In this document: positions 1-64,000 of the stretch, one piece after another
Position numbering within the stretch: the stretch's first letter is position 1
Layout of the letters: each line of letters opens with the position of its first letter
NCBI GenBank assembly: GCA_902799385.1
Contig: CADCAK010000012.1
Location: 1-64,000, forward strand
From: an uncultured bacterium
GTDB taxonomy: Bacteria; Verrucomicrobiota; Kiritimatiellia; RFP12; UBA1067
Direction: 5' to 3'
Length of the DNA stretch: 64,000 nt
Program-made: the position numbers and the translations under genes
Notes under the pieces: generated by a model
Database searches by the model: none
Seen by the model: only the letters and a program-made list of their open reading frames with translations
Told to the model about the DNA's origin: nothing

Positions 1-2369
1 GTCCGAAAGCGTCACCGCGCAGTCGTTCGACGCCGTGATGCCGACGCCGGCGGTCGTGCTTCCGCTCACGGTGAACGGCCCGGCGTTCGTGAGGAATACG
101 GTATGGTCTTCGTCCCAGTACCAGCCGGGTCCTGCGGCGTGGCCGGTGTCTACCTCGTTGATCAGGAGACCCGTCGGGGCGAATGGAATCGCCTCGCGAT
201 GCGCGCCGTTGACGCGGACGACCCATTCCTTCGCGCCGGTCGAGGTGAGCGACGAGAAGGTGTAGGCACCGTCGGGAAGCCAGAGGTAGGACTCGCCGCC
301 CGCACCGGCTATCGTGTTCTGCGGCGAGTAGGCGTCGGGCAGGCCAGACCAGGAAACCGCCGAGCGCGGAGTGCCGCCTACAGGCACCTTCACGCGCCAG
401 ACGCGCGTACCGCTTCCGTCCAACGAGGAGAACACGGGCTGCTCGCCGAGAACGCCCGTCCCGAAATGGATGTCGGGGCCGCGCGTGTCGATCGACACCG
501 AGGCGGACGACGCGCCGTCAGCGAGCGCGATGTCCGCCGCGCCCGCCCCGCCGGCGAGGTTTATCACGCCGTTGCCCTTGATGGCGAGGTTCGCGCCCTG
601 CCCGAGGGAGACGGCGGGACATCCGTCCCTCGCCTTGAGCTGCGCGCCGCTTTCAACATCGAGCGTCACCGTCCGTCCGGCGGAGACCGTCAGCGGGATG
701 ACGTCCGGCTGCATGGAGCCGTCGAGACTGAAGCTATTCAAAATGACCGTGCAGTTCTGCTCGGCGACGATGCGTATCTCCCCGTTCGTCTCCGATCCGG
801 AAATCTCGTATGTGGCACTCGCCTTCGAGAGCGCGAGAACACCCGTAGTGCCGTCGTAGCTGAAGTTTCCGTTCGGATCGCTCATGCTCACGCCGCCGGT
901 AATCGCGTTCGTCACGCCTCCGACCACGACTGTTATCGAGGGCTGGGTTCCGCTCTCGAGCTGCCAGCCCGCGTAGAGCGTGAGGTTCCCGACGACGGAA
1001 TACCACGGGAACTGCGGATTCGCAAGCGTTCCGTCAGCGTTGTAGTACTTCGTGCCGAGGGCGTTCTGGCGGTCGAACCATCCGAGGAAACGGTAGCTGC
1101 CGCGCGACATGACGGGCGCGGACGTCGGCAGCGCGTAGCCGAGCTTGACGTCGTGCACCTCGTTCGTGCGCCACTCGTCGTCGAACGTAAGTTTGTATTC
1201 GATTGCGGGGTGGGTATCGGCGCTAAGGAAGTTGCCGGTGCCGGAAAACGACGCGCCTGGAGCGAGATAAGCCATGCCATTGCCGCCGGTTGCGCCGCCA
1301 GAACCGCCAGAACCGCCGTCGCCGCCCTCTTTGCCGCGCCCGGAGTATCCCTTGCTGCGGGACGTCACCGAACCCTCGCCGCCATCGTTGCTACCGCCCT
1401 TGCCGACGCCACCCGTTGCACCTTCCGGCTTTGACAATGAAAAAGCGAGGGTAGTCCAATCGGAGCCGCCGCCTCCGCCGCCGCCTCCTCCGCCGCCTCC
1501 GCCAGCGCCGCCGCCAATGGCGTATGCCACAGCTCCGCCGCCGCCGCCGCCAGCGCCTGCGCCACCGCCGCCTGCGCAGAACCGACGTGCCCAGTAATCC
1601 GTGTCGCCGGTATCCGACGTGCCGCCGCCGCCGCCGCTGCCCGCCGAGCCGCCGGTCGCGTTTACGGTGACGCTGCCCAGCACATAGAGAGTTCCCATCG
1701 AAGTGCCGTCGTTGCCTTTGGTGCCGTTGCTGCCGTCGTTTCCGTTCTTGTCGCAGTCACCGTCAGTTTTCGTGCGGTACCCGTCGCCTCCGTTTCCGCC
1801 GTTTCCGCCGTTTCCGCCTATGCCGCCGATGGCCGGCGACGCGCCGCCGCCGCCAGCGCCGCCGTGACCTCCGCCAGTGGTGTCGACATGGGACGAACCG
1901 ACGTCTGCGCTGCCGTCCCAGCTGCCGTTCTTGCGCCAGTCGCCGCCTTTTCCGCCGTTCGCCGCGTTTCCGCCAGTTACGTTCAGCGTGCCTTCGCCTG
2001 TGACGACAAGCGTCGAGCCGGGATCTACGCGGATGCCCGCGCCGGCGCCCTCGGTTCCGCTCGCGTTGCCGCCGTTCACCGTGAGCGTGACGCCGTTCGG
2101 GATGTAAAGCACAGTAGTGGCGCCGGGCTCGACATAAAGCGCGGTGTACGGCGTTGTGCGGGTGAGCGTCGCGCTCGGGTGAGCGTCGCGCTCTTTGGGA
2201 CGACGTAGACCGTGTTGTTCTTGAGCGTTTTGCCTACATCGCCGCTGCCAATCGTCCCAGACGACGTGAAGCCGGCCCGCACCGCAAGCGGCGCGAGCAC
2301 GAAAAGCCTGACGGCAAGAAATGCCGTCCATGCCTTGGCGTTGCCAAGCGATCTTTTTCGACTATCCAC
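1..2369 (-). pseudogene. Glycine-rich secreted surface protein, 5' part, frameshifted; runs off the left edge
   Basis: The likely start is a GTG at 2369, nine nt after a TATAAT box, followed by a signal peptide (hydrophobic FLAVRLFVLAPLAVRA). A perfect 17-bp tandem duplication (2160-2193) throws the frame off. If one copy is ignored, the frame is open from there to base 1. The mature protein then reads as a beta-strand segment, a long Gly/Asn/Ser-rich low-complexity stretch (roughly 2000-1270), an InlB B-repeat/Listeria-Bacteroides type module (about 1250-950, with FLGWFD and LTLYAGW), and more beta-rich sequence (about 940-1). This looks like a cell-surface or autotransporter-type protein. 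The C-terminus lies outside the window, so its anchoring cannot be judged. Either it is a real pseudogene, it is switched by repeat slippage, or the repeat is a sequencing artefact. Confidence 0.75.
2160..2193. repeat. 17-bp perfect tandem duplication causing a frameshift
   Basis: Two adjacent identical copies of gggtgagcgtcgcgctc lie inside the surface-protein gene. Because 17 is not a multiple of 3, the second copy shifts the reading frame. Reading through one copy gives YVVPKSATLTRTTP and an open frame onward; reading both gives a premature stop at 2076-2078. Confidence 0.9.
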
Positions 2370-2378
2370 TGAGTGCAC

Positions 2379-2408
2379 ATTATACCAATTTTCTTCCCTC
2401 AAGGTCAA
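2379..2408 (-). promoter_or_regulatory. Promoter of the left-edge surface protein
   Basis: On the minus strand TTGACC (2403-2408) is followed after 18 nt by TATAAT (2379-2384), preceded by TGG (extended -10). The GTG start lies 9 nt downstream, so the mRNA would be nearly leaderless. Confidence 0.7.
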
Positions 2409-2422
2409 CTTATCAAGGGTAT

Positions 2423-2464
2423 TGGGACATCTGGGACGGACGGGACAGATGGGACGGACAAGAC
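2423..2464. repeat. Nonamer-periodic repeat (tgggacgga type)
   Basis: Intergenic tract of about four 9-bp units (tgggacatc, tgggacgga, cgggacaga, tgggacgga). It belongs to the class of short periodic dispersed elements seen elsewhere in the window. The rest of this 175-bp gap holds a GC-rich nested hairpin near 2488-2520 (gcgcccg/cgggcgc around cgccgc/gcggcg) and the hrpA promoter. Confidence 0.6.
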
Positions 2465-2568
2465 TCGGCAGAGTAGATACGCGCCCGACCTAGTCGCCGC
2501 GAATGCGGCGGGCGCGTTTCGGCGAAATGCGTTTTTCTGCACCTCACTACCCAACAACTAACTGTTTT

Positions 2569-2577
2569 TGGTAGAAT
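2569..2577 (+). promoter_or_regulatory. Extended -10 promoter of hrpA (near-leaderless)
   Basis: TGGTAGAAT ends six nt before the hrpA ATG at 2584. There is no room for a Shine-Dalgarno site, so the transcript would begin at or next to the start codon. Confidence 0.6.
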
Positions 2578-2583
2578 AGGGAT

Positions 2584-5500
2584 ATGCTGCGCGAAAACGG
2601 TTTCAACTATCCCGAAGAGCTCCCGATCTGCGAACATCGGGAGGAGATTCTCGCTCTCCTTGACAAGAACCCAGTCGTAATCGTCTGCGGCGACACGGGC
2701 TCCGGAAAGACGACACAGCTCCCGAAGATGGCGATGGAGCTCGGGCGCGGGAAGAACGGCAAGCGCATCGCATGCACCCAGCCGCGACGCCTCGCCGCCG
2801 TCACGGTAGCAGAACGCGTCGCGGAGGAATTGAAGTCGCCAGTCGGCGGCATTGTCGGCTACCAGCACCGCTTCGGCAGGAAAGTCTCCGACTTGACGCG
2901 CGTCAAGTTCATGACCGACGGCGTCCTTCTCGCGGAGACTCGCTCCGACCCCCTTCTCCGCGCCTACGACACGATCATCGTGGACGAGGCGCACGAGCGC
3001 TCTCTCAACGTAGACTTCCTTCTCGGGATTCTCAAGCGCATCTTGGAGAAGCGGCGCGACTTGAAAGTGGTAGTCTCGTCCGCGACCTTGGACACCGAGC
3101 GTTTTTCGCAGTTCTTCGGCGGTGCACCAACGCTTTCCGTACCCGGGCGTCTCTTCCCGATAGAGATACAGTACCGCGAACCGCCAGACGGCGAAGAAGC
3201 CGACCTCCCGCGCGAGATCTCAGCCGCGATACGGACGCTCCCGCCGAATGACGACGTGCTCGTGTTCCTCCCAGGAGAGCGCGACATACGCGAGGCGGCG
3301 GACTACCTCCAGCGAAGCCAGTTACACCGCGACGACGAGACGATTCCCCTTCTCGCTTCGCTTCCCGCAGCCGAGCAGCAGAGGGCGTTCCGCCTTTCAG
3401 GAAAACGCCGCGTGATACTCGCGACGAACGTAGCAGAGACTTCTGTGACGATCCCCGGCATCCGCGCCGTCGTCGACTCCGGTCTTGCGCGAATCTCGCG
3501 ATATGTCCACAGGACGCAGGTGCAGCGCCTCCAGATAGAGCCCGTCTCGCAGGCGTCGGCGCGGCAGCGCGCGGGGCGATGCGGCCGTCTTGGACCTGGC
3601 ACTTGCGTACGGCTCTACTCGGAAAAGGACTTCGAATCGCGCGAAGCGTACACGCCGCCAGAAGTGCTTAGGTCGTCGCTCGCAGGCGTAATACTCACGA
3701 TGCTCGACCTGCGGCTCGGGAGCATCGAGACATTCCCCTTCATCGACCCGCCGAGGCCGACGATGGTGCGCGAGGGGCTAAGGGAGCTTCTCGAACTTGG
3801 CGCGATACGCCACGACGCGGACCACGACATCGCGCTCACGGCGATAGGCCATAAGCTCGCGCGGATTCCGGTAGAGCCGCGCCTTGCGAGAATGCTGCTC
3901 GCGGCGTCGCAGTTCGCCACACTTCCTTCGGCGCTCCCGATTGTCGCGGCGATGAGTTGCGACGACCCGAAGCGCCGTCCCGTAGACGAAAAGGAAAAGG
4001 CGGACCAGGCACATGCGCAATTCCGAGTTCCGGGGTCGGACTTCCTCGGCACGCTGAAGCTCTGGAAGTGGTGGGAAGAGAAGTCGAAGGGGCTTTCGCA
4101 GACGCAGCTGAGAAAACTCGCGCCAAAGACATATCTCTCGTATCCAAAGATGCGCGAATGGCGCGATCTCGCGAGACAGCTCACTGACCTCTCGAAGCGC
4201 ATAGGCCTCGACGTCGAGAGCGACAACGGCGGCCCTGACGCGTTGCACCGCGCACTTCTCACGGGGCTTCTCGCCCGCATCGGGCACCTCGACCCCGAGA
4301 CGCACGACTACCGGGGCGCTCACGCGCTCAGGTTTGCGCTCCACCCAAGTTCCGTCCTGGCAAAGCGCAGTCGCACACCGCACCAAGCACCAGGCACTAG
4401 CGCCAACGGCGCGAAGGCACCAGCAACGCGAAAACACCTCTCTCCCGAATGGATCGTCGCAGGCGAGTTAGTCGACACTTCGCGCCTCTTCGCGAGAAAC
4501 GCCGCAGAGATCGATGTCGGCTGGATAGAGCCGCTTGCGGGCGACATCGCGAAACACAGCTACCGCTCGCCTGAATGGGATGCGGAGAACGGCTTTGTCC
4601 GCGCAACCGAGCAAGTCACACTCTATGGGCTCGTAATCGTTCCCGCACGGCGACGCGACTACAGCCGCATCGACCCCGCTCTCTCGCGGCAGATGTTCCT
4701 TTTCCACGGACTCGCAATGGGAGAGTTCCCGCACCCGCCGCCTTTGGTCCGCGAGAACGCCGCGCTTATAGGAGAGATAAAGAAACGCGCCGAGCGCCTG
4801 CGCCGCCCAGAGCTTTTCGATGCGAACGCTCTCGTCCGCCACTTCGACGAGGCGGTTCCGCGCGAGATCGTGTCGACGCGCGAGCTCGCGAAGTGGCTTC
4901 GCGCGGCGACGGACGAGGAGAAGTCGCGCTTCCGTCTCGACAGGCGGCAGTGGCTCCCGAAGGTCGGCATATCGTCTGCTGCGTTTCCCGACTCGATACG
5001 CATAGGCGGCGTCAGGCTTGCGCTGTCCTACCGTCACACGCCGGACGATCCGGAGCGCGACGGCATAACATGCACAGTCAGGAAGTCCGACGCGGCGGTG
5101 CTAAAGCTCTGGAGCGCCGACTGGCTCGTGCCAGGAGCGCTTCACGAAAAGCTCGCGTTCCTTCTCGGCGTACTCCCCTCTTCCCTGCGGCGCGTCGTCT
5201 CGCCCATTTCCGACACTGTGGCGATTATCGCCCCGCTTCTCTCGCCAGGAGAAAAGCCACTCGTAGACGCCGTGCGAGAAGTCCTCAAAAAGCACAACGG
5301 CATCGCGATTCCCACGAGCGCGTGGGAGAACGTAAAGTATCCGCCGCACCTGCTCGTCCGATACCGCATCAAGGACGAGGACGGGAGAATCGTAGCTGAG
5401 ACGCGCGACCTCGATGCGGCCCTTGCCGCCGCAGACGTCGGCGGGCGTAGCGCAAGCGCATCGTCGCCACACGACGACGGAAAGCACGTCGGCTGGGATT

Positions 5501-6339
5501 TCGGGACCCTCGACGAGAGGCAGTCTACTTCGTCTGCGGGGTGGACGCTCACGCACTACCCCGCGCTTTCAGACGAGGGCGACGGCGTAAGGATCAAGCT
5601 CTTCAAGTCCGCGGATGACGCCGCGCGTGCGCACGAAGCGGGCGTAGTCAGGCTCTTCTTCCTGCGGCTCACGCAGCACGCGCGCCCTTCTTTCGCGACG
5701 AACCGCCTGCCGCTTTCGGCGGGGCTCTACCTTGGCACAATCGGCTACGAGCGATCGCGCATCGCAGACGACCTTCTTTGGGCGGCGATACGCATGGGCG
5801 CAGTCGCCGGATTCGCGCCGATACGCTCGAAAGAAGATTTCGAGACGCGCTTCAGGGAGCGGCGCGGCGCAATCGACGCGGCAAAGGCAGAACTCTCGAC
5901 CCTGTTCTCGTCCATACTCGAATCGGCGGCGGGATGCGCGGAACGGCTTGAGACAGCTGCGCCCGCCGTGGACATCTACGACGCAGTGGAAACGCAACTT
6001 GCATGGCTCGTGTTCCCGGGGTTTCTCAAGGCCGTTTCGCCAGAGCAACTAAAGCACTACGACCGATACCTTCGCGGCATTCGCGTCCGCATCGACCGCG
6101 CGAGGTCGAACCCGTCGGGCGACAGGTCGAAGGAATCGCGCGTCGCGCCATACTGGGAGCAGTACCGCGAGGCGATTTTCGGCAAGGGGCCAAAGATCGC
6201 AAACCGCGACGCGCTCGCGGAGTACCGCTGGATGGTCGAGGAGTTTCGCGTCTCCGTCTTCGCGCCGGAAGTCCGCGCAGCAATCCCCGTCAGCGAAAAG
6301 CGCCTCGACGCGAAATGGGCCGAGGCGACAGGGGAGTGA
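2584..6339 (+). CDS. hrpA: ATP-dependent RNA helicase HrpA (DEAH box)
   Basis: A 1251-residue DEAH/RHA-family helicase, close to the ~1300-residue length of bacterial HrpA. Walker A GDTGSGKT is at residues 36-43, DEAH at about 135, SSAT (motif III) at about 165, and the arginine-finger motif QRAGRCGR at about 320. The helicase-associated and OB-fold regions follow, then the long HrpA-specific C-terminal part (DUF3418 type). HrpA remodels RNA and has been linked to rescue of stalled ribosomes; its role here is inferred from the family. A low-complexity insert (TPHQAPGTSANGAKAPATRK, near residues 597-616) keeps the frame and coincides with a dispersed repeat. Its 3' end converges on lgt. Confidence 0.95.
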   Translation: MLRENGFNYPEELPICEHREEILALLDKNPVVIVCGDTGSGKTTQLPKMAMELGRGKNGKRIACTQPRRLAAVTVAERVAEELKSPVGGIVGYQHRFGRKVSDLTRVKFMTDGVLLAETRSDPLLRAYDTIIVDEAHERSLNVDFLLGILKRILEKRRDLKVVVSSATLDTERFSQFFGGAPTLSVPGRLFPIEIQYREPPDGEEADLPREISAAIRTLPPNDDVLVFLPGERDIREAADYLQRSQLHRDDETIPLLASLPAAEQQRAFRLSGKRRVILATNVAETSVTIPGIRAVVDSGLARISRYVHRTQVQRLQIEPVSQASARQRAGRCGRLGPGTCVRLYSEKDFESREAYTPPEVLRSSLAGVILTMLDLRLGSIETFPFIDPPRPTMVREGLRELLELGAIRHDADHDIALTAIGHKLARIPVEPRLARMLLAASQFATLPSALPIVAAMSCDDPKRRPVDEKEKADQAHAQFRVPGSDFLGTLKLWKWWEEKSKGLSQTQLRKLAPKTYLSYPKMREWRDLARQLTDLSKRIGLDVESDNGGPDALHRALLTGLLARIGHLDPETHDYRGAHALRFALHPSSVLAKRSRTPHQAPGTSANGAKAPATRKHLSPEWIVAGELVDTSRLFARNAAEIDVGWIEPLAGDIAKHSYRSPEWDAENGFVRATEQVTLYGLVIVPARRRDYSRIDPALSRQMFLFHGLAMGEFPHPPPLVRENAALIGEIKKRAERLRRPELFDANALVRHFDEAVPREIVSTRELAKWLRAATDEEKSRFRLDRRQWLPKVGISSAAFPDSIRIGGVRLALSYRHTPDDPERDGITCTVRKSDAAVLKLWSADWLVPGALHEKLAFLLGVLPSSLRRVVSPISDTVAIIAPLLSPGEKPLVDAVREVLKKHNGIAIPTSAWENVKYPPHLLVRYRIKDEDGRIVAETRDLDAALAAADVGGRSASASSPHDDGKHVGWDFGTLDERQSTSSAGWTLTHYPALSDEGDGVRIKLFKSADDAARAHEAGVVRLFFLRLTQHARPSFATNRLPLSAGLYLGTIGYERSRIADDLLWAAIRMGAVAGFAPIRSKEDFETRFRERRGAIDAAKAELSTLFSSILESAAGCAERLETAAPAVDIYDAVETQLAWLVFPGFLKAVSPEQLKHYDRYLRGIRVRIDRARSNPSGDRSKESRVAPYWEQYREAIFGKGPKIANRDALAEYRWMVEEFRVSVFAPEVRAAIPVSEKRLDAKWAEATGE
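4371..4430. repeat. In-frame heptamer-type repeat inside hrpA
   Basis: Contains caccaag, caccagg and related units with period 7. It encodes a Thr/Ala/Pro-rich linker between conserved parts of HrpA and leaves the frame intact. Confidence 0.5.
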
Positions 6340-6354
6340 ATCTCGCCAGCAGCC

Positions 6355-7104
6355 TCACGCGTTGCGCCTGCGCGTCGCGGCAAACAGCGCGGCACCGGCG
6401 GCGACGAGGCCGACTGAAATCGCCTGGCCGATGCTGAGCCCCCAAAAGGCCGCACGGGGGTCGCCCCGGAAGAACTCCATGCAAAAGCGGATTACGCCGT
6501 ATCCTGCGAGATAGGCGGCGCACGTGTCGCGGCGGCGCCTGAGGTAGAGCGCAAGGAGCGCGGCAAAGAGGACGAGAAGCGAGGCAGCCTCGAAAAGCTG
6601 CGTCGGGAGGACCGGCACCATGCGCTGCCCGTGCTCGTACCAGCTCGGCGAGAACTTCGGGAAGACTACCGCGCACCACGCGTCAGAGTCCTTGCCGTAG
6701 CAGCAGCCGTAGAAGAAGCACCCGATGCGCCCGCAGGCGTGGCCGAGGGGAATCACGGTCGCGAAGAGGTCTGCGAGCGCGAGAGGCCTCTCCTTCTTGA
6801 TGAAGCACCACGCGAAGAACACGACGAACGCGAGTATCAGCCCGCCGTAGAACATGAGCCCGCCCTGGTCCACGCGGATTATGTCCTGCGGGCGCGCGGC
6901 GAACTCGGACGACCAGTGCTCGACCACGTACGCGGCCCGCGCGCCGACGACGCCGGCGACCATCATGGCGACGATGCAGTTCGAGAGGTCCTTACGGCCC
7001 GAAAGCCGCTCTACGAGCGTCCAGCAAAGGAGGAACCCGACGGCCATACAGGCGCCGTAGGTGCGAAGGTGAAGGAAGCCGACATCGATCAGGTCCGGAA
7101 ACAT
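6355..7104 (-). CDS. lgt: Prolipoprotein diacylglyceryl transferase
   Basis: An integral membrane enzyme that transfers diacylglycerol from phosphatidylglycerol to the lipobox cysteine of prolipoproteins. Family signatures are GGLMFYGGLI, HACGRIGCFFYGCCYG, PTQLFEA and YGVIRFCMEFFRGD, with about seven hydrophobic spans and a usual length of about 250. I prefer the ATG at 7104 (MFPDLIDVG) over an upstream ATG at 7119 because it matches the usual short N-terminus. It overlaps the 3' end of the upstream M50-like gene, so the two are probably translationally coupled. A substrate lipoprotein (GalM) is encoded nearby. Confidence 0.93.
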   Translation of the reverse strand: MFPDLIDVGFLHLRTYGACMAVGFLLCWTLVERLSGRKDLSNCIVAMMVAGVVGARAAYVVEHWSSEFAARPQDIIRVDQGGLMFYGGLILAFVVFFAWCFIKKERPLALADLFATVIPLGHACGRIGCFFYGCCYGKDSDAWCAVVFPKFSPSWYEHGQRMVPVLPTQLFEAASLLVLFAALLALYLRRRRDTCAAYLAGYGVIRFCMEFFRGDPRAAFWGLSIGQAISVGLVAAGAALFAATRRRNA

Positions 7105-7793
7105 AGCGAGACAATCCATTTGACCGCAGCAGCTGCGGCCGAGCCGACGCCTGCGTAGGCGTCAAGGACGCGATGCACGAGAAAACCGCCGAGCTGCGCG
7201 AACGAAAGCGGCGTCACGGCGGCGAGGAACACAAGCACGAGCGCGACGTTCGCGAGGAAGATGAACACCCACGAAAACACGCGCCCGTAGAGCTTCACGT
7301 CCGGCTGGCGCTGCGCAAGCGTCTCAAGCGTGAAGAGCACGTGGAACGCCCACGTGAAGCCGACAGCGAACATCCACAGCGGCAGCCACGGCAGCGGGCG
7401 GACGAACGCCGACGTGACGAGCGCGGCCACGACCACTATGAAGGTGTAGAACGGGAAGAAGTACGGCGCAAGCGTTATGAGCATGTTCGACTTCGTTAGG
7501 TTCACGCTGCCGCCGGAGGCCGAAACGCGAAGCCTCGACGGAACGGCGCCGAAGAGAAGTCCCCATAGGGCGTGTGTGAGCTCGTGGCCGAGGACGTACG
7601 TCTTGACGGGATGCGGGACGGACATCCAGCACAGCGCGAACGCGGCCATACCGCCCGCAAGCGCTATCGACTCGGCGGTCAGGCCGCTCGAATCGCCTGC
7701 GGCCGCGACTATCGAATCGAAGAAGGCGCGCACCACGCCCCAGCACACCGGCAAAAGCGCGACGCCAAGAAGCATTCTCACGAAATTGGCCAT
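7089..7793 (-). CDS. Membrane protein with HExxH motif, M50-like peptidase
   Basis: A 234-residue polytopic membrane protein with the zinc-binding motif HELTHALWG at about residues 84-92, between hydrophobic segments, as in M50 site-2-protease-like families. No PDZ domain is present, and I cannot point with certainty to the second metal-ligand motif, so catalysis is inferred. The ATG at 7793 is chosen because it follows the stop of the upstream gene (7796-7798) by two nt and begins directly with a membrane helix. It lies in one transcription unit with the ftsB-like gene and lgt. The substrate is unknown. Confidence 0.65.
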   Translation of the reverse strand: MANFVRMLLGVALLPVCWGVVRAFFDSIVAAAGDSSGLTAESIALAGGMAAFALCWMSVPHPVKTYVLGHELTHALWGLLFGAVPSRLRVSASGGSVNLTKSNMLITLAPYFFPFYTFIVVVAALVTSAFVRPLPWLPLWMFAVGFTWAFHVLFTLETLAQRQPDVKLYGRVFSWVFIFLANVALVLVFLAAVTPLSFAQLGGFLVHRVLDAYAGVGSAAAAAVKWIVSLCFRT

Positions 7794-7795
7794 CG

Positions 7796-8083
7796 TCAGT
7801 CGCCGAAGACGAACACGATCTCGCCAGGATAGATGCGGCCATTCTGGCGGGCGATGCGCTCGACAAGGTCGGGATCGGTGCGGAAGCGCTTCTGGTAGTC
7901 GATCAGCTTCGCGATCTCGCGCTTCTTGTCGTCGATGCGCCTCGCAAGTTCCGCATCCTTCTTCTTTAGCTCGCGCCCGCGCATGTACGTGGGCCACAGC
8001 GCAAGCGCACCCAGCGTCCCGATTGCCGCAAGAAGCGATATCGTGACGATCTTGGCAAGTCTCTCCTTGAATCCGTCTTTCAT
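7796..8083 (-). CDS. FtsB/DivIC-like septum-formation protein
   Basis: A 95-residue bitopic protein: short cytoplasmic N-terminus, one membrane helix (about residues 11-32), then a charged coiled coil (ELKKKDAELARRIDDKKREI) and a short C-terminal domain ending GRIYPGEIVFVFGD. This is the layout of FtsB/DivIC, which link the FtsQ/DivIB and FtsL partners in the divisome. The call rests on size and architecture. The ATG is 8 nt after a TATAAT box, so the mRNA is probably leaderless. Confidence 0.7.
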   Translation of the reverse strand: MKDGFKERLAKIVTISLLAAIGTLGALALWPTYMRGRELKKKDAELARRIDDKKREIAKLIDYQKRFRTDPDLVERIARQNGRIYPGEIVFVFGD

Positions 8084-8091
8084 CGGCGTAA

Positions 8092-8100
8092 ATTATACCA
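8092..8100 (-). promoter_or_regulatory. Extended -10 promoter of the ftsB-like operon
   Basis: TGGTATAAT on the minus strand, with 8 nt between the box and the ATG at 8083. Confidence 0.65.
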
Positions 8101-8121
8101 AAAATTTTTATGCGATTATCA

Positions 8122-8151
8122 TTGACTTTTCAAAAAAATATGAGATACTAT
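8122..8151 (+). promoter_or_regulatory. Promoter of the glycogen-binding-domain gene
   Basis: TTGACT (8122-8127), an 18-nt spacer and TACTAT (8146-8151). It precedes an 80-90 nt leader, unlike most promoters here. Confidence 0.5.
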
Positions 8152-8238
8152 ACGCCCGTTCGCTCGGAAAAGGCCTTCGCGGGCCCCATCCGGCGCGAGC
8201 TGACACAATTACAGAACACCAACCAACAACGCAAAGAC

Positions 8239-8595
8239 ATGAAGATCAAGACTACAAAGAAGAGCGCGGACAAGACGGTCGTCGCAAGGAAGGCCGCCGC
8301 CAAGCCCGTCGCCAGGAAAGCCGCAAAGCCCGCAAAGAAGGCGGTGTCGTTCACCGTCCACGCCGAGAGGGGCAAGGCGGTCTACCTCGCCGGTTCCTTC
8401 AACGACTGGAGCACAAGCGCGAAGAAGATGGCCTACAAGGCCAGGAGCGGAATCTACGCCGCGACCGTCAAGCTCGCCCCCGGCGAATACCAGTACAAGT
8501 TCGTGATCGACGGCACCTGGTGCGCAGACCCCGAGAACGAATTCGCAGTCAAGAACGACCAGGGTACTTTCAACTCGGTCGTCGTCGTCAAGTAA
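8239..8595 (+). CDS. Glycogen-binding (CBM48/AMPK-type) domain protein with basic histone-like tail
   Basis: 118 residues. Residues 1-35 are Lys/Ala/Pro-rich (ARKAAAKPVARKAAKPAKKA), resembling a histone-H1-type tail. Residues 36-118 form an isoamylase-early-set/AMPK-type carbohydrate-binding fold, with AVYLAGSFNDW, ARSGIYAATVKLAPGEYQYK and FVIDGTWCADPENE. There is no catalytic domain. The ATG at 8239 is chosen because the upstream in-frame sequence is not conserved-looking. It is the only plus-strand gene in a 25-kb minus-strand block. The domain may bind glycogen-like polymer; what the basic tail binds (nucleic acid, or an acidic surface) is unknown. Confidence 0.8.
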   Translation: MKIKTTKKSADKTVVARKAAAKPVARKAAKPAKKAVSFTVHAERGKAVYLAGSFNDWSTSAKKMAYKARSGIYAATVKLAPGEYQYKFVIDGTWCADPENEFAVKNDQGTFNSVVVVK

Positions 8596-8597
8596 CC

Positions 8598-9143
8598 CTA
8601 CCTGACGCCACCGTTCGAGCCGCAAAGCCTCTTTAGCTTCGGCTCGAACGAAAGTCTTTCCGCCTCGGACAACCTGTCTACGTAGAGCACGCCGTCGAGG
8701 TGGTCGAGCTCGTGTTGGATTGCGCGGGCGAGAAAACCCCGGGCCGTCACAATCCGCGGCATGTTGTCCGCGTCGAGGTACTGGCACGTCACCTGCGCCG
8801 CGCGCGTCACCGAACCGCCTACGCCTGGAAAGCTGAGACACCCTTCCTTGTCGCACTGGCTCCCCTCGCGGGACAGTATCTCGGGGTTGAACATCACGAG
8901 GGGCATCGGCACTATCGAGTTGAACGCCTCGTCCTCGGCCGTTTCGCAACCTTCGGGGATGTCGATTACGCACATCCTCTCCGTGCGCCCGACCTGCTGG
9001 GCCGCAAGCCCGACGCCCTTCGCCGCGTGCATCGTGTCAACCATGTCGTCCGCGAAGGCGCGCAGAGGCCCGGTGACGACGGCTATCGGCGCGGACTTCT
9101 CGCGAAGGACTGGTTCGCCGTACTTGAAGATCTTGAGTTTCAC
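8598..9143 (-). CDS. def: Peptide deformylase
   Basis: Removes the N-formyl group from nascent proteins. The three metal-site motifs are present: GVGLAAQQ, EGCLSFPG and QHELDHLDG, in about 181 residues. The start is taken as GTG at 9143 (MKLKIFKYGEPVL), the usual N-terminus of the family; sequence upstream is low-quality extension. Downstream of dut by 52 nt, same strand. It converges on the glycogen-binding-domain gene, with 2 nt between the stops. Confidence 0.95.
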   Translation of the reverse strand: MKLKIFKYGEPVLREKSAPIAVVTGPLRAFADDMVDTMHAAKGVGLAAQQVGRTERMCVIDIPEGCETAEDEAFNSIVPMPLVMFNPEILSREGSQCDKEGCLSFPGVGGSVTRAAQVTCQYLDADNMPRIVTARGFLARAIQHELDHLDGVLYVDRLSEAERLSFEPKLKRLCGSNGGVR

Positions 9144-9195
9144 AGTTGGTTTCTTCAGGTATTCTGGCTTTCGGCACGCGACCGAGCAAGCGCCG

Positions 9196-9624
9196 CTACG
9201 CCCCCGTCGAGCCGAAGCCGCCGGCGCCACGGTCGGTCTCGTCAACCGTGTCGGTCTCGGCGATTTCGGGCTGCACGACGGGCGCAAAGACGAGCTGCGC
9301 GACCTTGTCGCCCTTGTTCACTTGAAAGTCGGCGTCGCCGAAGTTCGCGAGGATGACGCCTATCTCGCCACGGTAGCCGGAGTCTATCGTCCCCGGAGTG
9401 TTGAGAACCGTCACGCCGTGCCTTAGCGCAAGCCCCGACCTCGGACGCACCTGTATCTCGTACATCGGCGGAATTATCGCGACGAGCCCCGTGGGCACAA
9501 GCGCACGGCCGCCGCGCGGAACAACCACGTCGGCGACGCTCCTGATGTCCATGCCGGCGTCGCTCGGATGGGCATACGACGGCAGGACTGCGTCGGGGTG
9601 GATGCGCTTGAAGCCAAGCGTCAT
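9196..9624 (-). CDS. dut: dUTP diphosphatase (trimeric dUTPase)
   Basis: Hydrolyses dUTP to dUMP, keeping uracil out of DNA. 142 residues with the trimeric family motifs: DAGMDIRS (motif 1), RPRSGLAL (motif 2), GTIDSGYRGEIGVIL (motif 3), and a C-terminal glycine-rich arm GAGGFGSTG (motif 5) that closes over the active site. The ATG at 9624 overlaps the stop of the upstream ppiD-like gene by 4 nt (ATGA), indicating coupled translation. Confidence 0.95.
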   Translation of the reverse strand: MTLGFKRIHPDAVLPSYAHPSDAGMDIRSVADVVVPRGGRALVPTGLVAIIPPMYEIQVRPRSGLALRHGVTVLNTPGTIDSGYRGEIGVILANFGDADFQVNKGDKVAQLVFAPVVQPEIAETDTVDETDRGAGGFGSTGA

Positions 9625-11273
9625 TCTTCGATCTCCGCGTCGACGACCGACGCGCCCTCGCCAGGCTCGAAACCGAGGCGGTCCAAGTTCCACTTGCGCC
9701 AGGTCTCAGGTATCTGGCGGCGCTGAAGCGACTCGGCCTCGCCGCGCACCTGGAGCTTCCATATCTGCACCTTGGCGGCGTCGCCGGGAGCGCGGTCCTC
9801 GCAGACGACGAGAAGCGCCCTGCCCGTCCCGGTGGACGTGAACTCGGACACTTCGCCCTTGCGAAGCTTCATTGCGGCGGCAACGATGGCGTTCTGGTCG
9901 GGGAAAGCGCCCTGCTTCAGGTCGCATACGGCGAACGTGATGTTGGTGGACACGTCGCCCGACTCAAGCACGGCCTTGGCGCCGTTCTTCGCGACTGCCT
10001 CGACCTTGGCCTTGAACGCGTCGGCCTTGGCCGCCGCGAGAGCGCGCGGACGCACGATGTCCCTAGCCTCATCGAACGTCGGCACATGCGCAGCGCTCGT
10101 CTCGGACTTCTCGACAAGCCACACCGCCTTGTCGGAGGCGACGACGCCGTAGCGAAGGTCCTCGCTCGACGAGTCGAGCTCGGCGACGACCTCGTCGAAG
10201 CCCTGTGCGCCGGGGCAGATTGCCGTCGCGCGCTTCATGAACCCTTCCTTGTAGGGCCCTTCGAGCGAGAACCAATCGCTCGTCTCGACCTTTGCGCCCT
10301 CCTCGGATGCGATCTCGTCGAGGCGCGACTTGCCCTCTGCGGCTTGCTTGCCGTAGGCGCGGGCGGTGAGATTAGTCACGAGGCGCTGGACAGACTCGAT
10401 CTGGCGCAGTTCCCTCTCGACCTCGGCCCTTACGTCCTCGAACTTCTTAACCGTCTCGACGCCGTTCGTGTCGGTCGCGGTGTACTTGTCAACCGTGACG
10501 TCGTAGTAGTCGCGAAGCGAGTCCTCGGTGACGGTCACCGCGGCAAGCGCGTTGCTCGAAACGGCGTCAAACTTGACCATGCGGAGCTTGATGCGCTCGG
10601 GCAACTCAAGGGACTTGGCGTTGTCGTCGTACCACTTCTTGAGGCCCGCGTCGTCGAGCTTGACGGCGTCGGCGTCGGCCTTGGCCTGCCTGAAGCGGGC
10701 GACACGCACGGTGAACGCGTCGGTGACGTCCGCAACCGCCTGCTCGATCTCCATCGGCGAAGCCCACACCGACGACCCCGCAAGCGCGGTGCCTGCGAGC
10801 TTCATCATCGTGAGCCTGCGCTTGACGAACTCCTCGTAGCGCTCGGGCGAAAGGCCGTTTTCGCGGAGAAGGCCGCTGTAGCGGGCAAAGCTGAACTGCC
10901 CGTCCTGCTGGAAGGACCTGTCCGTGCGGATGGCCTGGGATACCTCGGAGTCGGTCGCCTCGAGGCCGTTGCGGCGGGCGACCTCGACGACGGCAGTCGT
11001 CTCCCACGCCTCGCGGTTCACCTCGGCGTTGCTGCGACGCCAGTCGCGGTTCTGCCCGAACCCGCGAATGTCCTCGGCTATCGCGCGGAACTCGGCGGAA
11101 CTGACGGCCTTGCCGCCGAGAGTGCCTACGCCCGAGTCGCGGGGCTCTCCCTTGCCGTCCCTTAGCAGGTCGTCCACGAGGAAGTCGAAGGCGAACGCGC
11201 CGCCGACGATTATCGCGAAGACACCCCAAAGCCACTTGTTGCGAATGAGCTTGTTAAACTGAAGAATTACCAT
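9621..11273 (-). CDS. PpiD/SurA-like membrane-anchored periplasmic chaperone
   Basis: A 550-residue protein with one N-terminal membrane anchor (about residues 13-32, LWGVFAIIVGGAFAFDFLVD) and a long helical SurA-N-type chaperone region. The segment around residues 195-300 may correspond to a degenerate parvulin domain, since I do not see a convincing PPIase active site. The architecture matches PpiD, which sits at the Sec translocon and handles emerging outer-membrane and periplasmic proteins. That role is inferred. It overlaps dut by 4 nt. Confidence 0.75.
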   Translation of the reverse strand: MVILQFNKLIRNKWLWGVFAIIVGGAFAFDFLVDDLLRDGKGEPRDSGVGTLGGKAVSSAEFRAIAEDIRGFGQNRDWRRSNAEVNREAWETTAVVEVARRNGLEATDSEVSQAIRTDRSFQQDGQFSFARYSGLLRENGLSPERYEEFVKRRLTMMKLAGTALAGSSVWASPMEIEQAVADVTDAFTVRVARFRQAKADADAVKLDDAGLKKWYDDNAKSLELPERIKLRMVKFDAVSSNALAAVTVTEDSLRDYYDVTVDKYTATDTNGVETVKKFEDVRAEVERELRQIESVQRLVTNLTARAYGKQAAEGKSRLDEIASEEGAKVETSDWFSLEGPYKEGFMKRATAICPGAQGFDEVVAELDSSSEDLRYGVVASDKAVWLVEKSETSAAHVPTFDEARDIVRPRALAAAKADAFKAKVEAVAKNGAKAVLESGDVSTNITFAVCDLKQGAFPDQNAIVAAAMKLRKGEVSEFTSTGTGRALLVVCEDRAPGDAAKVQIWKLQVRGEAESLQRRQIPETWRKWNLDRLGFEPGEGASVVDAEIEE

Positions 11274-11325
11274 TTTGCACTCTGAACTTTCTGTTTCCCT
11301 GTTTGTTGTTTACCTGCGGATAGCG

Positions 11326-12456
11326 TCAGAAATCTAGGTCGTCGTCCGTGGAATCTGCGGGAGCGGGGGCCCCGCCGCCGTTGTTGTCCGTCGGCACGGC
11401 GTCAACGACGTCCGTATCCACGGCGGCCGTGTCGGAAGCCGCCTCTGCGGCCTTCTTCTCAAGCTCGGCCTGGCTACCCTTGTCGTGCGGGGCGAGCTCG
11501 CCCGAGTTGACCTCGAAGCGGTTCTCGGCGAATGCGCAGCGGTTCTTAAGGTTGCCGACGGCGTCGAACGTCATCACGGTGACGGCCATGTTCTTGCCGA
11601 TCTCGGGAACCGCGCGCTGGATACGCACCGCCGTCTGGGGCGATATCTTCCATTCGAGGAACTTCTGCTCCGTGTGCGACTCGCCGGTCTCGATGTCGCG
11701 GATCTTGAAGGTCCCCTGGTCGAGCTTGCAGACGTAGTCGCCGCGCGTGCCGTAGATGCCGGTGAACAGCGCGTCCTGCGACGTCTGTATGCAGACCTCG
11801 TTGGCGGCGCGCATCGAGAGGATGCGGAAGTGCAGCCCCTCGACGGCGAGCGTGCCGGTCACGCAGCGGATTGTCGCCTTGTCGCCGTCGCCCGTCTTTG
11901 CGTAGCGGTACGCAGACCTTCCGGCCGGATTGACGACGGAAAACCCGGGCGCATCGACAAACAAGAGCCCCTCGGGGAGGTTGAGCGGAAGATCGAGCGT
12001 TATCACGCCGCTCTTGAGGAGGATTGCCCTGGACTTCACCGCAAGCCCCTGGCCGCGAGTGCCGAATGACGCCTCGCCGATGACAACCACCTTGCAGTCC
12101 CTGCCGAGCGAGACGGTCAGCCTCGTGCCGGCGCCTACCGTGCGGTAGACGGACCCCAGCGGGTAGAACCTGCCCTCGACGGCGCTCTCCCAGTCGCGGG
12201 CGCCCGGCTTGAGGACGTCTGCCGTGCCTTCGAGCCGGGAGACCGTGGGAATCGTGTAGAAGAACTTCGGCTCGGACTTCGAATGGTGCAACTGCCCACC
12301 GATGTCGATGCCGACATCGACCTCTTCGCCGGCGTCTGCGGACGCTTCGGCGGCGGGCGGCGTCTCGGCGACACCGTCTTCGATGTCATCCTGCGCCCAA
12401 AGCGACAGCGCACAAAGCGCTGCGGCCACCGGAATGAATCGGACGATCGTTTTCAT
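11326..12456 (-). CDS. Secreted FecR-like domain protein
   Basis: 376 residues: signal peptide (cleavage after about residue 21, ALSLWA), an acidic segment, then a beta-rich middle with a FecR-like pattern (YPLGSVYRTVGAGTRLTV, VVVIGEASFGT), and an acidic, Ala-rich low-complexity tail ending DDDLDF. FecR-like folds occur in both signalling and envelope proteins, and no membrane helix follows, so a regulatory role is not supported. It follows galK by 10 nt and may be co-transcribed with it. Exact function unknown. Confidence 0.6.
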   Translation of the reverse strand: MKTIVRFIPVAAALCALSLWAQDDIEDGVAETPPAAEASADAGEEVDVGIDIGGQLHHSKSEPKFFYTIPTVSRLEGTADVLKPGARDWESAVEGRFYPLGSVYRTVGAGTRLTVSLGRDCKVVVIGEASFGTRGQGLAVKSRAILLKSGVITLDLPLNLPEGLLFVDAPGFSVVNPAGRSAYRYAKTGDGDKATIRCVTGTLAVEGLHFRILSMRAANEVCIQTSQDALFTGIYGTRGDYVCKLDQGTFKIRDIETGESHTEQKFLEWKISPQTAVRIQRAVPEIGKNMAVTVMTFDAVGNLKNRCAFAENRFEVNSGELAPHDKGSQAELEKKAAEAASDTAAVDTDVVDAVPTDNNGGGAPAPADSTDDDLDF

Positions 12457-12466
12457 GTTGTTCCTT

Positions 12467-13642
12467 TCAGACGAGATGCGCGCCCTCGGAAGGCTTGATC
12501 AGGCTGCATGTCGGCTCGTCGCCGAACTTTGCCTTGTACTCCTTCGAGATCTGCGCCGCGATCCTATCGGCCGCTGAAGGGTCGACGAGCAGGCAGCAGC
12601 TACCGCCGAACCCGCCGCCCGAAAGGCGCGCGCCGTAGACCTCGGGAATCGCCTTCGCCGCGTCGACGATGGCGTCAAGCTCCTCGCAGGAGTTCTCGAA
12701 CCAGTTGCGGCTCGACTCGTGCGAATCGTACATGAGGGCGCCAAAGCCCTTGAGGTCGCCCTTCGCGAGAAGCGCCGCGCCCTGAATGACGCGCTCGTCC
12801 TCGCCAATCGGGTGGACAGCCCTCTTCGCAGTCGTCTCGCTGAGGCCGCCGCGGTAGAGGACCCACTCGGCCATCGTGACGTCGCGGAGGTGGGTGACGG
12901 GCTTCCTGAGGACGACCGCGAAGAACTTCGCCGCGTCCTCGCACGCCTGGCGGCGCGACGCATAGGCGCCGTCGACAAGCGCGTGCTTGGCGTTGGACTT
13001 GACCATCATGAAGGCGACGCCCTCGCCCATCGGCACCGACTCGAACTCGTTCGTGCGGAAGTCGCTCTTGACGAGCGCGCCCGCCTGCCCGTACATAGAC
13101 GAGGCCTGGTCGAGAAGCCCGCAGGGGCAGCCCGCGAACGTGTGCTCGGCCTTCTGTCCGATCTTGGCGAGCTCGGTCTTGCCGAACGACGTGCCGTAGA
13201 CCTTCTGGAGCGCGAGCGCAGTCGCCATCTCAAGCGCGGCGGACGAGGAAAGCCCCGCGCCAAGCGGAATGTTGCCGCCGAACACGGCCTTGAAGCCCTT
13301 CCCGGCCTTGGCGGGCTCGCCGCCGAGGAGCCAGTTGAAGGTGCCGAGCGGGTAGTTGGCCCACGTCGCGCCCGACTCTACCTTGGCGACCGCGCCGAGC
13401 GTCGTCTCGTATGTCTCGTCCATGTCGATGGCGACGAGCGTCACCTTGTCGTCGTCCGCAGGAGAGACGGCGAAGAACGTGCCCTTGTCGATGGCCGCCG
13501 AAAAGACGTAGCCCTCGTTGTAGTCGGTGTGGTTGCCCAGGACCTCGATGCGCCCCGGCGCATAAGCGACCACCTCAGGCTTGCCGCCGAACTTCTCGGC
13601 GAACTTGGCGACAACCTTGTCGTATACTTCCCTGTTCTGCAT
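12467..13642 (-). CDS. galK: Galactokinase
   Basis: Phosphorylates alpha-D-galactose to galactose 1-phosphate in the Leloir pathway. 391 residues with GHMP-kinase motifs in order: substrate signature APGRIEVLGNHTDYNEG (about 28-44), ATP loop PLGAGLSSSAALE (about 126-138), and C-terminal SGGGFGGSC (about 345-353). It lies 46 nt downstream of a sugar MFS transporter on the same strand. galM, about 9 kb away, would supply the alpha anomer. No galT or galE is in the window. Confidence 0.95.
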   Translation of the reverse strand: MQNREVYDKVVAKFAEKFGGKPEVVAYAPGRIEVLGNHTDYNEGYVFSAAIDKGTFFAVSPADDDKVTLVAIDMDETYETTLGAVAKVESGATWANYPLGTFNWLLGGEPAKAGKGFKAVFGGNIPLGAGLSSSAALEMATALALQKVYGTSFGKTELAKIGQKAEHTFAGCPCGLLDQASSMYGQAGALVKSDFRTNEFESVPMGEGVAFMMVKSNAKHALVDGAYASRRQACEDAAKFFAVVLRKPVTHLRDVTMAEWVLYRGGLSETTAKRAVHPIGEDERVIQGAALLAKGDLKGFGALMYDSHESSRNWFENSCEELDAIVDAAKAIPEVYGARLSGGGFGGSCCLLVDPSAADRIAAQISKEYKAKFGDEPTCSLIKPSEGAHLV

Positions 13643-13688
13643 AGCGGTGTTCCTTGTGTTGGATTAGGAGTTTGAAACGACCAGCGCC

Positions 13689-14990
13689 TCACTCGGCGCG
13701 CTTCGTCGGCTTCGAGAGGACGAGCGCGTAGAAGAGGACGTAGGCGAGGAGGCCGATTGACAGCCAGTAACTGCTGAGGATGCCCACCGTGTCCGCGAGG
13801 AAGCCCTGGACCGGGATGAGGATGCCGCCGAACACCATGGCCATGAAGATGCCCGAGCCCATCGGGACGTACTTGCCAAGGCCCTCGGCCGCCATGTTGA
13901 AGATGCCTCCCCACATGACGGACGTGCAGATGCCGACCGCGACCACGAACGCCATCGAAAGCGGGAACTGGTAGCCGAAGAGCGTGATCATCCTGACGGG
14001 CGAGAACATCGCCGCAGCGAGTAGCGCAATGCCGAGCGTCGCGAGGAACGACACCTGGACGCGCGAGGACACCTTGCCGCCCACGACGCCGCCGAGCAGA
14101 CGCCCGCACATCATGAGGAACCAATATGCGCCGCAGACGACGCCGGCGACCGCCCCGCCGACGTAGCCAGGGCCCTTGGACACGATCTCGCCCGCCGCGT
14201 CCTTGACGCAGTCGGTCATGTAGAGCATGCCCATCGACGGGACGCCCACCTCAATGACGATGTAGAAGAAGATGGCAATCGCGCCGAAGGTGAAGTGGCG
14301 GAACTTGAGCGTCTCGACGATGTCCCTGACGACGGACGAGCCGCCCGCGAGGCGAGCCGCCTTCTCGTCGGCAGTCTCCATGTGGGGCTCGGGGATCCTG
14401 GAAAGCGCGACGACGACGAACGCGACCGCGAAGATGCCCATCGCGATCATCAGCGCGGGCGCCGCCTTGATGAATGCGGTGTCCTTGGTGATCTCGCCGA
14501 TGAGCCAGCCGAGGACGGCCGGAGACAGCGTCGCACCGACGGAGTTGAGGGAGCAGCCGAACTGCACGAGCTGGTTGCCCTTCTTCCCCTCGCCGCCGAG
14601 CGTGTTGAGCATCGGGTTGACAACGAGGTTGAGCATGCACATCGAGAAGCCCGCGATGAACGCACCAAGGACGTAAACGGCAAAGGAGCTGACATAGCCG
14701 GAAAGGAGCTGCACGCCCACGCCGACGAAGCCGACCGCTACCGCCGCGAGCGCGGTGAACTTGTAGCCCTTGCGCTTCAGGATCAAGCCGCCCGGGATGC
14801 CCATGAAGAGATACGCTATGAAGTTCGCGGCGTTGCCAAGCTGCGAAAGCGCGTTGGACGCGTTGAACTGGTTCTTCGCTATGACGCCCATCGGACTTGC
14901 GAAGTTCGTCACAAACGCAATCATGAAAAACAATGCAAACATCGTGGCTATGGCCGCGACATTGCCGCCCTTTTGCTGCTGCTCGCTCAT
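13689..14990 (-). CDS. MFS sugar transporter (galactose/fucose-permease type)
   Basis: 433 residues with about 12 membrane helices and the MFS two-halves layout (central loop about residues 195-225, MEKA-type charged segment). It resembles sugar:H+ symporters of the FucP/galactose family, and its position before galK suggests galactose uptake; specificity is inference. The ATG at 14990 has an AGGAG site about 10 nt upstream, and a TAAAAT-like -10 lies near 15030. Confidence 0.8.
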   Translation of the reverse strand: MSEQQQKGGNVAAIATMFALFFMIAFVTNFASPMGVIAKNQFNASNALSQLGNAANFIAYLFMGIPGGLILKRKGYKFTALAAVAVGFVGVGVQLLSGYVSSFAVYVLGAFIAGFSMCMLNLVVNPMLNTLGGEGKKGNQLVQFGCSLNSVGATLSPAVLGWLIGEITKDTAFIKAAPALMIAMGIFAVAFVVVALSRIPEPHMETADEKAARLAGGSSVVRDIVETLKFRHFTFGAIAIFFYIVIEVGVPSMGMLYMTDCVKDAAGEIVSKGPGYVGGAVAGVVCGAYWFLMMCGRLLGGVVGGKVSSRVQVSFLATLGIALLAAAMFSPVRMITLFGYQFPLSMAFVVAVGICTSVMWGGIFNMAAEGLGKYVPMGSGIFMAMVFGGILIPVQGFLADTVGILSSYWLSIGLLAYVLFYALVLSKPTKRAE

Positions 14991-15050
14991 TGTAGTATAC
15001 TCCTATTAGAGGTTTATTAGGTGTAATTTTACCGAAAATTGCCGTGAGAG

Positions 15051-15353
15051 TCAACACGCACCGGCGACTTTCTCGCCCGACGCCACTTCGAGAACCTTCT
15101 TCGCGCGCCAGCCGCCCCAGACAAAAGGCCGCCACGGACGTATGCCGCGCACGGCCTTTACAAGGCGGTTTTCGCCGTCGAGGAAGTATGCATCGATCGG
15201 GAACGACATGAAGAAGGTATGGATTGCGCTGCACTTCTCGATGAGAAGCCCCTGGCCCGGCGGGAGGCCCCTCGCGCCTATCAGCCCGCGCGACCGCTCC
15301 GCGAAGGTGCGCGCGACCTTCGCGCGGCAACCGAGGATATCGACCGCATCCAT
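15051..15353 (-). CDS. DUF192 family protein
   Basis: 100 residues with the DUF192 pattern: ARTFAERSRGLIGARGLPPG, CSAIHTFFMSFPIDAYFLD (the conserved H-T-F-M-x-F-P-I-D core) and a C-terminal VLEVASGE. Family function is not established. Start at 15353 because it lies one nt after the upstream small membrane-protein gene. Confidence 0.85.
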   Translation of the reverse strand: MDAVDILGCRAKVARTFAERSRGLIGARGLPPGQGLLIEKCSAIHTFFMSFPIDAYFLDGENRLVKAVRGIRPWRPFVWGGWRAKKVLEVASGEKVAGAC

Positions 15354-15354
15354 G

Positions 15355-15573
15355 TCAGGCAACCGCCAGGAACGCGGCAAGGAGGACGAGAATGAACGCG
15401 AGGACTCGCCGCCACAGGGGCGCGGGCCCGGTGCCCGGCGGCGCGGCGCACCCGCCGCTGTCCCTCTTCATGATGCGATAGACGCCGCGAAGCGCGAGCG
15501 GGAGGCGCCCCGGCGGAGTCGCAAGCGCCGCCGCCGCGCCCAAAAGCGCGACAACCAAGGCTATCGTGATCAC
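15355..15573 (-). CDS. Small two-helix membrane protein
   Basis: 72 residues with hydrophobic segments at about residues 2-19 and 55-71, separated by a basic and Gly/Pro-rich loop with the sequence RIMKRDSGGCAAPPG. It overlaps the end of the upstream pilB/gspE gene by 4 nt and is followed one nt later by the DUF192 gene, so it lies within the operon. No family recognised. Confidence 0.6.
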   Translation of the reverse strand: MITIALVVALLGAAAALATPPGRLPLALRGVYRIMKRDSGGCAAPPGTGPAPLWRRVLAFILVLLAAFLAVA

Positions 15574-17261
15574 GTGTATCGCAGCACCTCGTCAACGGTC
15601 GTGTAGCCGTCGAGAATCGCCTGGATGCCGTGCTCGCGCATCGTGCGCATGCCGAGCTCGCGCGCCTTTTCTTGCAGGAGGAGCGTCGGTGCGCGGTTGT
15701 TGATGAGCTCGCGAAGCGGGTTCGAGATGCGCAGGTACTCGACGACGGCCTTGCGGCCCTTGTAGCCGGTGCCGTTGCACGTCTTGCAGCCGCGCCCGAA
15801 GTAGAACGGGCGGCCACCTATCTGGTCGCGGGTCATCGATATGCGGTCCAGCGTCTCGTCGTCCGGTTCGTAGGACTGGCGGCACTCGCGGCAGCAGGTG
15901 CGGACAAGCCGCTGGCCGAGCACGCCCTCGAGCGTGGACGAGAGCAGGTACGGGGCGACGTTCATGTCCACGAAGCGCGTGACGGCGCCCGCCGCGTCGT
16001 TCGTGTGCAGGGTCGAGAACACGAAGTGCCCGGTCAGCGCGGCCTGGATGGCGATTTCGGCCGTCTCGAGGTCGCGTATCTCGCCGATCATCATGACGTC
16101 GGGGTCCTGTCGCAGGAACGCCCTCAGCACCTTCGCGAACGTGTTGCCGACCTTCGGGTCGATCGGCACCTGGACGATGCCTTCGACATTGTACTCGACC
16201 GGCTCCTCGGCGGTGAGGAGCTTCGTGTCGATCTGGTTGATGCGGCGCAGGATAGAGTAGAGCGTCGTGGTCTTGCCCGAGCCGGTCGGCCCCGTCACGA
16301 TGAATATGCCGTTGGGCTTCTCGACGTCCATCGTTATCTGTTCGTAGACATCCTCGGGAAGCCCCACGTTCTCGAGGTCGAGCGAGGTCGCCGACTGGTC
16401 GAGGATTCGCATGACGACCGACTCGCCGTGGGCGGTCGGCAGGCACGAGACGCGCAGGTCCACCGGCCTTCCCGCGACGGTGAGCGCGATGCGGCCGTCC
16501 TGCGGGATGCGCCGCTCGGAGATGTTGAGGTTAGAGAGTATCTTTATGCGCGATATGATCGCGGGGGCCATCTTGACGTCCGGCGCCTTCATCTCGTAGA
16601 GCGCGCCGTCCACGCGGTAGCGTATCTTGAAATCCTTCTCGAACGGCTCGACGTGGATGTCCGACGCGCGGTCCACCACGCCCTGGTACAAAATGAGGTT
16701 TACGAATCGGATAATCGCCGACGAGTTCGCAGCGCTTTCCATCGACGCGATGTCGTTGACGTTCGCGGCGGCGAGCCCCTCGTCGTCGGACATTCCCTCG
16801 CCGAGGGACTTGATCATGTCCGCGACGGAGTCGTTCGCGTCGCCGTAGTACCGGGAAATGCGGTCCATCACGTCCTTCTCGCGGGCGAAGACGAACTTCA
16901 CCTCCTTCGAGAGCGTGAATAGCATCTCATCGGAGATGCGCGGGTCCACGATGTCGAACGTCGCGAGCGTCACGGACGAGTCGTCCGCCGCCACGGGGAA
17001 CACGTTGTACATGCGCGCCGTGGACGCGGGGATCGCCCCGGTGACGTCGGTGTCGATCGTCATGGCGCCGAGGTCTATGGCCTCGGTGTCCTGATAGGCG
17101 GCGATTACGCCGAGGAGGTCGTCCTCGGAAAGTATCTCTTGGTCGAGAACGGCCTGGCGGATCGACTTGCCCTCGGACTTCGCGGTGTCGGCGAGCTCCT
17201 GGGCGGACGCCTCGTCGAGGTAGCCGTTCTGGACTAGGATCTGCAGTATCGGGTCGTTCAT
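15570..17261 (-). CDS. GspE/PilB-type assembly ATPase (copy 1)
   Basis: 563 residues. N-terminal MshEN-type domain (about 1-150), then a secretion-ATPase core with Walker A GPTGSGKT, Asp box, Walker B (DVMMIGEIRDLET) and His box (STLHTNDA). A zinc-binding four-Cys element follows (CCRECRQ ... GCKTCNGTGYKGR). Such hexameric ATPases power type IV pilus or type II secretion assembly. It is two nt downstream of pilT. No pilin, PilC or secretin gene is in the window, so pilus versus secretion cannot be settled. Confidence 0.9.
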   Translation of the reverse strand: MNDPILQILVQNGYLDEASAQELADTAKSEGKSIRQAVLDQEILSEDDLLGVIAAYQDTEAIDLGAMTIDTDVTGAIPASTARMYNVFPVAADDSSVTLATFDIVDPRISDEMLFTLSKEVKFVFAREKDVMDRISRYYGDANDSVADMIKSLGEGMSDDEGLAAANVNDIASMESAANSSAIIRFVNLILYQGVVDRASDIHVEPFEKDFKIRYRVDGALYEMKAPDVKMAPAIISRIKILSNLNISERRIPQDGRIALTVAGRPVDLRVSCLPTAHGESVVMRILDQSATSLDLENVGLPEDVYEQITMDVEKPNGIFIVTGPTGSGKTTTLYSILRRINQIDTKLLTAEEPVEYNVEGIVQVPIDPKVGNTFAKVLRAFLRQDPDVMMIGEIRDLETAEIAIQAALTGHFVFSTLHTNDAAGAVTRFVDMNVAPYLLSSTLEGVLGQRLVRTCCRECRQSYEPDDETLDRISMTRDQIGGRPFYFGRGCKTCNGTGYKGRKAVVEYLRISNPLRELINNRAPTLLLQEKARELGMRTMREHGIQAILDGYTTVDEVLRYT

Positions 17262-17263
17262 CT

Positions 17264-18346
17264 CTACACCATCTCTTCCTTGAGCTTGGCGACGACGGAG
17301 TCCGGGTCTTGGGACTTGGTTATGAGCTCCTCGTAGGATATGAGCCCCTGCTTGTAGAGGTTTGTCAGCGACGCGTCGAGCGTCATCATGCCGAACTTCG
17401 CGCCCGTCTGCAGGTCGGACTTGATCATGTTCGTCTTGTTGTCGCGTATCCTTGAGCGAATCGCGTCGGTGGAAGTCATGATCTCGAACGCCGCGACGCG
17501 CCCGTGCACCTCGCCGCGCGCGTCCAGCTTCGGGAGGAGTATCTGCGAAATGACGGCCTGGAGGCCTGCGGCGAGCTGGGTCCTGACCTGCTCCTGCTGG
17601 TTGGTCGGGAACGCGTCGACGATACGGTCGATCGTCTCGGCCGCGCCGGTCGTGTGCAGGGTTCCGAAGACGAGGTGGCCCGTTTCGGCGGCGGTGATGG
17701 CCGCCGCGATCGTCTCGAGGTCGCGCATTTCGCCGACGAGGATCACGTCGGGGTCCTGGCGGAGCGCGCGGCGGATCGCCTCGGCGAAGCTCGGCACGTC
17801 GTCGCCGACCTCGCGCTGGGTGATGAGCGACTTCGCGGAGGTATGGTAGAATTCGATAGGATCCTCGATCGTGATGATGTGGACGCCGCGCTCGTGGTTG
17901 ATGACGTTGAGCATCGAGGCGAGCGTCGTCGACTTGCCGGAGCCGGTCGGGCCAGTCACGAGGATGAGGCCGCGCGGCTTGAAGAGGAGCTCCTTGACGG
18001 TCGGGGGTATGCCGATCTGCTCAAGCGTGAGAAGCGTCGAGGGAATCTGGCGGAGAACCGCGCCATAGCGCTTCCTCTCCTTGAACACCGAGACACGGAA
18101 ACGCGTTCCGTCGGGGTGCGCGAGAGCGAAGTCGGCGCCGCCGTTCTTCTCGACCTCGTCCATCTGCTCGTCGGTGGAAATCTCCTTGACGAGATTATAG
18201 GCGTCCTCCTCGGTGAGCGCCTCGTCGGCGAGCGGGCACAGCTCGCCGTGGACGCGCAGCTCCGGCGGCATGTACGCGCGGATGTGGAGGTCGGAGCCGC
18301 CTTCGTCAATGGTGGCCTGCAGAAGCTCGCTCATGTGTACGTCCAT
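17264..18346 (-). CDS. pilT: Twitching motility retraction ATPase PilT
   Basis: 360 residues, standard for PilT. Walker A GPTGSGKST, Asp box (IITIEDPIEF), Walker B (DVILVGEMRDLET) and His box (FGTLHTTGAAETIDRIVD, the PilT-specific version) are present. Unlike the neighbouring ATPases it has no zinc Cys cluster and no MshEN domain. It depolymerises type IV pili. An AAAGGAG site stands just before the ATG at 18346. Located between two PilB-like genes. Confidence 0.93.
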   Translation of the reverse strand: MDVHMSELLQATIDEGGSDLHIRAYMPPELRVHGELCPLADEALTEEDAYNLVKEISTDEQMDEVEKNGGADFALAHPDGTRFRVSVFKERKRYGAVLRQIPSTLLTLEQIGIPPTVKELLFKPRGLILVTGPTGSGKSTTLASMLNVINHERGVHIITIEDPIEFYHTSAKSLITQREVGDDVPSFAEAIRRALRQDPDVILVGEMRDLETIAAAITAAETGHLVFGTLHTTGAAETIDRIVDAFPTNQQEQVRTQLAAGLQAVISQILLPKLDARGEVHGRVAAFEIMTSTDAIRSRIRDNKTNMIKSDLQTGAKFGMMTLDASLTNLYKQGLISYEELITKSQDPDSVVAKLKEEMV

Positions 18347-18391
18347 AAAACTCCTTTCAATTTCTATACTTGTTCAACCCTTCAACCCCCG

Positions 18392-20059
18392 TCAATCGGC
18401 GTCGCCCATCGTGACGCGCAGGACTTCCTGCAGGCTCGTCATGCCGCTTGCGACCTTGAGCATGCCGTCCTCGCGGAGAGTCCTCATGCCCATCTCGCGG
18501 GCGCGCTGGCGCAGGAGCGTCGCCGGGGCGTGGTCGAATATGAGGCGCTGGATGGTGTCGTCGACCTTGAAGATCTCGAAGATGCCCTTTCGCCCCTTGT
18601 AGCCCGAACGCCCGCACTTGTCGCAGCCCGCGCCGTGGTACATGCGCTCCGGGACGGTCTTCGACATGGTGCCGAGCATCTTGAGCTCGCGCTCGGTCGG
18701 GGTATACGACTCCTTACACTTCTCGCAGATCGCACGGACGAGTCGCTGAGCCATCGCGGCGCGGAGCGCGGACGCGACGAGGAACGGCTTTACGCCGATA
18801 TCGAGAAGACGGGTGACGGCCGAAGGCGCGTCGTTCGTATGCAGCGTCGAGAACACGAGGTGGCCCGTGAGCGCCGCTTCCATCGCGATGTCGGCCGTCT
18901 CGGAGTCGCGGATCTCGCCGATCATGACGATGTTCGGCGCCTGACGGAGAATCGACCGCAGGGCCGCCGAGAAGTCGAGCCCGACGTCCTTGTTGACCTG
19001 CACCTGGTTGATGCCGGACATCTGGTATTCAACGGGGTCCTCGACCGTGATTAGCTTCTTGTCGGGCGTGTTTATCTGCCCAAGGCAGGCGTAGAGCGTC
19101 GTGGTCTTGCCGGAGCCCGTCGGACCTGTCACGAGCACGACCCCGTCGGGAAGCTTGATGAGGCGCTCGAACGTCGCCTGGTCATCCGTGAGGAAGCCGA
19201 GCTGCGGCAGGCCCAGCGAAAGGTTCGTCTTGTCGAGGATTCGCATTACGATCGACTCGCCGTGGTTCGTCGGAACCGACGAGACGCGCAGGTCCAGGTC
19301 CTTGCCGCCGACGTTGATCTGGATGCGCCCGTCCTGCGGGATGCGCTTTTCAGAGATCTTCATCTTCGACATGATCTTGATGCGCGATATGATTGCGCCC
19401 TGGAGCCGCTTGGGCGGCGAGTCCATCTTGCGGAGTGCGCCGTCGATGCGGTAGCGGACGCGGAACTCTTTTTCCATCGGCTCGATGTGGATGTCGGACG
19501 CCTTCATCTTGATCGCCGTCGTGATGATGAGGTTGGCGAGCTTGACGACCGCGGAGTCGTCGTCCGCGCCGTCGCCCGACTGGACCTCGTCTTCGCCGCG
19601 CGTCTGGACGTCGGCGTTCTCGTCCTCAGAGTACAGCTTTGACATCGCGGCGGCTACCTCGGCGCGCGGCGCGATGACCGCCTGGACATCTAGCCCGTGC
19701 AGGACGTACCTGAGCGAGTCGATGGCGTCGTAGCCCATCGGGTCGGAAAGCGCGACGGTGATCGAGTCCTCGTCGGCCACGACCGGCACCACGCCGTACT
19801 TCTTCGCGATGTCCGCCGGTATCGCCTTGACCACTTCGGGGCTGATCGCGTCGGCGTTGACGTGGCAGTACTTGAGCCCGAACTGGTCCGCGACCGTGCC
19901 AAGGACCTCGTCCTCGCCGATAGTGCCGCCCGATACGAGGACGTCGAGAGTCGTCTCGTTCTCGGCCTTCATCGACTTCGCGGCCGCATCGACCTGGTCG
20001 TGGGTCAGAAAGCCCCGCTCGACCAGGACCTGAATCACATACTCGTCGTTGCTTGTCAT
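18392..20059 (-). CDS. GspE/PilB-type assembly ATPase (copy 2)
   Basis: 555 residues with the same domain order as copy 1: MshEN-like N-terminus (VLVERGFLTHDQVDAAAK), Walker A GPTGSGKTTT, Walker B IVMIGEIRDSET, His box STLHTNDAPSAVTRLLD and a Cys cluster (CEKCKES ... GCDKCGRSGYKGR). It is divergent from copy 1, so an old paralogue rather than a recent duplication. ATG at 20059, 12 nt after a TATAAT box. First gene of the PilB-PilT-PilB operon. Confidence 0.9.
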   Translation of the reverse strand: MTSNDEYVIQVLVERGFLTHDQVDAAAKSMKAENETTLDVLVSGGTIGEDEVLGTVADQFGLKYCHVNADAISPEVVKAIPADIAKKYGVVPVVADEDSITVALSDPMGYDAIDSLRYVLHGLDVQAVIAPRAEVAAAMSKLYSEDENADVQTRGEDEVQSGDGADDDSAVVKLANLIITTAIKMKASDIHIEPMEKEFRVRYRIDGALRKMDSPPKRLQGAIISRIKIMSKMKISEKRIPQDGRIQINVGGKDLDLRVSSVPTNHGESIVMRILDKTNLSLGLPQLGFLTDDQATFERLIKLPDGVVLVTGPTGSGKTTTLYACLGQINTPDKKLITVEDPVEYQMSGINQVQVNKDVGLDFSAALRSILRQAPNIVMIGEIRDSETADIAMEAALTGHLVFSTLHTNDAPSAVTRLLDIGVKPFLVASALRAAMAQRLVRAICEKCKESYTPTERELKMLGTMSKTVPERMYHGAGCDKCGRSGYKGRKGIFEIFKVDDTIQRLIFDHAPATLLRQRAREMGMRTLREDGMLKVASGMTSLQEVLRVTMGDAD

Positions 20060-20071
20060 TTGTTTGTTAAC

Positions 20072-20077
20072 ATTATA
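20072..20077 (-). promoter_or_regulatory. -10 box of the PilB-PilT operon
   Basis: TATAAT on the minus strand, 12 nt before the ATG at 20059. No clear -35 and no TG extension. Confidence 0.5.
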
Positions 20078-20107
20078 CCGCAATCAGCGCATAATGGCAA
20101 GTAGTGG

Positions 20108-20938
20108 CTATTTGGCAGATTTGCGCTCCTTGGCCTTGGCGGCCATTTCGGGAAGCTGGGACTTGAGCTCCGCGCCTTCCGACGGGAAGCTCGCGACATA
20201 CGCCTTTGCAAGCTTGTAGGCCTCCTCGGGGTCAGTCTCGCGCTTCGACTCGATCTCGTTCGTGATGTCGGTCTTCGCCTCCTCTATCGCCGCGAGAATC
20301 GCCTTTGCCTCCTCGGCCTGCTTCTTCTGGACTGGCGTCGCGTTCTTCGCCTCGCCCTTCTTGACGGCAGCATTTAGGGTCTTGACCTGCGTCTTGACGG
20401 ACTTTCCGAGGACTAGCTGCTTTTCCATCGACTTGAACGCCTGAAGCGAAACTCCGCCGCAGAGAACCGGCATTGCGCCGATCGCCGCAATCGCCTTCTG
20501 CACCGCAGCCTCGGCCTCTTCGTGGCTACGCCCGGAATAGACGACCTTGCCGCGATGGTCAACGACGTACATAAACGGAAGCCCGCTGCTGGACGGAGCG
20601 TTGTCTAGCCCCGCCCATTCGTATATAGGATAGGTGAGCTTGTTTGCATCGACGAGTTCCTTCACTTTCTCGGGATTGCGCCCCTGGCAATGCGAGCCGA
20701 CGAGCATGAATGGCTTCGACTTGTTTGCATTCCATAGCTTCTGCATCGCAGGGAGAAGCGCACGGCACGGCGGGCAGTTGACGCCCCACTTGTCAACCAT
20801 CACAACCTTCCCGGCGAGGTCGGACTCGCTGATCTTTGGCCCGCTGTAGTAGTTCGAGTCATCAAGTCCATTCCATGTTCCGGCGTTTATGGAAAGTGCC
20901 GAAAGAACGGCGAAAGCGACAATTGTTGCCCTGTTCAT
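20108..20938 (-). CDS. Secreted thioredoxin-fold protein (TlpA-like) with helical tail
   Basis: 276 residues: signal peptide (cleaved after about residue 19, SINA), thioredoxin fold with active site NCPPCRAL at about residue 56 and the cis-Pro region SSGLPFMYVVD, then an Ala/Lys/Glu-rich helical C-terminal extension (residues 175-276) not typical of TlpA. It overlaps the dsbD-like gene by 4 nt, which suggests the DsbD-like protein keeps it reduced. Probably a periplasmic thiol reductase; substrate unknown. Confidence 0.8.
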   Translation of the reverse strand: MNRATIVAFAVLSALSINAGTWNGLDDSNYYSGPKISESDLAGKVVMVDKWGVNCPPCRALLPAMQKLWNANKSKPFMLVGSHCQGRNPEKVKELVDANKLTYPIYEWAGLDNAPSSSGLPFMYVVDHRGKVVYSGRSHEEAEAAVQKAIAAIGAMPVLCGGVSLQAFKSMEKQLVLGKSVKTQVKTLNAAVKKGEAKNATPVQKKQAEEAKAILAAIEEAKTDITNEIESKRETDPEEAYKLAKAYVASFPSEGAELKSQLPEMAAKAKERKSAK

Positions 20939-22188
20939 TTCTCAGTGTCCTTTCCTGTTTCGAAAATCGCGTACGCAGGAAGCCCCTGCACGTCCCTGAA
21001 CGGCGCGAGCTTCCTGAAGCCCTTCATGTCGTCGGCCTGCAGCCGTATGACGGCACAGCCGGCGAGCGCCTCGCGGACGCGAGGCTCGGCGAGCGTCGTG
21101 CGTTCCATCGCCGTGCAGTTCTTGCACCACGTGGCCCAGCAGTCCACGACGATCGGCCTGCCCTTGGCCGCCGCCTCCGCAAAGGCCACCTCGAAGGTGT
21201 CGGGGGTCGCCTCGACCGCGCCGGGTATCCCGCCCGGCTGCGGCGCGACCGCTGCGCCGCGCGTCCAGCCCTTCCACGCGAGGTAGCCGTAGTACGCGGC
21301 GAAGAGAAGCACGACTGCCGCAAAGACGCGGTTAACGTACTTCATCCACGCACCGGGCTTGGGAAGGATCTTCATGCCCGCACCGAGGAACGGCCACGGC
21401 AGGGCCATGCCAAGCCCGAGGACAAACGGAAGCGCAAGCGCGATTGCGTTGCCTTCCGCATAGAGCCGCGCCGTCAGGACAAGAACGGATACGAGAATCG
21501 GGGCGACGCAGGCGCCCGCGAGGACTGCAGAGAGCGCACCGAGGAAGAACGGCACGGCGAGGCCTGCGCGCGAGGCGTCTGGCTTCACGACTCCCGAGCG
21601 GAAGCGAGAGAAGTCTATCGAGAAAAACCCGAAGAGCGAAGCCCCAAGCGCGACGAAGACGAGCGCGACAAAGGCGTTGAACCAGGGGTTCGACTGGATC
21701 GTCCCGAACGCCATGCCGCCGACTGCGGCGAGGACGCCGAGAACGCCGTATGCGAGCGCCATGCCGAGGCCGTAGACGGCACCACGCGCCGGCGACTTGC
21801 CGATGACGATCAAGTTGACGGGAATCATAGGCAGGACGCACGGCGTCAGGTTCATGGCGAGGCCGCCGAGAAGCACGACGACGAGCGAAAGCCACGTAAA
21901 CGCCGCAAGCGCGCCGCCTTCTGCCTCTCCGGACGCGGCGTCCGGCGAGAGGAAGGCGAGGAACTCGTCGGCTTCACGGTAGCCCAGCATCATGCGCGCC
22001 GCCCGCTCGGGAACGGCCGCAGACGGTTCGGGGGCCGCCTCGTCCGGCGCGTCACCGACGAGGCGGCACATGCCGTCCTCGTCGCACACCCACATCTGGC
22101 CGTTTACAATGTTCGTCTCGGCGTGCGACGCAAAGACAAGTGCCGCAATCAGGGAAGCGGCCGCCAGCCTATGTAGAACCGATTGCAT
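20935..22188 (-). CDS. DsbD-like transmembrane thiol:disulfide interchange protein
   Basis: 417 residues: signal peptide; short N-terminal segment with WVCDEDGMCRL in place of the full alpha domain of E. coli DsbD; an eight-helix CcdA-like core with the paired cysteines in LTPCVLPMIPVN and GACVAPILVS; and a C-terminal thioredoxin domain with WATWCKNC. It would pass electrons from cytoplasmic thioredoxin to periplasmic partners, here probably the adjacent thioredoxin-fold protein. The reduced N-terminal domain is notable. Confidence 0.88.
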   Translation of the reverse strand: MQSVLHRLAAASLIAALVFASHAETNIVNGQMWVCDEDGMCRLVGDAPDEAAPEPSAAVPERAARMMLGYREADEFLAFLSPDAASGEAEGGALAAFTWLSLVVVLLGGLAMNLTPCVLPMIPVNLIVIGKSPARGAVYGLGMALAYGVLGVLAAVGGMAFGTIQSNPWFNAFVALVFVALGASLFGFFSIDFSRFRSGVVKPDASRAGLAVPFFLGALSAVLAGACVAPILVSVLVLTARLYAEGNAIALALPFVLGLGMALPWPFLGAGMKILPKPGAWMKYVNRVFAAVVLLFAAYYGYLAWKGWTRGAAVAPQPGGIPGAVEATPDTFEVAFAEAAAKGRPIVVDCWATWCKNCTAMERTTLAEPRVREALAGCAVIRLQADDMKGFRKLAPFRDVQGLPAYAIFETGKDTEK

Positions 22189-22191
22189 GTA

Positions 22192-23319
22192 TCAGCGCGT
22201 CTTGAAGCAGTACTCTGTCGTGCTGCGGAAGGTTTCGCCGGGACGCAGGACGGTGGTCGGGAAGTCGGGACGGTTGGGCGAGTCGGGATAGTGCTGCGTC
22301 TCGAGCGCGACGCCCGCGAACTGGCAGAGCGTCTTGCCCTTCTCTTTCGCAGGGAGCTTGGTCGTCATGTTCTGCGCGCCGTACATCTGCATGCACGGCT
22401 CGGTCGTCCAGATTTCGAGGACGCGGCCGGACTCGGGGTCGCTCATCTCGGCGGCAAGCTTCATCTCGCCGCACTTCCCGTTCAGGACGAAGTTGTGGTC
22501 GTACCAGTTGTCCATGGGCTTAAGGCTCTCCTGCGACGCCATCCAGCTGGCCATCATGCCGATCGGGCGGGCCTTGCGGAAGTCGAAGCCAGTGCCCTCG
22601 ACAGGCGCGTCCTTCGTCGGGATGAGCCCCGCGTCCGTCTGGGTGTACTTGTCGGCGTTGACCTTGAGAAGCTGCCTGAGGACGCTACCGCTCGCCTCGC
22701 CCGCGAGGTTCCAGTAGGAGTGGTGCGTCGGGTTCAGGACCGTCGGCTTGTCGGTCGTCGCCTCGTACTCTATGCGCCAGATGTTCTGGGGGAGCACGGT
22801 GTATGTGACCTTCATCGTGACCGTGCCGGGGAAGCCCATATCGCCGTCTGGCGAGACGAGCGTCAGCACGAGCCTCTTCCCGTCGTATTCCGAAGCCTTC
22901 CACACCTTTGCGTCCCAGCCGACGGGCCCGCTGTGGAGGTTGCAGAAGCGCGGCACCGGATTCGTCTCGTTGACCGGTATCTGCCACTCCTTGCCGTCAA
23001 GCGTGAACTTGCCGTTGGCGATCCTGTTGCCGTAGCGGCCAATCAGCGTGCCCATGGAAAAGCCAAGCGTCTCGTACTCCTCGACGGTATTCCAGCCAAG
23101 CGTGACGTCGGACATCTTCCCGTCGCGGCCGGGCGCCCAGCAGCGGACGAGGCGGCCGCCGAAATCGGTAACCTCAAGCGTGAGGCCGTCGGGGCTCTTC
23201 AAGGTGTAGACAGACGCCTTCTCGCCGAATTTCGTGACGCCGAAGGGCTTCACGTCGTCGGTGTTGCAGCAGCAGCCGGCCACAAGGGCGGCAAGGGCCA
23301 TAAACGATAGCTTGTTCAT
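22192..23319 (-). CDS. galM: Aldose 1-epimerase, predicted lipoprotein
   Basis: Interconverts alpha and beta anomers of galactose and related sugars. 375 residues with GalM motifs: NRIANGKFTLDG, the catalytic His regions (NLHSGPVGWD; NPTHHSYWNLAG) and a C-terminal Glu region (GVALETQHYPDSPN). The N-terminus MNKLSFMALAALVAGC is a lipoprotein signal (lipobox VAGC), so the enzyme acts outside the cytoplasm, unlike the usual cytosolic GalM. A strong AAAGGAGG site precedes the ATG, with a TAAAAT-like -10 upstream. Followed by dsbD after 3 nt. Confidence 0.93.
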   Translation of the reverse strand: MNKLSFMALAALVAGCCCNTDDVKPFGVTKFGEKASVYTLKSPDGLTLEVTDFGGRLVRCWAPGRDGKMSDVTLGWNTVEEYETLGFSMGTLIGRYGNRIANGKFTLDGKEWQIPVNETNPVPRFCNLHSGPVGWDAKVWKASEYDGKRLVLTLVSPDGDMGFPGTVTMKVTYTVLPQNIWRIEYEATTDKPTVLNPTHHSYWNLAGEASGSVLRQLLKVNADKYTQTDAGLIPTKDAPVEGTGFDFRKARPIGMMASWMASQESLKPMDNWYDHNFVLNGKCGEMKLAAEMSDPESGRVLEIWTTEPCMQMYGAQNMTTKLPAKEKGKTLCQFAGVALETQHYPDSPNRPDFPTTVLRPGETFRSTTEYCFKTR

Positions 23320-23354
23320 TCCGATAATCCTCCTTTTGTGAGTTGCGGGATATT

Positions 23355-24101
23355 TTACCTAATTCCGCCGAGAATTGAAAGTGCGTTTCGTGTCGTAAGG
23401 GCGGCAAAGTCTTCGAACGGCGTCCCGCGCAAGTCGGCGAGGAACCGCGCCGTATGGACGAGATATGCGGGTTCGTTGGGGTTTCCGCGCATCGGCACGG
23501 GCGCGAGAAACGGAGAATCGGTCTCCACTATGATGCGGCCGTCCGGCACGATTCGGGCCGATTCGCGGACATTCTCTGCCGCGCGGAACGTCACTATGCC
23601 CGAGATTGAAATGTAGAACCCGAGGTCGAGAAGAGCGCGGCAGAACGACGGCGAGCCGGTGAAGCAGTGGATTATCCCCTTAGATGGAATCTCGCGCAGG
23701 ATGCCGAGCGTATCGTTGTCCGCGTCGCGCGTGTGTATGACGACGGGCAGTCCAAGCCCGCGCGCGAGGTCGAGTTGCCGCGCGAAAAGCTCGCGCTGGG
23801 CGTCGCGCGTCCCGGGCGAATAGTGGTAGTCGAGGCCAATCTCCCCTACGGCGGCGGCGGCGGCGTAGTCGAGCGCGGGCAGCTCCTTCCCCGCCTGGTC
23901 GCGGTCCCATCCGATTGCGCGGTACTCGAAGCCCTCCGTCCCCGCGTTAAGGGACTCGCTCCCGCCGACGGCCATTATGCGCGTCACTCCGGCGGCCCTA
24001 GCGCGATCGACCGCTGCGGCAGTCTCGCCGCGCGTCCCCTCGAAGTGCGCATGCGTGTCGAAAAGACATGGAGCGCCCAATGCTGGAACGGACTCATCCA
24101 T
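23355..24101 (-). CDS. TatD-family metal-dependent hydrolase
   Basis: 248 residues, usual length. Metal ligands are visible in FDTHAHF (HxH), VGEIGLDYHY (Glu), VVIHTRDAD, IIHCFTG and ETDSPFLAP. TatD proteins are TIM-barrel nucleases or deoxyribonucleases implicated in DNA fragment processing and proofreading. The start overlaps the end of the lactate permease gene by 8 nt. Confidence 0.9.
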   Translation of the reverse strand: MDESVPALGAPCLFDTHAHFEGTRGETAAAVDRARAAGVTRIMAVGGSESLNAGTEGFEYRAIGWDRDQAGKELPALDYAAAAAVGEIGLDYHYSPGTRDAQRELFARQLDLARGLGLPVVIHTRDADNDTLGILREIPSKGIIHCFTGSPSFCRALLDLGFYISISGIVTFRAAENVRESARIVPDGRIIVETDSPFLAPVPMRGNPNEPAYLVHTARFLADLRGTPFEDFAALTTRNALSILGGIR

Positions 24102-25512
24102 GAGCGACCACCTCTATTGCAGAGGAAAAGAAAGCAAAGGCAAAAGTGACGGCGCACGCAACGACGAGGACGACGAGGAAGAACGGGGCGGCCCGCTTCA
24201 TGACCTCGCTTTCGCGCCCGGCGAGCCCAGCCGCCGCGCAGCCAAGGACTATCGACTGCGGGCACACCATCTTGCCGATACCAGCGCCCATGATGTTTGC
24301 CGCCGCGAAAAGAAGCTTGTGCGCCCACGACGAAGCCGCAGACGTCTGGAGCGCGCCGAAGAGGACGCTTGTGCTCGTGCCGGAGCCGGTCACGAAGCCG
24401 CCGAGCGCGCCAACGAGCCCCGAGACTGCGGAATACCAGCGCCCCGTTGACGCGACGAGGCCATCGGCAAGCGTCTGGGTCATGCCAGCCGCGCCCATGA
24501 CCTTCGCAAGCGCGAGGACGGTGCATATCATAAGGAGGGCGAGGGAATAGCGCCAGATGGTCCTAGCCGCGAGCGCGACAAGTCGCAGGGGCCTCATACC
24601 CTGGCAAAGCCCGCCGACGGCGGCGGCGGCCAGCACGACAAAGCCGGGGGACGGCTTTCGCTCGTCCGGCAGAAATGCGACGACGCCGAGCGCGAGGACT
24701 ATGAACGCGAACGGCAACCACGCCCACAGCTGGCGGCGCACGTCGATCCCCTTGCGGTCGCCGAGGAACGCAAAGAGCGCCATGACCGCGATGCCGCCGA
24801 CGATATCTGGAAGCTCGCACCCCGCGAACTGCGCCAGGGCGAGCCACGGCACGGCAAACGCAACTGAAGCGCCAAGCGCGAGCTTCCAGCATTCGCGAAG
24901 GCCCTTTAGCCCGTCGGCCGCGATAAGCACAAGGAACGGCAAGATCGCACTGACGGCAAGCTGAAGCCACGCGATGACTGGCGTAAGCGCGCCAATGCCA
25001 AGCCCGGTCTCTCCCGCGAGGACGCGGGTCGGCACGCCTACCGACGCGAACGCGGTCGGCGTCGTGTTGGCGACGAGGCAGCAGAGGACGGCGCGCAGCG
25101 GGTCGAAGCCAACGCCGACGAGTATCGCGCAGGGAATCGCGACCGCAGTGCCGAAGCCCGCCATGCCCTCCATGAAGCTGCCGAAGCCCCAAGCGACCAG
25201 GAGCGCGAGGAAGCGCCTGTCGGACGAAAGCGCGGAAAGGCCGGACTTGATGTCTTCAATCGCCCCCGACGTCTCGGTCACTGCGTATGCGAAAAGGGCC
25301 GCGACTATGACGAGCCCGATGGGAAAGAGCCCCGTAGCGGCACCAGCCGCCGCGCACTCCGCTATGCTGCCTGCGGAAAGCCCGCGCCACAGGAACGCCT
25401 CCGCCGCGCCGACGGCGAACGCGGCAAGCGCCGCCTTCCACGCGGGAGCCCTAAATGCCGCAAGCGCAGTGACCAGCACGGCGATCGGCAGCGCAGAAAG
25501 CAGGAATGCCAA
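24094..25512 (-). CDS. L-lactate permease family transporter
   Basis: 472 residues with about 12-13 hydrophobic segments, matching the LctP family (TC 2.A.14). The conserved stretch GFGSFMEGMAGFGTAVAIPC, the following NTTPTAFASVGVPT, and the C-terminal GSGTSTSVLFGALQTS are present. It imports lactate or glycolate by H+ symport. It lies between argD (29 nt upstream) and tatD (8-nt overlap); no lactate dehydrogenase is nearby. Confidence 0.88.
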   Translation of the reverse strand: MAFLLSALPIAVLVTALAAFRAPAWKAALAAFAVGAAEAFLWRGLSAGSIAECAAAGAATGLFPIGLVIVAALFAYAVTETSGAIEDIKSGLSALSSDRRFLALLVAWGFGSFMEGMAGFGTAVAIPCAILVGVGFDPLRAVLCCLVANTTPTAFASVGVPTRVLAGETGLGIGALTPVIAWLQLAVSAILPFLVLIAADGLKGLRECWKLALGASVAFAVPWLALAQFAGCELPDIVGGIAVMALFAFLGDRKGIDVRRQLWAWLPFAFIVLALGVVAFLPDERKPSPGFVVLAAAAVGGLCQGMRPLRLVALAARTIWRYSLALLMICTVLALAKVMGAAGMTQTLADGLVASTGRWYSAVSGLVGALGGFVTGSGTSTSVLFGALQTSAASSWAHKLLFAAANIMGAGIGKMVCPQSIVLGCAAAGLAGRESEVMKRAAPFFLVVLVVACAVTFAFAFFSSAIEVVAHG

Positions 25513-25541
25513 GGCTCACGCTCCGCAGGCCGTACTAGGCG

Positions 25542-26741
25542 TCACTCGCCGAACGTGCAGTCCAGCGCGTCGGAAATCATGTCCACAGCCTCTTCGAGGT
25601 CGGCCTCCTTGAGGACGAGGGGCGGCAGGAACCTTACGACGCGGGGACCGGCCGTGAGGGCGAGGATGCCCTGCGCCTGGAGCGCCTCGACGACTTCCTT
25701 CGCGTCGGCGTCCACGACGAGCCCGAGCATGAGGCCCTTGCCGCGCACTTCGAGAACCTTGTCGTACTTGTCGACGAAGCCTTGCAGGGCCTCGCGAAGA
25801 AGATTTCCAAGTTCAGTCGCCTTTGCGAGAAGACCCTCGCTCTCGATCACGTCGATGACGGCGAGCGCGGCCGCCGCCGCGACGGGGTTGCCGCCGAAAG
25901 TGGACGCGTGGCTCGGCGCAACGAGGACATCGGCGAACTTCGCGTTCGAGACAAGCGCGCCCATCGGAAGTCCGCCCGCAAGCGCCTTGGCGCATGTGAA
26001 GAGGTCGGGCTTGACGTCATAGCCCTGCCACGCGAACCAAGTCCCAGTACGGCCCATGCCGGCCTGGACTTCGTCCACGATCATGATGAGGTTCCGCTCG
26101 TCGCAGAGAGCGCGCACGCCCTTCATGAACTCCTCGGTCGCGGGCGTGACGCCGCCCTCGCCTTGAACGGCCTCGAGCATGACCGCGACGGTCTTGTCGT
26201 TGATGGCGGCCTTGACCGACTCAATGTCGTTGTAGTCTGCGTATGCGAAGCCGACGGGCAGCGGGTCGAAGCCCTCCTGGCACCACGCCTGCGCCGTAGC
26301 GGCGACGGTCGCGAGCGTGCGGCCGTGGAAGCCCTGCCTGAACGTGACCACCTCGTAGCGGCCGCCGTTGGCGGAACCCCACTTGCGGGCGAGCTTGATG
26401 GCCGCCTCGTTCGCCTCGGCGCCGGAGTTGCAGAAGAACACCTTGCCGCCAAGCCCAGAAAGCTCGACGAGCTTCGCCGCGAGGCGCGTGGCGGGCTCGT
26501 TCGCGAAGAGGTTGGAGCTGTGCGTCATCGCGGCGGCCTGTTCCTGGATCGCCTTGACGACCTTCGGGTGGGAGTAGCCGACGGACTGCACGCCTATGCC
26601 GCTCGTGAAGTCGTAGAACGGACGGTTGTCAACGTCCCTTACCGTGACGCCCTTGCCGCTCGCGAGGACGACCGACGGCGAATACGTCGGCATCAGGGAC
26701 GCCTTGTAGATGTCGAGGATTTCCTGTGTCTTGTTGCTCAT
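25542..26741 (-). CDS. argD: Acetylornithine aminotransferase
   Basis: A class-III PLP aminotransferase of arginine synthesis (N-acetylglutamate semialdehyde to acetylornithine). 399 residues. Motifs: FCNSGAEANEAAIKLAR, HGRTLATVAATAQ, DEVQAGMGRTG, and the PLP lysine in TCAKALAGGLPMGA. Its ATG overlaps by 4 nt the stop codon that intact argB would use, so the pair was built as a coupled argBD unit. Confidence 0.92.
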   Translation of the reverse strand: MSNKTQEILDIYKASLMPTYSPSVVLASGKGVTVRDVDNRPFYDFTSGIGVQSVGYSHPKVVKAIQEQAAAMTHSSNLFANEPATRLAAKLVELSGLGGKVFFCNSGAEANEAAIKLARKWGSANGGRYEVVTFRQGFHGRTLATVAATAQAWCQEGFDPLPVGFAYADYNDIESVKAAINDKTVAVMLEAVQGEGGVTPATEEFMKGVRALCDERNLIMIVDEVQAGMGRTGTWFAWQGYDVKPDLFTCAKALAGGLPMGALVSNAKFADVLVAPSHASTFGGNPVAAAAALAVIDVIESEGLLAKATELGNLLREALQGFVDKYDKVLEVRGKGLMLGLVVDADAKEVVEALQAQGILALTAGPRVVRFLPPLVLKEADLEEAVDMISDALDCTFGE

Positions 26742-27552
26742 TCCGTTATCTCCGTTCCCACGCCTTCACGCGTGAATATTTCCAAAAGCAGCGAATGCGC
26801 CATGCGTCCGTCCTCTCGACTTTCGGGAGCATTCCGCCCGAGATCACGCCTTCCTCCCTAAGGGTCGAGAGGTCGCCGAGGTGCAGCGTCGAGAAGAGCG
26901 TACCGGGGTCGGACGGATCCTTCAGGATGCCCGGGACATCCGAGACGAGCGCGAACTTGCGGACCTTCAGCGCCTTTGCAAGCGCGGCGGCGGCGAAGTC
27001 GGCGTTGACGTTGTACAGGTGGCTGTCGTCGACGCCCGTGCCAATGGGCGTAACGACGGGGATGATGCCGGCGTCGAGCATCTCGCAGACGGCGCGCGTG
27101 TCGGCCGAGACGACCTCGCCCACGTAGCCCCTGTCGGGAGTCTCTATCTTGCGCGCGGCGAAGACCCAGTTGCCGTGGATCGGGCGGGCGTTCGCGCCTC
27201 GCTTCTGAAGCCTGCGCACGATGTCTGGGTTTACGACGTTGTTGAGAGTGTGGCGGACGACCTCCATCGTCGCCTCGTCCGTGACCCTGAGGCCCTCGAC
27301 GAACTTCGGCTCGTGGCCGGACTCCTTAAGCGCCTTGGAAATCGCCTTGCCGCCGCCGTGTACGATGACGACCTTCATGCCGACGACGCGCATGAAGGCA
27401 ATGTCGTCCATCAGCGAATCGAGGTTCGCATCGCTCTCCATCACGGAGCCGCCGAGCTTCACAAGCACGGCCGATCCGTGGAAATCGCGAATGTACGGCA
27501 AGGCCTCGGTCAAGACCGCCGCCTTAGCCACTGCTGTATCCATTGCACTCAT
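26738..27552 (-). pseudogene. argB: Acetylglutamate kinase with frameshifting deletion near the C-terminus
   Basis: The first ~225 codons are a standard ArgB: VKLGGSVMES, IVHGGGKAI, NVNADFAAAALA and GGMLPKVE. After GGMLPKVE the open frame turns to unrelated RTDAWRIRCFWKYS and stops at 26746. In the neighbouring frame the true family ending is readable, DGRMAHSLLLEIFT then REGVGTEITE, stopping at 26738 in an ATGA overlap with argD. The residues normally between PKVE and DGR (about 16) are gone, so a deletion of about 46 nt explains both the gap and the frame change. Start at 27552 is 10 nt after TATACT. Genuine inactivation or an assembly error. Confidence 0.8.
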
Positions 27553-27562
27553 TAGGACGCAT

Positions 27563-27571
27563 AGTATACCA
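27563..27571 (-). promoter_or_regulatory. Extended -10 promoter of argBD
   Basis: TGGTATACT on the minus strand; the argB ATG follows 10 nt after the box. Confidence 0.55.
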
Positions 27572-27614
27572 TAATCCGCCCCGCCTTGTGCGGAAAAACG
27601 CCGCCGGAAGACGC

Positions 27615-28943
27615 TCAGCGGGGAACGGGCCTGCCGACGAGTGTCTGCGGATGCGCCTCCGTGACTTCGACGCGCACCGTCTCGCCGCTCTTTTCTGTCG
27701 CTTCGCCCGCGACATCCCATACGACGATGCGGTTGCCGGAGTCTCGGCCCGACCATCGGGACTTGTTGCGCTTCGACGGACCCTCGACCATCACTTCGCG
27801 GACTGTTCCCACAAGGCGGTCGTTGCGTTCCTGCCCACGCCGCTCCTGGTCTTCGAGTAGCACCTGGTCACGCCGCTCCTTCTCGGCGGTCGGCACATCG
27901 TCTGGAAGCGCGGCCGAGCGCGTGCCAGGGCGCGGAGAGTACTTGAAGACAAAGGAATTGTCAAAGCCGGCCTCGTCCATCAGCGAGCGCGTCGCCTCGA
28001 AGTCGGCCTCCGTCTCGCCCGGATAGCCGACGATGACGTCGGTCGTGACGGCGAACTCGGGGTCAAAGTCGCGCAGCTTCCTCACGGCTGCGAGGTATTC
28101 GTCGCGCGTGTAGCGGCGCCCCATCTCGGCAAGGACGCGGTCCGAGCCGGACTGGACGGGCAGGTGAAGATGTCGGCAAATCTGCGGGAACTCGCGGTAG
28201 GCGCGCACGAGCTCGTCCGTACAACCTTTCGGATGCGCGCTCGTGAAGCGGATGCGCTCAATGCCGGGGACAGTGGCTATCGCCTCAAGAAGACGCGGAA
28301 ACGGCTCGGTGTATCCGCCAGGGCTCGGCGCGTCCTTTTCGTCCCACGCCGCGTTGCGCACGCCGTACCTGAGCACGCTCTGCCCCAGAAGGCACACTTC
28401 CTTGACGCCGCGTTTCGCGAGCGCGGTAACTTCGGCGACGACTTCTCGCGCAGGGCGGGAATATTCATGGCCTCGGACGTCCGGCACGATGCAGTAGCTG
28501 CAGCGGTTGTCGCACCCGAGGAGAACCGTAACGAACGCCTGCCATCCCCCTTCGACATGCGCGGCAAGGCAGTCCGGCACAAGGTCTTCGCCAAGCTCAA
28601 GCCGTGGCAAGCGCCCTTCCTCGAGGATGCGCGGGATGAGACCGAACGCGCGCGGACCGACGGCGAAGTCAAGTTTTGGGAGGCGCTTGAAGACGTCCGC
28701 GCCCATCCGCTTGACGGCACAGCCCATAAGCCCCGTGAGCTTCTTTGCGGCGATGAGGTTGCCGACCTTGCCGACTGCCTTTTCCTCGGCCTTCTGGCGA
28801 ACGGTACAGCTGTTGACGATTACGAGCTCTGCTTCCTCTTCGCCCGCCGCCTTCTCGTGCCCAGCGGCGACAAGCAGAGCCTCGACCGCCTCCGAGTCGC
28901 GCACGTTCATCTGGCATCCGTATGTGTGGATATGGAATTTCAT
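27615..28943 (-). CDS. miaB: tRNA-2-methylthio-N6-dimethylallyladenosine synthase
   Basis: A radical-SAM methylthiotransferase modifying A37 of tRNAs. 442 residues. The N-terminal UPF0004 domain has cysteines in TYGCQMNVRDSE, NSCTVR and GCAVKRM. The radical-SAM cluster is GCDNRCSYCIVP (about residues 145-156), and a TRAM domain is at the C-terminus (VMVEGPSKRN, GRPV). The length and the QMNVRDSE signature favour MiaB over MtaB or RimO. It follows the methyltransferase gene by 24 nt. Confidence 0.92.
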   Translation of the reverse strand: MKFHIHTYGCQMNVRDSEAVEALLVAAGHEKAAGEEEAELVIVNSCTVRQKAEEKAVGKVGNLIAAKKLTGLMGCAVKRMGADVFKRLPKLDFAVGPRAFGLIPRILEEGRLPRLELGEDLVPDCLAAHVEGGWQAFVTVLLGCDNRCSYCIVPDVRGHEYSRPAREVVAEVTALAKRGVKEVCLLGQSVLRYGVRNAAWDEKDAPSPGGYTEPFPRLLEAIATVPGIERIRFTSAHPKGCTDELVRAYREFPQICRHLHLPVQSGSDRVLAEMGRRYTRDEYLAAVRKLRDFDPEFAVTTDVIVGYPGETEADFEATRSLMDEAGFDNSFVFKYSPRPGTRSAALPDDVPTAEKERRDQVLLEDQERRGQERNDRLVGTVREVMVEGPSKRNKSRWSGRDSGNRIVVWDVAGEATEKSGETVRVEVTEAHPQTLVGRPVPR

Positions 28944-28967
28944 TCGTTGCTGGCGTCGGCGCAGCGT

Positions 28968-30167
28968 CTATCCGTTCCGGCGCCTCTTCAGTGCGACGAG
29001 GGTTTCAAAACGGGCGGTGCGCGGAAACATGTTGAACCAGCGGACGGACTCTACCGCATAGGAACTCGAAAGCGTCTTGAGGTCGCGCATAAGCGTCGCG
29101 GGATCACACGAGACGTAGAGGATGCGCGGCGCGGCAGACGCGGCAAGCCACTTCGGGACATTCGGCTCAAGCCCGCCACGCGGCGGATCTACGATCACCG
29201 TTGTCCTCGGCCCAATCTTTATGCGGCCGACATTGCGCCCAACCTGCTCCGAGAAGAACCTTGCGTCTATCGCCTTCTGCGCGGCAGCATTTCGCTTCGC
29301 AAACTCTATCGCCTGACGCCCGGACTCTATGCCTGTCAGCCGCGGCGGCTTGCAGCAAAGCCCCAGCACGCCGACGCCGCAGTAGAGGTCGAGGACCTCC
29401 GGAGCTTCCGCCGCACCCTTCTGGTATTCGGCAACTACCGCTTTCGCAAGTTCCTCGCCGACATCGGTGTTCACCTGGTAGAACCCATCCGCAGGAACTT
29501 CAAAGTCGAGTCCGCAAGTCGTTTCCTTCAGAACTAAGTCCTTCGGCGCGTCGCCTATCCACCACTTGACGCCGCTCTTCTTCGTCCAGCGGACGGTGAC
29601 GCTTCCCTTGCGCTCGGTGTCCTTGCGCACCTGGATCGGGCCCGTCGTAAGCAGCGTCGTGACGGCGCGGCGTATTTCGCCGAGGCTCGAGTTGATCTCG
29701 GGACGCGCAAGCGGATCGTCGGCGACATCGACAATTTCGTGCGACGGCTCGGTGCGGTAGCCGATGCGCCAGACATTGCCGTATTTCGCAAAGTGGTAGA
29801 CGACCTTGTTGCGATAGTTGAACTCAGAGCCGCCCTTCGCGGAGACGAATTCTGGCACTTCGATGCGGGCACGCTCGAGGAATTCCATAAGCTGGCCCTC
29901 CTTCGCCTTTAGCTCACCGTCATAGGAGAGATTGGCGTAGACCATCCCGGGCACGACGCGCCCTGCCTCGCATTCGACGCGATCGGGAGATTTCTCAACG
30001 ACCTCGACAAGACGCGCCTTGACGAAATGCTTCTTCTCCTCGACGATCTCCGCCTTGACCTGCTCGCCGGCCCATGCGCCGGGAACGAAAACGACACGTC
30101 CGTCGCCAAGGCGCCCGAGCCCGTCGCCGCCGTAGACGTTCTTTGCAATGTAGACAGTTGAAGTCAT
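28968..30167 (-). CDS. TrmA/RlmD-family RNA (uracil-5-)-methyltransferase without the Fe-S cysteines
   Basis: 399 residues: N-terminal TRAM domain ([20 protein letters not shown]), then the SAM-dependent methyltransferase core with [21 protein letters not shown] and the catalytic Cys region [13 protein letters not shown]. Most RlmD-type enzymes carry an Fe-S cluster near residue 70-90 (C-x-n-C-x2-C). Here the region reads [20 protein letters not shown], with only one Cys, so the cluster is absent. The target (tRNA U54 or a 23S rRNA site) cannot be assigned. The ATG at 30167 overlaps the nfo stop by 4 nt. Confidence 0.82.
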
Positions 30168-31054
30168 GTATCCTTCCTCAGTTTCCTTATGAGCGCAATC
30201 TCGTCGCGGTATCCCTGCAGGTCGCACGGCGTTTCAAGGTAGAAAGGCAGGTCCCTAAGCTTCGGATGGTTCACGACGCGCATGAGCGCGTCAAGCCCGA
30301 TCTTCCCCTTGCCGATCTTCTCGTGGCGGTCCTTGTGTGCGCCGAGGGCGTTCATCGAGTCGTTGAGGTGAATCGCCTTTAGCCTGTCAAGCCCTACGAT
30401 TCGGTCAAACTCGGCGATTACGCCGTCAAGGTCGTTCACTATGTCGTAGCCGCCGTCCCAGACGTGGCACGTGTCGAGGCAGACGCCTATAGGGGGAACG
30501 GGGAATGGGGAATGGGGAACGGGGAACAGCCGGGACTCCGTACGGTCGATAATCGCGCGGATCTCGGCAAAATCCCTGCCGACCTCGCTGCCCTTCCCCG
30601 ACATGGTTTCGAGAAGGATTGTCGTGGAGGGAAGCTTGCCGCCGTGCGAATCGATCCAGCGAAGGAGTATGCGCGAGAGCATTCCAGATATGAGGTTGAC
30701 CCCCTCTTCGGCGCCCTGCCCGACATGGCTGCCTGGATGAAAGTTGTACATCGCGCCCGGAGTATGTTCAAGGCGATCCAAGTCATCTGCCATTACCTCC
30801 TCGGCAAACTCTCGGACACGCAGCTCGGCGCCCGCCGCGTTCAGCGTGTATGGCGCGTGGGCGAGAATCGGGCCGATGCCGTTCGCAGCGGCAAAGTCGA
30901 GGAACGCCGCGACATCGCCCCTGTCTATAGGCTTCGCCGCGCCGCCGCGCGGGTTGCGCGTGAAGAACTGGAACACGTTCGCGCCGATCGACACGGCCGT
31001 CTGCCCCATGGCGAGATAGCCCCCCGATGCGCTGAGATGACATCCTATTTTCAT
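30164..31054 (-). CDS. nfo: Deoxyribonuclease IV (AP endonuclease)
   Basis: Cleaves 5' of abasic sites in base-excision repair. 296 residues. The zinc-site motifs are present: [61 protein letters not shown] and FYLETP. A Pro/Phe-rich insert ([13 protein letters not shown]) in front of GVCLDTCH comes from a heptamer repeat and keeps the frame. Start is the ATG at 31054, 8 nt after a TATACT box, which matches the family N-terminus [12 protein letters not shown]. Confidence 0.93.
30492..30527. repeat. In-frame ggggaay heptamer array inside nfo
   Basis: Five consecutive 7-bp units (ggggaac or ggggaat). The same heptamer family recurs in gltB (60010) and lysS (63841). Confidence 0.85.
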
Positions 31055-31062
31055 TGACGGGA

Positions 31063-31071
31063 AGTATAGCA
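31063..31071 (-). promoter_or_regulatory. Extended -10 promoter of nfo
   Basis: TGCTATACT on the minus strand, 8 nt before the nfo ATG; near-leaderless. Confidence 0.55.
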
Positions 31072-31094
31072 TAATCGCGCCGCCTGCACCACAG

Positions 31095-32942
31095 TCACTT
31101 CAATCCCAGAATGCGCGAGATCGCACCCGTCACCTTCGACATCGCGCTTTCGAAATCGCCCTTCCTGGCAGGGACTGTCGCGCTCTCCACGACGGCGTCG
31201 CCCTGCTTCAACGAAACCTCTACGGCGTTCCCCGCGCGGCGGACCGATATCGCAAACTCGACGACTTCCTCTGGCGGCGGCTCGTCCGGCTGCGGCTCCG
31301 GCGGCTTTTCGTCGGTTTGCGGCTGCGGCTCGTTCATCTCGTCGAGAATCGTCCTCGCGAGAAGCTCTATCTTGCGCCGGACGCTCGGGAAAAGCGCCTT
31401 GTGCTGTTCGGCGGCGTTCGCGGGACGCTTCGCCTCGTCGGGCCAGAGCGTGTCGAGCCGCGACGCCTCCCACGACGCCTCGGTCGCCTGGGTGAGCAGT
31501 TCCACGACGGTCTTCAAATCTGGCGTGCGCGACCAGAAAGAGTCCTTGCGCCGCTTCGCCTCGACGAGGACCTGCGCGTGGCTCCTGTCCACGATGGCGT
31601 TCTGCGCAGCGATCGCGCTGCGAGCGATGTCGAACGCGGCGGCCACCTCGGCGTCGGCGCGGCGGTCTGCCTCTTCCATGAGCGGCCTACCCTGCGGCGC
31701 GTCCGCGAGTGGCTTGAGGGCCGCGAGCGAACGCCACTCCCTCACCGACTTCGCGTAGTCGCTTCTCGCCGCCACGTCATCCGCGACTTCCGCAGGCGGG
31801 AACCAGGTGCCGTCCGCGAGCGCGGGCCACGTGCCGTCGGCCTGGCGCTTCGCCGCAGCCGCGCGCGCCTCGCGCCACTTTGGAAGGACTTCCCTTCTCA
31901 CCTTCGCGTCGGCTGCCTTCCCGATACGCTCGCAGCCGAGGCGCGAGGAAAGGTACTGACGCAGTTCGCCGCGCTCGGGGAGCGGCGCGTCGCCGCACGT
32001 CCCGTCGAGGGCGCACGCAAGGAGCGCTGCGGAGTAGCGGCTTGCGAATATCCTCTCGCTCTCCGAGGCCTTCACGTGCATTTGCGGCGACTCGACGATC
32101 TCCCTAAGTATCGAATCGACGTCGACCTCGACCTTGGTCGTTTCCATCTTCTTTTCGAGGCGGTCGAGGGTGCGGCGCTCTACGGCGGGGCCGATGGACT
32201 TCTCGAACGTCCCAGCGAATACGCCCCACGCCTTTGACGGATCGTCCGCCTTTTCGCGGCGCTCCTTCACGTTTTCCTTGAGACGCGCCTTTAGGTCTGC
32301 GGCGAGCATCGACGGCGCGGCGGTGTCGCACCTCGCGCGCATCAGATACTCCGCCTGCCTGCGCTGCTCGCGGCGGGCGTCCTTTATGACCGGCTCCACC
32401 ATGCGCTCGCTTATGAACTGGCGGTTTTCGGCAAACACCGCCGTCTTCTGCCCGTCGAGGATGCGCTTCTGCATCTGCTCGCGAAGTTCGTCGTCACTTT
32501 TTGCATCGAACTCGGCCTCTGTAGGACGAGTCGCAGCGACAATGGTCCTGGCCTGTGCCTCGACTGCGGCCTTGCGCTCGGCGGCGAACGCGGACGCGAA
32601 GTGCCTGCCTGCGATTTCGCCGGCACTTCCGGCGTCGAGCTCCGCCGCGCCCGGCGCGATGCCAAGCCGTTCGGCGATGTCGCGCGACCTCGCCGCGAAC
32701 TGCGCGCGCAGCTCGTCGGCAAAGACACCGCGGCAAAGCGCCTCGGCCTCGTCCGGCTTCTCGAACTTCTTTGGGTCGGCAAGCATCGCCCTCTCAAGCG
32801 CCCCCGGCGCTGGCCCCTTGTCGAGCAGTTCTCCGCGCACGCGGGAAAGCGAGATGTCGCGAGCGCCGTCGCGCGCCGTGGCGTCGAACTCGGCGTTGCC
32901 CGCCGAGAGCGTCGCGGCCAAAAGCAATGCAAGCATGTTCAT
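31095..32942 (-). CDS. Secreted Ala/Arg/Glu-rich helical protein, unknown function
   Basis: 615 residues with a short signal peptide ([17 protein letters not shown]). The rest is strongly helical and charged, rich in Ala, Arg and Glu, with only a few cysteines. A Pro/Glu-rich linker ([20 protein letters not shown]) precedes a final ~60-residue beta/alpha segment ending SRILGLK. The ATG at 32942 overlaps the upstream stop by 4 nt. It is the last gene of the nadE, channel-like, single-span, helical unit, so I infer it works with that membrane pair in the periplasm. No family recognised. Confidence 0.6.
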
Positions 32943-33637
32943 GGCAGTACCTCCGCGCCGGTCGCCTCGGCCACGAGCCTGAGTGACCTTGCCTTCAGTG
33001 CGTCCGCAAGCGCGCTTGGGTCGGCGATGTCGCCGAGCGCGGACGGGTTTTCGATCCACTGGCGCTGGAGGCGCGCAGCAAGAGCTCGCTGCACGCCCCG
33101 CGCGTCGAGGCGGACTTCCTCGACGCTGCGCGCGATCTCTTCGCCGAGCCATGCCCTTTCGCCGTCGGCAAGCGAGTCTTCGGCGAGCTTCGCCTCGTCG
33201 AGGACGGCGGACTTCCACGCGGCGGCGAGCGCGGCGGGGTCGCGGTAGTCGGCGAACGCGGCGGCGGAACCGGACGCAAAAGCGGCCTTCGCCGCAGGCG
33301 CGAGCTCTATGCGTCCGCCCTTCACGTGCTCGTCGGCGTCGAACGAGCGGCGGCCGTCGGTGCCCTGGGTCATGAGCGCGTTAAGGCCATATTTCACGCG
33401 ATGGTCCTCGGCGACCTTGTCAAGCGCGAGGATCAGCTTCTGCCTGTTCACCTCGATGATTTCCTCGGCGCGCTCCTTGCGCGACGTCTCGACGAAGATG
33501 AAGTAGGCGATCATAAAGACCATGAGAAGCGCGAACACGACCTGGAGAAGAAGCCCTTGCAGGTCTTCGGTCGTGGCCCGGCGGGAGGCGTCGCCACCAA
33601 GGAGCCGTTTCAGCGCAGCGCGGTCGGATTCCGTCAT
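32939..33637 (-). CDS. Single-span membrane protein, possible MotB/ExbD-position partner
   Basis: 232 residues. A short cytoplasmic N-terminus is followed by one membrane helix (about residues 28-48, LLLQVVFALLMVFMIAYFIF) and a periplasmic Ala-rich helical domain. Layout and gene order next to a MotA/ExbB-like gene suggest the stator or ExbD-type partner. However, I see neither the usual helix-embedded Asp of MotB/ExbD nor an OmpA peptidoglycan-binding domain, so it may be a different kind of partner. It overlaps the next gene by 4 nt and follows the previous one by 9 nt. Confidence 0.55.
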   Translation of the reverse strand: MTESDRAALKRLLGGDASRRATTEDLQGLLLQVVFALLMVFMIAYFIFVETSRKERAEEIIEVNRQKLILALDKVAEDHRVKYGLNALMTQGTDGRRSFDADEHVKGGRIELAPAAKAAFASGSAAAFADYRDPAALAAAWKSAVLDEAKLAEDSLADGERAWLGEEIARSVEEVRLDARGVQRALAARLQRQWIENPSALGDIADPSALADALKARSLRLVAEATGAEVLP

Positions 33638-33646
33638 GGCGCGTCC

Positions 33647-34483
33647 TCACCCCCTGAGCGCCGCGGCGACCCGCGCAAGGCGCGCCTCCGTCTCGGCGCG
33701 GGCTTCGTCGGCGGCCTTTGCGCGGCGCTCGAGCGCGTCCATCTCGCGCTTGAAGAACTCGACGTACTCCCTCTGCCGCGCGTTGAAGTCGCGCTCGAAC
33801 GCGGCCTCGCGCTCCTCGAACTTCCGTTCATACGCCGCCTCGCGCCGCTCGAAGGCCGCCGCGAACTCGGCCTCGCGCCGCTCGAACGCGTCGGACGCCG
33901 CGCCGAGGCGCACGACGAGCCTGTCCACGGCAGCCGCGAGGTCGCCGTCGTCGGTCTCGGCGAGCCCGGTCTCCTCAAGGAGCCGCGTGAAATACGGCCT
34001 AACGAGCGGACGGTCGACGAGGAACACCCAGACTACTGCGGTCAAGGTCGAGAAGAGCGCGGTGTGCAGGCACTGCATGAGGTCTGCCATCGTAACCGTG
34101 TCAAGCTTGAAGTAGCCGATTACTATGATTCCCCAAAGCGTGCCAAGAAGCCCGAGCGCGACGTTCAGCTGGTCGGAGCCCCGGAAGAACGGGAAGTCAC
34201 CCGCGCGGCAGCGGCGGCCGCGAACCATGCGAAGGAGCGAAAGCGACATGCAGAGGAACCCGAGCGCCGGGATGAACGTCGTGACCGCCGAATAGTCCAC
34301 GACCGCCCAGTCGAGCCACGGGACAAACCCGGGAGCCTTGGCCGCGAACGCCGACGAGTCGCCGCCGGCGGCGCTGAACGACGACCACCAGTTGAATATG
34401 GCTACAACATTGTTTGCGAAGGCAAGCGCAAAGAAGACTGTCGCACAGATGCAGGCAGAAAGAAGGAAAATAACCTTTTTCAT
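33647..34483 (-). CDS. MotA/TolQ/ExbB-like membrane protein with coiled-coil tail
   Basis: 278 residues. Hydrophobic segments lie at about 4-28, 57-80, 103-122 and 131-152. The third and fourth (LGLLGTLWGIIVIGYFKLDT ... LHTALFSTLTAVVWVFLVD) match the channel helices of the MotA/TolQ/ExbB family. A cytoplasmic tail (about 185-278) holds repeated FERRE-type units of about 7-11 residues (FERREAEFAAAFERREAAYE), predicted to coil. The ATG overlaps the nadE stop by 4 nt. An energy-coupling role through proton flow is inferred from the family only. Confidence 0.65.
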   Translation of the reverse strand: MKKVIFLLSACICATVFFALAFANNVVAIFNWWSSFSAAGGDSSAFAAKAPGFVPWLDWAVVDYSAVTTFIPALGFLCMSLSLLRMVRGRRCRAGDFPFFRGSDQLNVALGLLGTLWGIIVIGYFKLDTVTMADLMQCLHTALFSTLTAVVWVFLVDRPLVRPYFTRLLEETGLAETDDGDLAAAVDRLVVRLGAASDAFERREAEFAAAFERREAAYERKFEEREAAFERDFNARQREYVEFFKREMDALERRAKAADEARAETEARLARVAAALRG

Positions 34484-35547
34484 AGTATCCCCGTTGGCAT
34501 GTCTGACGGTATCGACCAGCTCTCCTTCGAGAAGTCGAACGAGAAGACCCTTATTCCGTCGGGCGCGCAGTTGCGCTTGAACGCCTGGGAGACAAGACGG
34601 TAGAGGAACGTGTCGAGCGTGCGGCCGATGAGGTCGAGCCCGAACGCCTTGCCGTAGCGCTTCGCGGCGGCGTCGTAGAGCGCCTTGCGGCCAAGTCCGT
34701 TCCTGCAGAAGTTCCAGATGAAGAAGTCGTGCAGCTCGTAGGGGCCGATCTTGTCCTCGGTGACCTGGCCCTTCACGAGCTCTGGGCTCACGGGCGTAGC
34801 GACGATATCAAGCAGCGCCTTCGCCGCCTTACGGGAGTTTAAAGTTGAAAGTGAAGAGCGTAAAGTTGATGTGCAACTTTTCACTTTACACTTTAAACTT
34901 TCAACTCTCTCTTCAGCCCACCACCGGCAGACCTTGCGGACGACTGTCTTCGGGACGCCGGAGTTTACGCCGAACATCGACATGTGGTCGCCGTTGTAGG
35001 TGCACCAGCCGAGCGCGATCTCCGACATGTCGCCCGTGCCGAGGACTATGCCGCCGACCATGTTCGCCTTGTCCATCAGTATCATGGTGCGCATGCGCGC
35101 CTGAGCGTTCTCGTAGGCGGCGTCGGGCGTCTTTCCGTCGTGCCCGATGTCCTTTAGGTGCTGCCGCACCGACTTCGCGATCGAAATCGTCTCCATCTTC
35201 ACCCCGAGCCCTTCGCAGAGGAGGTCGGCGTTCGTCTTCGTGCGCGTCGAGGTGCCGAAGCCGGGCATCGTGTAGGAGTGGATGCCGGAGAGGGGAAGCG
35301 AAAGCTTCTTGAAAGCGCCGACGGCGACGAGAAGCACTAGCGCGGAGTCAAGGCCCCCCGACACGCCGACAACGACGTCCTTTACGCCGATGCGCTTGAG
35401 TCGAAGCGTGAGGCCGTCAACCTGTTTTGCGTAGACCTTCGCGGGATCGCAGGGGAACGGGGCGGACGCCGCGCGCCCCTTCGGGAGCTTGGCGAGGCTG
35501 CCGAGAGTCCCGCCGCTCTTGATGTATTCCTTTAGACGCTTGTCCAT
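34480..35547 (-). CDS. nadE: NAD+ synthetase, synthetase domain only
   Basis: Amidates deamido-NAD to NAD. 355 residues. The PP-loop VGVSGGLDSALVLLVAV, then NAQARMRTMILMDKANMVGG, GTGDMSEIALGWCTYNGDHM and FGVNSGVPKT, resemble the C-terminal half of the large two-domain glutamine-dependent enzymes. The N-terminal nitrilase-type glutaminase domain is absent, so ammonia or a separate glutaminase must supply nitrogen. A Ser/Leu/Lys-rich insert (about residues 213-232) comes from an inverted repeat at 34837-34912. The ATG at 35547 lies 7 nt after a TATAAT box. Confidence 0.88.
   Translation of the reverse strand: MDKRLKEYIKSGGTLGSLAKLPKGRAASAPFPCDPAKVYAKQVDGLTLRLKRIGVKDVVVGVSGGLDSALVLLVAVGAFKKLSLPLSGIHSYTMPGFGTSTRTKTNADLLCEGLGVKMETISIAKSVRQHLKDIGHDGKTPDAAYENAQARMRTMILMDKANMVGGIVLGTGDMSEIALGWCTYNGDHMSMFGVNSGVPKTVVRKVCRWWAEERVESLKCKVKSCTSTLRSSLSTLNSRKAAKALLDIVATPVSPELVKGQVTEDKIGPYELHDFFIWNFCRNGLGRKALYDAAAKRYGKAFGLDLIGRTLDTFLYRLVSQAFKRNCAPDGIRVFSFDFSKESWSIPSDMPTGIL
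34837..34912. repeat. Inverted-arm heptamer element inside nadE
   Basis: The left arm (gtttaaagttgaaagtgaa) and right arm (ttcactttacactttaaac then tttcaac) are approximate reverse complements of 7-bp periodic sequence, so the element can fold into a hairpin. It sits in frame within nadE. Confidence 0.75.
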
Positions 35548-35554
35548 GCGGTAG

Positions 35555-35563
35555 ATTATACCA
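35555..35563 (-). promoter_or_regulatory. Extended -10 promoter of nadE
   Basis: TGGTATAAT on the minus strand, 7 nt before the ATG; divergent from the rlmN promoter. Confidence 0.65.
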
Positions 35564-35577
35564 AAAAGCCGTCTCCC

Positions 35578-35596
35578 GCGCACGCCGCGCGTGCGC
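35578..35596. promoter_or_regulatory. Palindrome between divergent nadE and rlmN promoters
   Basis: GCGCACGC - CGC - GCGTGCGC is a perfect 8-bp-arm palindrome lying between the two outward-facing TATAAT boxes. It could be a shared operator; no regulator is known. Confidence 0.4.
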
Positions 35597-35599
35597 TTT

Positions 35600-35608
35600 T
35601 GGTATAAT
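35600..35608 (+). promoter_or_regulatory. Extended -10 promoter of rlmN
   Basis: TGGTATAAT followed by 8 nt and the rlmN ATG at 35617. No Shine-Dalgarno space. Confidence 0.65.
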
Positions 35609-35616
35609 GTGCGGAA

Positions 35617-36669
35617 ATGAAAAAGGCGTGGAGCATATTGCCGGACGAATGGAAGCCGATCCTGAAGGAGCGCGGCATGCGCGCATTCCGCGCCGACCAG
35701 ATACTCCAGGCGCTCTACCGCGACTACATCACCGACTGGGACCAGGCGACGACGCTCCCAAAGGATTTCCGCGAACAGCTGAAAACCGAGTTCCCGATCA
35801 CAAAGACTAAGACGCTCGAAGTTTCGAAGTCGTCGGACGGGACGCAAAAGCTACTCATTGGCCTTGAGGACGGCGAGTCTGTCGAGACGGTGCTTATCCC
35901 CGCGACCGGCCGCTTCACGCAGTGCATTTCGACGCAGGTCGGCTGCGGCATGGGCTGTGCGTTCTGCGCGTCGGGCGCGCGCGGCGTAGTGCGTTCGCTC
36001 ACCGCCGACGAGATTGTCGCGGAGTACATGGCGGGGCGAGCGCTCGGGGAGATAACGAACCTCGTAGTAATGGGCATGGGCGAGCCGTTCGCCAACTACG
36101 ACGAGACAATGCGGGCGCTCAAGCTCATCAACGCTGGGCGCGGCCCCAACCTCGGCGCACGTCACATAACGCTCTCCACCTGCGGCGTAGTCCCCGGCTT
36201 TGCGAAGCTCGCCGCCGAGGGAATACAGTTCGAGCTTTCCGTCTCGCTCCACGCGCCGAACGACGCTCTTCGCAACGAGCTGATGCCGGTAAACAAGAGG
36301 TGGCCAATTGACGAGCTCCTCGCCGCCTGCGCCGCCTACACCAAGGCGACGAAGAGGATCATCACCTTCGAGTACACGGTAATCAAGGGCGTGAACGACT
36401 CGCGAGAATGCGCCGAGGAGCTTGCGCGGCAGGTGAAGCGCGTTCCGATGGCGAAAGTAAATCTCATTCCCCTTTCACCCGTCTCTCACCGCCCCGACTT
36501 CAAGACGCCAGACGAGAGGACGATGCTTATGTTCCTCGACGTCCTAATGAAGAACCACGTGCAGACGATGCTGCGCCGCTCGCGCGGCAAGGACGCCGAC
36601 GCCGCCTGCGGCCAACTGCGTCTCCGCCGCCTAACCAAGTCAATTCCGCCGCCTATCCAAATCACTTGA
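35617..36669 (+). CDS. rlmN: Dual-specificity RNA methyltransferase RlmN
   Basis: Radical-SAM methylation of A2503 in 23S rRNA and A37 in some tRNAs. 350 residues. The Fe-S motif GCGMGCAFCASG is at about residues 109-120. Family motifs NLVVMGMGEPFANYD, LSTCGVVPG, SVSLHAPND and the methyl-carrying Cys region near the C-terminus (DADAACGQL) are present. Predicted leaderless from its promoter. Confidence 0.95.
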   Translation: MKKAWSILPDEWKPILKERGMRAFRADQILQALYRDYITDWDQATTLPKDFREQLKTEFPITKTKTLEVSKSSDGTQKLLIGLEDGESVETVLIPATGRFTQCISTQVGCGMGCAFCASGARGVVRSLTADEIVAEYMAGRALGEITNLVVMGMGEPFANYDETMRALKLINAGRGPNLGARHITLSTCGVVPGFAKLAAEGIQFELSVSLHAPNDALRNELMPVNKRWPIDELLAACAAYTKATKRIITFEYTVIKGVNDSRECAEELARQVKRVPMAKVNLIPLSPVSHRPDFKTPDERTMLMFLDVLMKNHVQTMLRRSRGKDADAACGQLRLRRLTKSIPPPIQIT

Positions 36670-36779
36670 CCCGCCGACCAAAGAGCGACTTGCAATGTGG
36701 GCATCCCGAAATCTGCCTGTGAGCAAAAACTTCCCTATTGTGCCATGTTGTGGAAGCAATATCGCAGCCGTCGCGACGC

Positions 36780-36838
36780 AAGGGGCGCAAAGGATAGACC
36801 TTTGCGCCCCTTGGCGATGTTGCGGGGAAAAGCCCGCA
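36780..36838 (-). terminator. Double hairpin after the first sigma/anti-sigma module
   Basis: Downstream of the stop codon on the minus strand are TGCGGG/CCCGCA (36821-36838) and a perfect 14-bp stem AAGGGGCGCAAAGG/CCTTTGCGCCCCTT (36780-36812). There is no long U tract. The same pair occurs at 47079-47136. It faces rlmN from the other side and may stop both directions. Confidence 0.6.
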
Positions 36839-36843
36839 GCGGA

Positions 36844-39800
36844 TTACTTGATGATGAATATCGTCCCGTGCGACTTGCAGAGGTAGAGAGTGCTAGTGTT
36901 GTTGCCGTTGTCAATCCACTTGGCGCGAGCGCTGGTGGCGAGAGGATAGGCCACAGTCCATGACCCGTCTTTCTGCGATGTTAGAACGGTGAGAACGGGA
37001 ATACGCTGCTCTTCCGCCGCAATCAACTGCTCACGCGTAATCTTCGAGGCGTCGATGGTGTACGCGCCGGAGGCGGAGAATGTCGTTGAAACGACCTGCG
37101 CCGTTCCCGTCGCCTTCACCGTCGCGCCGTCGGCGAGCGACAGCTTCGGAATCGCCGCGCTGCCAGGCGTGAGCTGGCCTTTCACGGTGAGAATACTGCT
37201 GCCTTTGATGTTTCCACTCTTTGCACTGTTCACGAAGTTCGCCACGGTAAGATCGGCTTCGAGGTTCAATGCGCCGCCCGATGGGATGTTCAACGTGCAG
37301 TCGTTTCCAACCGAGCCTTTGTTTTTCGGATGGAGCCATCCGTGTTCCACGTAAATCGTGCCGTCGCCGGTGATTGTCGTGTTGTCCAGCCAGAAGTTCA
37401 TGTTGGATCCGTTGAGCGTGAGTGTGTTCGAGCCAAGCGCGAGGGTCGTCGCGCCGTGACCCGGCCCGATAAGGCCGAAGTCGTTGCTGAATGCCGCTGT
37501 TGCGTTACCTTCAAGGGTGAGCGAAACAGCCTGCGCCTTATTATGATCTATGGCAGCGCCGGTGTTGGCGAATGTCGCGCCGTTTTCGAGAACAATGTTC
37601 GCGGTGACATCTTGTACTCCGTTCATATCGAACCTCGCGCCGGACACGACGCGGATGGTGTGGGTTGTGCCCGAGTCGTATCTTCTCAAAACTTTGAGCG
37701 TTCCGTTGCTGACGATTGTTGTGCCGGCAGAGCCGTTGTGAACCGGTATGGACACATCATCCGCGACGCGCTTGACGACCGTGCCGTTGTTAAGGAGACT
37801 GGTTGCGTCAACTGTGCCGTCGACATAGAGCATCGCGCCGGAATCGACCCAGGGGAAGCCCAGGCCGGTGATGGAATTGGCCTCCAGCGTACAGCCGGTG
37901 GCGACTTTCAGTATCGCGGCGCTTCCGTCCACGAACCTGATTTGACCGATGTCAACGTCCTCGTCAACCGTCAGCGTGTGGTTTTTGGAGCCGCCCGTCA
38001 CCGTGATGCGCACGACCTCGTCGCTGGCAAGCGTCGCGCCGTTGCGGAGAGTGCTCCATGTCTTGTTCGCGTCAAGCGTCCATTCGGTTTGGGTGTAGAG
38101 GATCTGCGTTCCGTCGGCGGACAGTTTCACGCGCCCTTCGCTGCTGACAACATCCGATATCGTCTTTCCGGCGGGCAGGTTGATTCCTTCCGTCGCCGTG
38201 AAGAGAACGTCGTCGATCTCGTGGGATTCGCCCGCAATGTTGATTGTCAGCTTCGCTCCGTCCTCTAACGTGAGCTCGCCCGCGATGGACACGCCGGACG
38301 GAACGGCGAGGTTCACGCCGCAACCGATGTTGAGGTCGCCGAGGCCGGACATCGTCTTTAGAGCTGCGCTGCCGTAGGCGAACGTGACGGACGCCGCGCC
38401 GTCGCCGCGCCCACAGTCGAGCGTGAGCGAATCGGCCTGCGGAGCCGCATCGAACGTCAGCGTCGGATTGTTGCCGACGACAGAAAGGACGGGATTGCCG
38501 AACTTGCCGGTGCCCATCTGCATGCTCCAGTTCAGACTGCCGTCGAACGGACGGAACGGCAGTGCGTAGAGGTTGTAGGGGGAAGTCGTTCCTGACGAAT
38601 TATATTGCGTTCCGGTGTTCCCGTAATTCGAAGATGTCACATACGAGCCGTCAGCTGGGTTGAAATAAGGCGTAGGCCAAGTGCTGCCCCACTTCAGCCC
38701 CAGCGAAGCGCCAGCGACGTCCGTGCCGCTTTCCGTGAATCCGGCGAGAACCGCATTGGCGTCTTGCTTTGTGCGAATGTCGATTTTAAGTCCGGTCGTG
38801 TTGCCCGCTCCGTCGTCCGTGACGATATGCTCCCACGAGGACATGACGCGCGCATATCCCAGATTCTGCCCGAGTCCCTTAACAGTGAAATACAAATCAC
38901 GGATGTCATTGAGCGAACATCCGGTGAAAAGCGTCGCGCTTGTCATGGGAAGATAGTCTTTCTTGTGGTAGAGCGGCATGTCCTCCCACACCTCCACAGA
39001 CGAAATGTACATCAGTCTCTCGTTGCCGCCCGCGCAGAGAAGGAATCCGTCACCCGTGAAATTGCTGCGGATGTCGGCTTCGCCGGCAAGCGACACGGAG
39101 CGATAGCCGTCGAGCGTCGAGGATGCGCCGGTCGGCCCGAAGTGCGCCGTAAAGGAGTGCCACGTATTGGCCGAAACCTGCCTGAACGCCGTCATGCCGT
39201 TATTTCCCTGCGCTCCGATGTTGCCAGTTGTATTTTTATTTTCCTCGGTGGCCGTTCCGAATATGCCCTCCTTGCCTTGGATCAGGTTCAAGTGGGATAT
39301 GAACCAGATGCCTGAGGTCGGGTCGTTGATTTTGCTGGCGACCAATGTGCGCAGTGCCCCGCGCGAGGCGGAAGGGTCGTAGAACCTAACACGCAGCATC
39401 CAGCTCTTGTCGCGGACAATGCCCGAAGGAAGCGGAATCTTGAGGTGCGCCCCTTGGGGAATCGAAAGCGCATAGTCGCCTTCAGGCAGTCCCGTATTGA
39501 CGACGGTGATCGAGCCAAGCGTCCCGTCCGTCACTTCGGTGGACGAGCCGGTTCCCGTGCAGGGTATGGCCGCGAGACTGCCGACAGTCGGCGCGAGAAT
39601 CGCCGCGCTCGTCGGATTCTCCGAGTCGTAGTTGTTGAAGTCCCATCTTGCGACGAGACCGGCCTGTGCGGTGAGGGTCGCGGTGGTGGCGAGCGCGAAA
39701 GCCGCTGCAAGGGCTTTAGTCGTTTTTCTTATGTTCATTTTATCGTTCCCTTTGTTTTGTTGTGTTGACGCGGATGGCGTATTGTTTGATGTTTCTGTTT

Positions 39801-40332
39801 TGGTTGGTTGTGTTTTGGTTGTTGAAATGGCATCGGGCATGTCCGATTGTTCCGACCGAGCGACTTCTTCGACGGACGGCTCTTGCGGCACGTAGGAGTA
39901 GCCCTCAGTGTCGGCTACCAAAGTTTCCTGCGGCGCTTCTTGTTCGGGGACGTCACTTGTCGCGGCATCTTCCTTTGCAGCTAAAATGACGCGCTCCACT
40001 ACGACGCCCGCAAGCGCCGCGCCAATGAACATAACCGCAATCGAGGCAGCCACAAGCGCCCAACGCGGAATGCGCAGGAAAAACGGCATAGGCCGACGGA
40101 CCATCACCGCACTTATAAGCCGGTCTGTAAAGTCCTCCGGCGGCGGACGCGGATGAGAATACGCCGCGTTGATGCTCATGAAGAGATCCGAATGCTCCTG
40201 CCTGCGCATAGCAAGGTAGCCACGGCATTCGGGGCAATGCTCAAGATGCCGGCAGATGATTTCCCCAAGTTCGCCATGGAGGGAATCATCAAGCGCATCT
40301 TCGATCATGCTTCTGTATTCCTGGCAGTTCAT
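36844..40332 (-). CDS. Anti-sigma factor fused to a LamG-like surface protein (module 1)
   Basis: A 1162-residue ORF. Residues 1-45 are a zinc-finger anti-sigma (zf-HC2-like) motif (RHLEHCPECRGYL, H-x3-C-x2-C). A membrane helix lies at 91-112, followed by an acidic then Thr/Ser-rich linker to about 195. At residue 199 a second Met has a Shine-Dalgarno site and a full signal peptide (MNIRKTTKALAAAFALATTA then TLTAQA). Then come a LamG/concanavalin-like region (about 225-440, GLVARWDFNN, VEVWEDMPLY) and beta-helical passenger-like repeats, ending STLYLCKSHGTIFIIK. It overlaps the sigma gene by 4 nt. As one polypeptide it would be an extracytoplasmic sensor; internal initiation would release the secreted part alone. 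Confidence 0.8.
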   Translation of the reverse strand: MNCQEYRSMIEDALDDSLHGELGEIICRHLEHCPECRGYLAMRRQEHSDLFMSINAAYSHPRPPPEDFTDRLISAVMVRRPMPFFLRIPRWALVAASIAVMFIGAALAGVVVERVILAAKEDAATSDVPEQEAPQETLVADTEGYSYVPQEPSVEEVARSEQSDMPDAISTTKTQPTKTETSNNTPSASTQQNKGNDKMNIRKTTKALAAAFALATTATLTAQAGLVARWDFNNYDSENPTSAAILAPTVGSLAAIPCTGTGSSTEVTDGTLGSITVVNTGLPEGDYALSIPQGAHLKIPLPSGIVRDKSWMLRVRFYDPSASRGALRTLVASKINDPTSGIWFISHLNLIQGKEGIFGTATEENKNTTGNIGAQGNNGMTAFRQVSANTWHSFTAHFGPTGASSTLDGYRSVSLAGEADIRSNFTGDGFLLCAGGNERLMYISSVEVWEDMPLYHKKDYLPMTSATLFTGCSLNDIRDLYFTVKGLGQNLGYARVMSSWEHIVTDDGAGNTTGLKIDIRTKQDANAVLAGFTESGTDVAGASLGLKWGSTWPTPYFNPADGSYVTSSNYGNTGTQYNSSGTTSPYNLYALPFRPFDGSLNWSMQMGTGKFGNPVLSVVGNNPTLTFDAAPQADSLTLDCGRGDGAASVTFAYGSAALKTMSGLGDLNIGCGVNLAVPSGVSIAGELTLEDGAKLTINIAGESHEIDDVLFTATEGINLPAGKTISDVVSSEGRVKLSADGTQILYTQTEWTLDANKTWSTLRNGATLASDEVVRITVTGGSKNHTLTVDEDVDIGQIRFVDGSAAILKVATGCTLEANSITGLGFPWVDSGAMLYVDGTVDATSLLNNGTVVKRVADDVSIPVHNGSAGTTIVSNGTLKVLRRYDSGTTHTIRVVSGARFDMNGVQDVTANIVLENGATFANTGAAIDHNKAQAVSLTLEGNATAAFSNDFGLIGPGHGATTLALGSNTLTLNGSNMNFWLDNTTITGDGTIYVEHGWLHPKNKGSVGNDCTLNIPSGGALNLEADLTVANFVNSAKSGNIKGSSILTVKGQLTPGSAAIPKLSLADGATVKATGTAQVVSTTFSASGAYTIDASKITREQLIAAEEQRIPVLTVLTSQKDGSWTVAYPLATSARAKWIDNGNNTSTLYLCKSHGTIFIIK
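39736..39752 (-). promoter_or_regulatory. Internal ribosome-binding site and start in module 1
   Basis: aaagggaacgataaaATG precedes the internal Met (residue 199) and its signal peptide. Module 2 has the same arrangement at 50460-50476. Initiation here would give a separate secreted protein of about 964 residues. Confidence 0.6.
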
Positions 40333-40880
40333 GACTGTTCCTCCTCTTTGTCAAAAGCCCTTCCCAATGACTTCCTAAGGCGGCGCCGCGCCAGATGCAG
40401 CCGGGATTTCACGGTTCCCGTCGGCACTTTCATCAGCTGCGCCATCTCCTGAAGCGTCTTGTCCTCAAAGTAGCGAAGCATCACGACCTCGCGCAACGCA
40501 GGCGAAAGACGCGACACGGCCAAGCGCACGACTTCGGCATCCATCTCCGTGAGACGCTTCGTCGTCACCGCTTCATCGGCGATTGCCGCTGCGTTTTCGC
40601 AGCAATCTGCCTCTTCGCCGACTTCGGCCTTCATCTTGCGCAGGTCGCCTCTGAAGTAGTTCAGCAGAATTGCATAGAGCCAGCTCCAGAATGGCTGCCC
40701 GTCGTCATACTGGTCAATCTTGGCAATTACCTGCGAAAAAGTGCGAAATACGAGGTCTTCTGCGGTATGCTCGTCTTTGCAAAGAACGAGCGAAGCGCCA
40801 AAAAGCCTGTCCCAGAACTCTGCGACAAGCCTCTTGGCTCCTTTTTCCTTATCTGACCTAATCTCCGCCCAGACTTCCAT
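40329..40880 (-). CDS. ECF-type RNA polymerase sigma factor (module 1)
   Basis: 183 residues with sigma-70 region 2 (about 20-85, AEDLVFRTFSQVIAKI) and region 4 (about 120-175, LSPALREVVMLRYFEDKTLQ and GTVKSRLHLARRRLRK), the ECF minimum. Its stop overlaps the start of the anti-sigma fusion by 4 nt, as for co-expressed sigma/anti-sigma pairs. ATG at 40880, 6 nt after TATAAT; promoter elements recognised by this sigma are not evident. Confidence 0.9.
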   Translation of the reverse strand: MEVWAEIRSDKEKGAKRLVAEFWDRLFGASLVLCKDEHTAEDLVFRTFSQVIAKIDQYDDGQPFWSWLYAILLNYFRGDLRKMKAEVGEEADCCENAAAIADEAVTTKRLTEMDAEVVRLAVSRLSPALREVVMLRYFEDKTLQEMAQLMKVPTGTVKSRLHLARRRLRKSLGRAFDKEEEQS

Positions 40881-40886
40881 ACTACC

Positions 40887-40892
40887 ATTATA
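40887..40892 (-). promoter_or_regulatory. -10 box of sigma factor module 1
   Basis: TATAAT on the minus strand, 6 nt before the ATG; near-leaderless. Confidence 0.55.
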
Positions 40893-40966
40893 GTATATGG
40901 AGCGAGCGGCGAAAAGGTTCTATGGATTTATCAATTACAACAACAAAGTGCAAGAATTCTGCGGAC

Positions 40967-40991
40967 AGGCCCTCTGGAACGCTGAAAAATC
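40967..40991. repeat. Direct repeat flanking the first AAA ATPase gene (left copy)
   Basis: aggccctctggaacgctgaa and on to aaatc, 25 bp. The matching copy at 42443-42467 differs at two positions. Confidence 0.75.
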
Positions 40992-41041
40992 AAGGGTTTT
41001 GCGTAGTCTGTCCCCGACGTCCCAACTTCACGCCGCCCCCT

Positions 41042-41122
41042 TCGTCAGGAAAAATGTCGCGCCACCGTTGAAACTCGTCAGAAAAAATGCTACAATGCTC
41101 ACTGAACTCGTCGGAGAAAGTG
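41042..41122. repeat. Three 15-bp repeats at exact 33-bp spacing before the first ATPase
   Basis: tcgtcaggaaaaatg (41042), tcgtcagaaaaaatg (41075) and tcgtcggagaaagtg (41108). The third includes the GGAG Shine-Dalgarno of the ATPase gene. The spacing is about three helical turns, so they could be binding sites for a regulator, or remains of an 11-codon protein repeat. Confidence 0.6.
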
Positions 41123-41126
41123 TCAA

Positions 41127-42419
41127 ATGGAACGAATTGCATACAGTTCTCTTCTTGAATGGAAAAACTCGCCCAAGCGCAAGCCGCTTATCCTTCGCGG
41201 CGCACGTCAGGTCGGCAAGACCTGGCTTCTCAAGGAATTCGGGCGTCGGGAATACGCATCGTTGGTCTATGTGAACTGCGACAAGGAGTCGTTTGCCGCC
41301 GATCTTTTCCGGGACTACGACATCAAGCGTATTCTCCTTGCAATCGAAGCGAACACTGGCGTGCAGGTTCGCGAAGGAGAAACGCTTGTGATCTTCGACG
41401 AAATTCAGGAAGTCCCGCGCGGCATAGGGGCGCTCAAGTATTTTTGCGAGGATGCGCCCGGCGTACACGTGGCGGCGGCAGGGTCACTTCTCGGAATAAC
41501 GCTCCACGAAGGGACATCCTTTCCCGTCGGCAAAGTAGATGAAATCACGCTCCGTCCGCTTTCCTTCGCCGAGTTTCTTTCCGGGACTGGCGATGCTCCA
41601 CTTGCAGAACTTCTCGCCTCCGGCATTGAAGCGGCCATAGACACGATGCGCGAAGCCTACATCGAACGCCTCCGGCGCTACTTCTTCACCGGCGGCATGC
41701 CCGAGGCCGTTGCCGCGTTCGCCGAAGGACGGTCTCTGGCGGAAGTCCGCCGCATCCAAGATGAAATCGTGCTCGCCTACCAAAACGACATCTCCAAGCA
41801 CGCTCCAGCCCGCGAAGTGCCGCGTATCAATCTCGTGTGGCGCTCGCTGGTCGTGCAACTCGCGAAGGAGAACAAGAAGTTCATCTACGGGGCAATTAAG
41901 CACGGCGGACGCGCCAGAGAGTTCGAGACGGCCATACAATGGCTCGTGGACGCTGGAACCGTCAACCGTGTGAACCGCACGAACAAGCCCGCGCTACCGC
42001 TCAAGTTCTACGAAGACTTCGACGCCTTCAAACTCTACCCACTCGACTGCGGTCTCATGGGCGCGATGGCACAGGCCCCAGTCTCGGCAATCATTGCGGG
42101 AAATGGTTTTTTCGAGGAATACAAGGGAGCGTTCACCGAAGCGTATGTCCTCGCCGAAATGCTCTCGGCAAATTCCTCGCAGGTGTTCTACTTCAGTTCC
42201 GCCAACTCAACCGTTGAAATAGATTTTCTCGTCCAAAAGGGAACCAAAGTCGTTCCCGTGGAGGTAAAGTCCGCCGAAAACCTCCAGTCCAAATCGCTCA
42301 GGACGTTCGTGACGAGAAACGAAGGGCTGAAGGGAGTGCGATTCTCCCTCGCGCCCCACAAAGACCAAGTGTGGATGCGCAACATACCGCTTTACGCAGT
42401 CAGCACATTCTTCTGCTAA
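41127..42419 (+). CDS. AAA-family ATPase with C-terminal DUF4143 (copy 1)
   Basis: 430 residues. The N-terminal AAA_14-type P-loop domain has LILRGARQVGKTWLLKEFG (about 20-38), Walker B TLVIFDEIQEVP and sensor-like VAAAGSLLG. Then comes a DUF4143 domain of PD-(D/E)xK-like pattern (YFSSANSTVEIDFLVQKG, VVPVEVKSAEN). These orphan ATPases are common in gut and rumen bacteria and often lie in variable loci; their biochemical role is not established. It is flanked by a 25-bp direct repeat and sits against a decayed GH2 gene, suggesting insertion. Confidence 0.85.
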   Translation: MERIAYSSLLEWKNSPKRKPLILRGARQVGKTWLLKEFGRREYASLVYVNCDKESFAADLFRDYDIKRILLAIEANTGVQVREGETLVIFDEIQEVPRGIGALKYFCEDAPGVHVAAAGSLLGITLHEGTSFPVGKVDEITLRPLSFAEFLSGTGDAPLAELLASGIEAAIDTMREAYIERLRRYFFTGGMPEAVAAFAEGRSLAEVRRIQDEIVLAYQNDISKHAPAREVPRINLVWRSLVVQLAKENKKFIYGAIKHGGRAREFETAIQWLVDAGTVNRVNRTNKPALPLKFYEDFDAFKLYPLDCGLMGAMAQAPVSAIIAGNGFFEEYKGAFTEAYVLAEMLSANSSQVFYFSSANSTVEIDFLVQKGTKVVPVEVKSAENLQSKSLRTFVTRNEGLKGVRFSLAPHKDQVWMRNIPLYAVSTFFC

Positions 42420-42442
42420 GCCGTATAGGAGAATTTGGAGAA

Positions 42443-42467
42443 AGGCCCTCTGGAACGCTAATAAATC
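42443..42467. repeat. Direct repeat flanking the first AAA ATPase gene (right copy)
   Basis: aggccctctggaacgctaat and on to aaatc. It overlaps the last codons and stop of the decayed GH2 gene on the minus strand. Confidence 0.75.
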
Positions 42468-43395
42468 GAGACCCTGACGCCTGGCACGATGGGAGTGAAC
42501 TCAAACGTCCCCGCCGACGGAGCGTACTTGCCCTGCCGCACGGTCGCGGCGCGGACCTTGATCGGCTTCGGATTCGCCGACGCCCTCGGACGGATCAGCA
42601 CCACCGCCTCGCCCCAGCGCGTCACCTGCGGGTTCGTACCCACGATGTCCGCGTCGCCTTCGACCGTGAAGCGGATAGTCTCCGTCTCGTAGCGCTTGGG
42701 ATTGTTATCGCCGTCCGAGAGCGTCGCCGTGAAGTTCTCTATCTCCCTCACGTTCCCACGCCTCTGCTTCCTGTATGCGGCGGCCTTCGCGTGCGCCTTG
42801 CGGTATCCGTACTTCGTCTCGCCGGGCTTGAACGGCTCGCCGAGGAGCGTCGCATTGTAGGTACAGTTCGAGAACACCGTCACCGTATCCGGCGAACAGT
42901 TGGCCAACTCGTGCGCAACATAGACGAACGGCTTTTCGTTGAGGGCAGCCTTGAAGGCGTACCACGAGTACTTCTTCTGCCGCGCATACGTCATGATGCC
43001 GCCGTAGAAGTTGTCGGGATGGCCCCCGCGCGAATGGTCGCATCCGTGCCAGAGGCACGCGCCGAAGTGGTGCGGCGGATCGTGCAGCAGCTCGTCGAGT
43101 ATCCACATGTAGTGGTCGGCCTGCACGACCATCGGCCACTCGCCCCACTCCCACGGGATGCGCGACGGAGAGTTCTGCGCCGACCAGTCATCGACGAAGT
43201 CACCCCATTCGCGGCGGAACGACACCTTCGCACCGACGCCATGGTCGCTGTAGTTGACCCAGCATGCAGGATGCCCGTGACCTCGGCATGGATTGGCAGG
43301 AACCCGCCGAAGTGTTCGGCAATCTGCTTGCCGTTCAGCGTCACGCGGCTCTTGACTTTTAGCATCTGTACTTGCTTATTGTACCCCATTTCCAT
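42458..43395 (-). pseudogene. Glycoside hydrolase (GH2-like) remnant, internally deleted and frameshifted
   Basis: The 5' piece (about 43395-43262) encodes the end of a sugar-binding jelly roll (VTLNGKQIAEHFGGFLPIHA, EVTGILHA). The frame then changes near 43260 and continues as the C-terminal part of a catalytic barrel (CWVNYSDHGVGAKVSFRREW, WEWGEWPMVVQADHYMWILD, ACLWHGCDHSRGG) and a closing beta domain to the stop at 42458. The immunoglobulin-like domain and most of the TIM barrel are missing between the two, and no N-terminus or signal peptide remains. This is decay by internal deletion. The GH2 assignment is from the jelly-roll pattern. Confidence 0.75.
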
Positions 43396-43458
43396 CAGCC
43401 ACCCCGCAAGCGGGCCGCGAGAACCGAGTTTTTGGGAATTGTCATTTCGAGTTTAGAC

Positions 43459-43517
43459 AAAATCGCCGATACAGTTGGCGATTTTACTGCAAATTCGCCG
43501 ACAGAGTTGGCGATTTG
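43459..43517. promoter_or_regulatory. Pair of inverted repeats upstream of the second AAA ATPase
   Basis: AAAATCGCC-N9-GGCGATTTT (43459-43485, perfect arms) and AAATTCGCC-N9-GGCGATTTG (43491-43517, two mismatches). Their starts are 32 bp apart and they sit directly before the -35 box. Likely tandem operator sites; a weak terminator is the alternative. Confidence 0.6.
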
Positions 43518-43520
43518 TCA

Positions 43521-43550
43521 TTGACTTGCTGTCTCTCAAAATGATAGAAT
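43521..43550 (+). promoter_or_regulatory. Promoter of the second AAA ATPase
   Basis: TTGACT (43521-43526), 18-nt spacer, TAGAAT (43545-43550). Confidence 0.65.
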
Positions 43551-43583
43551 ACATGCGTTTGAATGACAAAAAAGGGAAATCAG

Positions 43584-44720
43584 ATGTATATCTCGCGAAA
43601 ACTTGATGTTTCCAAAGTGCTTGAACACAAGTCCTGCTTTCTTTTCGGCCCCCGCCAGTGCGGGAAGTCGTCTCTCATACGCAAAACGATTCCCGACGCA
43701 TACATCTTTGACCTGCTCAACTCCGATACATTCGCCCACCTTGCCCGCAATGCCAATTATATCGAGGAGGTCTGCCGCGAGAACCACCCGATAGTCATCG
43801 ACGAGATTCAAAAGATGCCCACATTGCTCGACGAGGTACACCGCCTTATCGAATTGCGCGGATTCAAATTCCTTCTCACTGGCTCCAGCGCAAGAAAGCT
43901 CCGCAGGGGCGGCGTTAACCTTCTTGGCGGCAGGGCGAGAATAAGGAACATACATCCCTTTTCCGCGTCGGAACTTGGCGAGAGATTCGACCTTGACCGC
44001 GCCATAAACTATGGACTTCTTCCGGGGATATGGTTTTCGGACGATCCCGAAGACGACCTCGCCGGATATGTGACGCTCTATCTTGAGCAGGAAATCATGC
44101 AGGAAGGTGCGACAAGGAATCTCCCGGCATTCAGCCGCTTCCTCGAAATCGCGGCTCTCTCCAATGGCGACCAGATCAACTACCAGTCCATCTCCTCTGA
44201 CGCGCAGATTCCCAGAAGCACCGTGCAGGAGTATTTCAAGATACTCAAAGACACCCTCATTGCGCGCGAAGTTCCCGTATGGCGCAAGGGACAGTCCAGA
44301 AAGACCGTCGAAACCGCCAAGTTCTATCTCTTCGACACTGGCGTCGCCAGACGACTCCAACGGCGCAAAGAACTTGTTCGCGGCACTCCCGAATACGGCC
44401 AAGCGTTCGAGAGCTGGATTCTCCACGAACTTAGCGCATACGCCGACGCCTGCCGACACGACGTCGAAATCTCCTATTGGCGTACACGCACCAAGCTCGA
44501 AGTCGCCTTTGTCATCAACGGCGAAATAGCTATCGAGGTCAAGACGACGCGAAGCGCGGACAAGGAGGATTTCAAGGGCCTTCGCGCAATAGCCGATGAA
44601 GGTCGATTCTCCCAGCGTCTGCTTGTGTGCGACGAGCCGACGGAAAGGGAGACGGACGGAATTGTCGTTCTCCCTTGGCGAAAGTTTATCGATTATCTCT
44701 GGTCTGGCCGAATCTTCTGA
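43584..44720 (+). CDS. AAA-family ATPase with C-terminal DUF4143 (copy 2)
   Basis: 378 residues. P-loop FGPRQCGKSSLIRKT (about 24-38), Walker B PIVIDEIQKMPTLLDEV and LTGSSARKLRRGG, then a winged-helix-like stretch and a DUF4143 nuclease-like end (SYWRTRTKLEVAFVINGEIA, IEVKTT). The start at 43584 (MYISRKLDV) is preferred over an ATG at 43563 because AAAGGGAAA stands 6-7 nt before it. Only distantly similar to copy 1, so not a recent duplication. Twin inverted repeats and a clear promoter lie upstream. Role unknown. Confidence 0.83.
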   Translation: MYISRKLDVSKVLEHKSCFLFGPRQCGKSSLIRKTIPDAYIFDLLNSDTFAHLARNANYIEEVCRENHPIVIDEIQKMPTLLDEVHRLIELRGFKFLLTGSSARKLRRGGVNLLGGRARIRNIHPFSASELGERFDLDRAINYGLLPGIWFSDDPEDDLAGYVTLYLEQEIMQEGATRNLPAFSRFLEIAALSNGDQINYQSISSDAQIPRSTVQEYFKILKDTLIAREVPVWRKGQSRKTVETAKFYLFDTGVARRLQRRKELVRGTPEYGQAFESWILHELSAYADACRHDVEISYWRTRTKLEVAFVINGEIAIEVKTTRSADKEDFKGLRAIADEGRFSQRLLVCDEPTERETDGIVVLPWRKFIDYLWSGRIF

Positions 44721-44725
44721 TTTCA

Positions 44726-44757
44726 GACAGGACTGACAGGATTTACAAGATTGTCAG
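44726..44757. repeat. acaggattt-type repeat after the second ATPase
   Basis: gacaggactgacaggattta then caagattgtcag. Intergenic; the same family as the element at 62419-62483 in gltB. Confidence 0.7.
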
Positions 44758-44765
44758 CTCCCGCT

Positions 44766-46571
44766 CTACCTGCTAAATTTGTACGGCTTCATGCCATTCT
44801 TGGACTGCTTCAGGTTCAGGAGCGTCTGTAGTTCTGCCGTCTTCGCAGGGTCCTCGTGGATGCCACGCGGCAGGCAACCGTACTTCTTGCAGAGCGAGGC
44901 AGCGTAGCCAGCAGCGATACCCTGCTGTGCACCCGCATGCATCACACGGCTCGACCCGAACGCAACGTGCGTGTAGCTGGCGCAGCGTCCTGATAGAAAA
45001 AGGTTCGGGACATCACGGCAGCAGAGCGAGCGGTACGGCATCCACCATGGCGCGACCCTTGTGTGAGTCGTCTCGGCAAGAAAGCCCGAATCGCCTTTCG
45101 CCCAGTGCAAGTCGATCGTCCATGTCGCGATGCCGATGGCATCCTCGAACTTCCGGCACTCGATGACATCCTTCTCGCTGACCACATAGTCGCCGATGAT
45201 GCGGCGGCTCTCGCGCTTGCCGGCGATATACGGCACCCAATTGAAGACGAGCTTGGAGTTTTCGCTTTTCTGCTTCGCATTCCAGAAGCTGCCGTAGATG
45301 GCGCGGAAGAGCCGGTCGCGCAGCATCTCGGCGTCGTCGATGGTGTCTTCCGCAGGGTCAAGCCCCGCCTCCCATTGCCAGGTGCCTTTGGTTGCGGAGA
45401 GCGTTCCGCTGACCTTGGTCGCCCACGGCACTTCGGGGAAGACGTAGTCGTCGGCTTGCTTTTTCGTGGTCCACAGGAGCGAATTGCCCATTGTGCTTGT
45501 GTCGGCGACGTCCGGCGCCCGCTTTGGCTCGTCGTATTCACCCTTCGCCTCGCGCCCGAGCATGTACTTGGCTCCCGCCCAGTAGCCGATCCAGCCGTCG
45601 CCCGTCGCGTCGCAGAAGAGCGGCGCGAGGAAGCGACGCCGCGCGCCCGTCTCAATGTTCCGCGCATCGACCGCAACGATCTTGCGCTCCGCGTTTGTCA
45701 CGACCCCATACGCGCGCCAGCCCGTATTGAGGTTGATGTTCGCATAGCTACGCACGAAATTCATGCGCCTTTCATCGTCTGCGGCCATCGAATTGCCGTT
45801 CGCTGGCCCGTTCTTTATAGCATTTACGATCCAGTGGTATTCGCTTTTCTTCTTCTCGGTCTTGACGCGAATCTCGTCGCTCGCGTTGCCGCCGAGCATC
45901 GGGCGATCATGGATGAGCGCGACGTTCATACCCGCCTCCGCAGCCGCAACCGCCGCCGCAGTGCCGGCCATTCCGCCGCCGACCACCACGAAATCAGCCT
46001 TGACGACATCATCCGGCGCACCCGCCTCGCCGCGCATCTCCGCACGCCAAGCCGCGAGCGCGGTAGCGTCGTTAGGCGGCATGGACGCGCCTTCGGGGCA
46101 GAGATAGATAGCGTCGCAGCGTCCCTCGAAGCCGGTGAGATCGTGGAGTGCAAGTGTCTGCTGCCCTTTGCCCACCTCGACCACGCCTGCGTCAATCCAT
46201 CCCCATGTCGCAGGGGCAACGCCGAGCGTCACGGGGAAAGTCTTGCCGCCGAGAATAAGTTGGAAGCGTCCAGGCTTCTCGCCGTTCCAGTCGGGCGTCC
46301 AGTCGCGCGTCCTGACGTAAGCGCGGACGCGACCGGGCGCGATATTGACAGACGTTGTCGCGTCAGCGACCGGAACGCCCTTGCCGTGCGCGAGCAGGTA
46401 AGGTGAGCCCATCTGCTCCACGAACTGAGGATCAACGACCCACCCGCCCTTTTCGGCAAACGCCTCGGCCTCGACAAGGCACGATCCTAGAACGGGTAAT
46501 GCCTCGCCCGCCGAATACGCCGAGAACATCCGGCAGTATGCCAATATGCAAACAGTCAATAATTTCTTCAT
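44766..46571 (-). CDS. Secreted FAD-dependent oxidoreductase with N-terminal beta domain
   Basis: 601 residues. Signal peptide (MKKLLTVCILAYCRMFSAYS), a ~150-residue beta-rich carbohydrate-binding-like domain (LVEAEAFAEKGGWVVDPQF), then a FAD-dependent oxidoreductase of the PF12831 type with VVVGGGMAGTAAAVAAAEAG, LGGNASDEIRV, CDATGDGWIGYWAGA and C-terminal LFLSGRCASYTHVAFGSSR. Families like this are often found with carbohydrate-active enzymes; the substrate is not known. The ATG at 46571 has a strong AAAGGAGG site. It follows a truncated vapC. Confidence 0.82.
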   Translation of the reverse strand: MKKLLTVCILAYCRMFSAYSAGEALPVLGSCLVEAEAFAEKGGWVVDPQFVEQMGSPYLLAHGKGVPVADATTSVNIAPGRVRAYVRTRDWTPDWNGEKPGRFQLILGGKTFPVTLGVAPATWGWIDAGVVEVGKGQQTLALHDLTGFEGRCDAIYLCPEGASMPPNDATALAAWRAEMRGEAGAPDDVVKADFVVVGGGMAGTAAAVAAAEAGMNVALIHDRPMLGGNASDEIRVKTEKKKSEYHWIVNAIKNGPANGNSMAADDERRMNFVRSYANINLNTGWRAYGVVTNAERKIVAVDARNIETGARRRFLAPLFCDATGDGWIGYWAGAKYMLGREAKGEYDEPKRAPDVADTSTMGNSLLWTTKKQADDYVFPEVPWATKVSGTLSATKGTWQWEAGLDPAEDTIDDAEMLRDRLFRAIYGSFWNAKQKSENSKLVFNWVPYIAGKRESRRIIGDYVVSEKDVIECRKFEDAIGIATWTIDLHWAKGDSGFLAETTHTRVAPWWMPYRSLCCRDVPNLFLSGRCASYTHVAFGSSRVMHAGAQQGIAAGYAASLCKKYGCLPRGIHEDPAKTAELQTLLNLKQSKNGMKPYKFSR

Positions 46572-46575
46572 TACG

Positions 46576-46746
46576 CTACCTCCTTTTCGGGATGAGTGAG
46601 CAAATGCGGGAGCGTGACGATATGGGCATGCCATATTCACACGCTTCCGCATTCTTCGACTGAAGCGCTTGCGACGACTGTTTTGAGAAAGCCGGATCAG
46701 CCTTCAATATGTCAATCAGGACACAGGTATCGACAACCCAGGTCAT
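46576..46746 (-). pseudogene. Truncated VapC-type PIN toxin
   Basis: The first ~30 codons (MTWVVDTCVLIDILKADPAF) are a PIN-domain start with the first active-site Asp. The remaining ~26 codons do not match the family and end at 46576, against the FAD oxidoreductase gene. Full VapC proteins have about 130 residues with three more acidic residues, so this is inactive. The ATG overlaps the antitoxin stop by 4 nt. Confidence 0.7.
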
Positions 46747-46994
46747 GTCATCTCTCCTTCGCGCATTTCTGCCATGTATTCGGCGGTCGTCGTCGGCTTG
46801 TCATCGAATCGCAGACCATATCCTATGAAGTCGCTGACGTTCGGCTTGACGCGACTGGACCGCTCGGAGCGAATGCGGGCCGCCTCCTTCTCCACTAGCT
46901 CAAAGACAAATTGGGCGAAGGAGATGCCGCGCGCATTTGCGCAGTATCTTACGTCTTGCTCTACGACAGGCGGAAGATCTAATGCTATGCTCAT
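46743..46994 (-). CDS. VapB/RelB-type antitoxin, toxin partner lost
   Basis: 83 residues. The N-terminal ribbon-helix-helix-like segment (MSIALDLPPVVEQDVRYCAN and ISFAQFVFELVEKEAAR) is followed by a flexible toxin-binding tail (FDDKPTTTAEYMAEMREGEM). A strong AAGGAGGG site precedes the ATG, with a TATAAT promoter at 47023. The toxin gene immediately downstream is truncated, so this is an orphan antitoxin. Confidence 0.75.
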   Translation of the reverse strand: MSIALDLPPVVEQDVRYCANARGISFAQFVFELVEKEAARIRSERSSRVKPNVSDFIGYGLRFDDKPTTTAEYMAEMREGEMT

Positions 46995-47022
46995 GTGGCC
47001 CTCCTTTTAGTTTATGACACCT

Positions 47023-47031
47023 ATTATACCA
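47023..47031 (-). promoter_or_regulatory. Extended -10 promoter of the antitoxin gene
   Basis: TGGTATAAT on the minus strand. Unlike most promoters here it gives a leader of about 28 nt with a Shine-Dalgarno site. Confidence 0.6.
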
Positions 47032-47078
47032 TATTCTTGTGCCATGTTGTGGAAGCAATATCGCAGCCGTCGCGACGC

Positions 47079-47136
47079 AAGGGGCGCGAAGGATAGACCT
47101 TTGCGCCCCTTGGTGATGTTGCGGGAAGAACCCGCA
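47079..47136 (-). terminator. Double hairpin after the second sigma/anti-sigma module
   Basis: Same two stems as at 36780-36838: TGCGGG/CCCGCA (47120-47136) and AAGGGGCGCGAAGG/CCTTTGCGCCCCTT with one wobble (47079-47111). The whole flank from 47037 to about 47200 is nearly identical to 36738-36900. Confidence 0.6.
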
Positions 47137-47141
47137 GCGGA

Positions 47142-50100
47142 TTACTTGATGATGAATATCGTCCCGTGCGACCTGCAGAGGTAGAGGGTGCTGGTGTCGT
47201 CGCCGTTGTCAACCCACTTGGCGCGAACGCAGGTGACAGGAGGATTGGCCACAATCCAGTCACCACCCCTGTTCGCGGTCGGAACGGTCAAGACAGGAAT
47301 ACGCTGCTCTACCGCCGCGCTCAACTGCTCCTTGGTAATCTCCGAGGCGTCGATGGTGACAGTGCCGGGTACGGAGAATCCGTACGAGATCCTTTGCGTG
47401 GTGGTGGCGGACGCATTGACCGTTGAACCGTCGGCGAGCGTCACCCGCTTGATTTCGTTGCCGGGGGTGAGCGTGCCAGTTACAGTGAGCCAACCAGTAC
47501 CGCCGCCGGTGGCGTTTCCGCGATTCGTGAAGTTCTTGACCGTAAGCGTCTTGTCGTTTGCGAGCGTGAGCTTACCGCTTGCCCCGATAATGAGTGTGCA
47601 GTCTTCACCAGCGGAGTCTTGCTGGGTCACAGAGAGCGTGCCGGAGTTCACTGCAATCGTGCCATCTCCATAGATGGTCGTATTGTCGAGCCAGAAATTG
47701 CTGGAGCCATTGAGCGTCAAGGTATACGAGCCGAGATCAAGCCTCGTCGCACGATGGGCTGGCGCCAGGAGGCCAAATTGCTTGGTGGCCGTCACTGTCG
47801 CATTACCGGTTAGAATAATCTGGACGGTCTGCATCTGGTTGTCGGGGATATCTGCGCGTGAATTGACAAAGTACGCGCCATCCGCGAGCCGGACGGATGC
47901 CGTTAGGTCATTAATGCCGTTCAAATCAAACGTAGCACCCTCTACCACGTCGATGAGCTGGTTCGCATGCGGGTTCTCGTCCGAGACAAACGCATAGGGA
48001 CTACCAGCGACCGTTTTGACGCCCGCCACCTTCAACGTTCCGTTGCTGATGATGGTAACGCCCGTAGAGCCATTGTCGAACGGCCAGGTTGCCGTGCCGT
48101 CGCCCATCTTTACGATGGTGCCGTTGTTGAGAATATTGCCAATGCCAGCGACATCTTCCACCATCAGCGTCTTGCCCGATGCGACGCTCAACGTCGAGCC
48201 GGAAGCGTTTATGAACTCGATGCTCTTGGCGGTGGCGTCCACGTCAACAGTTAGCGTGTAGTCATATGTCGCCTCTATGAGCACAGCATCGTCCGAAGAC
48301 AGAGAATCATAGCCGCTGAAATCGCTCCAGTTCTTGTCTGAGTCGAGCACCCAAACCGTCGCGTCCCCTTCCATCCAACGAATATCGCAGACGCCGTAGT
48401 CTATTGCAGTGCGCGAGGTTGCGACAGTCTTTAATTCACCTTGCCACGTTTTGTCCTGCTTCAGAAATTCATAGCCCAGCGACGCATTTGGATTATATCG
48501 TGCGCCTAAAGCCTTGGCGTAAACATCGTTGCCATCGTCCGTGAACTCCACTACGACGCACCTGATTCTGGTTGTTCCACTTTCAAGGTATTGGAACTCT
48601 ACGACGATGCTTTGCAAGTCATCATTATCATCGTAGTAAAGCTTCGTGTTGTAACCGTCGACAGCGTGAAGCACGTTGTATTCGGCGGCCACGTACTTGC
48701 CGAACATTCGGGTGGTGAATTTGGCGTACTTGATTTTCTGAAGAGTCGTGTCCGGGAAGACCAAGACTGGAGTATCGGTTCCCACTCCGCTTACGGCGAC
48801 GAGAGAAGCGACTATCTTCGTCGGATTCCCGGCGTCGTCCAATGCGCGGGTCGAGCCGGACGCACAGTTTACAAGGGAGACTTTTTCGAGGTCGGCGGCG
48901 GTCAGTCCGCTCGCCACAAGCACGTCGTAATCCTTGTCCTCAATGGTAGACCTGCCATCAACGACAAAACCGTTGTCGAGGATGGCTTTCGATGCGACAA
49001 CCCTTGTGCCGAGTTCGACAACCGTGCCGCAATTCACAATGCCTTCAATATTGATGGTCTTGCCACCCTTGAACGTCATTGCACCAGTATTACCGGGCTG
49101 CCCCAGAGCGGCGGCAACAAAGACGCGGCTGCCGGACGTCGCATCGCTCAAATTGCCGCTGTCAATCATGCCGCCGTTTTCGCCGACATTAACCGTCACG
49201 CCGTCGGCGATAAGTCCGTACAGTTGCACGGCGCTGTTCGCCTTGAGCGTTCCGCCGTTAAAGTTAAGTGTGCGAGAGGAACCGTTGTTTGTCAGTAGCC
49301 GGCGCGTGACGAGCGTTCCACCGTTGAGATTTATCGTGCCGCTGGCGCCCTCGTTCCATGCAAAGTACGCGTCTTTGCTTGTCACCGTCACGGTGCCGTC
49401 GTTGACCGTCAGCGTTCCCATGCCCTTGTCGCCGACAACAAGTGCGCTGCCTGAATTGCCATTGTAATTGAGCGTAAGTGTTCCACCATCGATCTCCACG
49501 GCGGCGGTCTTGCCAGACGCATATCCAATTCGCATAATGCCGCCTACCGTGACAGCCCCGCTCTTTATGACGAGAGTACCATCGTAGATGTTGAGATCAC
49601 CGGTGGCGGCGAGCTTGCCCTCGCCTTCCTTGACGACCTTTACGTTGCCGGAGAACGTGATTGACGAAGGCCATGCCACCGAGCCGCTGGCCACGTTCAA
49701 ATGCAGTTCGCCAGGCGGTGCGCTGAAGTATTCCAGCTGCACAAGTTCGAAATAATTGTTGCTACCAACTCTTTCCGTGACCTTCAGGCGGTAGTAGCGA
49801 TATGCCGTGGAGTTACCACAGAAATAGGTGCGGTCTTCTGGCGTAATATTGCTGCTGCCTTGCGTCCAAGACGTCTCACCGCTATGACTGTCGATCACGA
49901 CCCAGTCAACATCCGACGAGGCTCCATAGGCCGAGTCGTTGTTCGACCCGTACAGCGTCCATGCCTTCGGTGCACGTTCTCTCCAAGCAGCCCAGATTTT
50001 GTAAGTGTTCATCGCCTTGGCGTTACCGTCGCCAAAATCGTAGTCAACCCTGAAAGACAGTTTTTGATTGTTATTCCCGAGATTTTGATTGTTATTCCCG

Positions 50101-51044
50101 AGATTGAGTAATACACGATGGCTCGTACTGTATGAGTTCTGGCCTTTGTTGTCGAACAAGGCTGCAACTGCTCCGCTTTGGGTAGCAGACGGCGACGGCA
50201 TTGTGCACGTTCCATCCGGATCGGTGAGATCTGCACCTGTGGCCAGGCTTGTAATGGTGCCGGAACCGTCGAGCGACGTGCAGGTCAGCTTGTAGCCGTT
50301 GAGGTCGAGCGTGACACCGCTTTCGACGGTCAGTGCGCCAACCGACATGTCTTCGGTGAGCGTAAAGTTTTCGCTCACCGTCCAGTCATCAGTCGCCTGT
50401 GCGCTGCCAGTTGCGAACGTGAAAGCCGCTGCAAGGGCAGATATGGTTTTTCTTATGCTCATTTTATCGTTCTCCCCGTTTTCTTGTGTTGATGCGGATG
50501 GCGTATTGTTTGATGTTTCTGTTTTAGTTGTTGAAATGGCTTCGGCAATGCCCGTTTGTGCCGATTCGGAGACTTCTTCGAGAACCGCATCCTGCGGCGC
50601 ATAGGAGTCGTCCGTCCCTGCGTCGGCAACCAAAGTTTCCTGCGGCGCTTCGCTTTCGGGGACGTCACTGGTCGCTGCTTCTTCCTTTGCAGATGAAATG
50701 ACGTGCTCCACGACGACACCCGCAAACACTGCGCCCATAAACATTATCGCAATCGAGGCCGCTACAAGCGCCCAACGCGGCATGCGCAGGAAGAACGGCA
50801 GAGGACGAGGGGCCATCACTGCCGCGACGAGTCGATCCGCAAAATCGGACGGAAGACTATGGGAATGCCCACAGTCGCAGTTCACAGCCCTGTACCAGCG
50901 CACGAACTCCGTCCGCTCTGCCTCAAAGAAATCTCGGCATTCCTTGCAGTGCTGAAGATGCAGGTCGAGCCGACGCTTGACCCTGCCCGACAGACTTCTG
51001 TCAAGCGCGTCTTCAACAAAGGATCTGGCTTCCTGGCAATTCAC
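47142..51044 (-). CDS. Anti-sigma factor fused to an F5/8-type-C-like surface protein (module 2)
   Basis: A 1300-residue ORF with the same plan as module 1. Zinc-finger anti-sigma motif LHLQHCKECRDFF, membrane helix at 91-112 (WALVAASIAIMFMGAVFAGV), acidic and Thr/Ser linker (TETSNNTPSAST, shared with module 1), internal Met 195 with Shine-Dalgarno and signal peptide (MSIRKTISALAAAFTFATGS). The exported part has a discoidin-like region (about 300-450, RVLLNLGNNNQ, YRYYRLKVTERVGS) and long beta-helical repeats (LNLNGGTL-like), ending STLYLCRSHGTIFIIK. It overlaps its sigma gene by 4 nt. Sensor or nested secreted protein, as in module 1. Confidence 0.8.
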   Translation of the reverse strand: MNCQEARSFVEDALDRSLSGRVKRRLDLHLQHCKECRDFFEAERTEFVRWYRAVNCDCGHSHSLPSDFADRLVAAVMAPRPLPFFLRMPRWALVAASIAIMFMGAVFAGVVVEHVISSAKEEAATSDVPESEAPQETLVADAGTDDSYAPQDAVLEEVSESAQTGIAEAISTTKTETSNNTPSASTQENGENDKMSIRKTISALAAAFTFATGSAQATDDWTVSENFTLTEDMSVGALTVESGVTLDLNGYKLTCTSLDGSGTITSLATGADLTDPDGTCTMPSPSATQSGAVAALFDNKGQNSYSTSHRVLLNLGNNNQNLGNNNQKLSFRVDYDFGDGNAKAMNTYKIWAAWRERAPKAWTLYGSNNDSAYGASSDVDWVVIDSHSGETSWTQGSSNITPEDRTYFCGNSTAYRYYRLKVTERVGSNNYFELVQLEYFSAPPGELHLNVASGSVAWPSSITFSGNVKVVKEGEGKLAATGDLNIYDGTLVIKSGAVTVGGIMRIGYASGKTAAVEIDGGTLTLNYNGNSGSALVVGDKGMGTLTVNDGTVTVTSKDAYFAWNEGASGTINLNGGTLVTRRLLTNNGSSRTLNFNGGTLKANSAVQLYGLIADGVTVNVGENGGMIDSGNLSDATSGSRVFVAAALGQPGNTGAMTFKGGKTINIEGIVNCGTVVELGTRVVASKAILDNGFVVDGRSTIEDKDYDVLVASGLTAADLEKVSLVNCASGSTRALDDAGNPTKIVASLVAVSGVGTDTPVLVFPDTTLQKIKYAKFTTRMFGKYVAAEYNVLHAVDGYNTKLYYDDNDDLQSIVVEFQYLESGTTRIRCVVVEFTDDGNDVYAKALGARYNPNASLGYEFLKQDKTWQGELKTVATSRTAIDYGVCDIRWMEGDATVWVLDSDKNWSDFSGYDSLSSDDAVLIEATYDYTLTVDVDATAKSIEFINASGSTLSVASGKTLMVEDVAGIGNILNNGTIVKMGDGTATWPFDNGSTGVTIISNGTLKVAGVKTVAGSPYAFVSDENPHANQLIDVVEGATFDLNGINDLTASVRLADGAYFVNSRADIPDNQMQTVQIILTGNATVTATKQFGLLAPAHRATRLDLGSYTLTLNGSSNFWLDNTTIYGDGTIAVNSGTLSVTQQDSAGEDCTLIIGASGKLTLANDKTLTVKNFTNRGNATGGGTGWLTVTGTLTPGNEIKRVTLADGSTVNASATTTQRISYGFSVPGTVTIDASEITKEQLSAAVEQRIPVLTVPTANRGGDWIVANPPVTCVRAKWVDNGDDTSTLYLCRSHGTIFIIK
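50062..50103. repeat. 21-bp in-frame tandem duplication in module 2
   Basis: Two perfect copies of a 21-bp unit containing gattgttattcccgaga give a 7-residue protein repeat (LGNNNQN LGNNNQK). The frame is kept. It marks recent slippage in the sensor-like domain. Confidence 0.85.
50460..50476 (-). promoter_or_regulatory. Internal ribosome-binding site and start in module 2
   Basis: ggggagaacgataaaATG stands before Met 195 and its signal peptide, nearly the same sequence as in module 1 (gggaacgataaaATG). Confidence 0.65.
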
Positions 51045-51607
51045 TTATAATCTCCAGTTAAATTAGACGAGGTTTCAGGGCGAATCGTTCGGGCGATTTT
51101 GTCGCGCATGTACTTCTTGGCATCGTGGAGCCGCCGTTTGACCGTCCCTTCCGGCAGTGAAAGCACCTTCGCAATCTCGGGAACTGACATGTCTTCGTAG
51201 AACCTAAACACCACGACGCTCCGCAAGTGGGCTGGCAAAGTCCTTATCGCGGCGCGGACTACGGTGGACTCGTCCTTTGCACCAAGCGCGGCACCTGCAT
51301 CCGGGGCGGGATCCTCGCGCTCCGGCAGACTTTCGGGGAAAACGAGTGCATTTGCGCCCTTCCGCCGAGCGTCCGTCCGGATGATATTCGCCATTATTTC
51401 ATACATCCACGTGAAAATGGAGGATTTACCCTTGAACTGGGAGATTCGCTCTACTACTTTCTCAAGAGTGCGGAAAACGTAGTCTTCTGCGTCAGATTCG
51501 CTGCCACAAAGGCATATAGCCGTCTCGTAAAGACGACTTCCGTACTCTGCGACAAGGCGGCGAGTCCCCGCTACCTTGTCCGAGGCGATTTCATCCTGTA
51601 GCAACAT
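51041..51607 (-). CDS. ECF-type RNA polymerase sigma factor (module 2)
   Basis: 188 residues, region 2 (AEDYVFRTLEKVVERI, FTWMYEIMANIIR) and region 4 (LPAHLRSVVVFRFYEDMSVP, GTVKRRLHDAKKYMRDK). Only moderately similar to the module 1 sigma, whereas the anti-sigma membrane segments are very alike. 4-nt overlap with the anti-sigma fusion. The preceding promoter is not obvious. Confidence 0.9.
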   Translation of the reverse strand: MLLQDEIASDKVAGTRRLVAEYGSRLYETAICLCGSESDAEDYVFRTLEKVVERISQFKGKSSIFTWMYEIMANIIRTDARRKGANALVFPESLPEREDPAPDAGAALGAKDESTVVRAAIRTLPAHLRSVVVFRFYEDMSVPEIAKVLSLPEGTVKRRLHDAKKYMRDKIARTIRPETSSNLTGDYK

Positions 51608-51688
51608 CTTTGTAAATTAGACGATGGCACAGGTGAAATCGTTCACAAAAAGACGAAAATAATTCCTCAGTCCATTAATGCAGTATCG

Positions 51689-52972
51689 TCAAACCTTCGA
51701 TTTAGATGTGGAGGAGCCCCTTAGCAGCCCGACGACGGCGAAGACGAATCGTAGCGCGGACGCCGCGCCGAAGCATAGAAGGAAGCCGTCGAGCGAGCTA
51801 ACATGGCCGCCTTTGACCGCAAGGTGGAGAAGCGCGGGATATGCAAGGTGCAGCGGCACAAGCCAACATAGAAAGCCATAGCGCCCCGCCGACACCTCTG
51901 CGTTGGTGTAGAATACCTGGCATGTCGTGAGCACCGTAATAAGGACAAGCCACGGCATGTAGCGGACGTACTCGGCATAGCAATCACCCGTCGGCACAAA
52001 CCCCAGAAGTTCCCTGCCCCAAAGCGAGTATATGACCAGCATAACCGCCGCCGAGGCAACTGCCACCGCCGAGCACTTCAGGACAAAGGGACGCGTTGAA
52101 CGGCTTTGCTGCGCCGCCTCGGCAGTGTAGGGGAACATCACGAGCAAAAGCGGGAACGTGAGGTAGTGCAGGAAGTCGGCGAAGCGGGAGACTACGTAGT
52201 ATCCGGCGGAAGTCTCGGGGGGCAGCGAAGTGCGAAGTAGCGTCTGCTCGACGAGCGACGCCGCCATTGGCGCCGCCTGATATGCGACGACGGCAAGAAA
52301 CGCGAGAAATATGCGGCGTGCGGCGGCAGCGTTCCAGTATGGCTCCGGCGGTACGGCGAGGTCGCGCCGCAACGCCAATACGCTCCCAATGATGCGGAAA
52401 AGCGGCAGCGCCACCTGACCCGCGAAGTATCCGGCGAGCGCCTTCACCGGCATGACGGCCAGCATGACCAAGAACCGAACTACGGAACCGCCAAGCTCGA
52501 CGGCGGCGAGAGGGGCGAAGCGCTTCAGCGCCTGCAGTGCGTCGGTGTATACCGGCGCAAGGCACCCGAGAAACGCAGCCGACACCGCAAGCACGCCGAC
52601 GGATGCGTCCGAGACGCGCATTGCGCCGAGGAATCGAGGCACGACAACTGCCGCAAGCGCCAGAAACGCAACGAGGAGAGCGGCGAACACAGCGAACATG
52701 CCGCGCAGCAGCGACTTGACCTTGCCACGCTCGCCGGCGGCGTAAAGGCACGCCGACTCGCGCATCATTACCATTGCAAAGGCGAACACTGGCAGCGCCA
52801 GAAACGTCGCGAAGGAAGTCACCGGCAGCACTGCGCCGATGTCACTTGGCGAGACGTAGCGCGGGACGAACCACAGCCCTGCGGCGACGTTTACGAGATC
52901 GCCCGCGCGCAGGGCCAGGAACAGGAGTAGCGCACTTCTCGCAAAGGCGGGCATTTCCGCCTCAGAACTCAT
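51689..52972 (-). CDS. Polysaccharide (Wzx/MOP-type) flippase
   Basis: 427 residues with about 12 membrane helices and the general pattern of MOP-superfamily O-antigen/lipid-linked sugar flippases (RYVSPSDIGAVLPVTSFATF near the N-terminus, FLHYLTFPLLLVMFPYTAEA mid-protein). It would move lipid-linked glycans across the inner membrane. No glycosyltransferases are adjacent. A TATAAT box at 53047 lies about 75 nt upstream. The leader contains a short frame ending MFTLSYEF that overlaps the start by a few nt. Confidence 0.72.
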   Translation of the reverse strand: MSSEAEMPAFARSALLLFLALRAGDLVNVAAGLWFVPRYVSPSDIGAVLPVTSFATFLALPVFAFAMVMMRESACLYAAGERGKVKSLLRGMFAVFAALLVAFLALAAVVVPRFLGAMRVSDASVGVLAVSAAFLGCLAPVYTDALQALKRFAPLAAVELGGSVVRFLVMLAVMPVKALAGYFAGQVALPLFRIIGSVLALRRDLAVPPEPYWNAAAARRIFLAFLAVVAYQAAPMAASLVEQTLLRTSLPPETSAGYYVVSRFADFLHYLTFPLLLVMFPYTAEAAQQSRSTRPFVLKCSAVAVASAAVMLVIYSLWGRELLGFVPTGDCYAEYVRYMPWLVLITVLTTCQVFYTNAEVSAGRYGFLCWLVPLHLAYPALLHLAVKGGHVSSLDGFLLCFGAASALRFVFAVVGLLRGSSTSKSKV

Positions 52973-53046
52973 AGCTCAGCGTAAACATGAAATTCCTCTT
53001 TCCACCTCATCCACAGGGCTTTCCGGTCGCCGTGTTTTGTTGGTGG

Positions 53047-53055
53047 ATTATACCA
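53047..53055 (-). promoter_or_regulatory. Extended -10 promoter of the flippase gene
   Basis: TGGTATAAT on the minus strand. The following ~75-nt leader holds the short frame mentioned for the flippase. The rest of the 52973-53208 gap holds the repeats at 53093-53157 and the metF promoter. Confidence 0.55.
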
Positions 53056-53092
53056 AATTTCATACTCCATCGCCACCGCGAATAAAGGTTTG

Positions 53093-53157
53093 TCTCGCGC
53101 GGAGACGCTGAGGCGCGGAGGGTGTGGGGGTTGTTATTCTCACGCGGAGACGCGAGA
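53093..53157. repeat. Intergenic gcgcagagac-type repeats
   Basis: tctcgcgcggagacgctgag then gcgcggag (53093-53120), and ctcacgcggagacgcgaga (53139-53157). Same family as the gltB elements at 58841, 60584, 61137 and 62389. Confidence 0.75.
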
Positions 53158-53161
53158 AATA

Positions 53162-53170
53162 TGGTATAAT
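53162..53170 (+). promoter_or_regulatory. Extended -10 promoter of metF
   Basis: TGGTATAAT, followed by a 38-nt leader with a purine-rich site (gaagaagagga) before the ATG at 53209. Confidence 0.65.
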
Positions 53171-53208
53171 CGTCTCCATTCCGGCCAGATGGCGGAAGAA
53201 GAGGACAA

Positions 53209-54081
53209 ATGAAGATAAAAGACATACTTGCGAAGGGACTCCCGTCCGTCTCGTTCGAGATATTTCCGCCTCGTAGCGACTCTCCCTTCGAGCCGATGAA
53301 GGAAGCCGTCGAGCGCCTTGCCCGCCAACGCCCGTCGTTCATGTCGGTTACATACGGCGCCTCGGGCAACGCCCAGGCGAACACAGTGGAAGTCGCCTCG
53401 TTCGTGCAGAAGTGCGGCGTCCCGGCGCTCGCGCACCTCACTTGCATCGCCGCCACCAAGGACAACATCGACAAAGAGGTGGCCGCCCTGCGAGGCGCCG
53501 GCATAGAAAACGTCCTCTGCCTGCGCGGGGACATTCCGAAGGGCACGGAAGGACAGGCGCAAGGCCCCTTCCAGCATGCCGTGGACCTCGTGCGCGCCCT
53601 GCGGCCCGCAGGCTTCTGCCTCGGCGGCGCATGCTACCCTGAATGCCATCCCGACTGCGCACACATGGAAGACGACATATTGCATCTGTGCGAAAAAGTC
53701 GAAGCGGGGCTCGACTTCGTCACCACGCAAATGTTCTTCGACAACAACATCTTCTACCGCTACCTCTCAAAGCTACGCGACAGGGGCGTTACGGTGCCGG
53801 TGATCGCTGGCATAATGCCCGTCACGAACGGCAAGCAGATCGCACGCATCTGCCGCCTATCGGGGACATACCTGCCAAGCCGCTTCAAGGCGATAGTCGA
53901 CCGCTACGGCGACAGGCCCCCTGCCATGCTCGACGCCGGCGTCGCCTACGCAACCGAGCAGATAGTAGACCTCTTCGCAAACGGCGTGAACGCCGTGCAC
54001 GTCTACACGATGAACAGGCCAGAAGTCGCCGAGCGCATAATGGCGAACCTGCGAAGCATACTGTCGAACGATGACCGTTGA
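53209..54081 (+). CDS. metF: 5,10-Methylenetetrahydrofolate reductase
   Basis: A FAD enzyme producing 5-methyl-THF, the methyl donor for MetH. 290 residues, usual bacterial length. Motifs: SFEIFPPRSD, SVTYGASG, LAHLTCIAATKDNI, VLCLRGDIPKG, ACYPECHPD and TQMFFDNNIFYRY. First gene of a coupled metF, reactivation protein, metH block; the next gene overlaps its end by 11 nt. Confidence 0.95.
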   Translation: MKIKDILAKGLPSVSFEIFPPRSDSPFEPMKEAVERLARQRPSFMSVTYGASGNAQANTVEVASFVQKCGVPALAHLTCIAATKDNIDKEVAALRGAGIENVLCLRGDIPKGTEGQAQGPFQHAVDLVRALRPAGFCLGGACYPECHPDCAHMEDDILHLCEKVEAGLDFVTTQMFFDNNIFYRYLSKLRDRGVTVPVIAGIMPVTNGKQIARICRLSGTYLPSRFKAIVDRYGDRPPAMLDAGVAYATEQIVDLFANGVNAVHVYTMNRPEVAERIMANLRSILSNDDR

Positions 54082-54652
54082 CCTCGCCGAGATCGCGCGC
54101 TACATGCGCATGGGCGCTTCCGTGCCGGAGGGCGAGCTTGCCGCGCGCGTCGAGAAGCTGCGCGACGAAGCGCTTGGAACCGTGCGCGCCGCCCGCATCT
54201 GGCGACGGTTTAAAGTATCCGACGGCGCAATAAAGTCGGGCTCGGTGCGACTCGAGATAGGCGGAACTCTCGCACAACACATCGCAGGATGCCAAGATGC
54301 GTTCCTGGTGTGCGGAACGATTGGATCCGCGTTCGACGCGTTCCAGCGCCGCGCTTCCGTGTCGTCGGGAGTGGACGCGCTAGTCGTGCAGGCCATCGGC
54401 GCGGCGCTCATCGAGAAGTGGATGGACGAGACGGAAGACGAGATTCGAAAAGAGCTTGCGCCAGACGAATCGCTCGTCTCGCGCTACTCGCCGGGCTACG
54501 GGGACTTCCCTCTCGCCGCACAGCGCACGCTCCTTGACCTTCTCGACGCGCCGCGCTGCGCGGGGGTGTCGCTCACGGACTCGCTGCTGATGGTTCCGTC
54601 GAAATCGGTAAGTGCCGTCATCGGCGTCAAGAAAGGCATGTCGTCCGAATGA
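54071..54652 (+). CDS. Stand-alone MetH reactivation-domain protein
   Basis: 193 residues, similar to the C-terminal B12-reactivation domain of large MetH enzymes: SGVDALVVQAIGAALIEKW, then SRYSPGYGDFPLAAQ and the hallmark SLTDSLLMVPSKSVSAVIGV. It would bind S-adenosylmethionine and help re-methylate oxidised cobalamin in the adjacent MetH, which lacks this domain. Overlaps metF by 11 nt and metH by 4 nt, so made together. Confidence 0.88.
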   Translation: MTVDLAEIARYMRMGASVPEGELAARVEKLRDEALGTVRAARIWRRFKVSDGAIKSGSVRLEIGGTLAQHIAGCQDAFLVCGTIGSAFDAFQRRASVSSGVDALVVQAIGAALIEKWMDETEDEIRKELAPDESLVSRYSPGYGDFPLAAQRTLLDLLDAPRCAGVSLTDSLLMVPSKSVSAVIGVKKGMSSE

Positions 54653-57069
54653 CCGACTTAATGGCACAGACAGGCCGCGTCTTATTCCTGGACGGCGGGA
54701 TGGGCACACAGCTGCAGGCAAAGGGCCTCCAGCCCGGCGAAGTCCCAGAGCTCTGGAACCTCTCGCGTCCAGCCGACGTCCGCGCCGTCCACGAGGCATA
54801 CTTCGCCGCAGGCGCTGACACGGTGTACACCAACACCTTCGGCGCGAATGCCGCAAAGTACCACGGCGACGCACCGCTCGCAGACGTAATCACGGCAGCG
54901 GTCGGGATTGCGCGGGAAGCCGCCTCCGCCGCAGGGCGAAAGCGCTTCGTCGCGCTCGACGTCGGGCCCACGGGCCGGCTTCTCAAGCCCTCGGGAGACT
55001 TCGAGTTCGACGCGGCCTACGACGCCTTTGCGGAGCAAGTCGCTGTCGGGGCCAAGGCGGGGGCCGATCTCGTCGTGGTCGAGACGATGGGCGACACATA
55101 CGAAATCAAGGCGGCTGTCCTCGCGGCAAAGGAAAACTCGTCGCTCCCAGTCATCGCAACGGTCGCCCTCGGCGAGGATGGCAAGCTCCTTACGGGCGCC
55201 GACGTCGAATGCGTCGCGGCGATTCTCGAAGGACTTCGCGTAGACGCGCTCGGCTTCAACTGCGGCTTTGGGCCAGACTTGATGCTGCCGTACGTCAGGC
55301 GCCTTGCCGCCATGACATCGCTTCCCATCGCCGTCAAGCCAAACGCAGGACTTCCGCAGGTAGTCGATGGGCGCACGGTCTTTACGGTCGGTCCCGAGGA
55401 ATTTGCCCGCGACGTCGCCGCGCTCGTCGATGCCGGTGCATCAATCGTGGGCGGATGCTGTGGAACGACGCCCGCGCACATCGCCGCCGTCAAGGCGGCA
55501 CTCGGGACGAGAGCCCCGAAGCCGCATTCCCCGGCACCGAGGACCATCATCGCCTCTGGCTCGCGCGCGGTTGAAATCTCGATGGACGACACCGTCATAA
55601 TCGGCGAGCGCATCAACCCAACCGGCAAGAAGAAACTAAAGGCCGCGCTTACCGAGGGCGACGTCGCATACGTGCTGAGAGAGGCAGTCTCGCAAGCCGA
55701 TGCGGGAGCGCACATCCTCGATGTCAACGTAGGCGTTCCCGGTCTTGACGAGCCAGCCGTCCTCGACTCGACGATACAGGCCGTACAGAGCGTCACCGAC
55801 CTTCCCCTCCAAATCGACACTTCAGACCCGAAGGCCCTTGAGCGGGCGCTGAGGCACTACAACGGCAAGGCGCTCGTAAACTCCGTGAACGGCAAGGAAG
55901 AATCGATGTCGGCCGTCCTTCCTCTCGTAGCGAAATACGGCGGCGCAGTAGTAGCGCTCACTCTCGACGAGGCAGGAATACCGCCTATCGCAGACGGCCG
56001 CATCGCAATCGCAAAGAAGATACTCGCAAGAGGCGCGGAATACGGGCTTAAGCCCTCCGACTTCGTTATCGACGTTCTCTGCCTCGCCGTCAGCGCTGAC
56101 GCGCAAAGCGCGAATGTAATACTCGAATCCCTGCAGAGGGCGAGATGCGAACTCGGCTGCCGCACGTGCCTCGGAGTGTCGAACATCTCCTTCGGACTTC
56201 CGGCGCGCCCACTTCTCAACGCGACGTTCTACACGATGGCACTCGCAAACGGGCTCTCCGCCGGCATCGTCAATCCCCTTGCCGCCGACATGATGACGGC
56301 CTATCGCGCCTTCCGCGCGCTGACGGCAAAAGACGCAACATGCGCGGAGTGGATCGAGCACTTCAGGGAATGGGCACCCACTTCAACAGTGTCGGCGACA
56401 GGCGGCAAATCCGCCGCGCCGGGGGTTCAAGGCGACGCCAAGCAGACGGAATCGCCAATCTCGACCGCAATACGCCACGGGCTTAAGTCTGACGCGGCGA
56501 CGGCGGCAAAGGCCGCGCTTGCAAACGGCGCAGCGGCGCTTGACATCATCGGCAACGACATCGTGCCAGCGCTCGAAGTAGTCGGCAAGGGCTTCGAGGC
56601 CGGCACCATGTTTCTTCCACAGCTCTTGATGGCGGCCGAAGCGGCCGGCGCAGCGTTCGAGGTTGTCAGGGCGTCGTTGCCAACAAGGGACGACGGGAGC
56701 GTGAGGGGGCCGATCATAATGGCAACGGTCAAGGGTGACATACACGATATCGGCAAGAACATCTGCCGGGCGCTACTTGAGAACTACGGTTTCAAGGTAA
56801 TAGATCTCGGACGCGACGTTTCCCCTGAGGCGGTCGTTACGGCGGCACTTCGGGAAAATGCGCGACTCGTCGGGCTTTCCGCGCTTATGACGACTACCGT
56901 CGGCGCAATGGAAGAGACGATACGACTCGTCCATGAACGCGTCCCCGGATGCCTCGTCACGGTCGGCGGCGCTGTGCTGACTTCCGATTTTGCTGAGAAG
57001 ATCGGCGCAGACCACTACGCGCGAAACGCAATGGGGCTCGTCAGATACGCCGAATCCATCTTTCCGTAA
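54649..57069 (+). CDS. metH: Cobalamin-dependent methionine synthase lacking the reactivation domain
   Basis: 806 residues against ~1200 for E. coli MetH. Domains: homocysteine-binding barrel (1-290) with zinc ligands in GFNCGFGP and GGCCGTTP; pterin-binding barrel (about 310-570, ERINPTGKKKL); cobalamin module (about 600-806) with the B12 His motif KGDIHDIGKN and LVGLSALMTTTVGAM. The C-terminal activation domain is supplied by the gene immediately upstream. Methylates homocysteine using 5-methyl-THF from MetF. Confidence 0.93.
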   Translation: MTDLMAQTGRVLFLDGGMGTQLQAKGLQPGEVPELWNLSRPADVRAVHEAYFAAGADTVYTNTFGANAAKYHGDAPLADVITAAVGIAREAASAAGRKRFVALDVGPTGRLLKPSGDFEFDAAYDAFAEQVAVGAKAGADLVVVETMGDTYEIKAAVLAAKENSSLPVIATVALGEDGKLLTGADVECVAAILEGLRVDALGFNCGFGPDLMLPYVRRLAAMTSLPIAVKPNAGLPQVVDGRTVFTVGPEEFARDVAALVDAGASIVGGCCGTTPAHIAAVKAALGTRAPKPHSPAPRTIIASGSRAVEISMDDTVIIGERINPTGKKKLKAALTEGDVAYVLREAVSQADAGAHILDVNVGVPGLDEPAVLDSTIQAVQSVTDLPLQIDTSDPKALERALRHYNGKALVNSVNGKEESMSAVLPLVAKYGGAVVALTLDEAGIPPIADGRIAIAKKILARGAEYGLKPSDFVIDVLCLAVSADAQSANVILESLQRARCELGCRTCLGVSNISFGLPARPLLNATFYTMALANGLSAGIVNPLAADMMTAYRAFRALTAKDATCAEWIEHFREWAPTSTVSATGGKSAAPGVQGDAKQTESPISTAIRHGLKSDAATAAKAALANGAAALDIIGNDIVPALEVVGKGFEAGTMFLPQLLMAAEAAGAAFEVVRASLPTRDDGSVRGPIIMATVKGDIHDIGKNICRALLENYGFKVIDLGRDVSPEAVVTAALRENARLVGLSALMTTTVGAMEETIRLVHERVPGCLVTVGGAVLTSDFAEKIGADHYARNAMGLVRYAESIFP

Positions 57070-57198
57070 GCCGCCGCAGGCGGAATGTTTACAGCGAATT
57101 GGATTCTGCAAGGGCGGCTGTTACAAACCATGTAAAAGCCATCCTTCCCCGTGCCGTTGCAAGCGCCTTGGCACAAAATGTGCTTTTTGTCCTTTGAT

Positions 57199-58587
57199 AT
57201 GCAAAGAGTACACGACATCTATCGCCCGACCGAGGAGCGCAAAGCCGACTGGAAGGAAGTCGAACGGTCGCTTACAGACGACGAGCTGAAAGCGCAGACC
57301 TCGCGCTGCATGAACTGCGGCCAGCCCTTCTGCCATGCCTACGGCTGCCCTCTCGGGAATCTCGTCCCCGACCAGAACCGCGCCGTGGCGCAGGGCGACT
57401 GGAAACGCGCCTACGACCTACTTGGCCAAAACTCCGACTTCCCAGAATTCACCTCGCGCATCTGCCCTGCTCTTTGCGAGGCTTCATGCGTACACCAGCT
57501 CGACGAAGAGTCTGTCATGGTGCGACAGTCGGAAAAGCGCATCATCGAGACCGCCTTCGAGCGCGGCTGGGTGGTGCCGCGCCCACCCATGCAGGAAAAC
57601 GGCAAGAAGGTCGCGATAATCGGCGCAGGCCCAGCCGGACTTTCCGCAGCTGTCACGCTTCGCCGACGTGGCTGGGCGGTCACGGTCTACGAAAGGCGCG
57701 CCAATGTCGGCGGGCTTCTCCGCTACGGCATCCCTTGCTTCAAGCTCGACAAGGCGCTTATCGAACGCCGTCGGAAGATCCTCGAAGCGGAAGGCATCAA
57801 GTTCGTGACTGGCTGCGAAGTCGGAAAGGACGTTTCTGCGGAATGGCTCGCGAAGGAAAACGACGCCGTAGTCGTTGCAATCGGAACACCTGCTGCGCGC
57901 GACCTCAAGATTCCAGGGCGCGAACTTAAGGGCGTACATCTCGCGCTTGAGCTACTTGAGGGTCAGAACCGCTTCCTGACGGGCGAGATTCCCGAAGCGC
58001 CGATTTCCGCCAAGGGCAAGAAGGTGCTGGTGATTGGCGGCGGCGACACTGGCTCGGACTGCGTAGGCACGTCGATACGCCAAGGCGCAAAGTCGGTGAC
58101 GCAGATCGAGATCATGCCGAAGCCGCCGGACGAGCGCGACGCCTCAACTCCCTGGCCGCTCTGGCCTTACATGCTCCGCACGAGCTCCAGCCACAAGGAA
58201 GGATGCGAGAGGCGCTGGAACCTCAACTCGCTCAAGTTCGTCGGCCCCGAACCATCTAACCACCAAACTACCAAACTACCTAACCATGTCGCCGGTGTCG
58301 AAGTTGAGACCGTCGAATGGGAGTTCACTCCCGAAGGCAGGCCCGCGAAGTTTCATTCCGTGCCGGGCACGAAGGAACTCATTGAGGCCGACCTTGTGTT
58401 TCTCGCGATGGGCTTCACCGGCGTCCCGACCACAAGCCCGATTGTCGCGCAGCTTGGGCTCCAGCAAACGCCGCGCACCGCGCTCATATCGGACGCCGCA
58501 AAGAACATATACTGCGTCGGCGACTGTGCAAACGGCGCGTCGCTCGTCGTCCGCGCTCTCGCGAGCGGAAAGAATCTGCCACTCTGA
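57199..58587 (+). CDS. gltD: Glutamate synthase small subunit
   Basis: Carries electrons from NADPH to GltB. 462 residues. The N-terminal Fe-S Cys motif is CMNCGQPFCHAYGCPLGN with CPALCEASC; FAD-binding GAGPAGLSAA; NADPH-binding VIGGGDTGSD; C-terminal VGDCANGASLVVRA. Start at 57199 (MQRVHDIYRPTEERKADW) gives the normal N-terminus. A repeat-derived insert (PSNHQTTKLPNHVAG) breaks a loop near residue 355. Thirteen nt before gltB. Confidence 0.93.
   Translation: MQRVHDIYRPTEERKADWKEVERSLTDDELKAQTSRCMNCGQPFCHAYGCPLGNLVPDQNRAVAQGDWKRAYDLLGQNSDFPEFTSRICPALCEASCVHQLDEESVMVRQSEKRIIETAFERGWVVPRPPMQENGKKVAIIGAGPAGLSAAVTLRRRGWAVTVYERRANVGGLLRYGIPCFKLDKALIERRRKILEAEGIKFVTGCEVGKDVSAEWLAKENDAVVVAIGTPAARDLKIPGRELKGVHLALELLEGQNRFLTGEIPEAPISAKGKKVLVIGGGDTGSDCVGTSIRQGAKSVTQIEIMPKPPDERDASTPWPLWPYMLRTSSSHKEGCERRWNLNSLKFVGPEPSNHQTTKLPNHVAGVEVETVEWEFTPEGRPAKFHSVPGTKELIEADLVFLAMGFTGVPTTSPIVAQLGLQQTPRTALISDAAKNIYCVGDCANGASLVVRALASGKNLPL
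58251..58286. repeat. accaaact-type repeat inside gltD
   Basis: Period-8 units (accaccaa, actaccaa, actaccta). Same family as gltB 61341 and 62606; frame kept. Confidence 0.75.
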
Positions 58588-58600
58588 AGGAAAACGAGAC

Positions 58601-61600
58601 ATGAATCAGCAAAGCAAACACGAACAACGGGGCCTCTACAGGAGCGAATACGAGCACGACGCGTGCGGTGTCGGAATGGTGGCAAACCTCTCGGGCGAAG
58701 CAAGCCACGACATCGTCGAGAAAGGCATGACGATACTGAAGCGGCTCATGCACCGAGGCGCGACCGGCAACGATCCGGAGACTGGCGACGGCGCAGGGCT
58801 TCTTATGAAGATTCCTCATGGGTTCTTCAGGAAGGTTTTATCTCGCGCAGAGACGCCGAGGCGCGGAGGTGATGATTTATTTGGTGTGGGAATGCTCTTT
58901 GGGGGAGAGGGCGAAGAAGAAAAGATAGAGTCCATCGTAAAAGAGAACGGTTGCGATGTGTTAGCATGGCGCGATGTGCCGACGAACCCCGACGCCATCG
59001 GCCACGACGCTCGCTCCGTCATGCCGAAGATAAGGCAATTATTTATAGCCACAAAGAACACAGAGAACACAAAGAACATAGAGAACAAAGAGCTTTGTGA
59101 CCTTTGTGATCTTTGTGGCAAAAATCCCGAGACCTCCTTCGAGCGCCGTCTTTATATCATTCGCCGCGAGATTGAGAAATCGACGAAGGACACATACATC
59201 TGCTCCTGCTCTTCGCGCACGATCGTCTACAAGGGACTGCTCCTCGCGACGCAGATAGAGAAGTTCTATCCCGATCTCTCCGACCCGGACTTCATCTCTC
59301 CGTTCGCAATCGTCCACCAGCGCTACTCAACGAACACGTTCCCCACTTGGGAACTCGCGCACCCCTTCCGCGCCATCGCGCACAACGGCGAGATAAACGC
59401 GATCAAGGGCAACCTCACCGCACTCGCGGCACGCGAGGCATCGCTCGAGTCCCCGACCTTCGGCGACGACCTAAAGAAGCTGCTTCCCATTGTCCACGGC
59501 GGACAGTCCGACTCCGCGTCTTTAGACAACATCTTCGAGCTGCTCGTCGCGGCCGGGCGCGACGCACCGCACGCGATGATGATGCTCGTTCCCCAGGCAT
59601 GGGGCGCCAAGTATCACATGGGCCACGACGTCCGCGCGTTCTACGAATACCACTCCGCGCTTATGGAGCCGTGGGATGGCCCTGCCGCAGTCGCCTTCAC
59701 CGACGGCCTTGGCCTCGGCGCGACACTTGACCGCAACGGCCTTAGGCCGGCGAGGTGGACGCTCACCAAAAACGGACTCTTCGTCCTTGCGTCCGAAACA
59801 GGCGTTCTCGATATTGCGCCAGGCGACGTCGAGCGTCACGGGCGGCTGAAACCGGGCGCGATACTCTGGCTCGACCTCGAAAAGCACCGTCTCATGGAAG
59901 ACGCCGAGATCAAGAACTTCTACGCAAGGCGGCGCCCCTACCGTCGCTGGGTAAAGGAAAACCAGATTCCGGTTACCGGGCTCTTTACCGAGATTGTTCC
60001 TTCGGAATTGGGGAACGGGGAATGGGGAACGTATCCCCCGAGCGAAGCGAGCGCCGAAGGCGGCTCAATGCGGGGTGGGAATGGGATTCAGCGTGAGCGC
60101 GAGAGATTCGGCTGGTCGCTTGAGGACGTCGAGCTCATACTGCGTCCTATGGCCGAGACTGGACACGAGCCAGTCGGCGCGATGGGCAACGACGCGGCGC
60201 TTGCGTGCCTGAGAGGAGAGGGAAGAGGGAAGGGGGAAGAGGGAAGAGGATTTCGCCTGTTCGACTGTTTCCACCAGCTTTTCGCACAGGTGACGAACCC
60301 GCCGATCGACCCGATCCGCGAAGAGCTCGTCATGTCGATAATGACCTACATCGGCAACGAAGGCAACATCCTCGCAGAGACGCCCGGACACGCGCGGCTC
60401 GTAAAGATGACCCGCCCCGTCCTGACCGACGACGAGCTTAAGAGGATGCGCAACATCCCCGACTTCCCAGCAAAGACGCTTTCGATGTACTTCGAGGGCG
60501 AACTTAAATCCGCTCTCGACGCACTCGCGGCCGATGCGCTCGCAGCCGTAAAGGAAGGCGCAAAGATAGTTATTTTGACCGATCGAATATCTCACGCAGA
60601 GACACGTAACCGCCCCTTGAGGGTGGGCGCGACCCTTGGGGAAGCGACCGAGCCGAGCGGAGCGAGTGCCGAGAGTCACAGAGAAGAATCGCCACAACTC
60701 TCTGCGCCTCAGCGCCTCTGCGCGAGCAAAAAGATTCCCTCCCTTCTTGCGGTTGCGGCGGTTAACAAGGCGCTTGTCGACGCGGGTGTCAGGCCATCGG
60801 TGGGCATAGTCGTCGAGTCCGGCGAAGTGCGCGAAGTGCACCACTTCGCTGTTCTCCTCGGTTTCGGCGCGACTGCCGTGAACCCCTATCTTGCACTTGC
60901 GACTGTCACGGAAATCGGCAAGGACGACACGGTCAAGGCGGCGGCGAACTATGTCACAGCCGTGTGCAAGGGGCTGATGAAGATAATGTCCAAGATGGGC
61001 ATTTCGACCTTGAGGTCCTATCGCTCGGCTCGCATCTTCGAGGCGGTCGGCCTCGGGCCGAAGATCATGGCCGAGTATTTTGCCGGCGTCACCTCGCCCG
61101 TCGGAGGACTAGAGATTGAAGATATCGAAAAGATCATCTCGCGCAGAGGCGCAGAGGCGCAGAGTGTTGGCGGCGAGTATCGCACTAGGAATGGCGGCGA
61201 GGAGCACCTCTGGACGCCGCAGCGTCTCGTCGACTTCCGCGAGTCCGTACGCCACGATGACTACGCGCGCTTCAAACGCTACACCGACGATATCGACCAG
61301 AATAGCCATGTCACTCTCCGCTCTCAGTTGGAGTTCAAGCTCAACCACCAAACCACCGAACCACAAAACCACCAAACCACCGACGTCGAAGACGTCGACT
61401 CCATAGTGAAGCACTTCGTCGGCGGTGCAATGTCGCTCGGCTCGCTCTCTCCCGAGGCGCATGAGACAATCGCCCTCGCGCTGAACGGACTCGGCACGAT
61501 GTCCAACTCGGGCGAAGGCGGCGAGAATCCCGAGCGCTTCGGCACCGAGAAGAACAGCGCCATCAAGCAAGTCGCCTCTGGGCGCTTCGGCGTGACGATC

Positions 61601-63247
61601 GAGTACCTGCGTTCTGCGAAGGACTTGCAGATCAAGCTCGCCCAAGGCGCAAAGCCGGGCGAAGGCGGTCAGCTTCCTGCGCACAAGGTGGACGAGTTCG
61701 TCGCCCGTCTGAGGCATGCAAAGCCGGGAACGACACTCATCTCGCCGCCGCCTCACCACGACATCTACTCGATTGAGGACCTCGCGCAGCTCATCTACGA
61801 CCTCAAGTGCGCGAACCCAGAGGCGCGCGTCTCGGTAAAGCTCGTTTCAGAGGCGGGCGTTGGCACGATTGCCGCAGGTGTCGCAAAGGCACACGCAGAC
61901 GTAGTCGTCATATCCGGCTTCGACGGCGGGACTGGCGCAGCGCCCCTGACATCGATGAAGCACGCGGGTCTTCCCTGGGAAGTCGGTCTCGCGGAAGCGC
62001 ACCAGACACTCGTCAAGAACAACTTACGCCACCGCGTGAAGCTGCAGGTCGACGGGCAGTTGAGAACCGGGCGCGACATTGTCGTCGCTGCAATGCTCGG
62101 CGCCGACGAATTCGCGTTCGGCACCTCGATGCTCGTCTCGCTTGGGTGCGTTCAGTGCCGCAACTGCAACTTGAACTGCTGTCCCGTCGGAATCGCGACG
62201 CAGAAAGAGGAGCTTCGCTGCAAGTTCGCAGGAAAGCCAGAACATCTCCAGCGCTACTTCCGCTTCCTCGCCGAGGAAGTGCGCGAACACCTCGCCGCGC
62301 TGGGGCTCAAGTCTCTTGCAGAGGCGCGTGGCCGCGCCGATCTCTTGAAGGCGAAGGACGGTACGAGCTTCGACTTCGGCGATATAATTCTCGCGCAGAG
62401 ACGCCGAGACGCAGAGAGTTCTTTGACAGGATTAACAGGATTTACAAGATTGGAAAGCGATATCAATCCTGTAAATCCTGTCCAAGAAAACTACGACTTC
62501 CGCGAGCTTATCCCGGCAGTGGAGAAAGGCGAGACGGAGATTTGCCGCAACATCTCCAACTGCGACCGCTCGGTTGGCGCCGCCCTCTCTGGCTGGCTCG
62601 TAGCCCCCCAACCACCAAACTACCAAACCACCAAACTACCAAACCACCTAACCGTCAACTTCACCGGTGTCGCGGGCCAGTCGTTCGGCGCGTTCCTCGC
62701 GAAGGGCGTCACCTTCAACCTCGTCGGCGAGGCTAACGACTATGTCGGCAAGTCCCTCTCCAGCGGCATCATCACGATCAGACCGCCCAAGTCCGACATC
62801 GTCCCAGAAAGAAACGTCATCGCAGGAAACGTCATCGCATACGGCGCGACTTCGGGCGAGATATACATAAGCGGACAGGCGGGCGAGCGCTTCGGCATAC
62901 GCAATTCCGGCGCGACGCTCGTCGCCGAGGGAATCGGAGACCACGGCTGCGAGTACATGACGGGCGGCAAGGTGCTTGTCCTCGGCCCGACAGGCGTCAA
63001 CTTCGGCGCGGGCATGACCGGCGGCGTCGCATACGTCATCGACGAGTCTGGCGACTTCGACCTGAAGTGCAACCTCGATTCCATAGACCTCGAGGGTGTC
63101 GCCGAGAGTTCCGATGACGAGCGGGAGCTTCTCGCGCTCATCCGCGAACACGCCGAGCGCACCGGCTCGCCGCTCGCCTCGCGAATCCTCGCCGACTGGA
63201 CGGCCTACCGCCCCAAGTTCGTCAAGGTCGCGCCGACGAGGGAATAG
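58601..63247 (+). CDS. gltB: Glutamate synthase large subunit, carrying many repeat-derived inserts
   Basis: Forms two glutamates from glutamine and 2-oxoglutarate. 1548 residues. The glutaminase nucleophile is Cys22 (DACGVG), exposed after loss of a short propeptide. Then the central domain, the FMN/synthase barrel (GEGGENPERFGTEKNSAIKQ; KPGEGGQLPAHKVDEFVARL; ISPPPHHDIYSIEDLAQLIY), the 3Fe-4S Cys motif CVQCRNCNLNCCPVGIATQ, and the C-terminal GXGXG-type beta-helix (GATLVAEGIGDHGCEYMTGG). Start ATG 58601 with AAGGA upstream; earlier in-frame sequence overlaps gltD and is not family-like. About ten low-complexity inserts interrupt it without breaking the frame. Confidence 0.94.
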   Translation: MNQQSKHEQRGLYRSEYEHDACGVGMVANLSGEASHDIVEKGMTILKRLMHRGATGNDPETGDGAGLLMKIPHGFFRKVLSRAETPRRGGDDLFGVGMLFGGEGEEEKIESIVKENGCDVLAWRDVPTNPDAIGHDARSVMPKIRQLFIATKNTENTKNIENKELCDLCDLCGKNPETSFERRLYIIRREIEKSTKDTYICSCSSRTIVYKGLLLATQIEKFYPDLSDPDFISPFAIVHQRYSTNTFPTWELAHPFRAIAHNGEINAIKGNLTALAAREASLESPTFGDDLKKLLPIVHGGQSDSASLDNIFELLVAAGRDAPHAMMMLVPQAWGAKYHMGHDVRAFYEYHSALMEPWDGPAAVAFTDGLGLGATLDRNGLRPARWTLTKNGLFVLASETGVLDIAPGDVERHGRLKPGAILWLDLEKHRLMEDAEIKNFYARRRPYRRWVKENQIPVTGLFTEIVPSELGNGEWGTYPPSEASAEGGSMRGGNGIQRERERFGWSLEDVELILRPMAETGHEPVGAMGNDAALACLRGEGRGKGEEGRGFRLFDCFHQLFAQVTNPPIDPIREELVMSIMTYIGNEGNILAETPGHARLVKMTRPVLTDDELKRMRNIPDFPAKTLSMYFEGELKSALDALAADALAAVKEGAKIVILTDRISHAETRNRPLRVGATLGEATEPSGASAESHREESPQLSAPQRLCASKKIPSLLAVAAVNKALVDAGVRPSVGIVVESGEVREVHHFAVLLGFGATAVNPYLALATVTEIGKDDTVKAAANYVTAVCKGLMKIMSKMGISTLRSYRSARIFEAVGLGPKIMAEYFAGVTSPVGGLEIEDIEKIISRRGAEAQSVGGEYRTRNGGEEHLWTPQRLVDFRESVRHDDYARFKRYTDDIDQNSHVTLRSQLEFKLNHQTTEPQNHQTTDVEDVDSIVKHFVGGAMSLGSLSPEAHETIALALNGLGTMSNSGEGGENPERFGTEKNSAIKQVASGRFGVTIEYLRSAKDLQIKLAQGAKPGEGGQLPAHKVDEFVARLRHAKPGTTLISPPPHHDIYSIEDLAQLIYDLKCANPEARVSVKLVSEAGVGTIAAGVAKAHADVVVISGFDGGTGAAPLTSMKHAGLPWEVGLAEAHQTLVKNNLRHRVKLQVDGQLRTGRDIVVAAMLGADEFAFGTSMLVSLGCVQCRNCNLNCCPVGIATQKEELRCKFAGKPEHLQRYFRFLAEEVREHLAALGLKSLAEARGRADLLKAKDGTSFDFGDIILAQRRRDAESSLTGLTGFTRLESDINPVNPVQENYDFRELIPAVEKGETEICRNISNCDRSVGAALSGWLVAPQPPNYQTTKLPNHLTVNFTGVAGQSFGAFLAKGVTFNLVGEANDYVGKSLSSGIITIRPPKSDIVPERNVIAGNVIAYGATSGEIYISGQAGERFGIRNSGATLVAEGIGDHGCEYMTGGKVLVLGPTGVNFGAGMTGGVAYVIDESGDFDLKCNLDSIDLEGVAESSDDERELLALIREHAERTGSPLASRILADWTAYRPKFVKVAPTRE
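58841..58868. repeat. gcgcagagac-type repeat in gltB
   Basis: tctcgcgcagagacgccgag then gcgcggag. Encodes LSRAETPRRGG. Period about 9. Confidence 0.75.
59047..59120. repeat. Inverted-arm acaaag-type element in gltB
   Basis: Left arm gccacaaagaacacag and so on, right arm ending ctttgtgatctttgtggc; the outermost 9 bp (gccacaaag/ctttgtggc) are perfect inverted repeats. Period 9. Encodes TKNTENTKNIENKELCDL, adding about 25 residues in a loop. Confidence 0.85.
60010..60085. repeat. Composite ggggaay element in gltB
   Basis: Three ggggaay heptamers, then gtatcccccgagcgaagcga and a variable GC-rich centre, closing with ggggtgggaatggga. A second copy of this composite, inverted and diverged in the centre, lies in lysS (63841-63920). 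Confidence 0.8.
60211..60250. repeat. gggaaga heptamer tract in gltB
   Basis: gagaggagagggaagaggga then agggggaagagggaagagga. Encodes a Gly/Arg/Glu insert (GEGRGKGEEGRG). Confidence 0.75.
60584..60730. repeat. Nested composite element in gltB
   Basis: The outer part begins atctcacgcagagacac and ends with ctgcgcctctgcgcgagca, inverted relative to each other. Inside lies a GC-rich segment with gaagcgaccgagccgagcgg, resembling the centre of the 60010 composite. About 147 bp, frame kept, encoding a long Arg/Ser/Glu/Pro insert. Confidence 0.75.
61137..61164. repeat. gcgcagagg-type repeat in gltB
   Basis: tctcgcgcagaggcgcagag then gcgcagag, period 9. Encodes ISRRGAEAQS. Confidence 0.75.
61341..61382. 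repeat. accaaacc-type repeat in gltB
   Basis: Period-8 accaccaa-like units; encodes NHQTTEPQNHQTTD just before the conserved DSIVKHFVGGAMSLGS. Confidence 0.75.
62389..62483. repeat. Two adjoining elements in gltB: gcgcagagac type and inverted acaggattt type
   Basis: 62389-62418 is tctcgcgcagagacgccgag then acgcagagag. 62419-62483 has left arm gacaggattaacaggattta and right arm aatcctgtaaatcctgtcc, reverse complements of each other around ~20 nt. Together they add about 30 residues. Confidence 0.85.
62606..62652. repeat. accaaact-type repeat in gltB
   Basis: accaccaaactaccaaacca and further period-8 units. Encodes QPPNYQTTKLPNHLT before the conserved VNFTGVAGQSFGAFL. Confidence 0.8.
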
Positions 63248-63277
63248 CAATCCCCCTCGGCGCGATGCGTTCCCGCA

Positions 63278-64000
63278 TCACGCCGTCTTCATCTGCGGGA
63301 AGAGAACGACGTCGCGGATCGAGTCGGTGCCGGTAAGGAACATGACGAGTCGGTCGACGCCGAAGCCAAGGCCGCCCGTCGGAGGCATGCCGCACTCCAG
63401 AGCCGAGATAAAGTCCTCGTCAATCTTCTCCGTGTCCTCGCCCGCCTGGTTCTCAAGTGCCTTGCGTTGTTCCAGCGGGTCGTTCTGCTCGGTGTATCCC
63501 GGGCAGAGCTCGCGACCGGCGACGACGAACTCGAAGACGTCCACGAGCGACGGGTCGTCCTTGCACGCCTTGGCGAGCGGAACGAACTCGTGCGGGATCC
63601 TGGTCACGAAAGTCGGCTGCATGAGATTGCGCTCGATGAGCTTGTCGTAGACTTCGTGCGTGAGCATGAGCTCTGTCGTCACGCCGTCAAGTTCGAGATT
63701 GGTGTTCGTCTCGGCGCCCTTGGCCTTTGCCTTCTCAAGCTGCGTCGGGAAATCGAGCTCGAACCAGTCGTCGCCCATGAGCTCCTTGACGAGATCCTTG
63801 TAGGCGACGCGGCGGTACGGCGGATTGAAGTCGATGACAATCCCGGTTCCCGGTTCCCACCCCTCTAGCGACCGCTTGCGCGGCTCGCTCCGCTCGGGGG
63901 ATACGTTCCCGGTTCCCCCATACTCCACCTTGCGTGTGCCGATGACCTTGTCGCAGAGGTGTGGAAGGAGCCCTTCCATGATCGCCTCCATCGACGTACG
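63278..64000 (-). CDS. lysS: Lysyl-tRNA synthetase (class II), C-terminal part; 5' end beyond the window
   Basis: Charges tRNA-Lys. About 240 codons are in the window and the frame stays open to base 64000. Family features: LMLTHEVYDKLIERNLMQPT FV, FEFVVAGRELCPGYTEQND, ALECGMPPTGGLGFGVDRLV (motif 3) and the closing SIRDVVLFPQMK. An insert of about 26 residues (GTGNVSPERSEPRKRSLEGW and on) before IDFNPPYRR derives from the composite repeat at 63841-63920. It converges on gltB. Confidence 0.93.
   Translation of the reverse strand, partial: RTSMEAIMEGLLPHLCDKVIGTRKVEYGGTGNVSPERSEPRKRSLEGWEPGTGIVIDFNPPYRRVAYKDLVKELMGDDWFELDFPTQLEKAKAKGAETNTNLELDGVTTELMLTHEVYDKLIERNLMQPTFVTRIPHEFVPLAKACKDDPSLVDVFEFVVAGRELCPGYTEQNDPLEQRKALENQAGEDTEKIDEDFISALECGMPPTGGLGFGVDRLVMFLTGTDSIRDVVLFPQMKTA
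63841..63920. repeat. Composite ggggaay element in lysS
   Basis: Read on the minus strand it matches the gltB composite at 60010: gggaacgtatcccccgagcg, a diverged GC-rich centre, then ggggtgggaaccggga. It lies in frame within lysS. Confidence 0.8.

Follow-up and report, generated by a model that had tools for sequence, protein, structure and literature searches.

The reverse strand of the window, by which we mean the whole 64,000-nucleotide stretch analysed, carries a run of three genes, here called A, B and C, preceded by nadE (Table 1). The genome is 2.7 Mb in 102 contigs and 77.5% complete, and the neighbours of A-B-C in the window are housekeeping genes. The tight coupling described in the first-pass annotation is borne out, with ATGA overlaps at the nadE/A and B/C junctions and a gap of 9 bases between A and B. 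Its linkage of the operon to nadE holds in the window and fails as a general rule: of 38 stretches compared, 7 have a nadE-like frame close to the operon, and nadE, at 8 loci, is the most frequent same-strand neighbour cluster besides A, B and C. Clustering of neighbours over the fetched loci found no recurrent fourth gene beside A-B-C, and the big opposite-strand clusters are read as shadow frames because they overlap A, B and C in position.

Table 1. Genes and residues of interest at the locus, in window coordinates.
Feature	Position	Strand	Description
nadE	34480-35547	-	Precedes A, B and C
Gene A	33647..34483	-	Four-span MotA/TolQ/ExbB-superfamily protein, 278 aa, predicted cytoplasmic coiled-coil tail
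A residues 110-115 (LGLLGT), third span	34139..34156	-	G111, L112, G114, T115 invariant in 61/61; hhalign register
A residues 138-146 (CLHTALFST), fourth span	34046..34072	-	T141, A142, S145 invariant in 61/61
A residues 181-278	33650..33943	-	Variable-length 11-residue-repeat stalk and conserved C-terminal tip; periodicity, quantised length
Gene B	32939..33637	-	Single-span partner, 232 aa; predicted long membrane-crossing helix and helical periplasmic domain
B residues 24-25 (Glu-Asp), span start	33563..33568	-	Candidate ion-carrying acid
B Gln32, polar residue within span	33542..33544	-	Present in all B compared
Gene C	31095..32942	-	Probably exported helical protein, 615 aa; Pro/Glu-rich linker, C-terminal strand-helix domain
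C residues 537-561, Pro/Glu-rich linker	31260..31334	-	Low model confidence at 540-559
C residues 562-615, small C-terminal domain	31098..31259	-	Shortened in window genus, longer in other families

Two further features near the operon concern inserted repeats. One, a palindromic repeat about 76 bases long, sits in frame within the housekeeping gene nadE (34833-34908, reverse strand) and has 19 more partial matches across the genome. Among relatives, two carry this insert at the corresponding position, another two carry different repeat-like inserts there, and a further two, both distant, have no insert. The repeat in nadE resembles the palindromic elements of Rickettsia. The endonuclease IV-like gene, so named by eye (30164-31072, reverse strand), contains a short in-frame low-complexity stretch of 12 residues that looks like another inserted repeat.

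Protein A has hydrophobic spans at residues 4-22, 61-79, 106-124 and 138-156 by hydropathy, and both of its ends probably lie in the cytoplasm, given the four spans and the basic character of the loop that joins the second to the third. All 26 A proteins scanned match the Pfam family MotA_ExbB (PF01618) at E <= 0.1, the best at 1.2e-5; the window protein scores 17.3 bits, under the curated cut-off of 22.9, and that of a relative (genome G003) scores 26.8 bits, over it. When 61 A cores were aligned by hhalign with 75 ExbB-type proteins from the same bacterial family, the probability was 92.5% and P was 4.9e-7, compared with P 0.4 for the reversed-profile control. These comparisons argue for the relation to MotA, TolQ and ExbB that had first been read from the pattern of the helices. 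Comparison of A by sequence with solved structures gave mostly coiled-coil or chance matches, with TolQ only at E 0.21-0.75. Distant and near A families align with each other at P 8.5e-14, and N25, D63, T69, G111, L112, G114, T115, G118, G123, L135, T141, A142, S145 and L147 are invariant in the full set of 61, from which a misread frame (L093) and three fragments (L027, L056, L057) were excluded. The hhalign alignment places T115 and S145/T146 at threonine positions conserved in the ExbB family; the exact pairing with individual ExbB threonines is presumed from the ExbB sequence. In E. coli, Thr148 and Thr181 of ExbB and Thr145 and Thr178 of TolQ are conserved pore threonines near the partner Asp, and such threonines form a polar ring in both proteins (PMC12215075, in part).

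The repetitive coiled-coil tail that had been noticed in A resolves into 11-residue units, which build the part beyond residue 181 and have a period of about 3.65. Measured from D181 to a conserved RQ-EY motif near the end of A, the stalk is 33, 44, 55, 66, 77, 88, 99, 110 or 143 residues long in 29 of 30 proteins, so that the lengths of relatives differ by whole multiples of 11; the exception (L040), at 95 residues, is off by 7. This count leaves out 13 A proteins that have no C-terminal anchor. A stricter choice of anchor gives 22 of 23 distinct segments, and the wider count is the one adopted. Nine of the ten distinct lengths differ from that of the window by a multiple of 11, and no other period from 3 to 15 fits more than four of the ten. 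On a tree of 28 B proteins, at least 12 changes of stalk length are required. In relatives belonging to other families the tails are longer and mix periods. An origin of the stalk units in a minisatellite was rejected, as Tandem Repeats Finder reported no array at positions 33600-34000 of the window, and because there is no DNA tandem array at the window stalk we infer selection for the register of the stalk rather than a young minisatellite. We tentatively propose that the stalk could be a rigid five-stranded coiled coil whose reach has been tuned in evolution by whole 11-residue units, a proposal that forms part of the new-class reading set out below.

Protein B crosses the membrane once, at residues 29-47 by hydropathy, in keeping with the single N-terminal helix described earlier. 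Its structural model, with a mean pLDDT of 84.4, is nearly all helical and consists of a long helix followed by a helical domain. An acid stands at the start of the span in all 60 B proteins counted, a set that excludes L093 and does not include the B-like frame of L174. With the rows placed by the Gln motif of the span, which none of them lacked, all 52 near proteins have their acid, Asp or Glu, at Q-7 and all 8 distant proteins have an Asp at Q-4, so that the two positions lie one helical turn apart and are not strictly the same. The near and distant B families align at P 1.3e-5. An acid at the start of the span is also found in TolR (Asp23; PMC12215075, in part) and in ZorB (Asp24/Asp21; PMC11890865, in part). 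The window B matches no Pfam, NCBIfam or PADLOC family above the cut-off, and neither OmpA nor MotB is among the Pfam matches of 26 B proteins. Kinship with ExbD was also rejected: against 71 ExbD proteins, hhalign gave P 0.074, 0.036 and 0.038 for near, distant and all B, and the reversed profiles gave 0.017, 0.44 and 0.043, values that lend no support to such a relation by sequence profile. Sub-threshold matches had raised a holin or a peptidoglycan-binding protein as candidates for B; these were set aside, the holin family appearing in only 2 of 26 relatives.

The model of C is likewise nearly all helix (mean pLDDT 87.9), followed by the linker and a small C-terminal strand-helix domain. 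It agrees with the first-pass annotation on the length of 615 residues and on helicity; the secretion claimed there is probable, as judged from the type of N-terminus in the window copy and its relatives. The window copy begins with a short hydrophobic start that ends in A-x-A and has no basic residues, which makes a weak signal peptide, and relatives in other families have, by eye, ordinary ones. Hydropathy found no membrane span in C, and Pfam found neither TonB nor TolA. The window C and the relatives scanned match no Pfam or NCBIfam family above the cut-off, the window C matches no PADLOC family above it, and no Pfam family recurs in more than 3 of 25 relatives. An ExbD/TolR fold for the C-terminal domain, suggested by eye in longer relatives, was dropped after profile comparison (P 0.022, reversed 0.26). 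Compared by sequence with solved structures, both B and C gave mostly coiled-coil or chance matches. Fold searches with the models had best Foldseek E values of 0.52 for B and 0.12 for C, none of them <= 0.001, and best Z scores of 6.3 and 6.7 in a second search, blanks that do not amount to new folds. ZorB (8qyd) matched the B helix with a Z of no more than 3.4, and a match over one helix is weak evidence.

Conservation of the gene order had been named as a check in the first-pass annotation. Among 68 stretches fetched, 67 have at least one of A, B and C by profile and 57 have all three; the 68th (L099) has a weak B fragment only. In all 57 complete loci the order is A-B-C on one strand, and in 42 of them B and C overlap by exactly 4 bases. 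The 10 incomplete loci are cut by contig ends, are split or are without C. A is present in 37 of 114 genomes of the window's family. Across 345 genomes of the class, B is found in 48, A in 55 and C in 57; set side by side, the lists show A and C in every one of the 48 B-bearing genomes. Of 387 genomes sampled from the phylum, 19 have B, nine of them in one family outside the class, and the system is thus spread over several families of one class and one family beyond it. The named relatives of A are from Kiritimatiellae and related metagenome genomes, several of them from the ruminant gut (16 loci). A profile of C extended stepwise recovered it from 17 of the 19 stretches fetched last (E 1.3e-121 or better) and missed it in L174 and L186; at L186 the search beside A-B turned up no C, though the locus has room for it. 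In one genome (G055), A stands alone on one contig (L025) and B-C on another (L100), with unrelated neighbours on each; in a second (G184; L174 and L189), a B-like frame follows A, and C is on a separate contig. That both genomes keep all three genes despite a broken-up operon argues for a shared function.

The tree built from 52 B proteins agrees with the taxonomic grouping and needs 6 changes, the minimum possible. In one genus of the window's family (g3; L037, L038), B groups with the family outside the class with support of 100/99, which makes transfer between classes likely. At one locus (L034, genome G027), B has an in-frame TAG and C is split, which may reflect decay of the operon or assembly errors.

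Our main reading, to which we give a probability of about two in three, is that A and B form a 5:2 ion-driven motor in the inner membrane, with C as its periplasmic partner, that does mechanical work in the cell envelope. Known motors of this kind combine five A-type subunits in a ring with two Asp-bearing B-type helices, and Thr/Ser residues line their ion path (PMC9389320 and PMC11890865, each in part). The sequences of A and B contain parts common to these motors, namely the positions of the polar ring and a single-span partner with an acid. We infer the stoichiometry, the ion flow, the export of C, the contact between B and C and the periplasmic output of A-B-C. About five A subunits would surround two B helices, and ions, H+ or Na+, would travel past the acid where the B span begins and past the ring of invariant Thr and Ser in A, causing relative movement of A and B. 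The five A tails would bundle into a cytoplasmic coiled-coil stalk of 11-residue repeats with a conserved tip, which may anchor A or transmit motion. On the periplasmic side, B would use its helical domain to engage the exported C, which may replace the wall-binding or force-transmitting parts of other motors. Because B is without a wall-binding domain and the exported C is its constant companion, we would assign the load or anchor to B and C, leaving the stalk as a cytoplasmic anchor or lever. A role as anchor or lever has also been proposed for the tail of GldL (PMC9389320, in part). The output would most likely be mechanical work in the envelope, in a layout closest to that of GldLM. Against the motor reading stand the want of a profile relation between B and ExbD, the shift in the position of the acid, the weak signal peptide of the window C, the failure to find C at L186 and neighbouring genes that give no hint of a load.

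The main rival to this reading is inward signalling through the stalk, in which periplasmic B-C would sense envelope damage in the manner of Zorya and ion flow would move the A stalk to act on a cytoplasmic effector encoded elsewhere. The resemblance to ZorAB lies in the MotA/ExbB-type core, the long cytoplasmic tail of the A subunit and the single-span B with its Asp. In profile scans, distant A proteins match ZorA models best (PADLOC E 3.1e-8 and 1.7e-6; NCBIfam 5.9e-5), and the window A matches ZorA2 at E 0.0028 only; the long tail of A also resembles that of ZorA, which defence needs (PMC11890865, in part). We nevertheless consider such a sensor unlikely. Among the matches of the scanned A, B and C proteins, no Zorya model in PADLOC other than ZorA appears, neither ZorC, ZorD nor ZorE was seen next to A-B-C, no recurrent effector gene adjoins the operon, and the neighbours in the window are housekeeping genes. 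The periplasmic domain of B appears helical, whereas that of ZorB is of the wall-binding OmpA type, and here a third, probably exported protein is constant. No match was found for A in phages or for B in plasmids or viral contigs, and carriage of the system by phages or plasmids was rejected on these grounds.

Much less probable is a divergent Ton/Tol energiser, with A-B corresponding to ExbB/ExbD and C reaching toward an outer-membrane partner as TonB or TolA does. The relation of A to ExbB, the LGLxGT and T/S motifs of the core helices, the acid-bearing single-span partner and the combination in C of a Pro/Glu-rich linker with a small C-terminal strand-helix domain would all suit it. A, however, has no large cytoplasmic domain between its spans, B has no relation to ExbD/TolR by sequence profile, the C-terminal domain of C was equally negative in the comparison with ExbD, and the third gene encodes a spanless, probably exported protein with no match to TonB or TolA. 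The genome has, moreover, five other MotA_ExbB matches and six to ExbD, which can take on Ton/Tol functions. That A-B-C is a passive membrane scaffold descended from a motor that lost ion conduction is very improbable, as the residues relevant to conduction are among the few invariant across distant families.

Preferring the motor, we can ask which of the known ones it most resembles. It shares with GldLM/PorLM a tailed wheel subunit, a single-span partner with a large periplasmic part and additional periplasmic partners (PMC9389320, in part), but A here spans the membrane four times and carries the sequence motifs of MotA/ExbB, no Gld/Por Pfam family is among the matches of A, B and C, and no recurring type IX secretion genes adjoin the operon. 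Flagellar MotAB differs in that B here matches no MotB/OmpA family, and no neighbour gene recurs that would supply a flagellar setting. The B subunits of MotAB and Zorya both grip the cell wall through a peptidoglycan-binding domain. Among the non-flagellar 'GIT' relatives of MotAB, the A subunits carry extensions of diverse kinds and the B partners are compact (PMC12505986, in part), and those parts of PMC12505986 describe no 11-residue-repeat tail, no such B domain and no conserved exported third gene; this survey of MotAB relatives may include distant cousins of A-B-C. Among the papers listed by a literature search, none was seen to describe a system of this kind in this bacterial group, and among the matches listed none joined the bacterial group with ExbB.

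The opening impression that this is a different machine from Exb, Tol, Mot and Zorya has thus gained ground. The TonB, OmpA and flagellar domains that were not seen in the three proteins are also missing from the Pfam scans of relatives, with neither TonB in C nor OmpA or MotB in B, no ExbD domain was found, no Zorya effector is conserved as a neighbour, and the two partner proteins belong to no named family. The best reading is that the system is a new 5:2 motor lineage, laid out most like GldLM or Zorya and probably a member of neither. Whether it should count as a new class of ion-driven envelope machine, with a modular stalk of adjustable length, a load or anchor formed by an exported family whose fold has yet to be solved, and no partner of the wall-binding or ExbD type, is a more tentative matter, for which we put the chances at slightly short of even.

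Known 5:2 motors power flagella, nutrient uptake, envelope upkeep, gliding, secretion and phage defence. Another lineage, whose two partner families are unnamed and whose carriers are uncultured bacteria, many of them from animal guts, would widen this class of motors. Moreover, a stalk that changes length in steps of 11 residues while the channel stays fixed would be a natural experiment on the roles of the tails of ZorA and GldL.

What the first reader, a model, noticed from the sequence alone, without database searches (positions are those of the whole stretch)
36844..51607. Two ECF-sigma modules whose anti-sigma factor is fused to a giant carbohydrate-binding-like surface protein
Seen: in both modules a sigma gene overlaps by 4 nt an ORF of 1162 or 1300 codons that begins with a zinc-finger anti-sigma motif and one membrane helix and continues in frame into a LamG-like or discoidin-like domain and beta-helical repeats. 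Known: RsgI-type anti-sigma factors of clostridia carry extracellular carbohydrate-binding domains that sense polysaccharides. Inference: these are an independently built, much larger version, a passenger-sized sensor wired directly to a sigma factor, possibly reporting on glycans or on surface-protein export. Two paralogues keeping the frame argue against chance.
Basis: partly seen in the sequence, partly recalled or inferred. Interest (0 to 1): 0.85.

Follow-up and report, generated by a model that had tools for sequence, protein, structure and literature searches.

The report
Sigma-factor regulator with nested surface-protein gene
Two neighbouring genes each join a membrane anti-sigma factor, without a stop codon, to a complete secreted surface-protein gene that keeps its own ribosome site, start codon and signal peptide; the same layout recurs in dozens of related loci, so one open frame probably gives both a membrane-tethered regulator and the free surface protein it controls.

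Summary
Both modules are an ECF sigma gene overlapping by 4 nt one ORF (1162 or 1300 codons): zf-HC2 anti-sigma, one TM helix, linker, carbohydrate-binding-like passenger. Homologues of both passengers exist as stand-alone secreted proteins whose N-terminal signal peptide aligns to this internal one, so a whole secretory gene sits in frame behind the anti-sigma domain. I found 42 such loci in 14 genomes of or near the genus, and 19 in two other families of the order; in many the sigma factor itself heads the ORF. Linkers hold about 3000 codons without an in-frame stop. Internal SDs are far stronger than at other in-frame Mets (-7.8 vs -2.3 kcal/mol). A near-orthologue of module 1 and several sigma fusions lack the internal start, so the long fusion must work alone there. 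Each sigma has an ECF-like promoter seen only once in its own genome. Best reading: a self-activating cassette whose single ORF makes a tethered regulator-sensor and a free surface protein. Dual translation and proteolytic release are inferred, not shown. New variant of a known kind.

The parts
40895..40920 (-). ECF-type promoter-like site of module 1, GAACCTTTT-N11-CCATAT
   Evidence: GAAC-N16-GCAT class common upstream of these sigma genes; only exact copy in own genome; conserved in L100
40329..40880 (-). ECF sigma factor, module 1 (183 aa)
36844..40332 (-). fused ORF of module 1: zf-HC2 anti-sigma, TM, linker, nested secretory gene (1162 aa)
40222..40326 (-). zf-HC2 anti-sigma domain, residues 3-37 (HLEHCPEC)
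40000..40056 (-). transmembrane helix, residues 93-111
39739..39999 (-). acidic stop-free linker, residues 112-198
39747..39753 (-). internal Shine-Dalgarno-like AAAGGGA
   Evidence: dG -5.3
39661..39738 (-). internal start ATG plus signal peptide MNIRKTTKALAAAFALATTATLTAQA (residues 199-224)
   Evidence: aligned to N-terminus of stand-alone homologue L283
36874..39660 (-). surface passenger (LamG/ConA-like N-terminal part, then repeats)
36847..36873 (-). C-terminal tail SHGTIFIIK
51617..51645 (-). ECF-type promoter-like site of module 2, TGAAC-N16-TCGTC
51041..51607 (-). ECF sigma factor, module 2 (188 aa)
51059..51091 (-). second copy of the module 2 promoter-like element (25/33 identical), 14 nt before the anti-sigma start codon
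47142..51044 (-). fused ORF of module 2 (1300 aa)
50934..51038 (-). zf-HC2 anti-sigma domain, residues 3-37 (HLQHCKEC)
50712..50768 (-). transmembrane helix, residues 93-111
50463..50711 (-). stop-free linker, residues 112-194
50472..50477 (-). internal Shine-Dalgarno GGGGAG
   Evidence: dG -8.1
50394..50462 (-). internal start ATG plus signal peptide MSIRKTISALAAAFTFATGSAQA (residues 195-217)
   Evidence: aligned to N-termini of L287, L288, L289
47172..50393 (-). surface passenger with CBM32 / F5-8C-like domain
47145..47171 (-). C-terminal tail SHGTIFIIK

Best explanation
Each module is a self-contained, self-activating ECF cassette whose second ORF has two translation products. The long product starts at the anti-sigma start codon: the zf-HC2 domain holds the sigma factor at the membrane, and the TM helix exports the linker and passenger. 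The short product starts at the internal SD/ATG, is exported by its own signal peptide, and is the free surface protein (carbohydrate-binding-like). The tethered copy of the passenger senses a surface condition: a glycan ligand, or the state or abundance of the surface protein itself. Proteolysis of the linker and TM (RseP-like) then releases sigma, which fires its own promoter and makes more of both products. Shown by sequence: the architecture, internal start and signal peptide, frame conservation, promoter motif, and stand-alone homologues. Inferred: that both products are made, the sensing, and the proteolytic release.
For: Internal start: mean SD energy is -7.8 kcal/mol at 34 internal sites against -2.25 at 243 other in-frame Mets, and -6.3 at stand-alone secreted genes. 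The signal-peptide test is positive at 29/34 internal sites and 0/213 other Mets. One member has GTG where its relative has ATG, with the SD kept (L229/L231). Stand-alone homologues, including one in the window's own genome (L289), align from their N-terminal signal peptide onwards to the internal one. Long product: 0 in-frame stops in 1955 linker codons against 47 and 83 in the other two frames, and none in 1053 codons from two other families. Linker pN/pS is 0.54. L100 and several sigma fusions have no internal start or signal peptide. Topology: TM dG -0.7 against +4.9 for the internal signal peptide, which is too polar to act as a second TM, so the passenger would still be exported in the long form. 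Self-regulation: GAAC-N16-GCAT sites upstream of the sigma genes in 13/73 loci against a shuffle maximum of 5; each window promoter occurs once in the held genome; module 2 has a second copy before the anti-sigma start. A RseP-like protease family (PF02163) is present.
Against: No expression data. Synonymous shuffling of the codons before the internal Met does not by itself prove selection on the SD (observed -7.8, shuffled -6.1, combined p 0.11), because the encoded E/K/G residues already give purines. Module 1's own SD is moderate (-5.3). A few relatives have weak SDs and one (L085) has lost the internal start codon. The ligand and the protease steps are untested, and the genome is 77.5% complete, so other promoter copies may be missing.
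Confidence: 0.6

Rival explanations
1. Pure fusion sensor: only the full-length anti-sigma/surface protein is made, an RsgI-like glycan sensor; the internal Met and signal peptide are relics of the fusion event.
For: Clean fusions without internal start in L100, L068, L216, L218, L219, L221, L223, L230 and the squalene-cyclase-like family; L085 lost the start codon; CBM32-like fold.
Against: SD, start codon and signal peptide are kept in dozens of divergent loci and three families of the order; relics should decay, and a GTG substitute keeps initiation possible.
Confidence: 0.2
2. Operon of separate proteins: the internal start makes the surface protein, and the missing stop codon is neutral, so the read-through product has no function.
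For: Passengers are complete secretory genes with stand-alone homologues; linkers are weakly constrained.
Against: No in-frame stops in about 3000 linker codons from many divergent cassettes, while the other frames have them; several relatives have no internal start, so there the passenger can only be made as a fusion.
Confidence: 0.13
3. Variant of the best explanation: the tethered copy reports on export rather than on glycans. The long form carries the same passenger and tail as its target protein, so blocked or mislocalised passenger triggers sigma release.
For: Same kind of C-terminal tail on fused and stand-alone surface proteins; passengers differ widely between related heads, which argues against one fixed ligand.
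Against: No direct evidence; CBM32-like and ConA-like domains suit glycan binding equally well.
Confidence: 0.25
4. Assembly artefact or recent one-off gene fusion.
For: Only one held assembly contains these exact modules; the linkers of modules 1 and 2 were recently homogenised.
Against: Independent assemblies and divergent loci repeat the architecture.
Confidence: 0.02

Closest known systems
RsgI anti-sigma factors with SigI (Clostridium thermocellum; PMC12203970)
   Same: Membrane anti-sigma factor for an alternative sigma, one TM helix, extracytoplasmic carbohydrate-binding sensor, several paralogues with different sensor domains.
   Different: Partner here is an ECF sigma and the anti-sigma domain is zf-HC2, not the RsgI N-terminal domain; here the sensor part is a complete secretory gene with its own start site and signal peptide and with stand-alone homologues; no self-cleaving periplasmic domain was identified.
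ECF52 / ECF53 sigma factors of Actinobacteria (e.g. SCO4117; PMC5826349, PMC8999054)
   Same: Sigma, zinc finger, TM and carbohydrate-binding domain in one chain; proposed proteolytic release; positive autoregulation suggested for SCO4117.
   Different: Actinobacterial; extensions of up to about 400 residues; no nested start or signal peptide described. In the window the sigma is a separate gene, although relatives in the order do fuse it.
IutY-type fused sigma/anti-sigma (ECF243; PMC8999054)
   Same: Sigma tethered by its own C-terminal membrane extension; regulated proteolysis by Prc and RseP.
   Different: Responds to an iron carrier as part of a cell-surface signalling system; no surface-protein passenger.
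Two-polypeptide phage endolysins from single genes (PMC9430671)
   Same: One ORF with an internal in-frame start giving a long and a short product that share the stop codon.
   Different: Phage lysis enzymes, no sigma regulation and no added export signal on the short product.

Membership tests
Class I (ZAS, zf-HC2) ECF anti-sigma factor | zf-HC2 domain with H-x3-C-x2-C motif | tested here: met
   module 2 above the Pfam cutoff; module 1 below it (17.6 against 22.2 bits) but motif intact (HLEHCPEC)
Class I (ZAS, zf-HC2) ECF anti-sigma factor | encoded directly next to an ECF sigma | tested here: met
   4-nt overlap with an ECF sigma gene in both modules (co-transcription is inferred)
Class I (ZAS, zf-HC2) ECF anti-sigma factor | binds and inhibits the cognate sigma | not testable with these tools
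   needs a binding or reporter assay
RsgI | RsgI N-terminal anti-sigma domain with SigI partner | tested here: not met
   zf-HC2 domain and ECF sigma partners; no RsgI or SigI model matched
RsgI | TM helix followed by an extracytoplasmic carbohydrate-binding domain | tested here: met
   TM; CBM32-like fold in module 2; module 1 only at low confidence; binding itself untested
RsgI | self-cleaving periplasmic domain | tested here: inconclusive
   no such domain matched in Pfam, but no dedicated search was made
ECF52 / ECF53 | sigma, zinc finger, TM and carbohydrate-binding domain in one polypeptide | tested here: not met
   in the window the sigma is a separate gene; relatives such as L060-L074 do fuse sigma and TM, without an identified zinc finger
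Nested in-frame gene (internal start) | SD and start codon in frame, sharing the stop codon with the longer ORF | tested here: met
Nested in-frame gene (internal start) | both polypeptides are made | not testable with these tools
   needs N-terminal proteomics or start-site ribosome profiling
Classical autotransporter (type Va) | C-terminal outer-membrane beta-barrel domain | tested here: not met
   no autotransporter barrel model matched; the ORFs end in SHGTIFIIK

The most novel reading that the evidence does not exclude
An order-wide class of self-referential regulators: one ORF encodes both a sigma (or anti-sigma) factor tethered to a copy of a surface protein and, from a nested start site, that surface protein itself, so that the cell senses exactly the protein it is making. 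Passengers are swapped in frame between cassettes, giving many private, self-activating surface-protein switches per genome.
Probability: 0.4. Interest if true: 0.88.

Novelty: new variant of a known kind. Interest (0 to 1): 0.74.

Why it matters
If both products are made, this is a compact way to couple a surface protein to its own regulator: sensor and effector are the same sequence read from two start codons. It is common (up to 19 related sigma hits in one genome of the order) in uncultured, mostly gut-derived Kiritimatiellae-like bacteria whose gene regulation is almost unstudied, and gene callers will file it as one hypothetical protein or one sigma factor. It also suggests how these bacteria could keep many alternative surface proteins under separate, self-reinforcing control.

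Tried and rejected
(1) C-terminal tail as a sigma-system-specific degron for Prc/PDZ proteases: dropped as the main idea after the same kind of tail was found on stand-alone secreted proteins (L180, L186, L189, L198, L199), although very short members keep it too (L087, L096, L079). (2) Proof of SD selection by synonymous shuffling: not significant (combined p 0.11), so the argument rests on comparison with other Mets and on recurrence. (3) The two window modules as independent evidence for frame keeping: weakened, because their linkers were recently homogenised. (4) Internal signal peptide as a second TM helix putting the passenger in the cytoplasm: unlikely (dG about +4.9). (5) A wider regulon for either sigma: promoter pattern searches found no further convincing copies. 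(6) Literature: no paper on sigma factors in Kiritimatiellota in the held library; the main ECF re-classification paper is not held, so absence of a described group could not be fully checked. (7) A genome-contig scan with the anti-sigma query found nothing; the sigma alignment worked.
Full report
OBSERVATION. On the minus strand, the sigma genes 40329-40880 and 51041-51607 each overlap by 4 nt an ORF of 1162 or 1300 codons (36844-40332 and 47142-51044). Both sigmas are ECF (TIGR02937, 79 and 82 bits). zf-HC2 covers residues 3-37 in both ORFs (4.8e-5 in module 2; 0.0043, below the curated cutoff, in module 1). One strong TM helix follows (residues 93-111 in both).

After an acidic linker (87 and 83 residues) both ORFs contain an in-frame ribosome site and start codon...acaaaGGGaacgataaaATG (39738) and ...acGGGGAGaacgataaaATG (50462). 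Each is followed by a typical signal peptide (MNIRKTTKALAAAFALATTATLTAQA; MSIRKTISALAAAFTFATGSAQA). Homologues of the module 1 passenger (G026, L283: 62% over 549 aa) and of the module 2 passenger (L287, L288 and, in the window's own genome, L289) are stand-alone secreted proteins. Their N-terminal signal peptide aligns to the internal one. So each fused ORF contains a whole secretory gene, from its own start codon to its stop.

RELATED LOCI. A sigma profile (A2) found relatives in 37 of 61 genomes of the genus. I read about 80 of these loci plus three from a genome collection. Forty-two loci in 14 genomes have the full layout of head, TM, linker, SD, start, signal peptide and surface passenger; most of those with an intact 3' end finish in a short hydrophobic tail of the type G-x-hydrophobic-I-I-R/K. 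In many the head is the sigma factor itself, with no separate anti-sigma (L060-L074, L078, L224-L231). Other loci are clean fusions without an internal start: L100 (CAMPAA010000089.1; sigma 70% identical to module 1), L068, L216, L218, L219, L221, L223, L230, and a conserved sigma-TM-squalene-cyclase-like protein (L075, L077, L086). Ordinary short anti-sigma factors also occur (L076, L088, L090-L092, L094, L095). I found no locus with a stop between a TM linker and a tail-bearing surface protein. In the order, 68 of 145 genomes match; families f4 and f6 carry many sigmas in ORFs of 750-1560 codons. Twenty of these were fetched for their long open frames; one (L308) ends too soon, and the other 19 all show the same layout, 15 by the signal-peptide test and four (L310, L314, L317, L318) by eye.

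STATISTICS. SD energy at 34 internal starts averages -7.8 kcal/mol, against -2.25 at 243 other in-frame Mets (Mann-Whitney p about 1e-18). Against synonymous shuffles (-6.1) it is not significant on its own. Stand-alone secreted genes average -6.3. A simple signal-peptide test is positive at 29/34 internal sites and 0/213 other Mets. The linkers of these 34 sites total 1955 codons with no in-frame stop, against 47 and 83 stops in the other two frames; the other families add 1053 codons with none, against 6 and 14. These loci were chosen for their open frame and are partly related, so the counts are descriptive; the stronger point is that the genus search was by sigma, did not require fusion, and yielded no split version. 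Linker pN/pS pooled is 0.54, head 0.39, passenger 0.47: the linker behaves as translated and weakly constrained. L229 has GTG at the internal start where its relative L231 has ATG, with the SD kept; L085 has lost the start (GTT).

EVOLUTION. Heads and passengers are exchanged. L064 and L071 have heads 52% identical but linkers 99% identical. L100 carries a different passenger behind a module-1-like head. In the window the linkers of the two modules are much closer (dS 0.25) than the heads (dS 0.99), and the last 415 residues of the passengers are 53% identical. In-frame recombination around the linker would explain this.

REGULATION. Upstream of the sigma genes a GAAC-N16-GCAT-type element is over-represented (13 of 73 non-redundant upstream regions for the best pair, shuffle maximum 5). 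Module 1 has GAACCTTTTCGCCGCTCGCTCCATAT, nearly identical in L100. Module 2 has TGAACGATTTCACCTGTGCCATCGTC. Each occurs once in the held genome (77.5% complete), with only background-level partial matches. Module 2 has a second copy (25/33 identical, best non-self match in the window) 14 nt before the anti-sigma start codon. The likely main target of each sigma is its own cassette.

MECHANISM. Shown by sequence: architecture, nested start, export signals, frame conservation, promoter motif. Inferred: (a) the long form tethers and inhibits sigma, with the passenger outside. The internal signal peptide is too polar to act as a second TM (predicted dG +4.9 against -0.7 for the TM helix), so it would be carried across. 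(b) The short form is the secreted surface protein. (c) A signal acting on the tethered passenger leads to linker and TM cleavage; a RseP-family protease is encoded, and RseP is the known intramembrane protease for RsgI (PMC12203970) and IutY (PMC8999054). (d) Released sigma activates the cassette. The signal could be a glycan (module 2 has a CBM32-like fold; module 1 is ConA-like with low confidence) or the export or abundance of the surface protein itself.

KNOWN RELATIVES. It works like RsgI and like ECF52/53 sigma factors, but is not a member of RsgI (different anti-sigma domain and sigma class) nor of ECF52 (separate sigma in the window, different phylum). Nested in-frame start sites are known, for example in phage endolysins (PMC9430671). 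I know of no description of a secretory gene nested in a sigma or anti-sigma ORF; the held library gave none, but the main ECF classification paper could not be read.

TAXON.

Noticed in passing
L060-L074, L078, L224-L231, L300-L319: Sigma factors that are themselves the N-terminus of 750-1560-codon ORFs running through a TM helix into surface proteins; up to 19 related sigma hits in one genome (G048).
   Followed up: partly
L075, L077, L086 and other genomes of the genus with open frames of about 590-613 codons: A conserved sigma-TM-terpenoid-cyclase-like (squalene-cyclase-type, by eye) fusion of about 600 aa with no internal signal peptide, probably an orthologous regulator of the genus.
   Followed up: no
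L180:443-2461, L186:1285-5124, L189:1056-2081, L198:10930-13977, L199:978-1838: A short C-terminal tail (G-x-hydrophobic-I-I-R/K type) shared by many secreted surface proteins, fused or not; possibly an unrecognised sorting signal.
   Followed up: partly
L080, L084, L087, L098, L102: Small members of the family (about 230-330 aa) are followed by a secreted protein that looks, by eye, like a formylglycine-generating (SUMF1-type) protein.
   Followed up: no
window 36000-52000: G+C falls from about 0.64 to 0.55-0.59 across both modules and the genes between them (including two ATPase-like ORFs at 41127-42419 and 43563-44720), suggesting an acquired or fast-evolving island.
   Followed up: no
L235 and L085: An SGNH-hydrolase-like secreted gene (by eye) is in frame with the sigma gene in L235 but separated by a stop and lying between sigma and anti-sigma in L085.
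   Followed up: no
L223: A sigma-TM fusion to a domain that resembles a CBM9-like carbohydrate-binding domain by eye.
   Followed up: no
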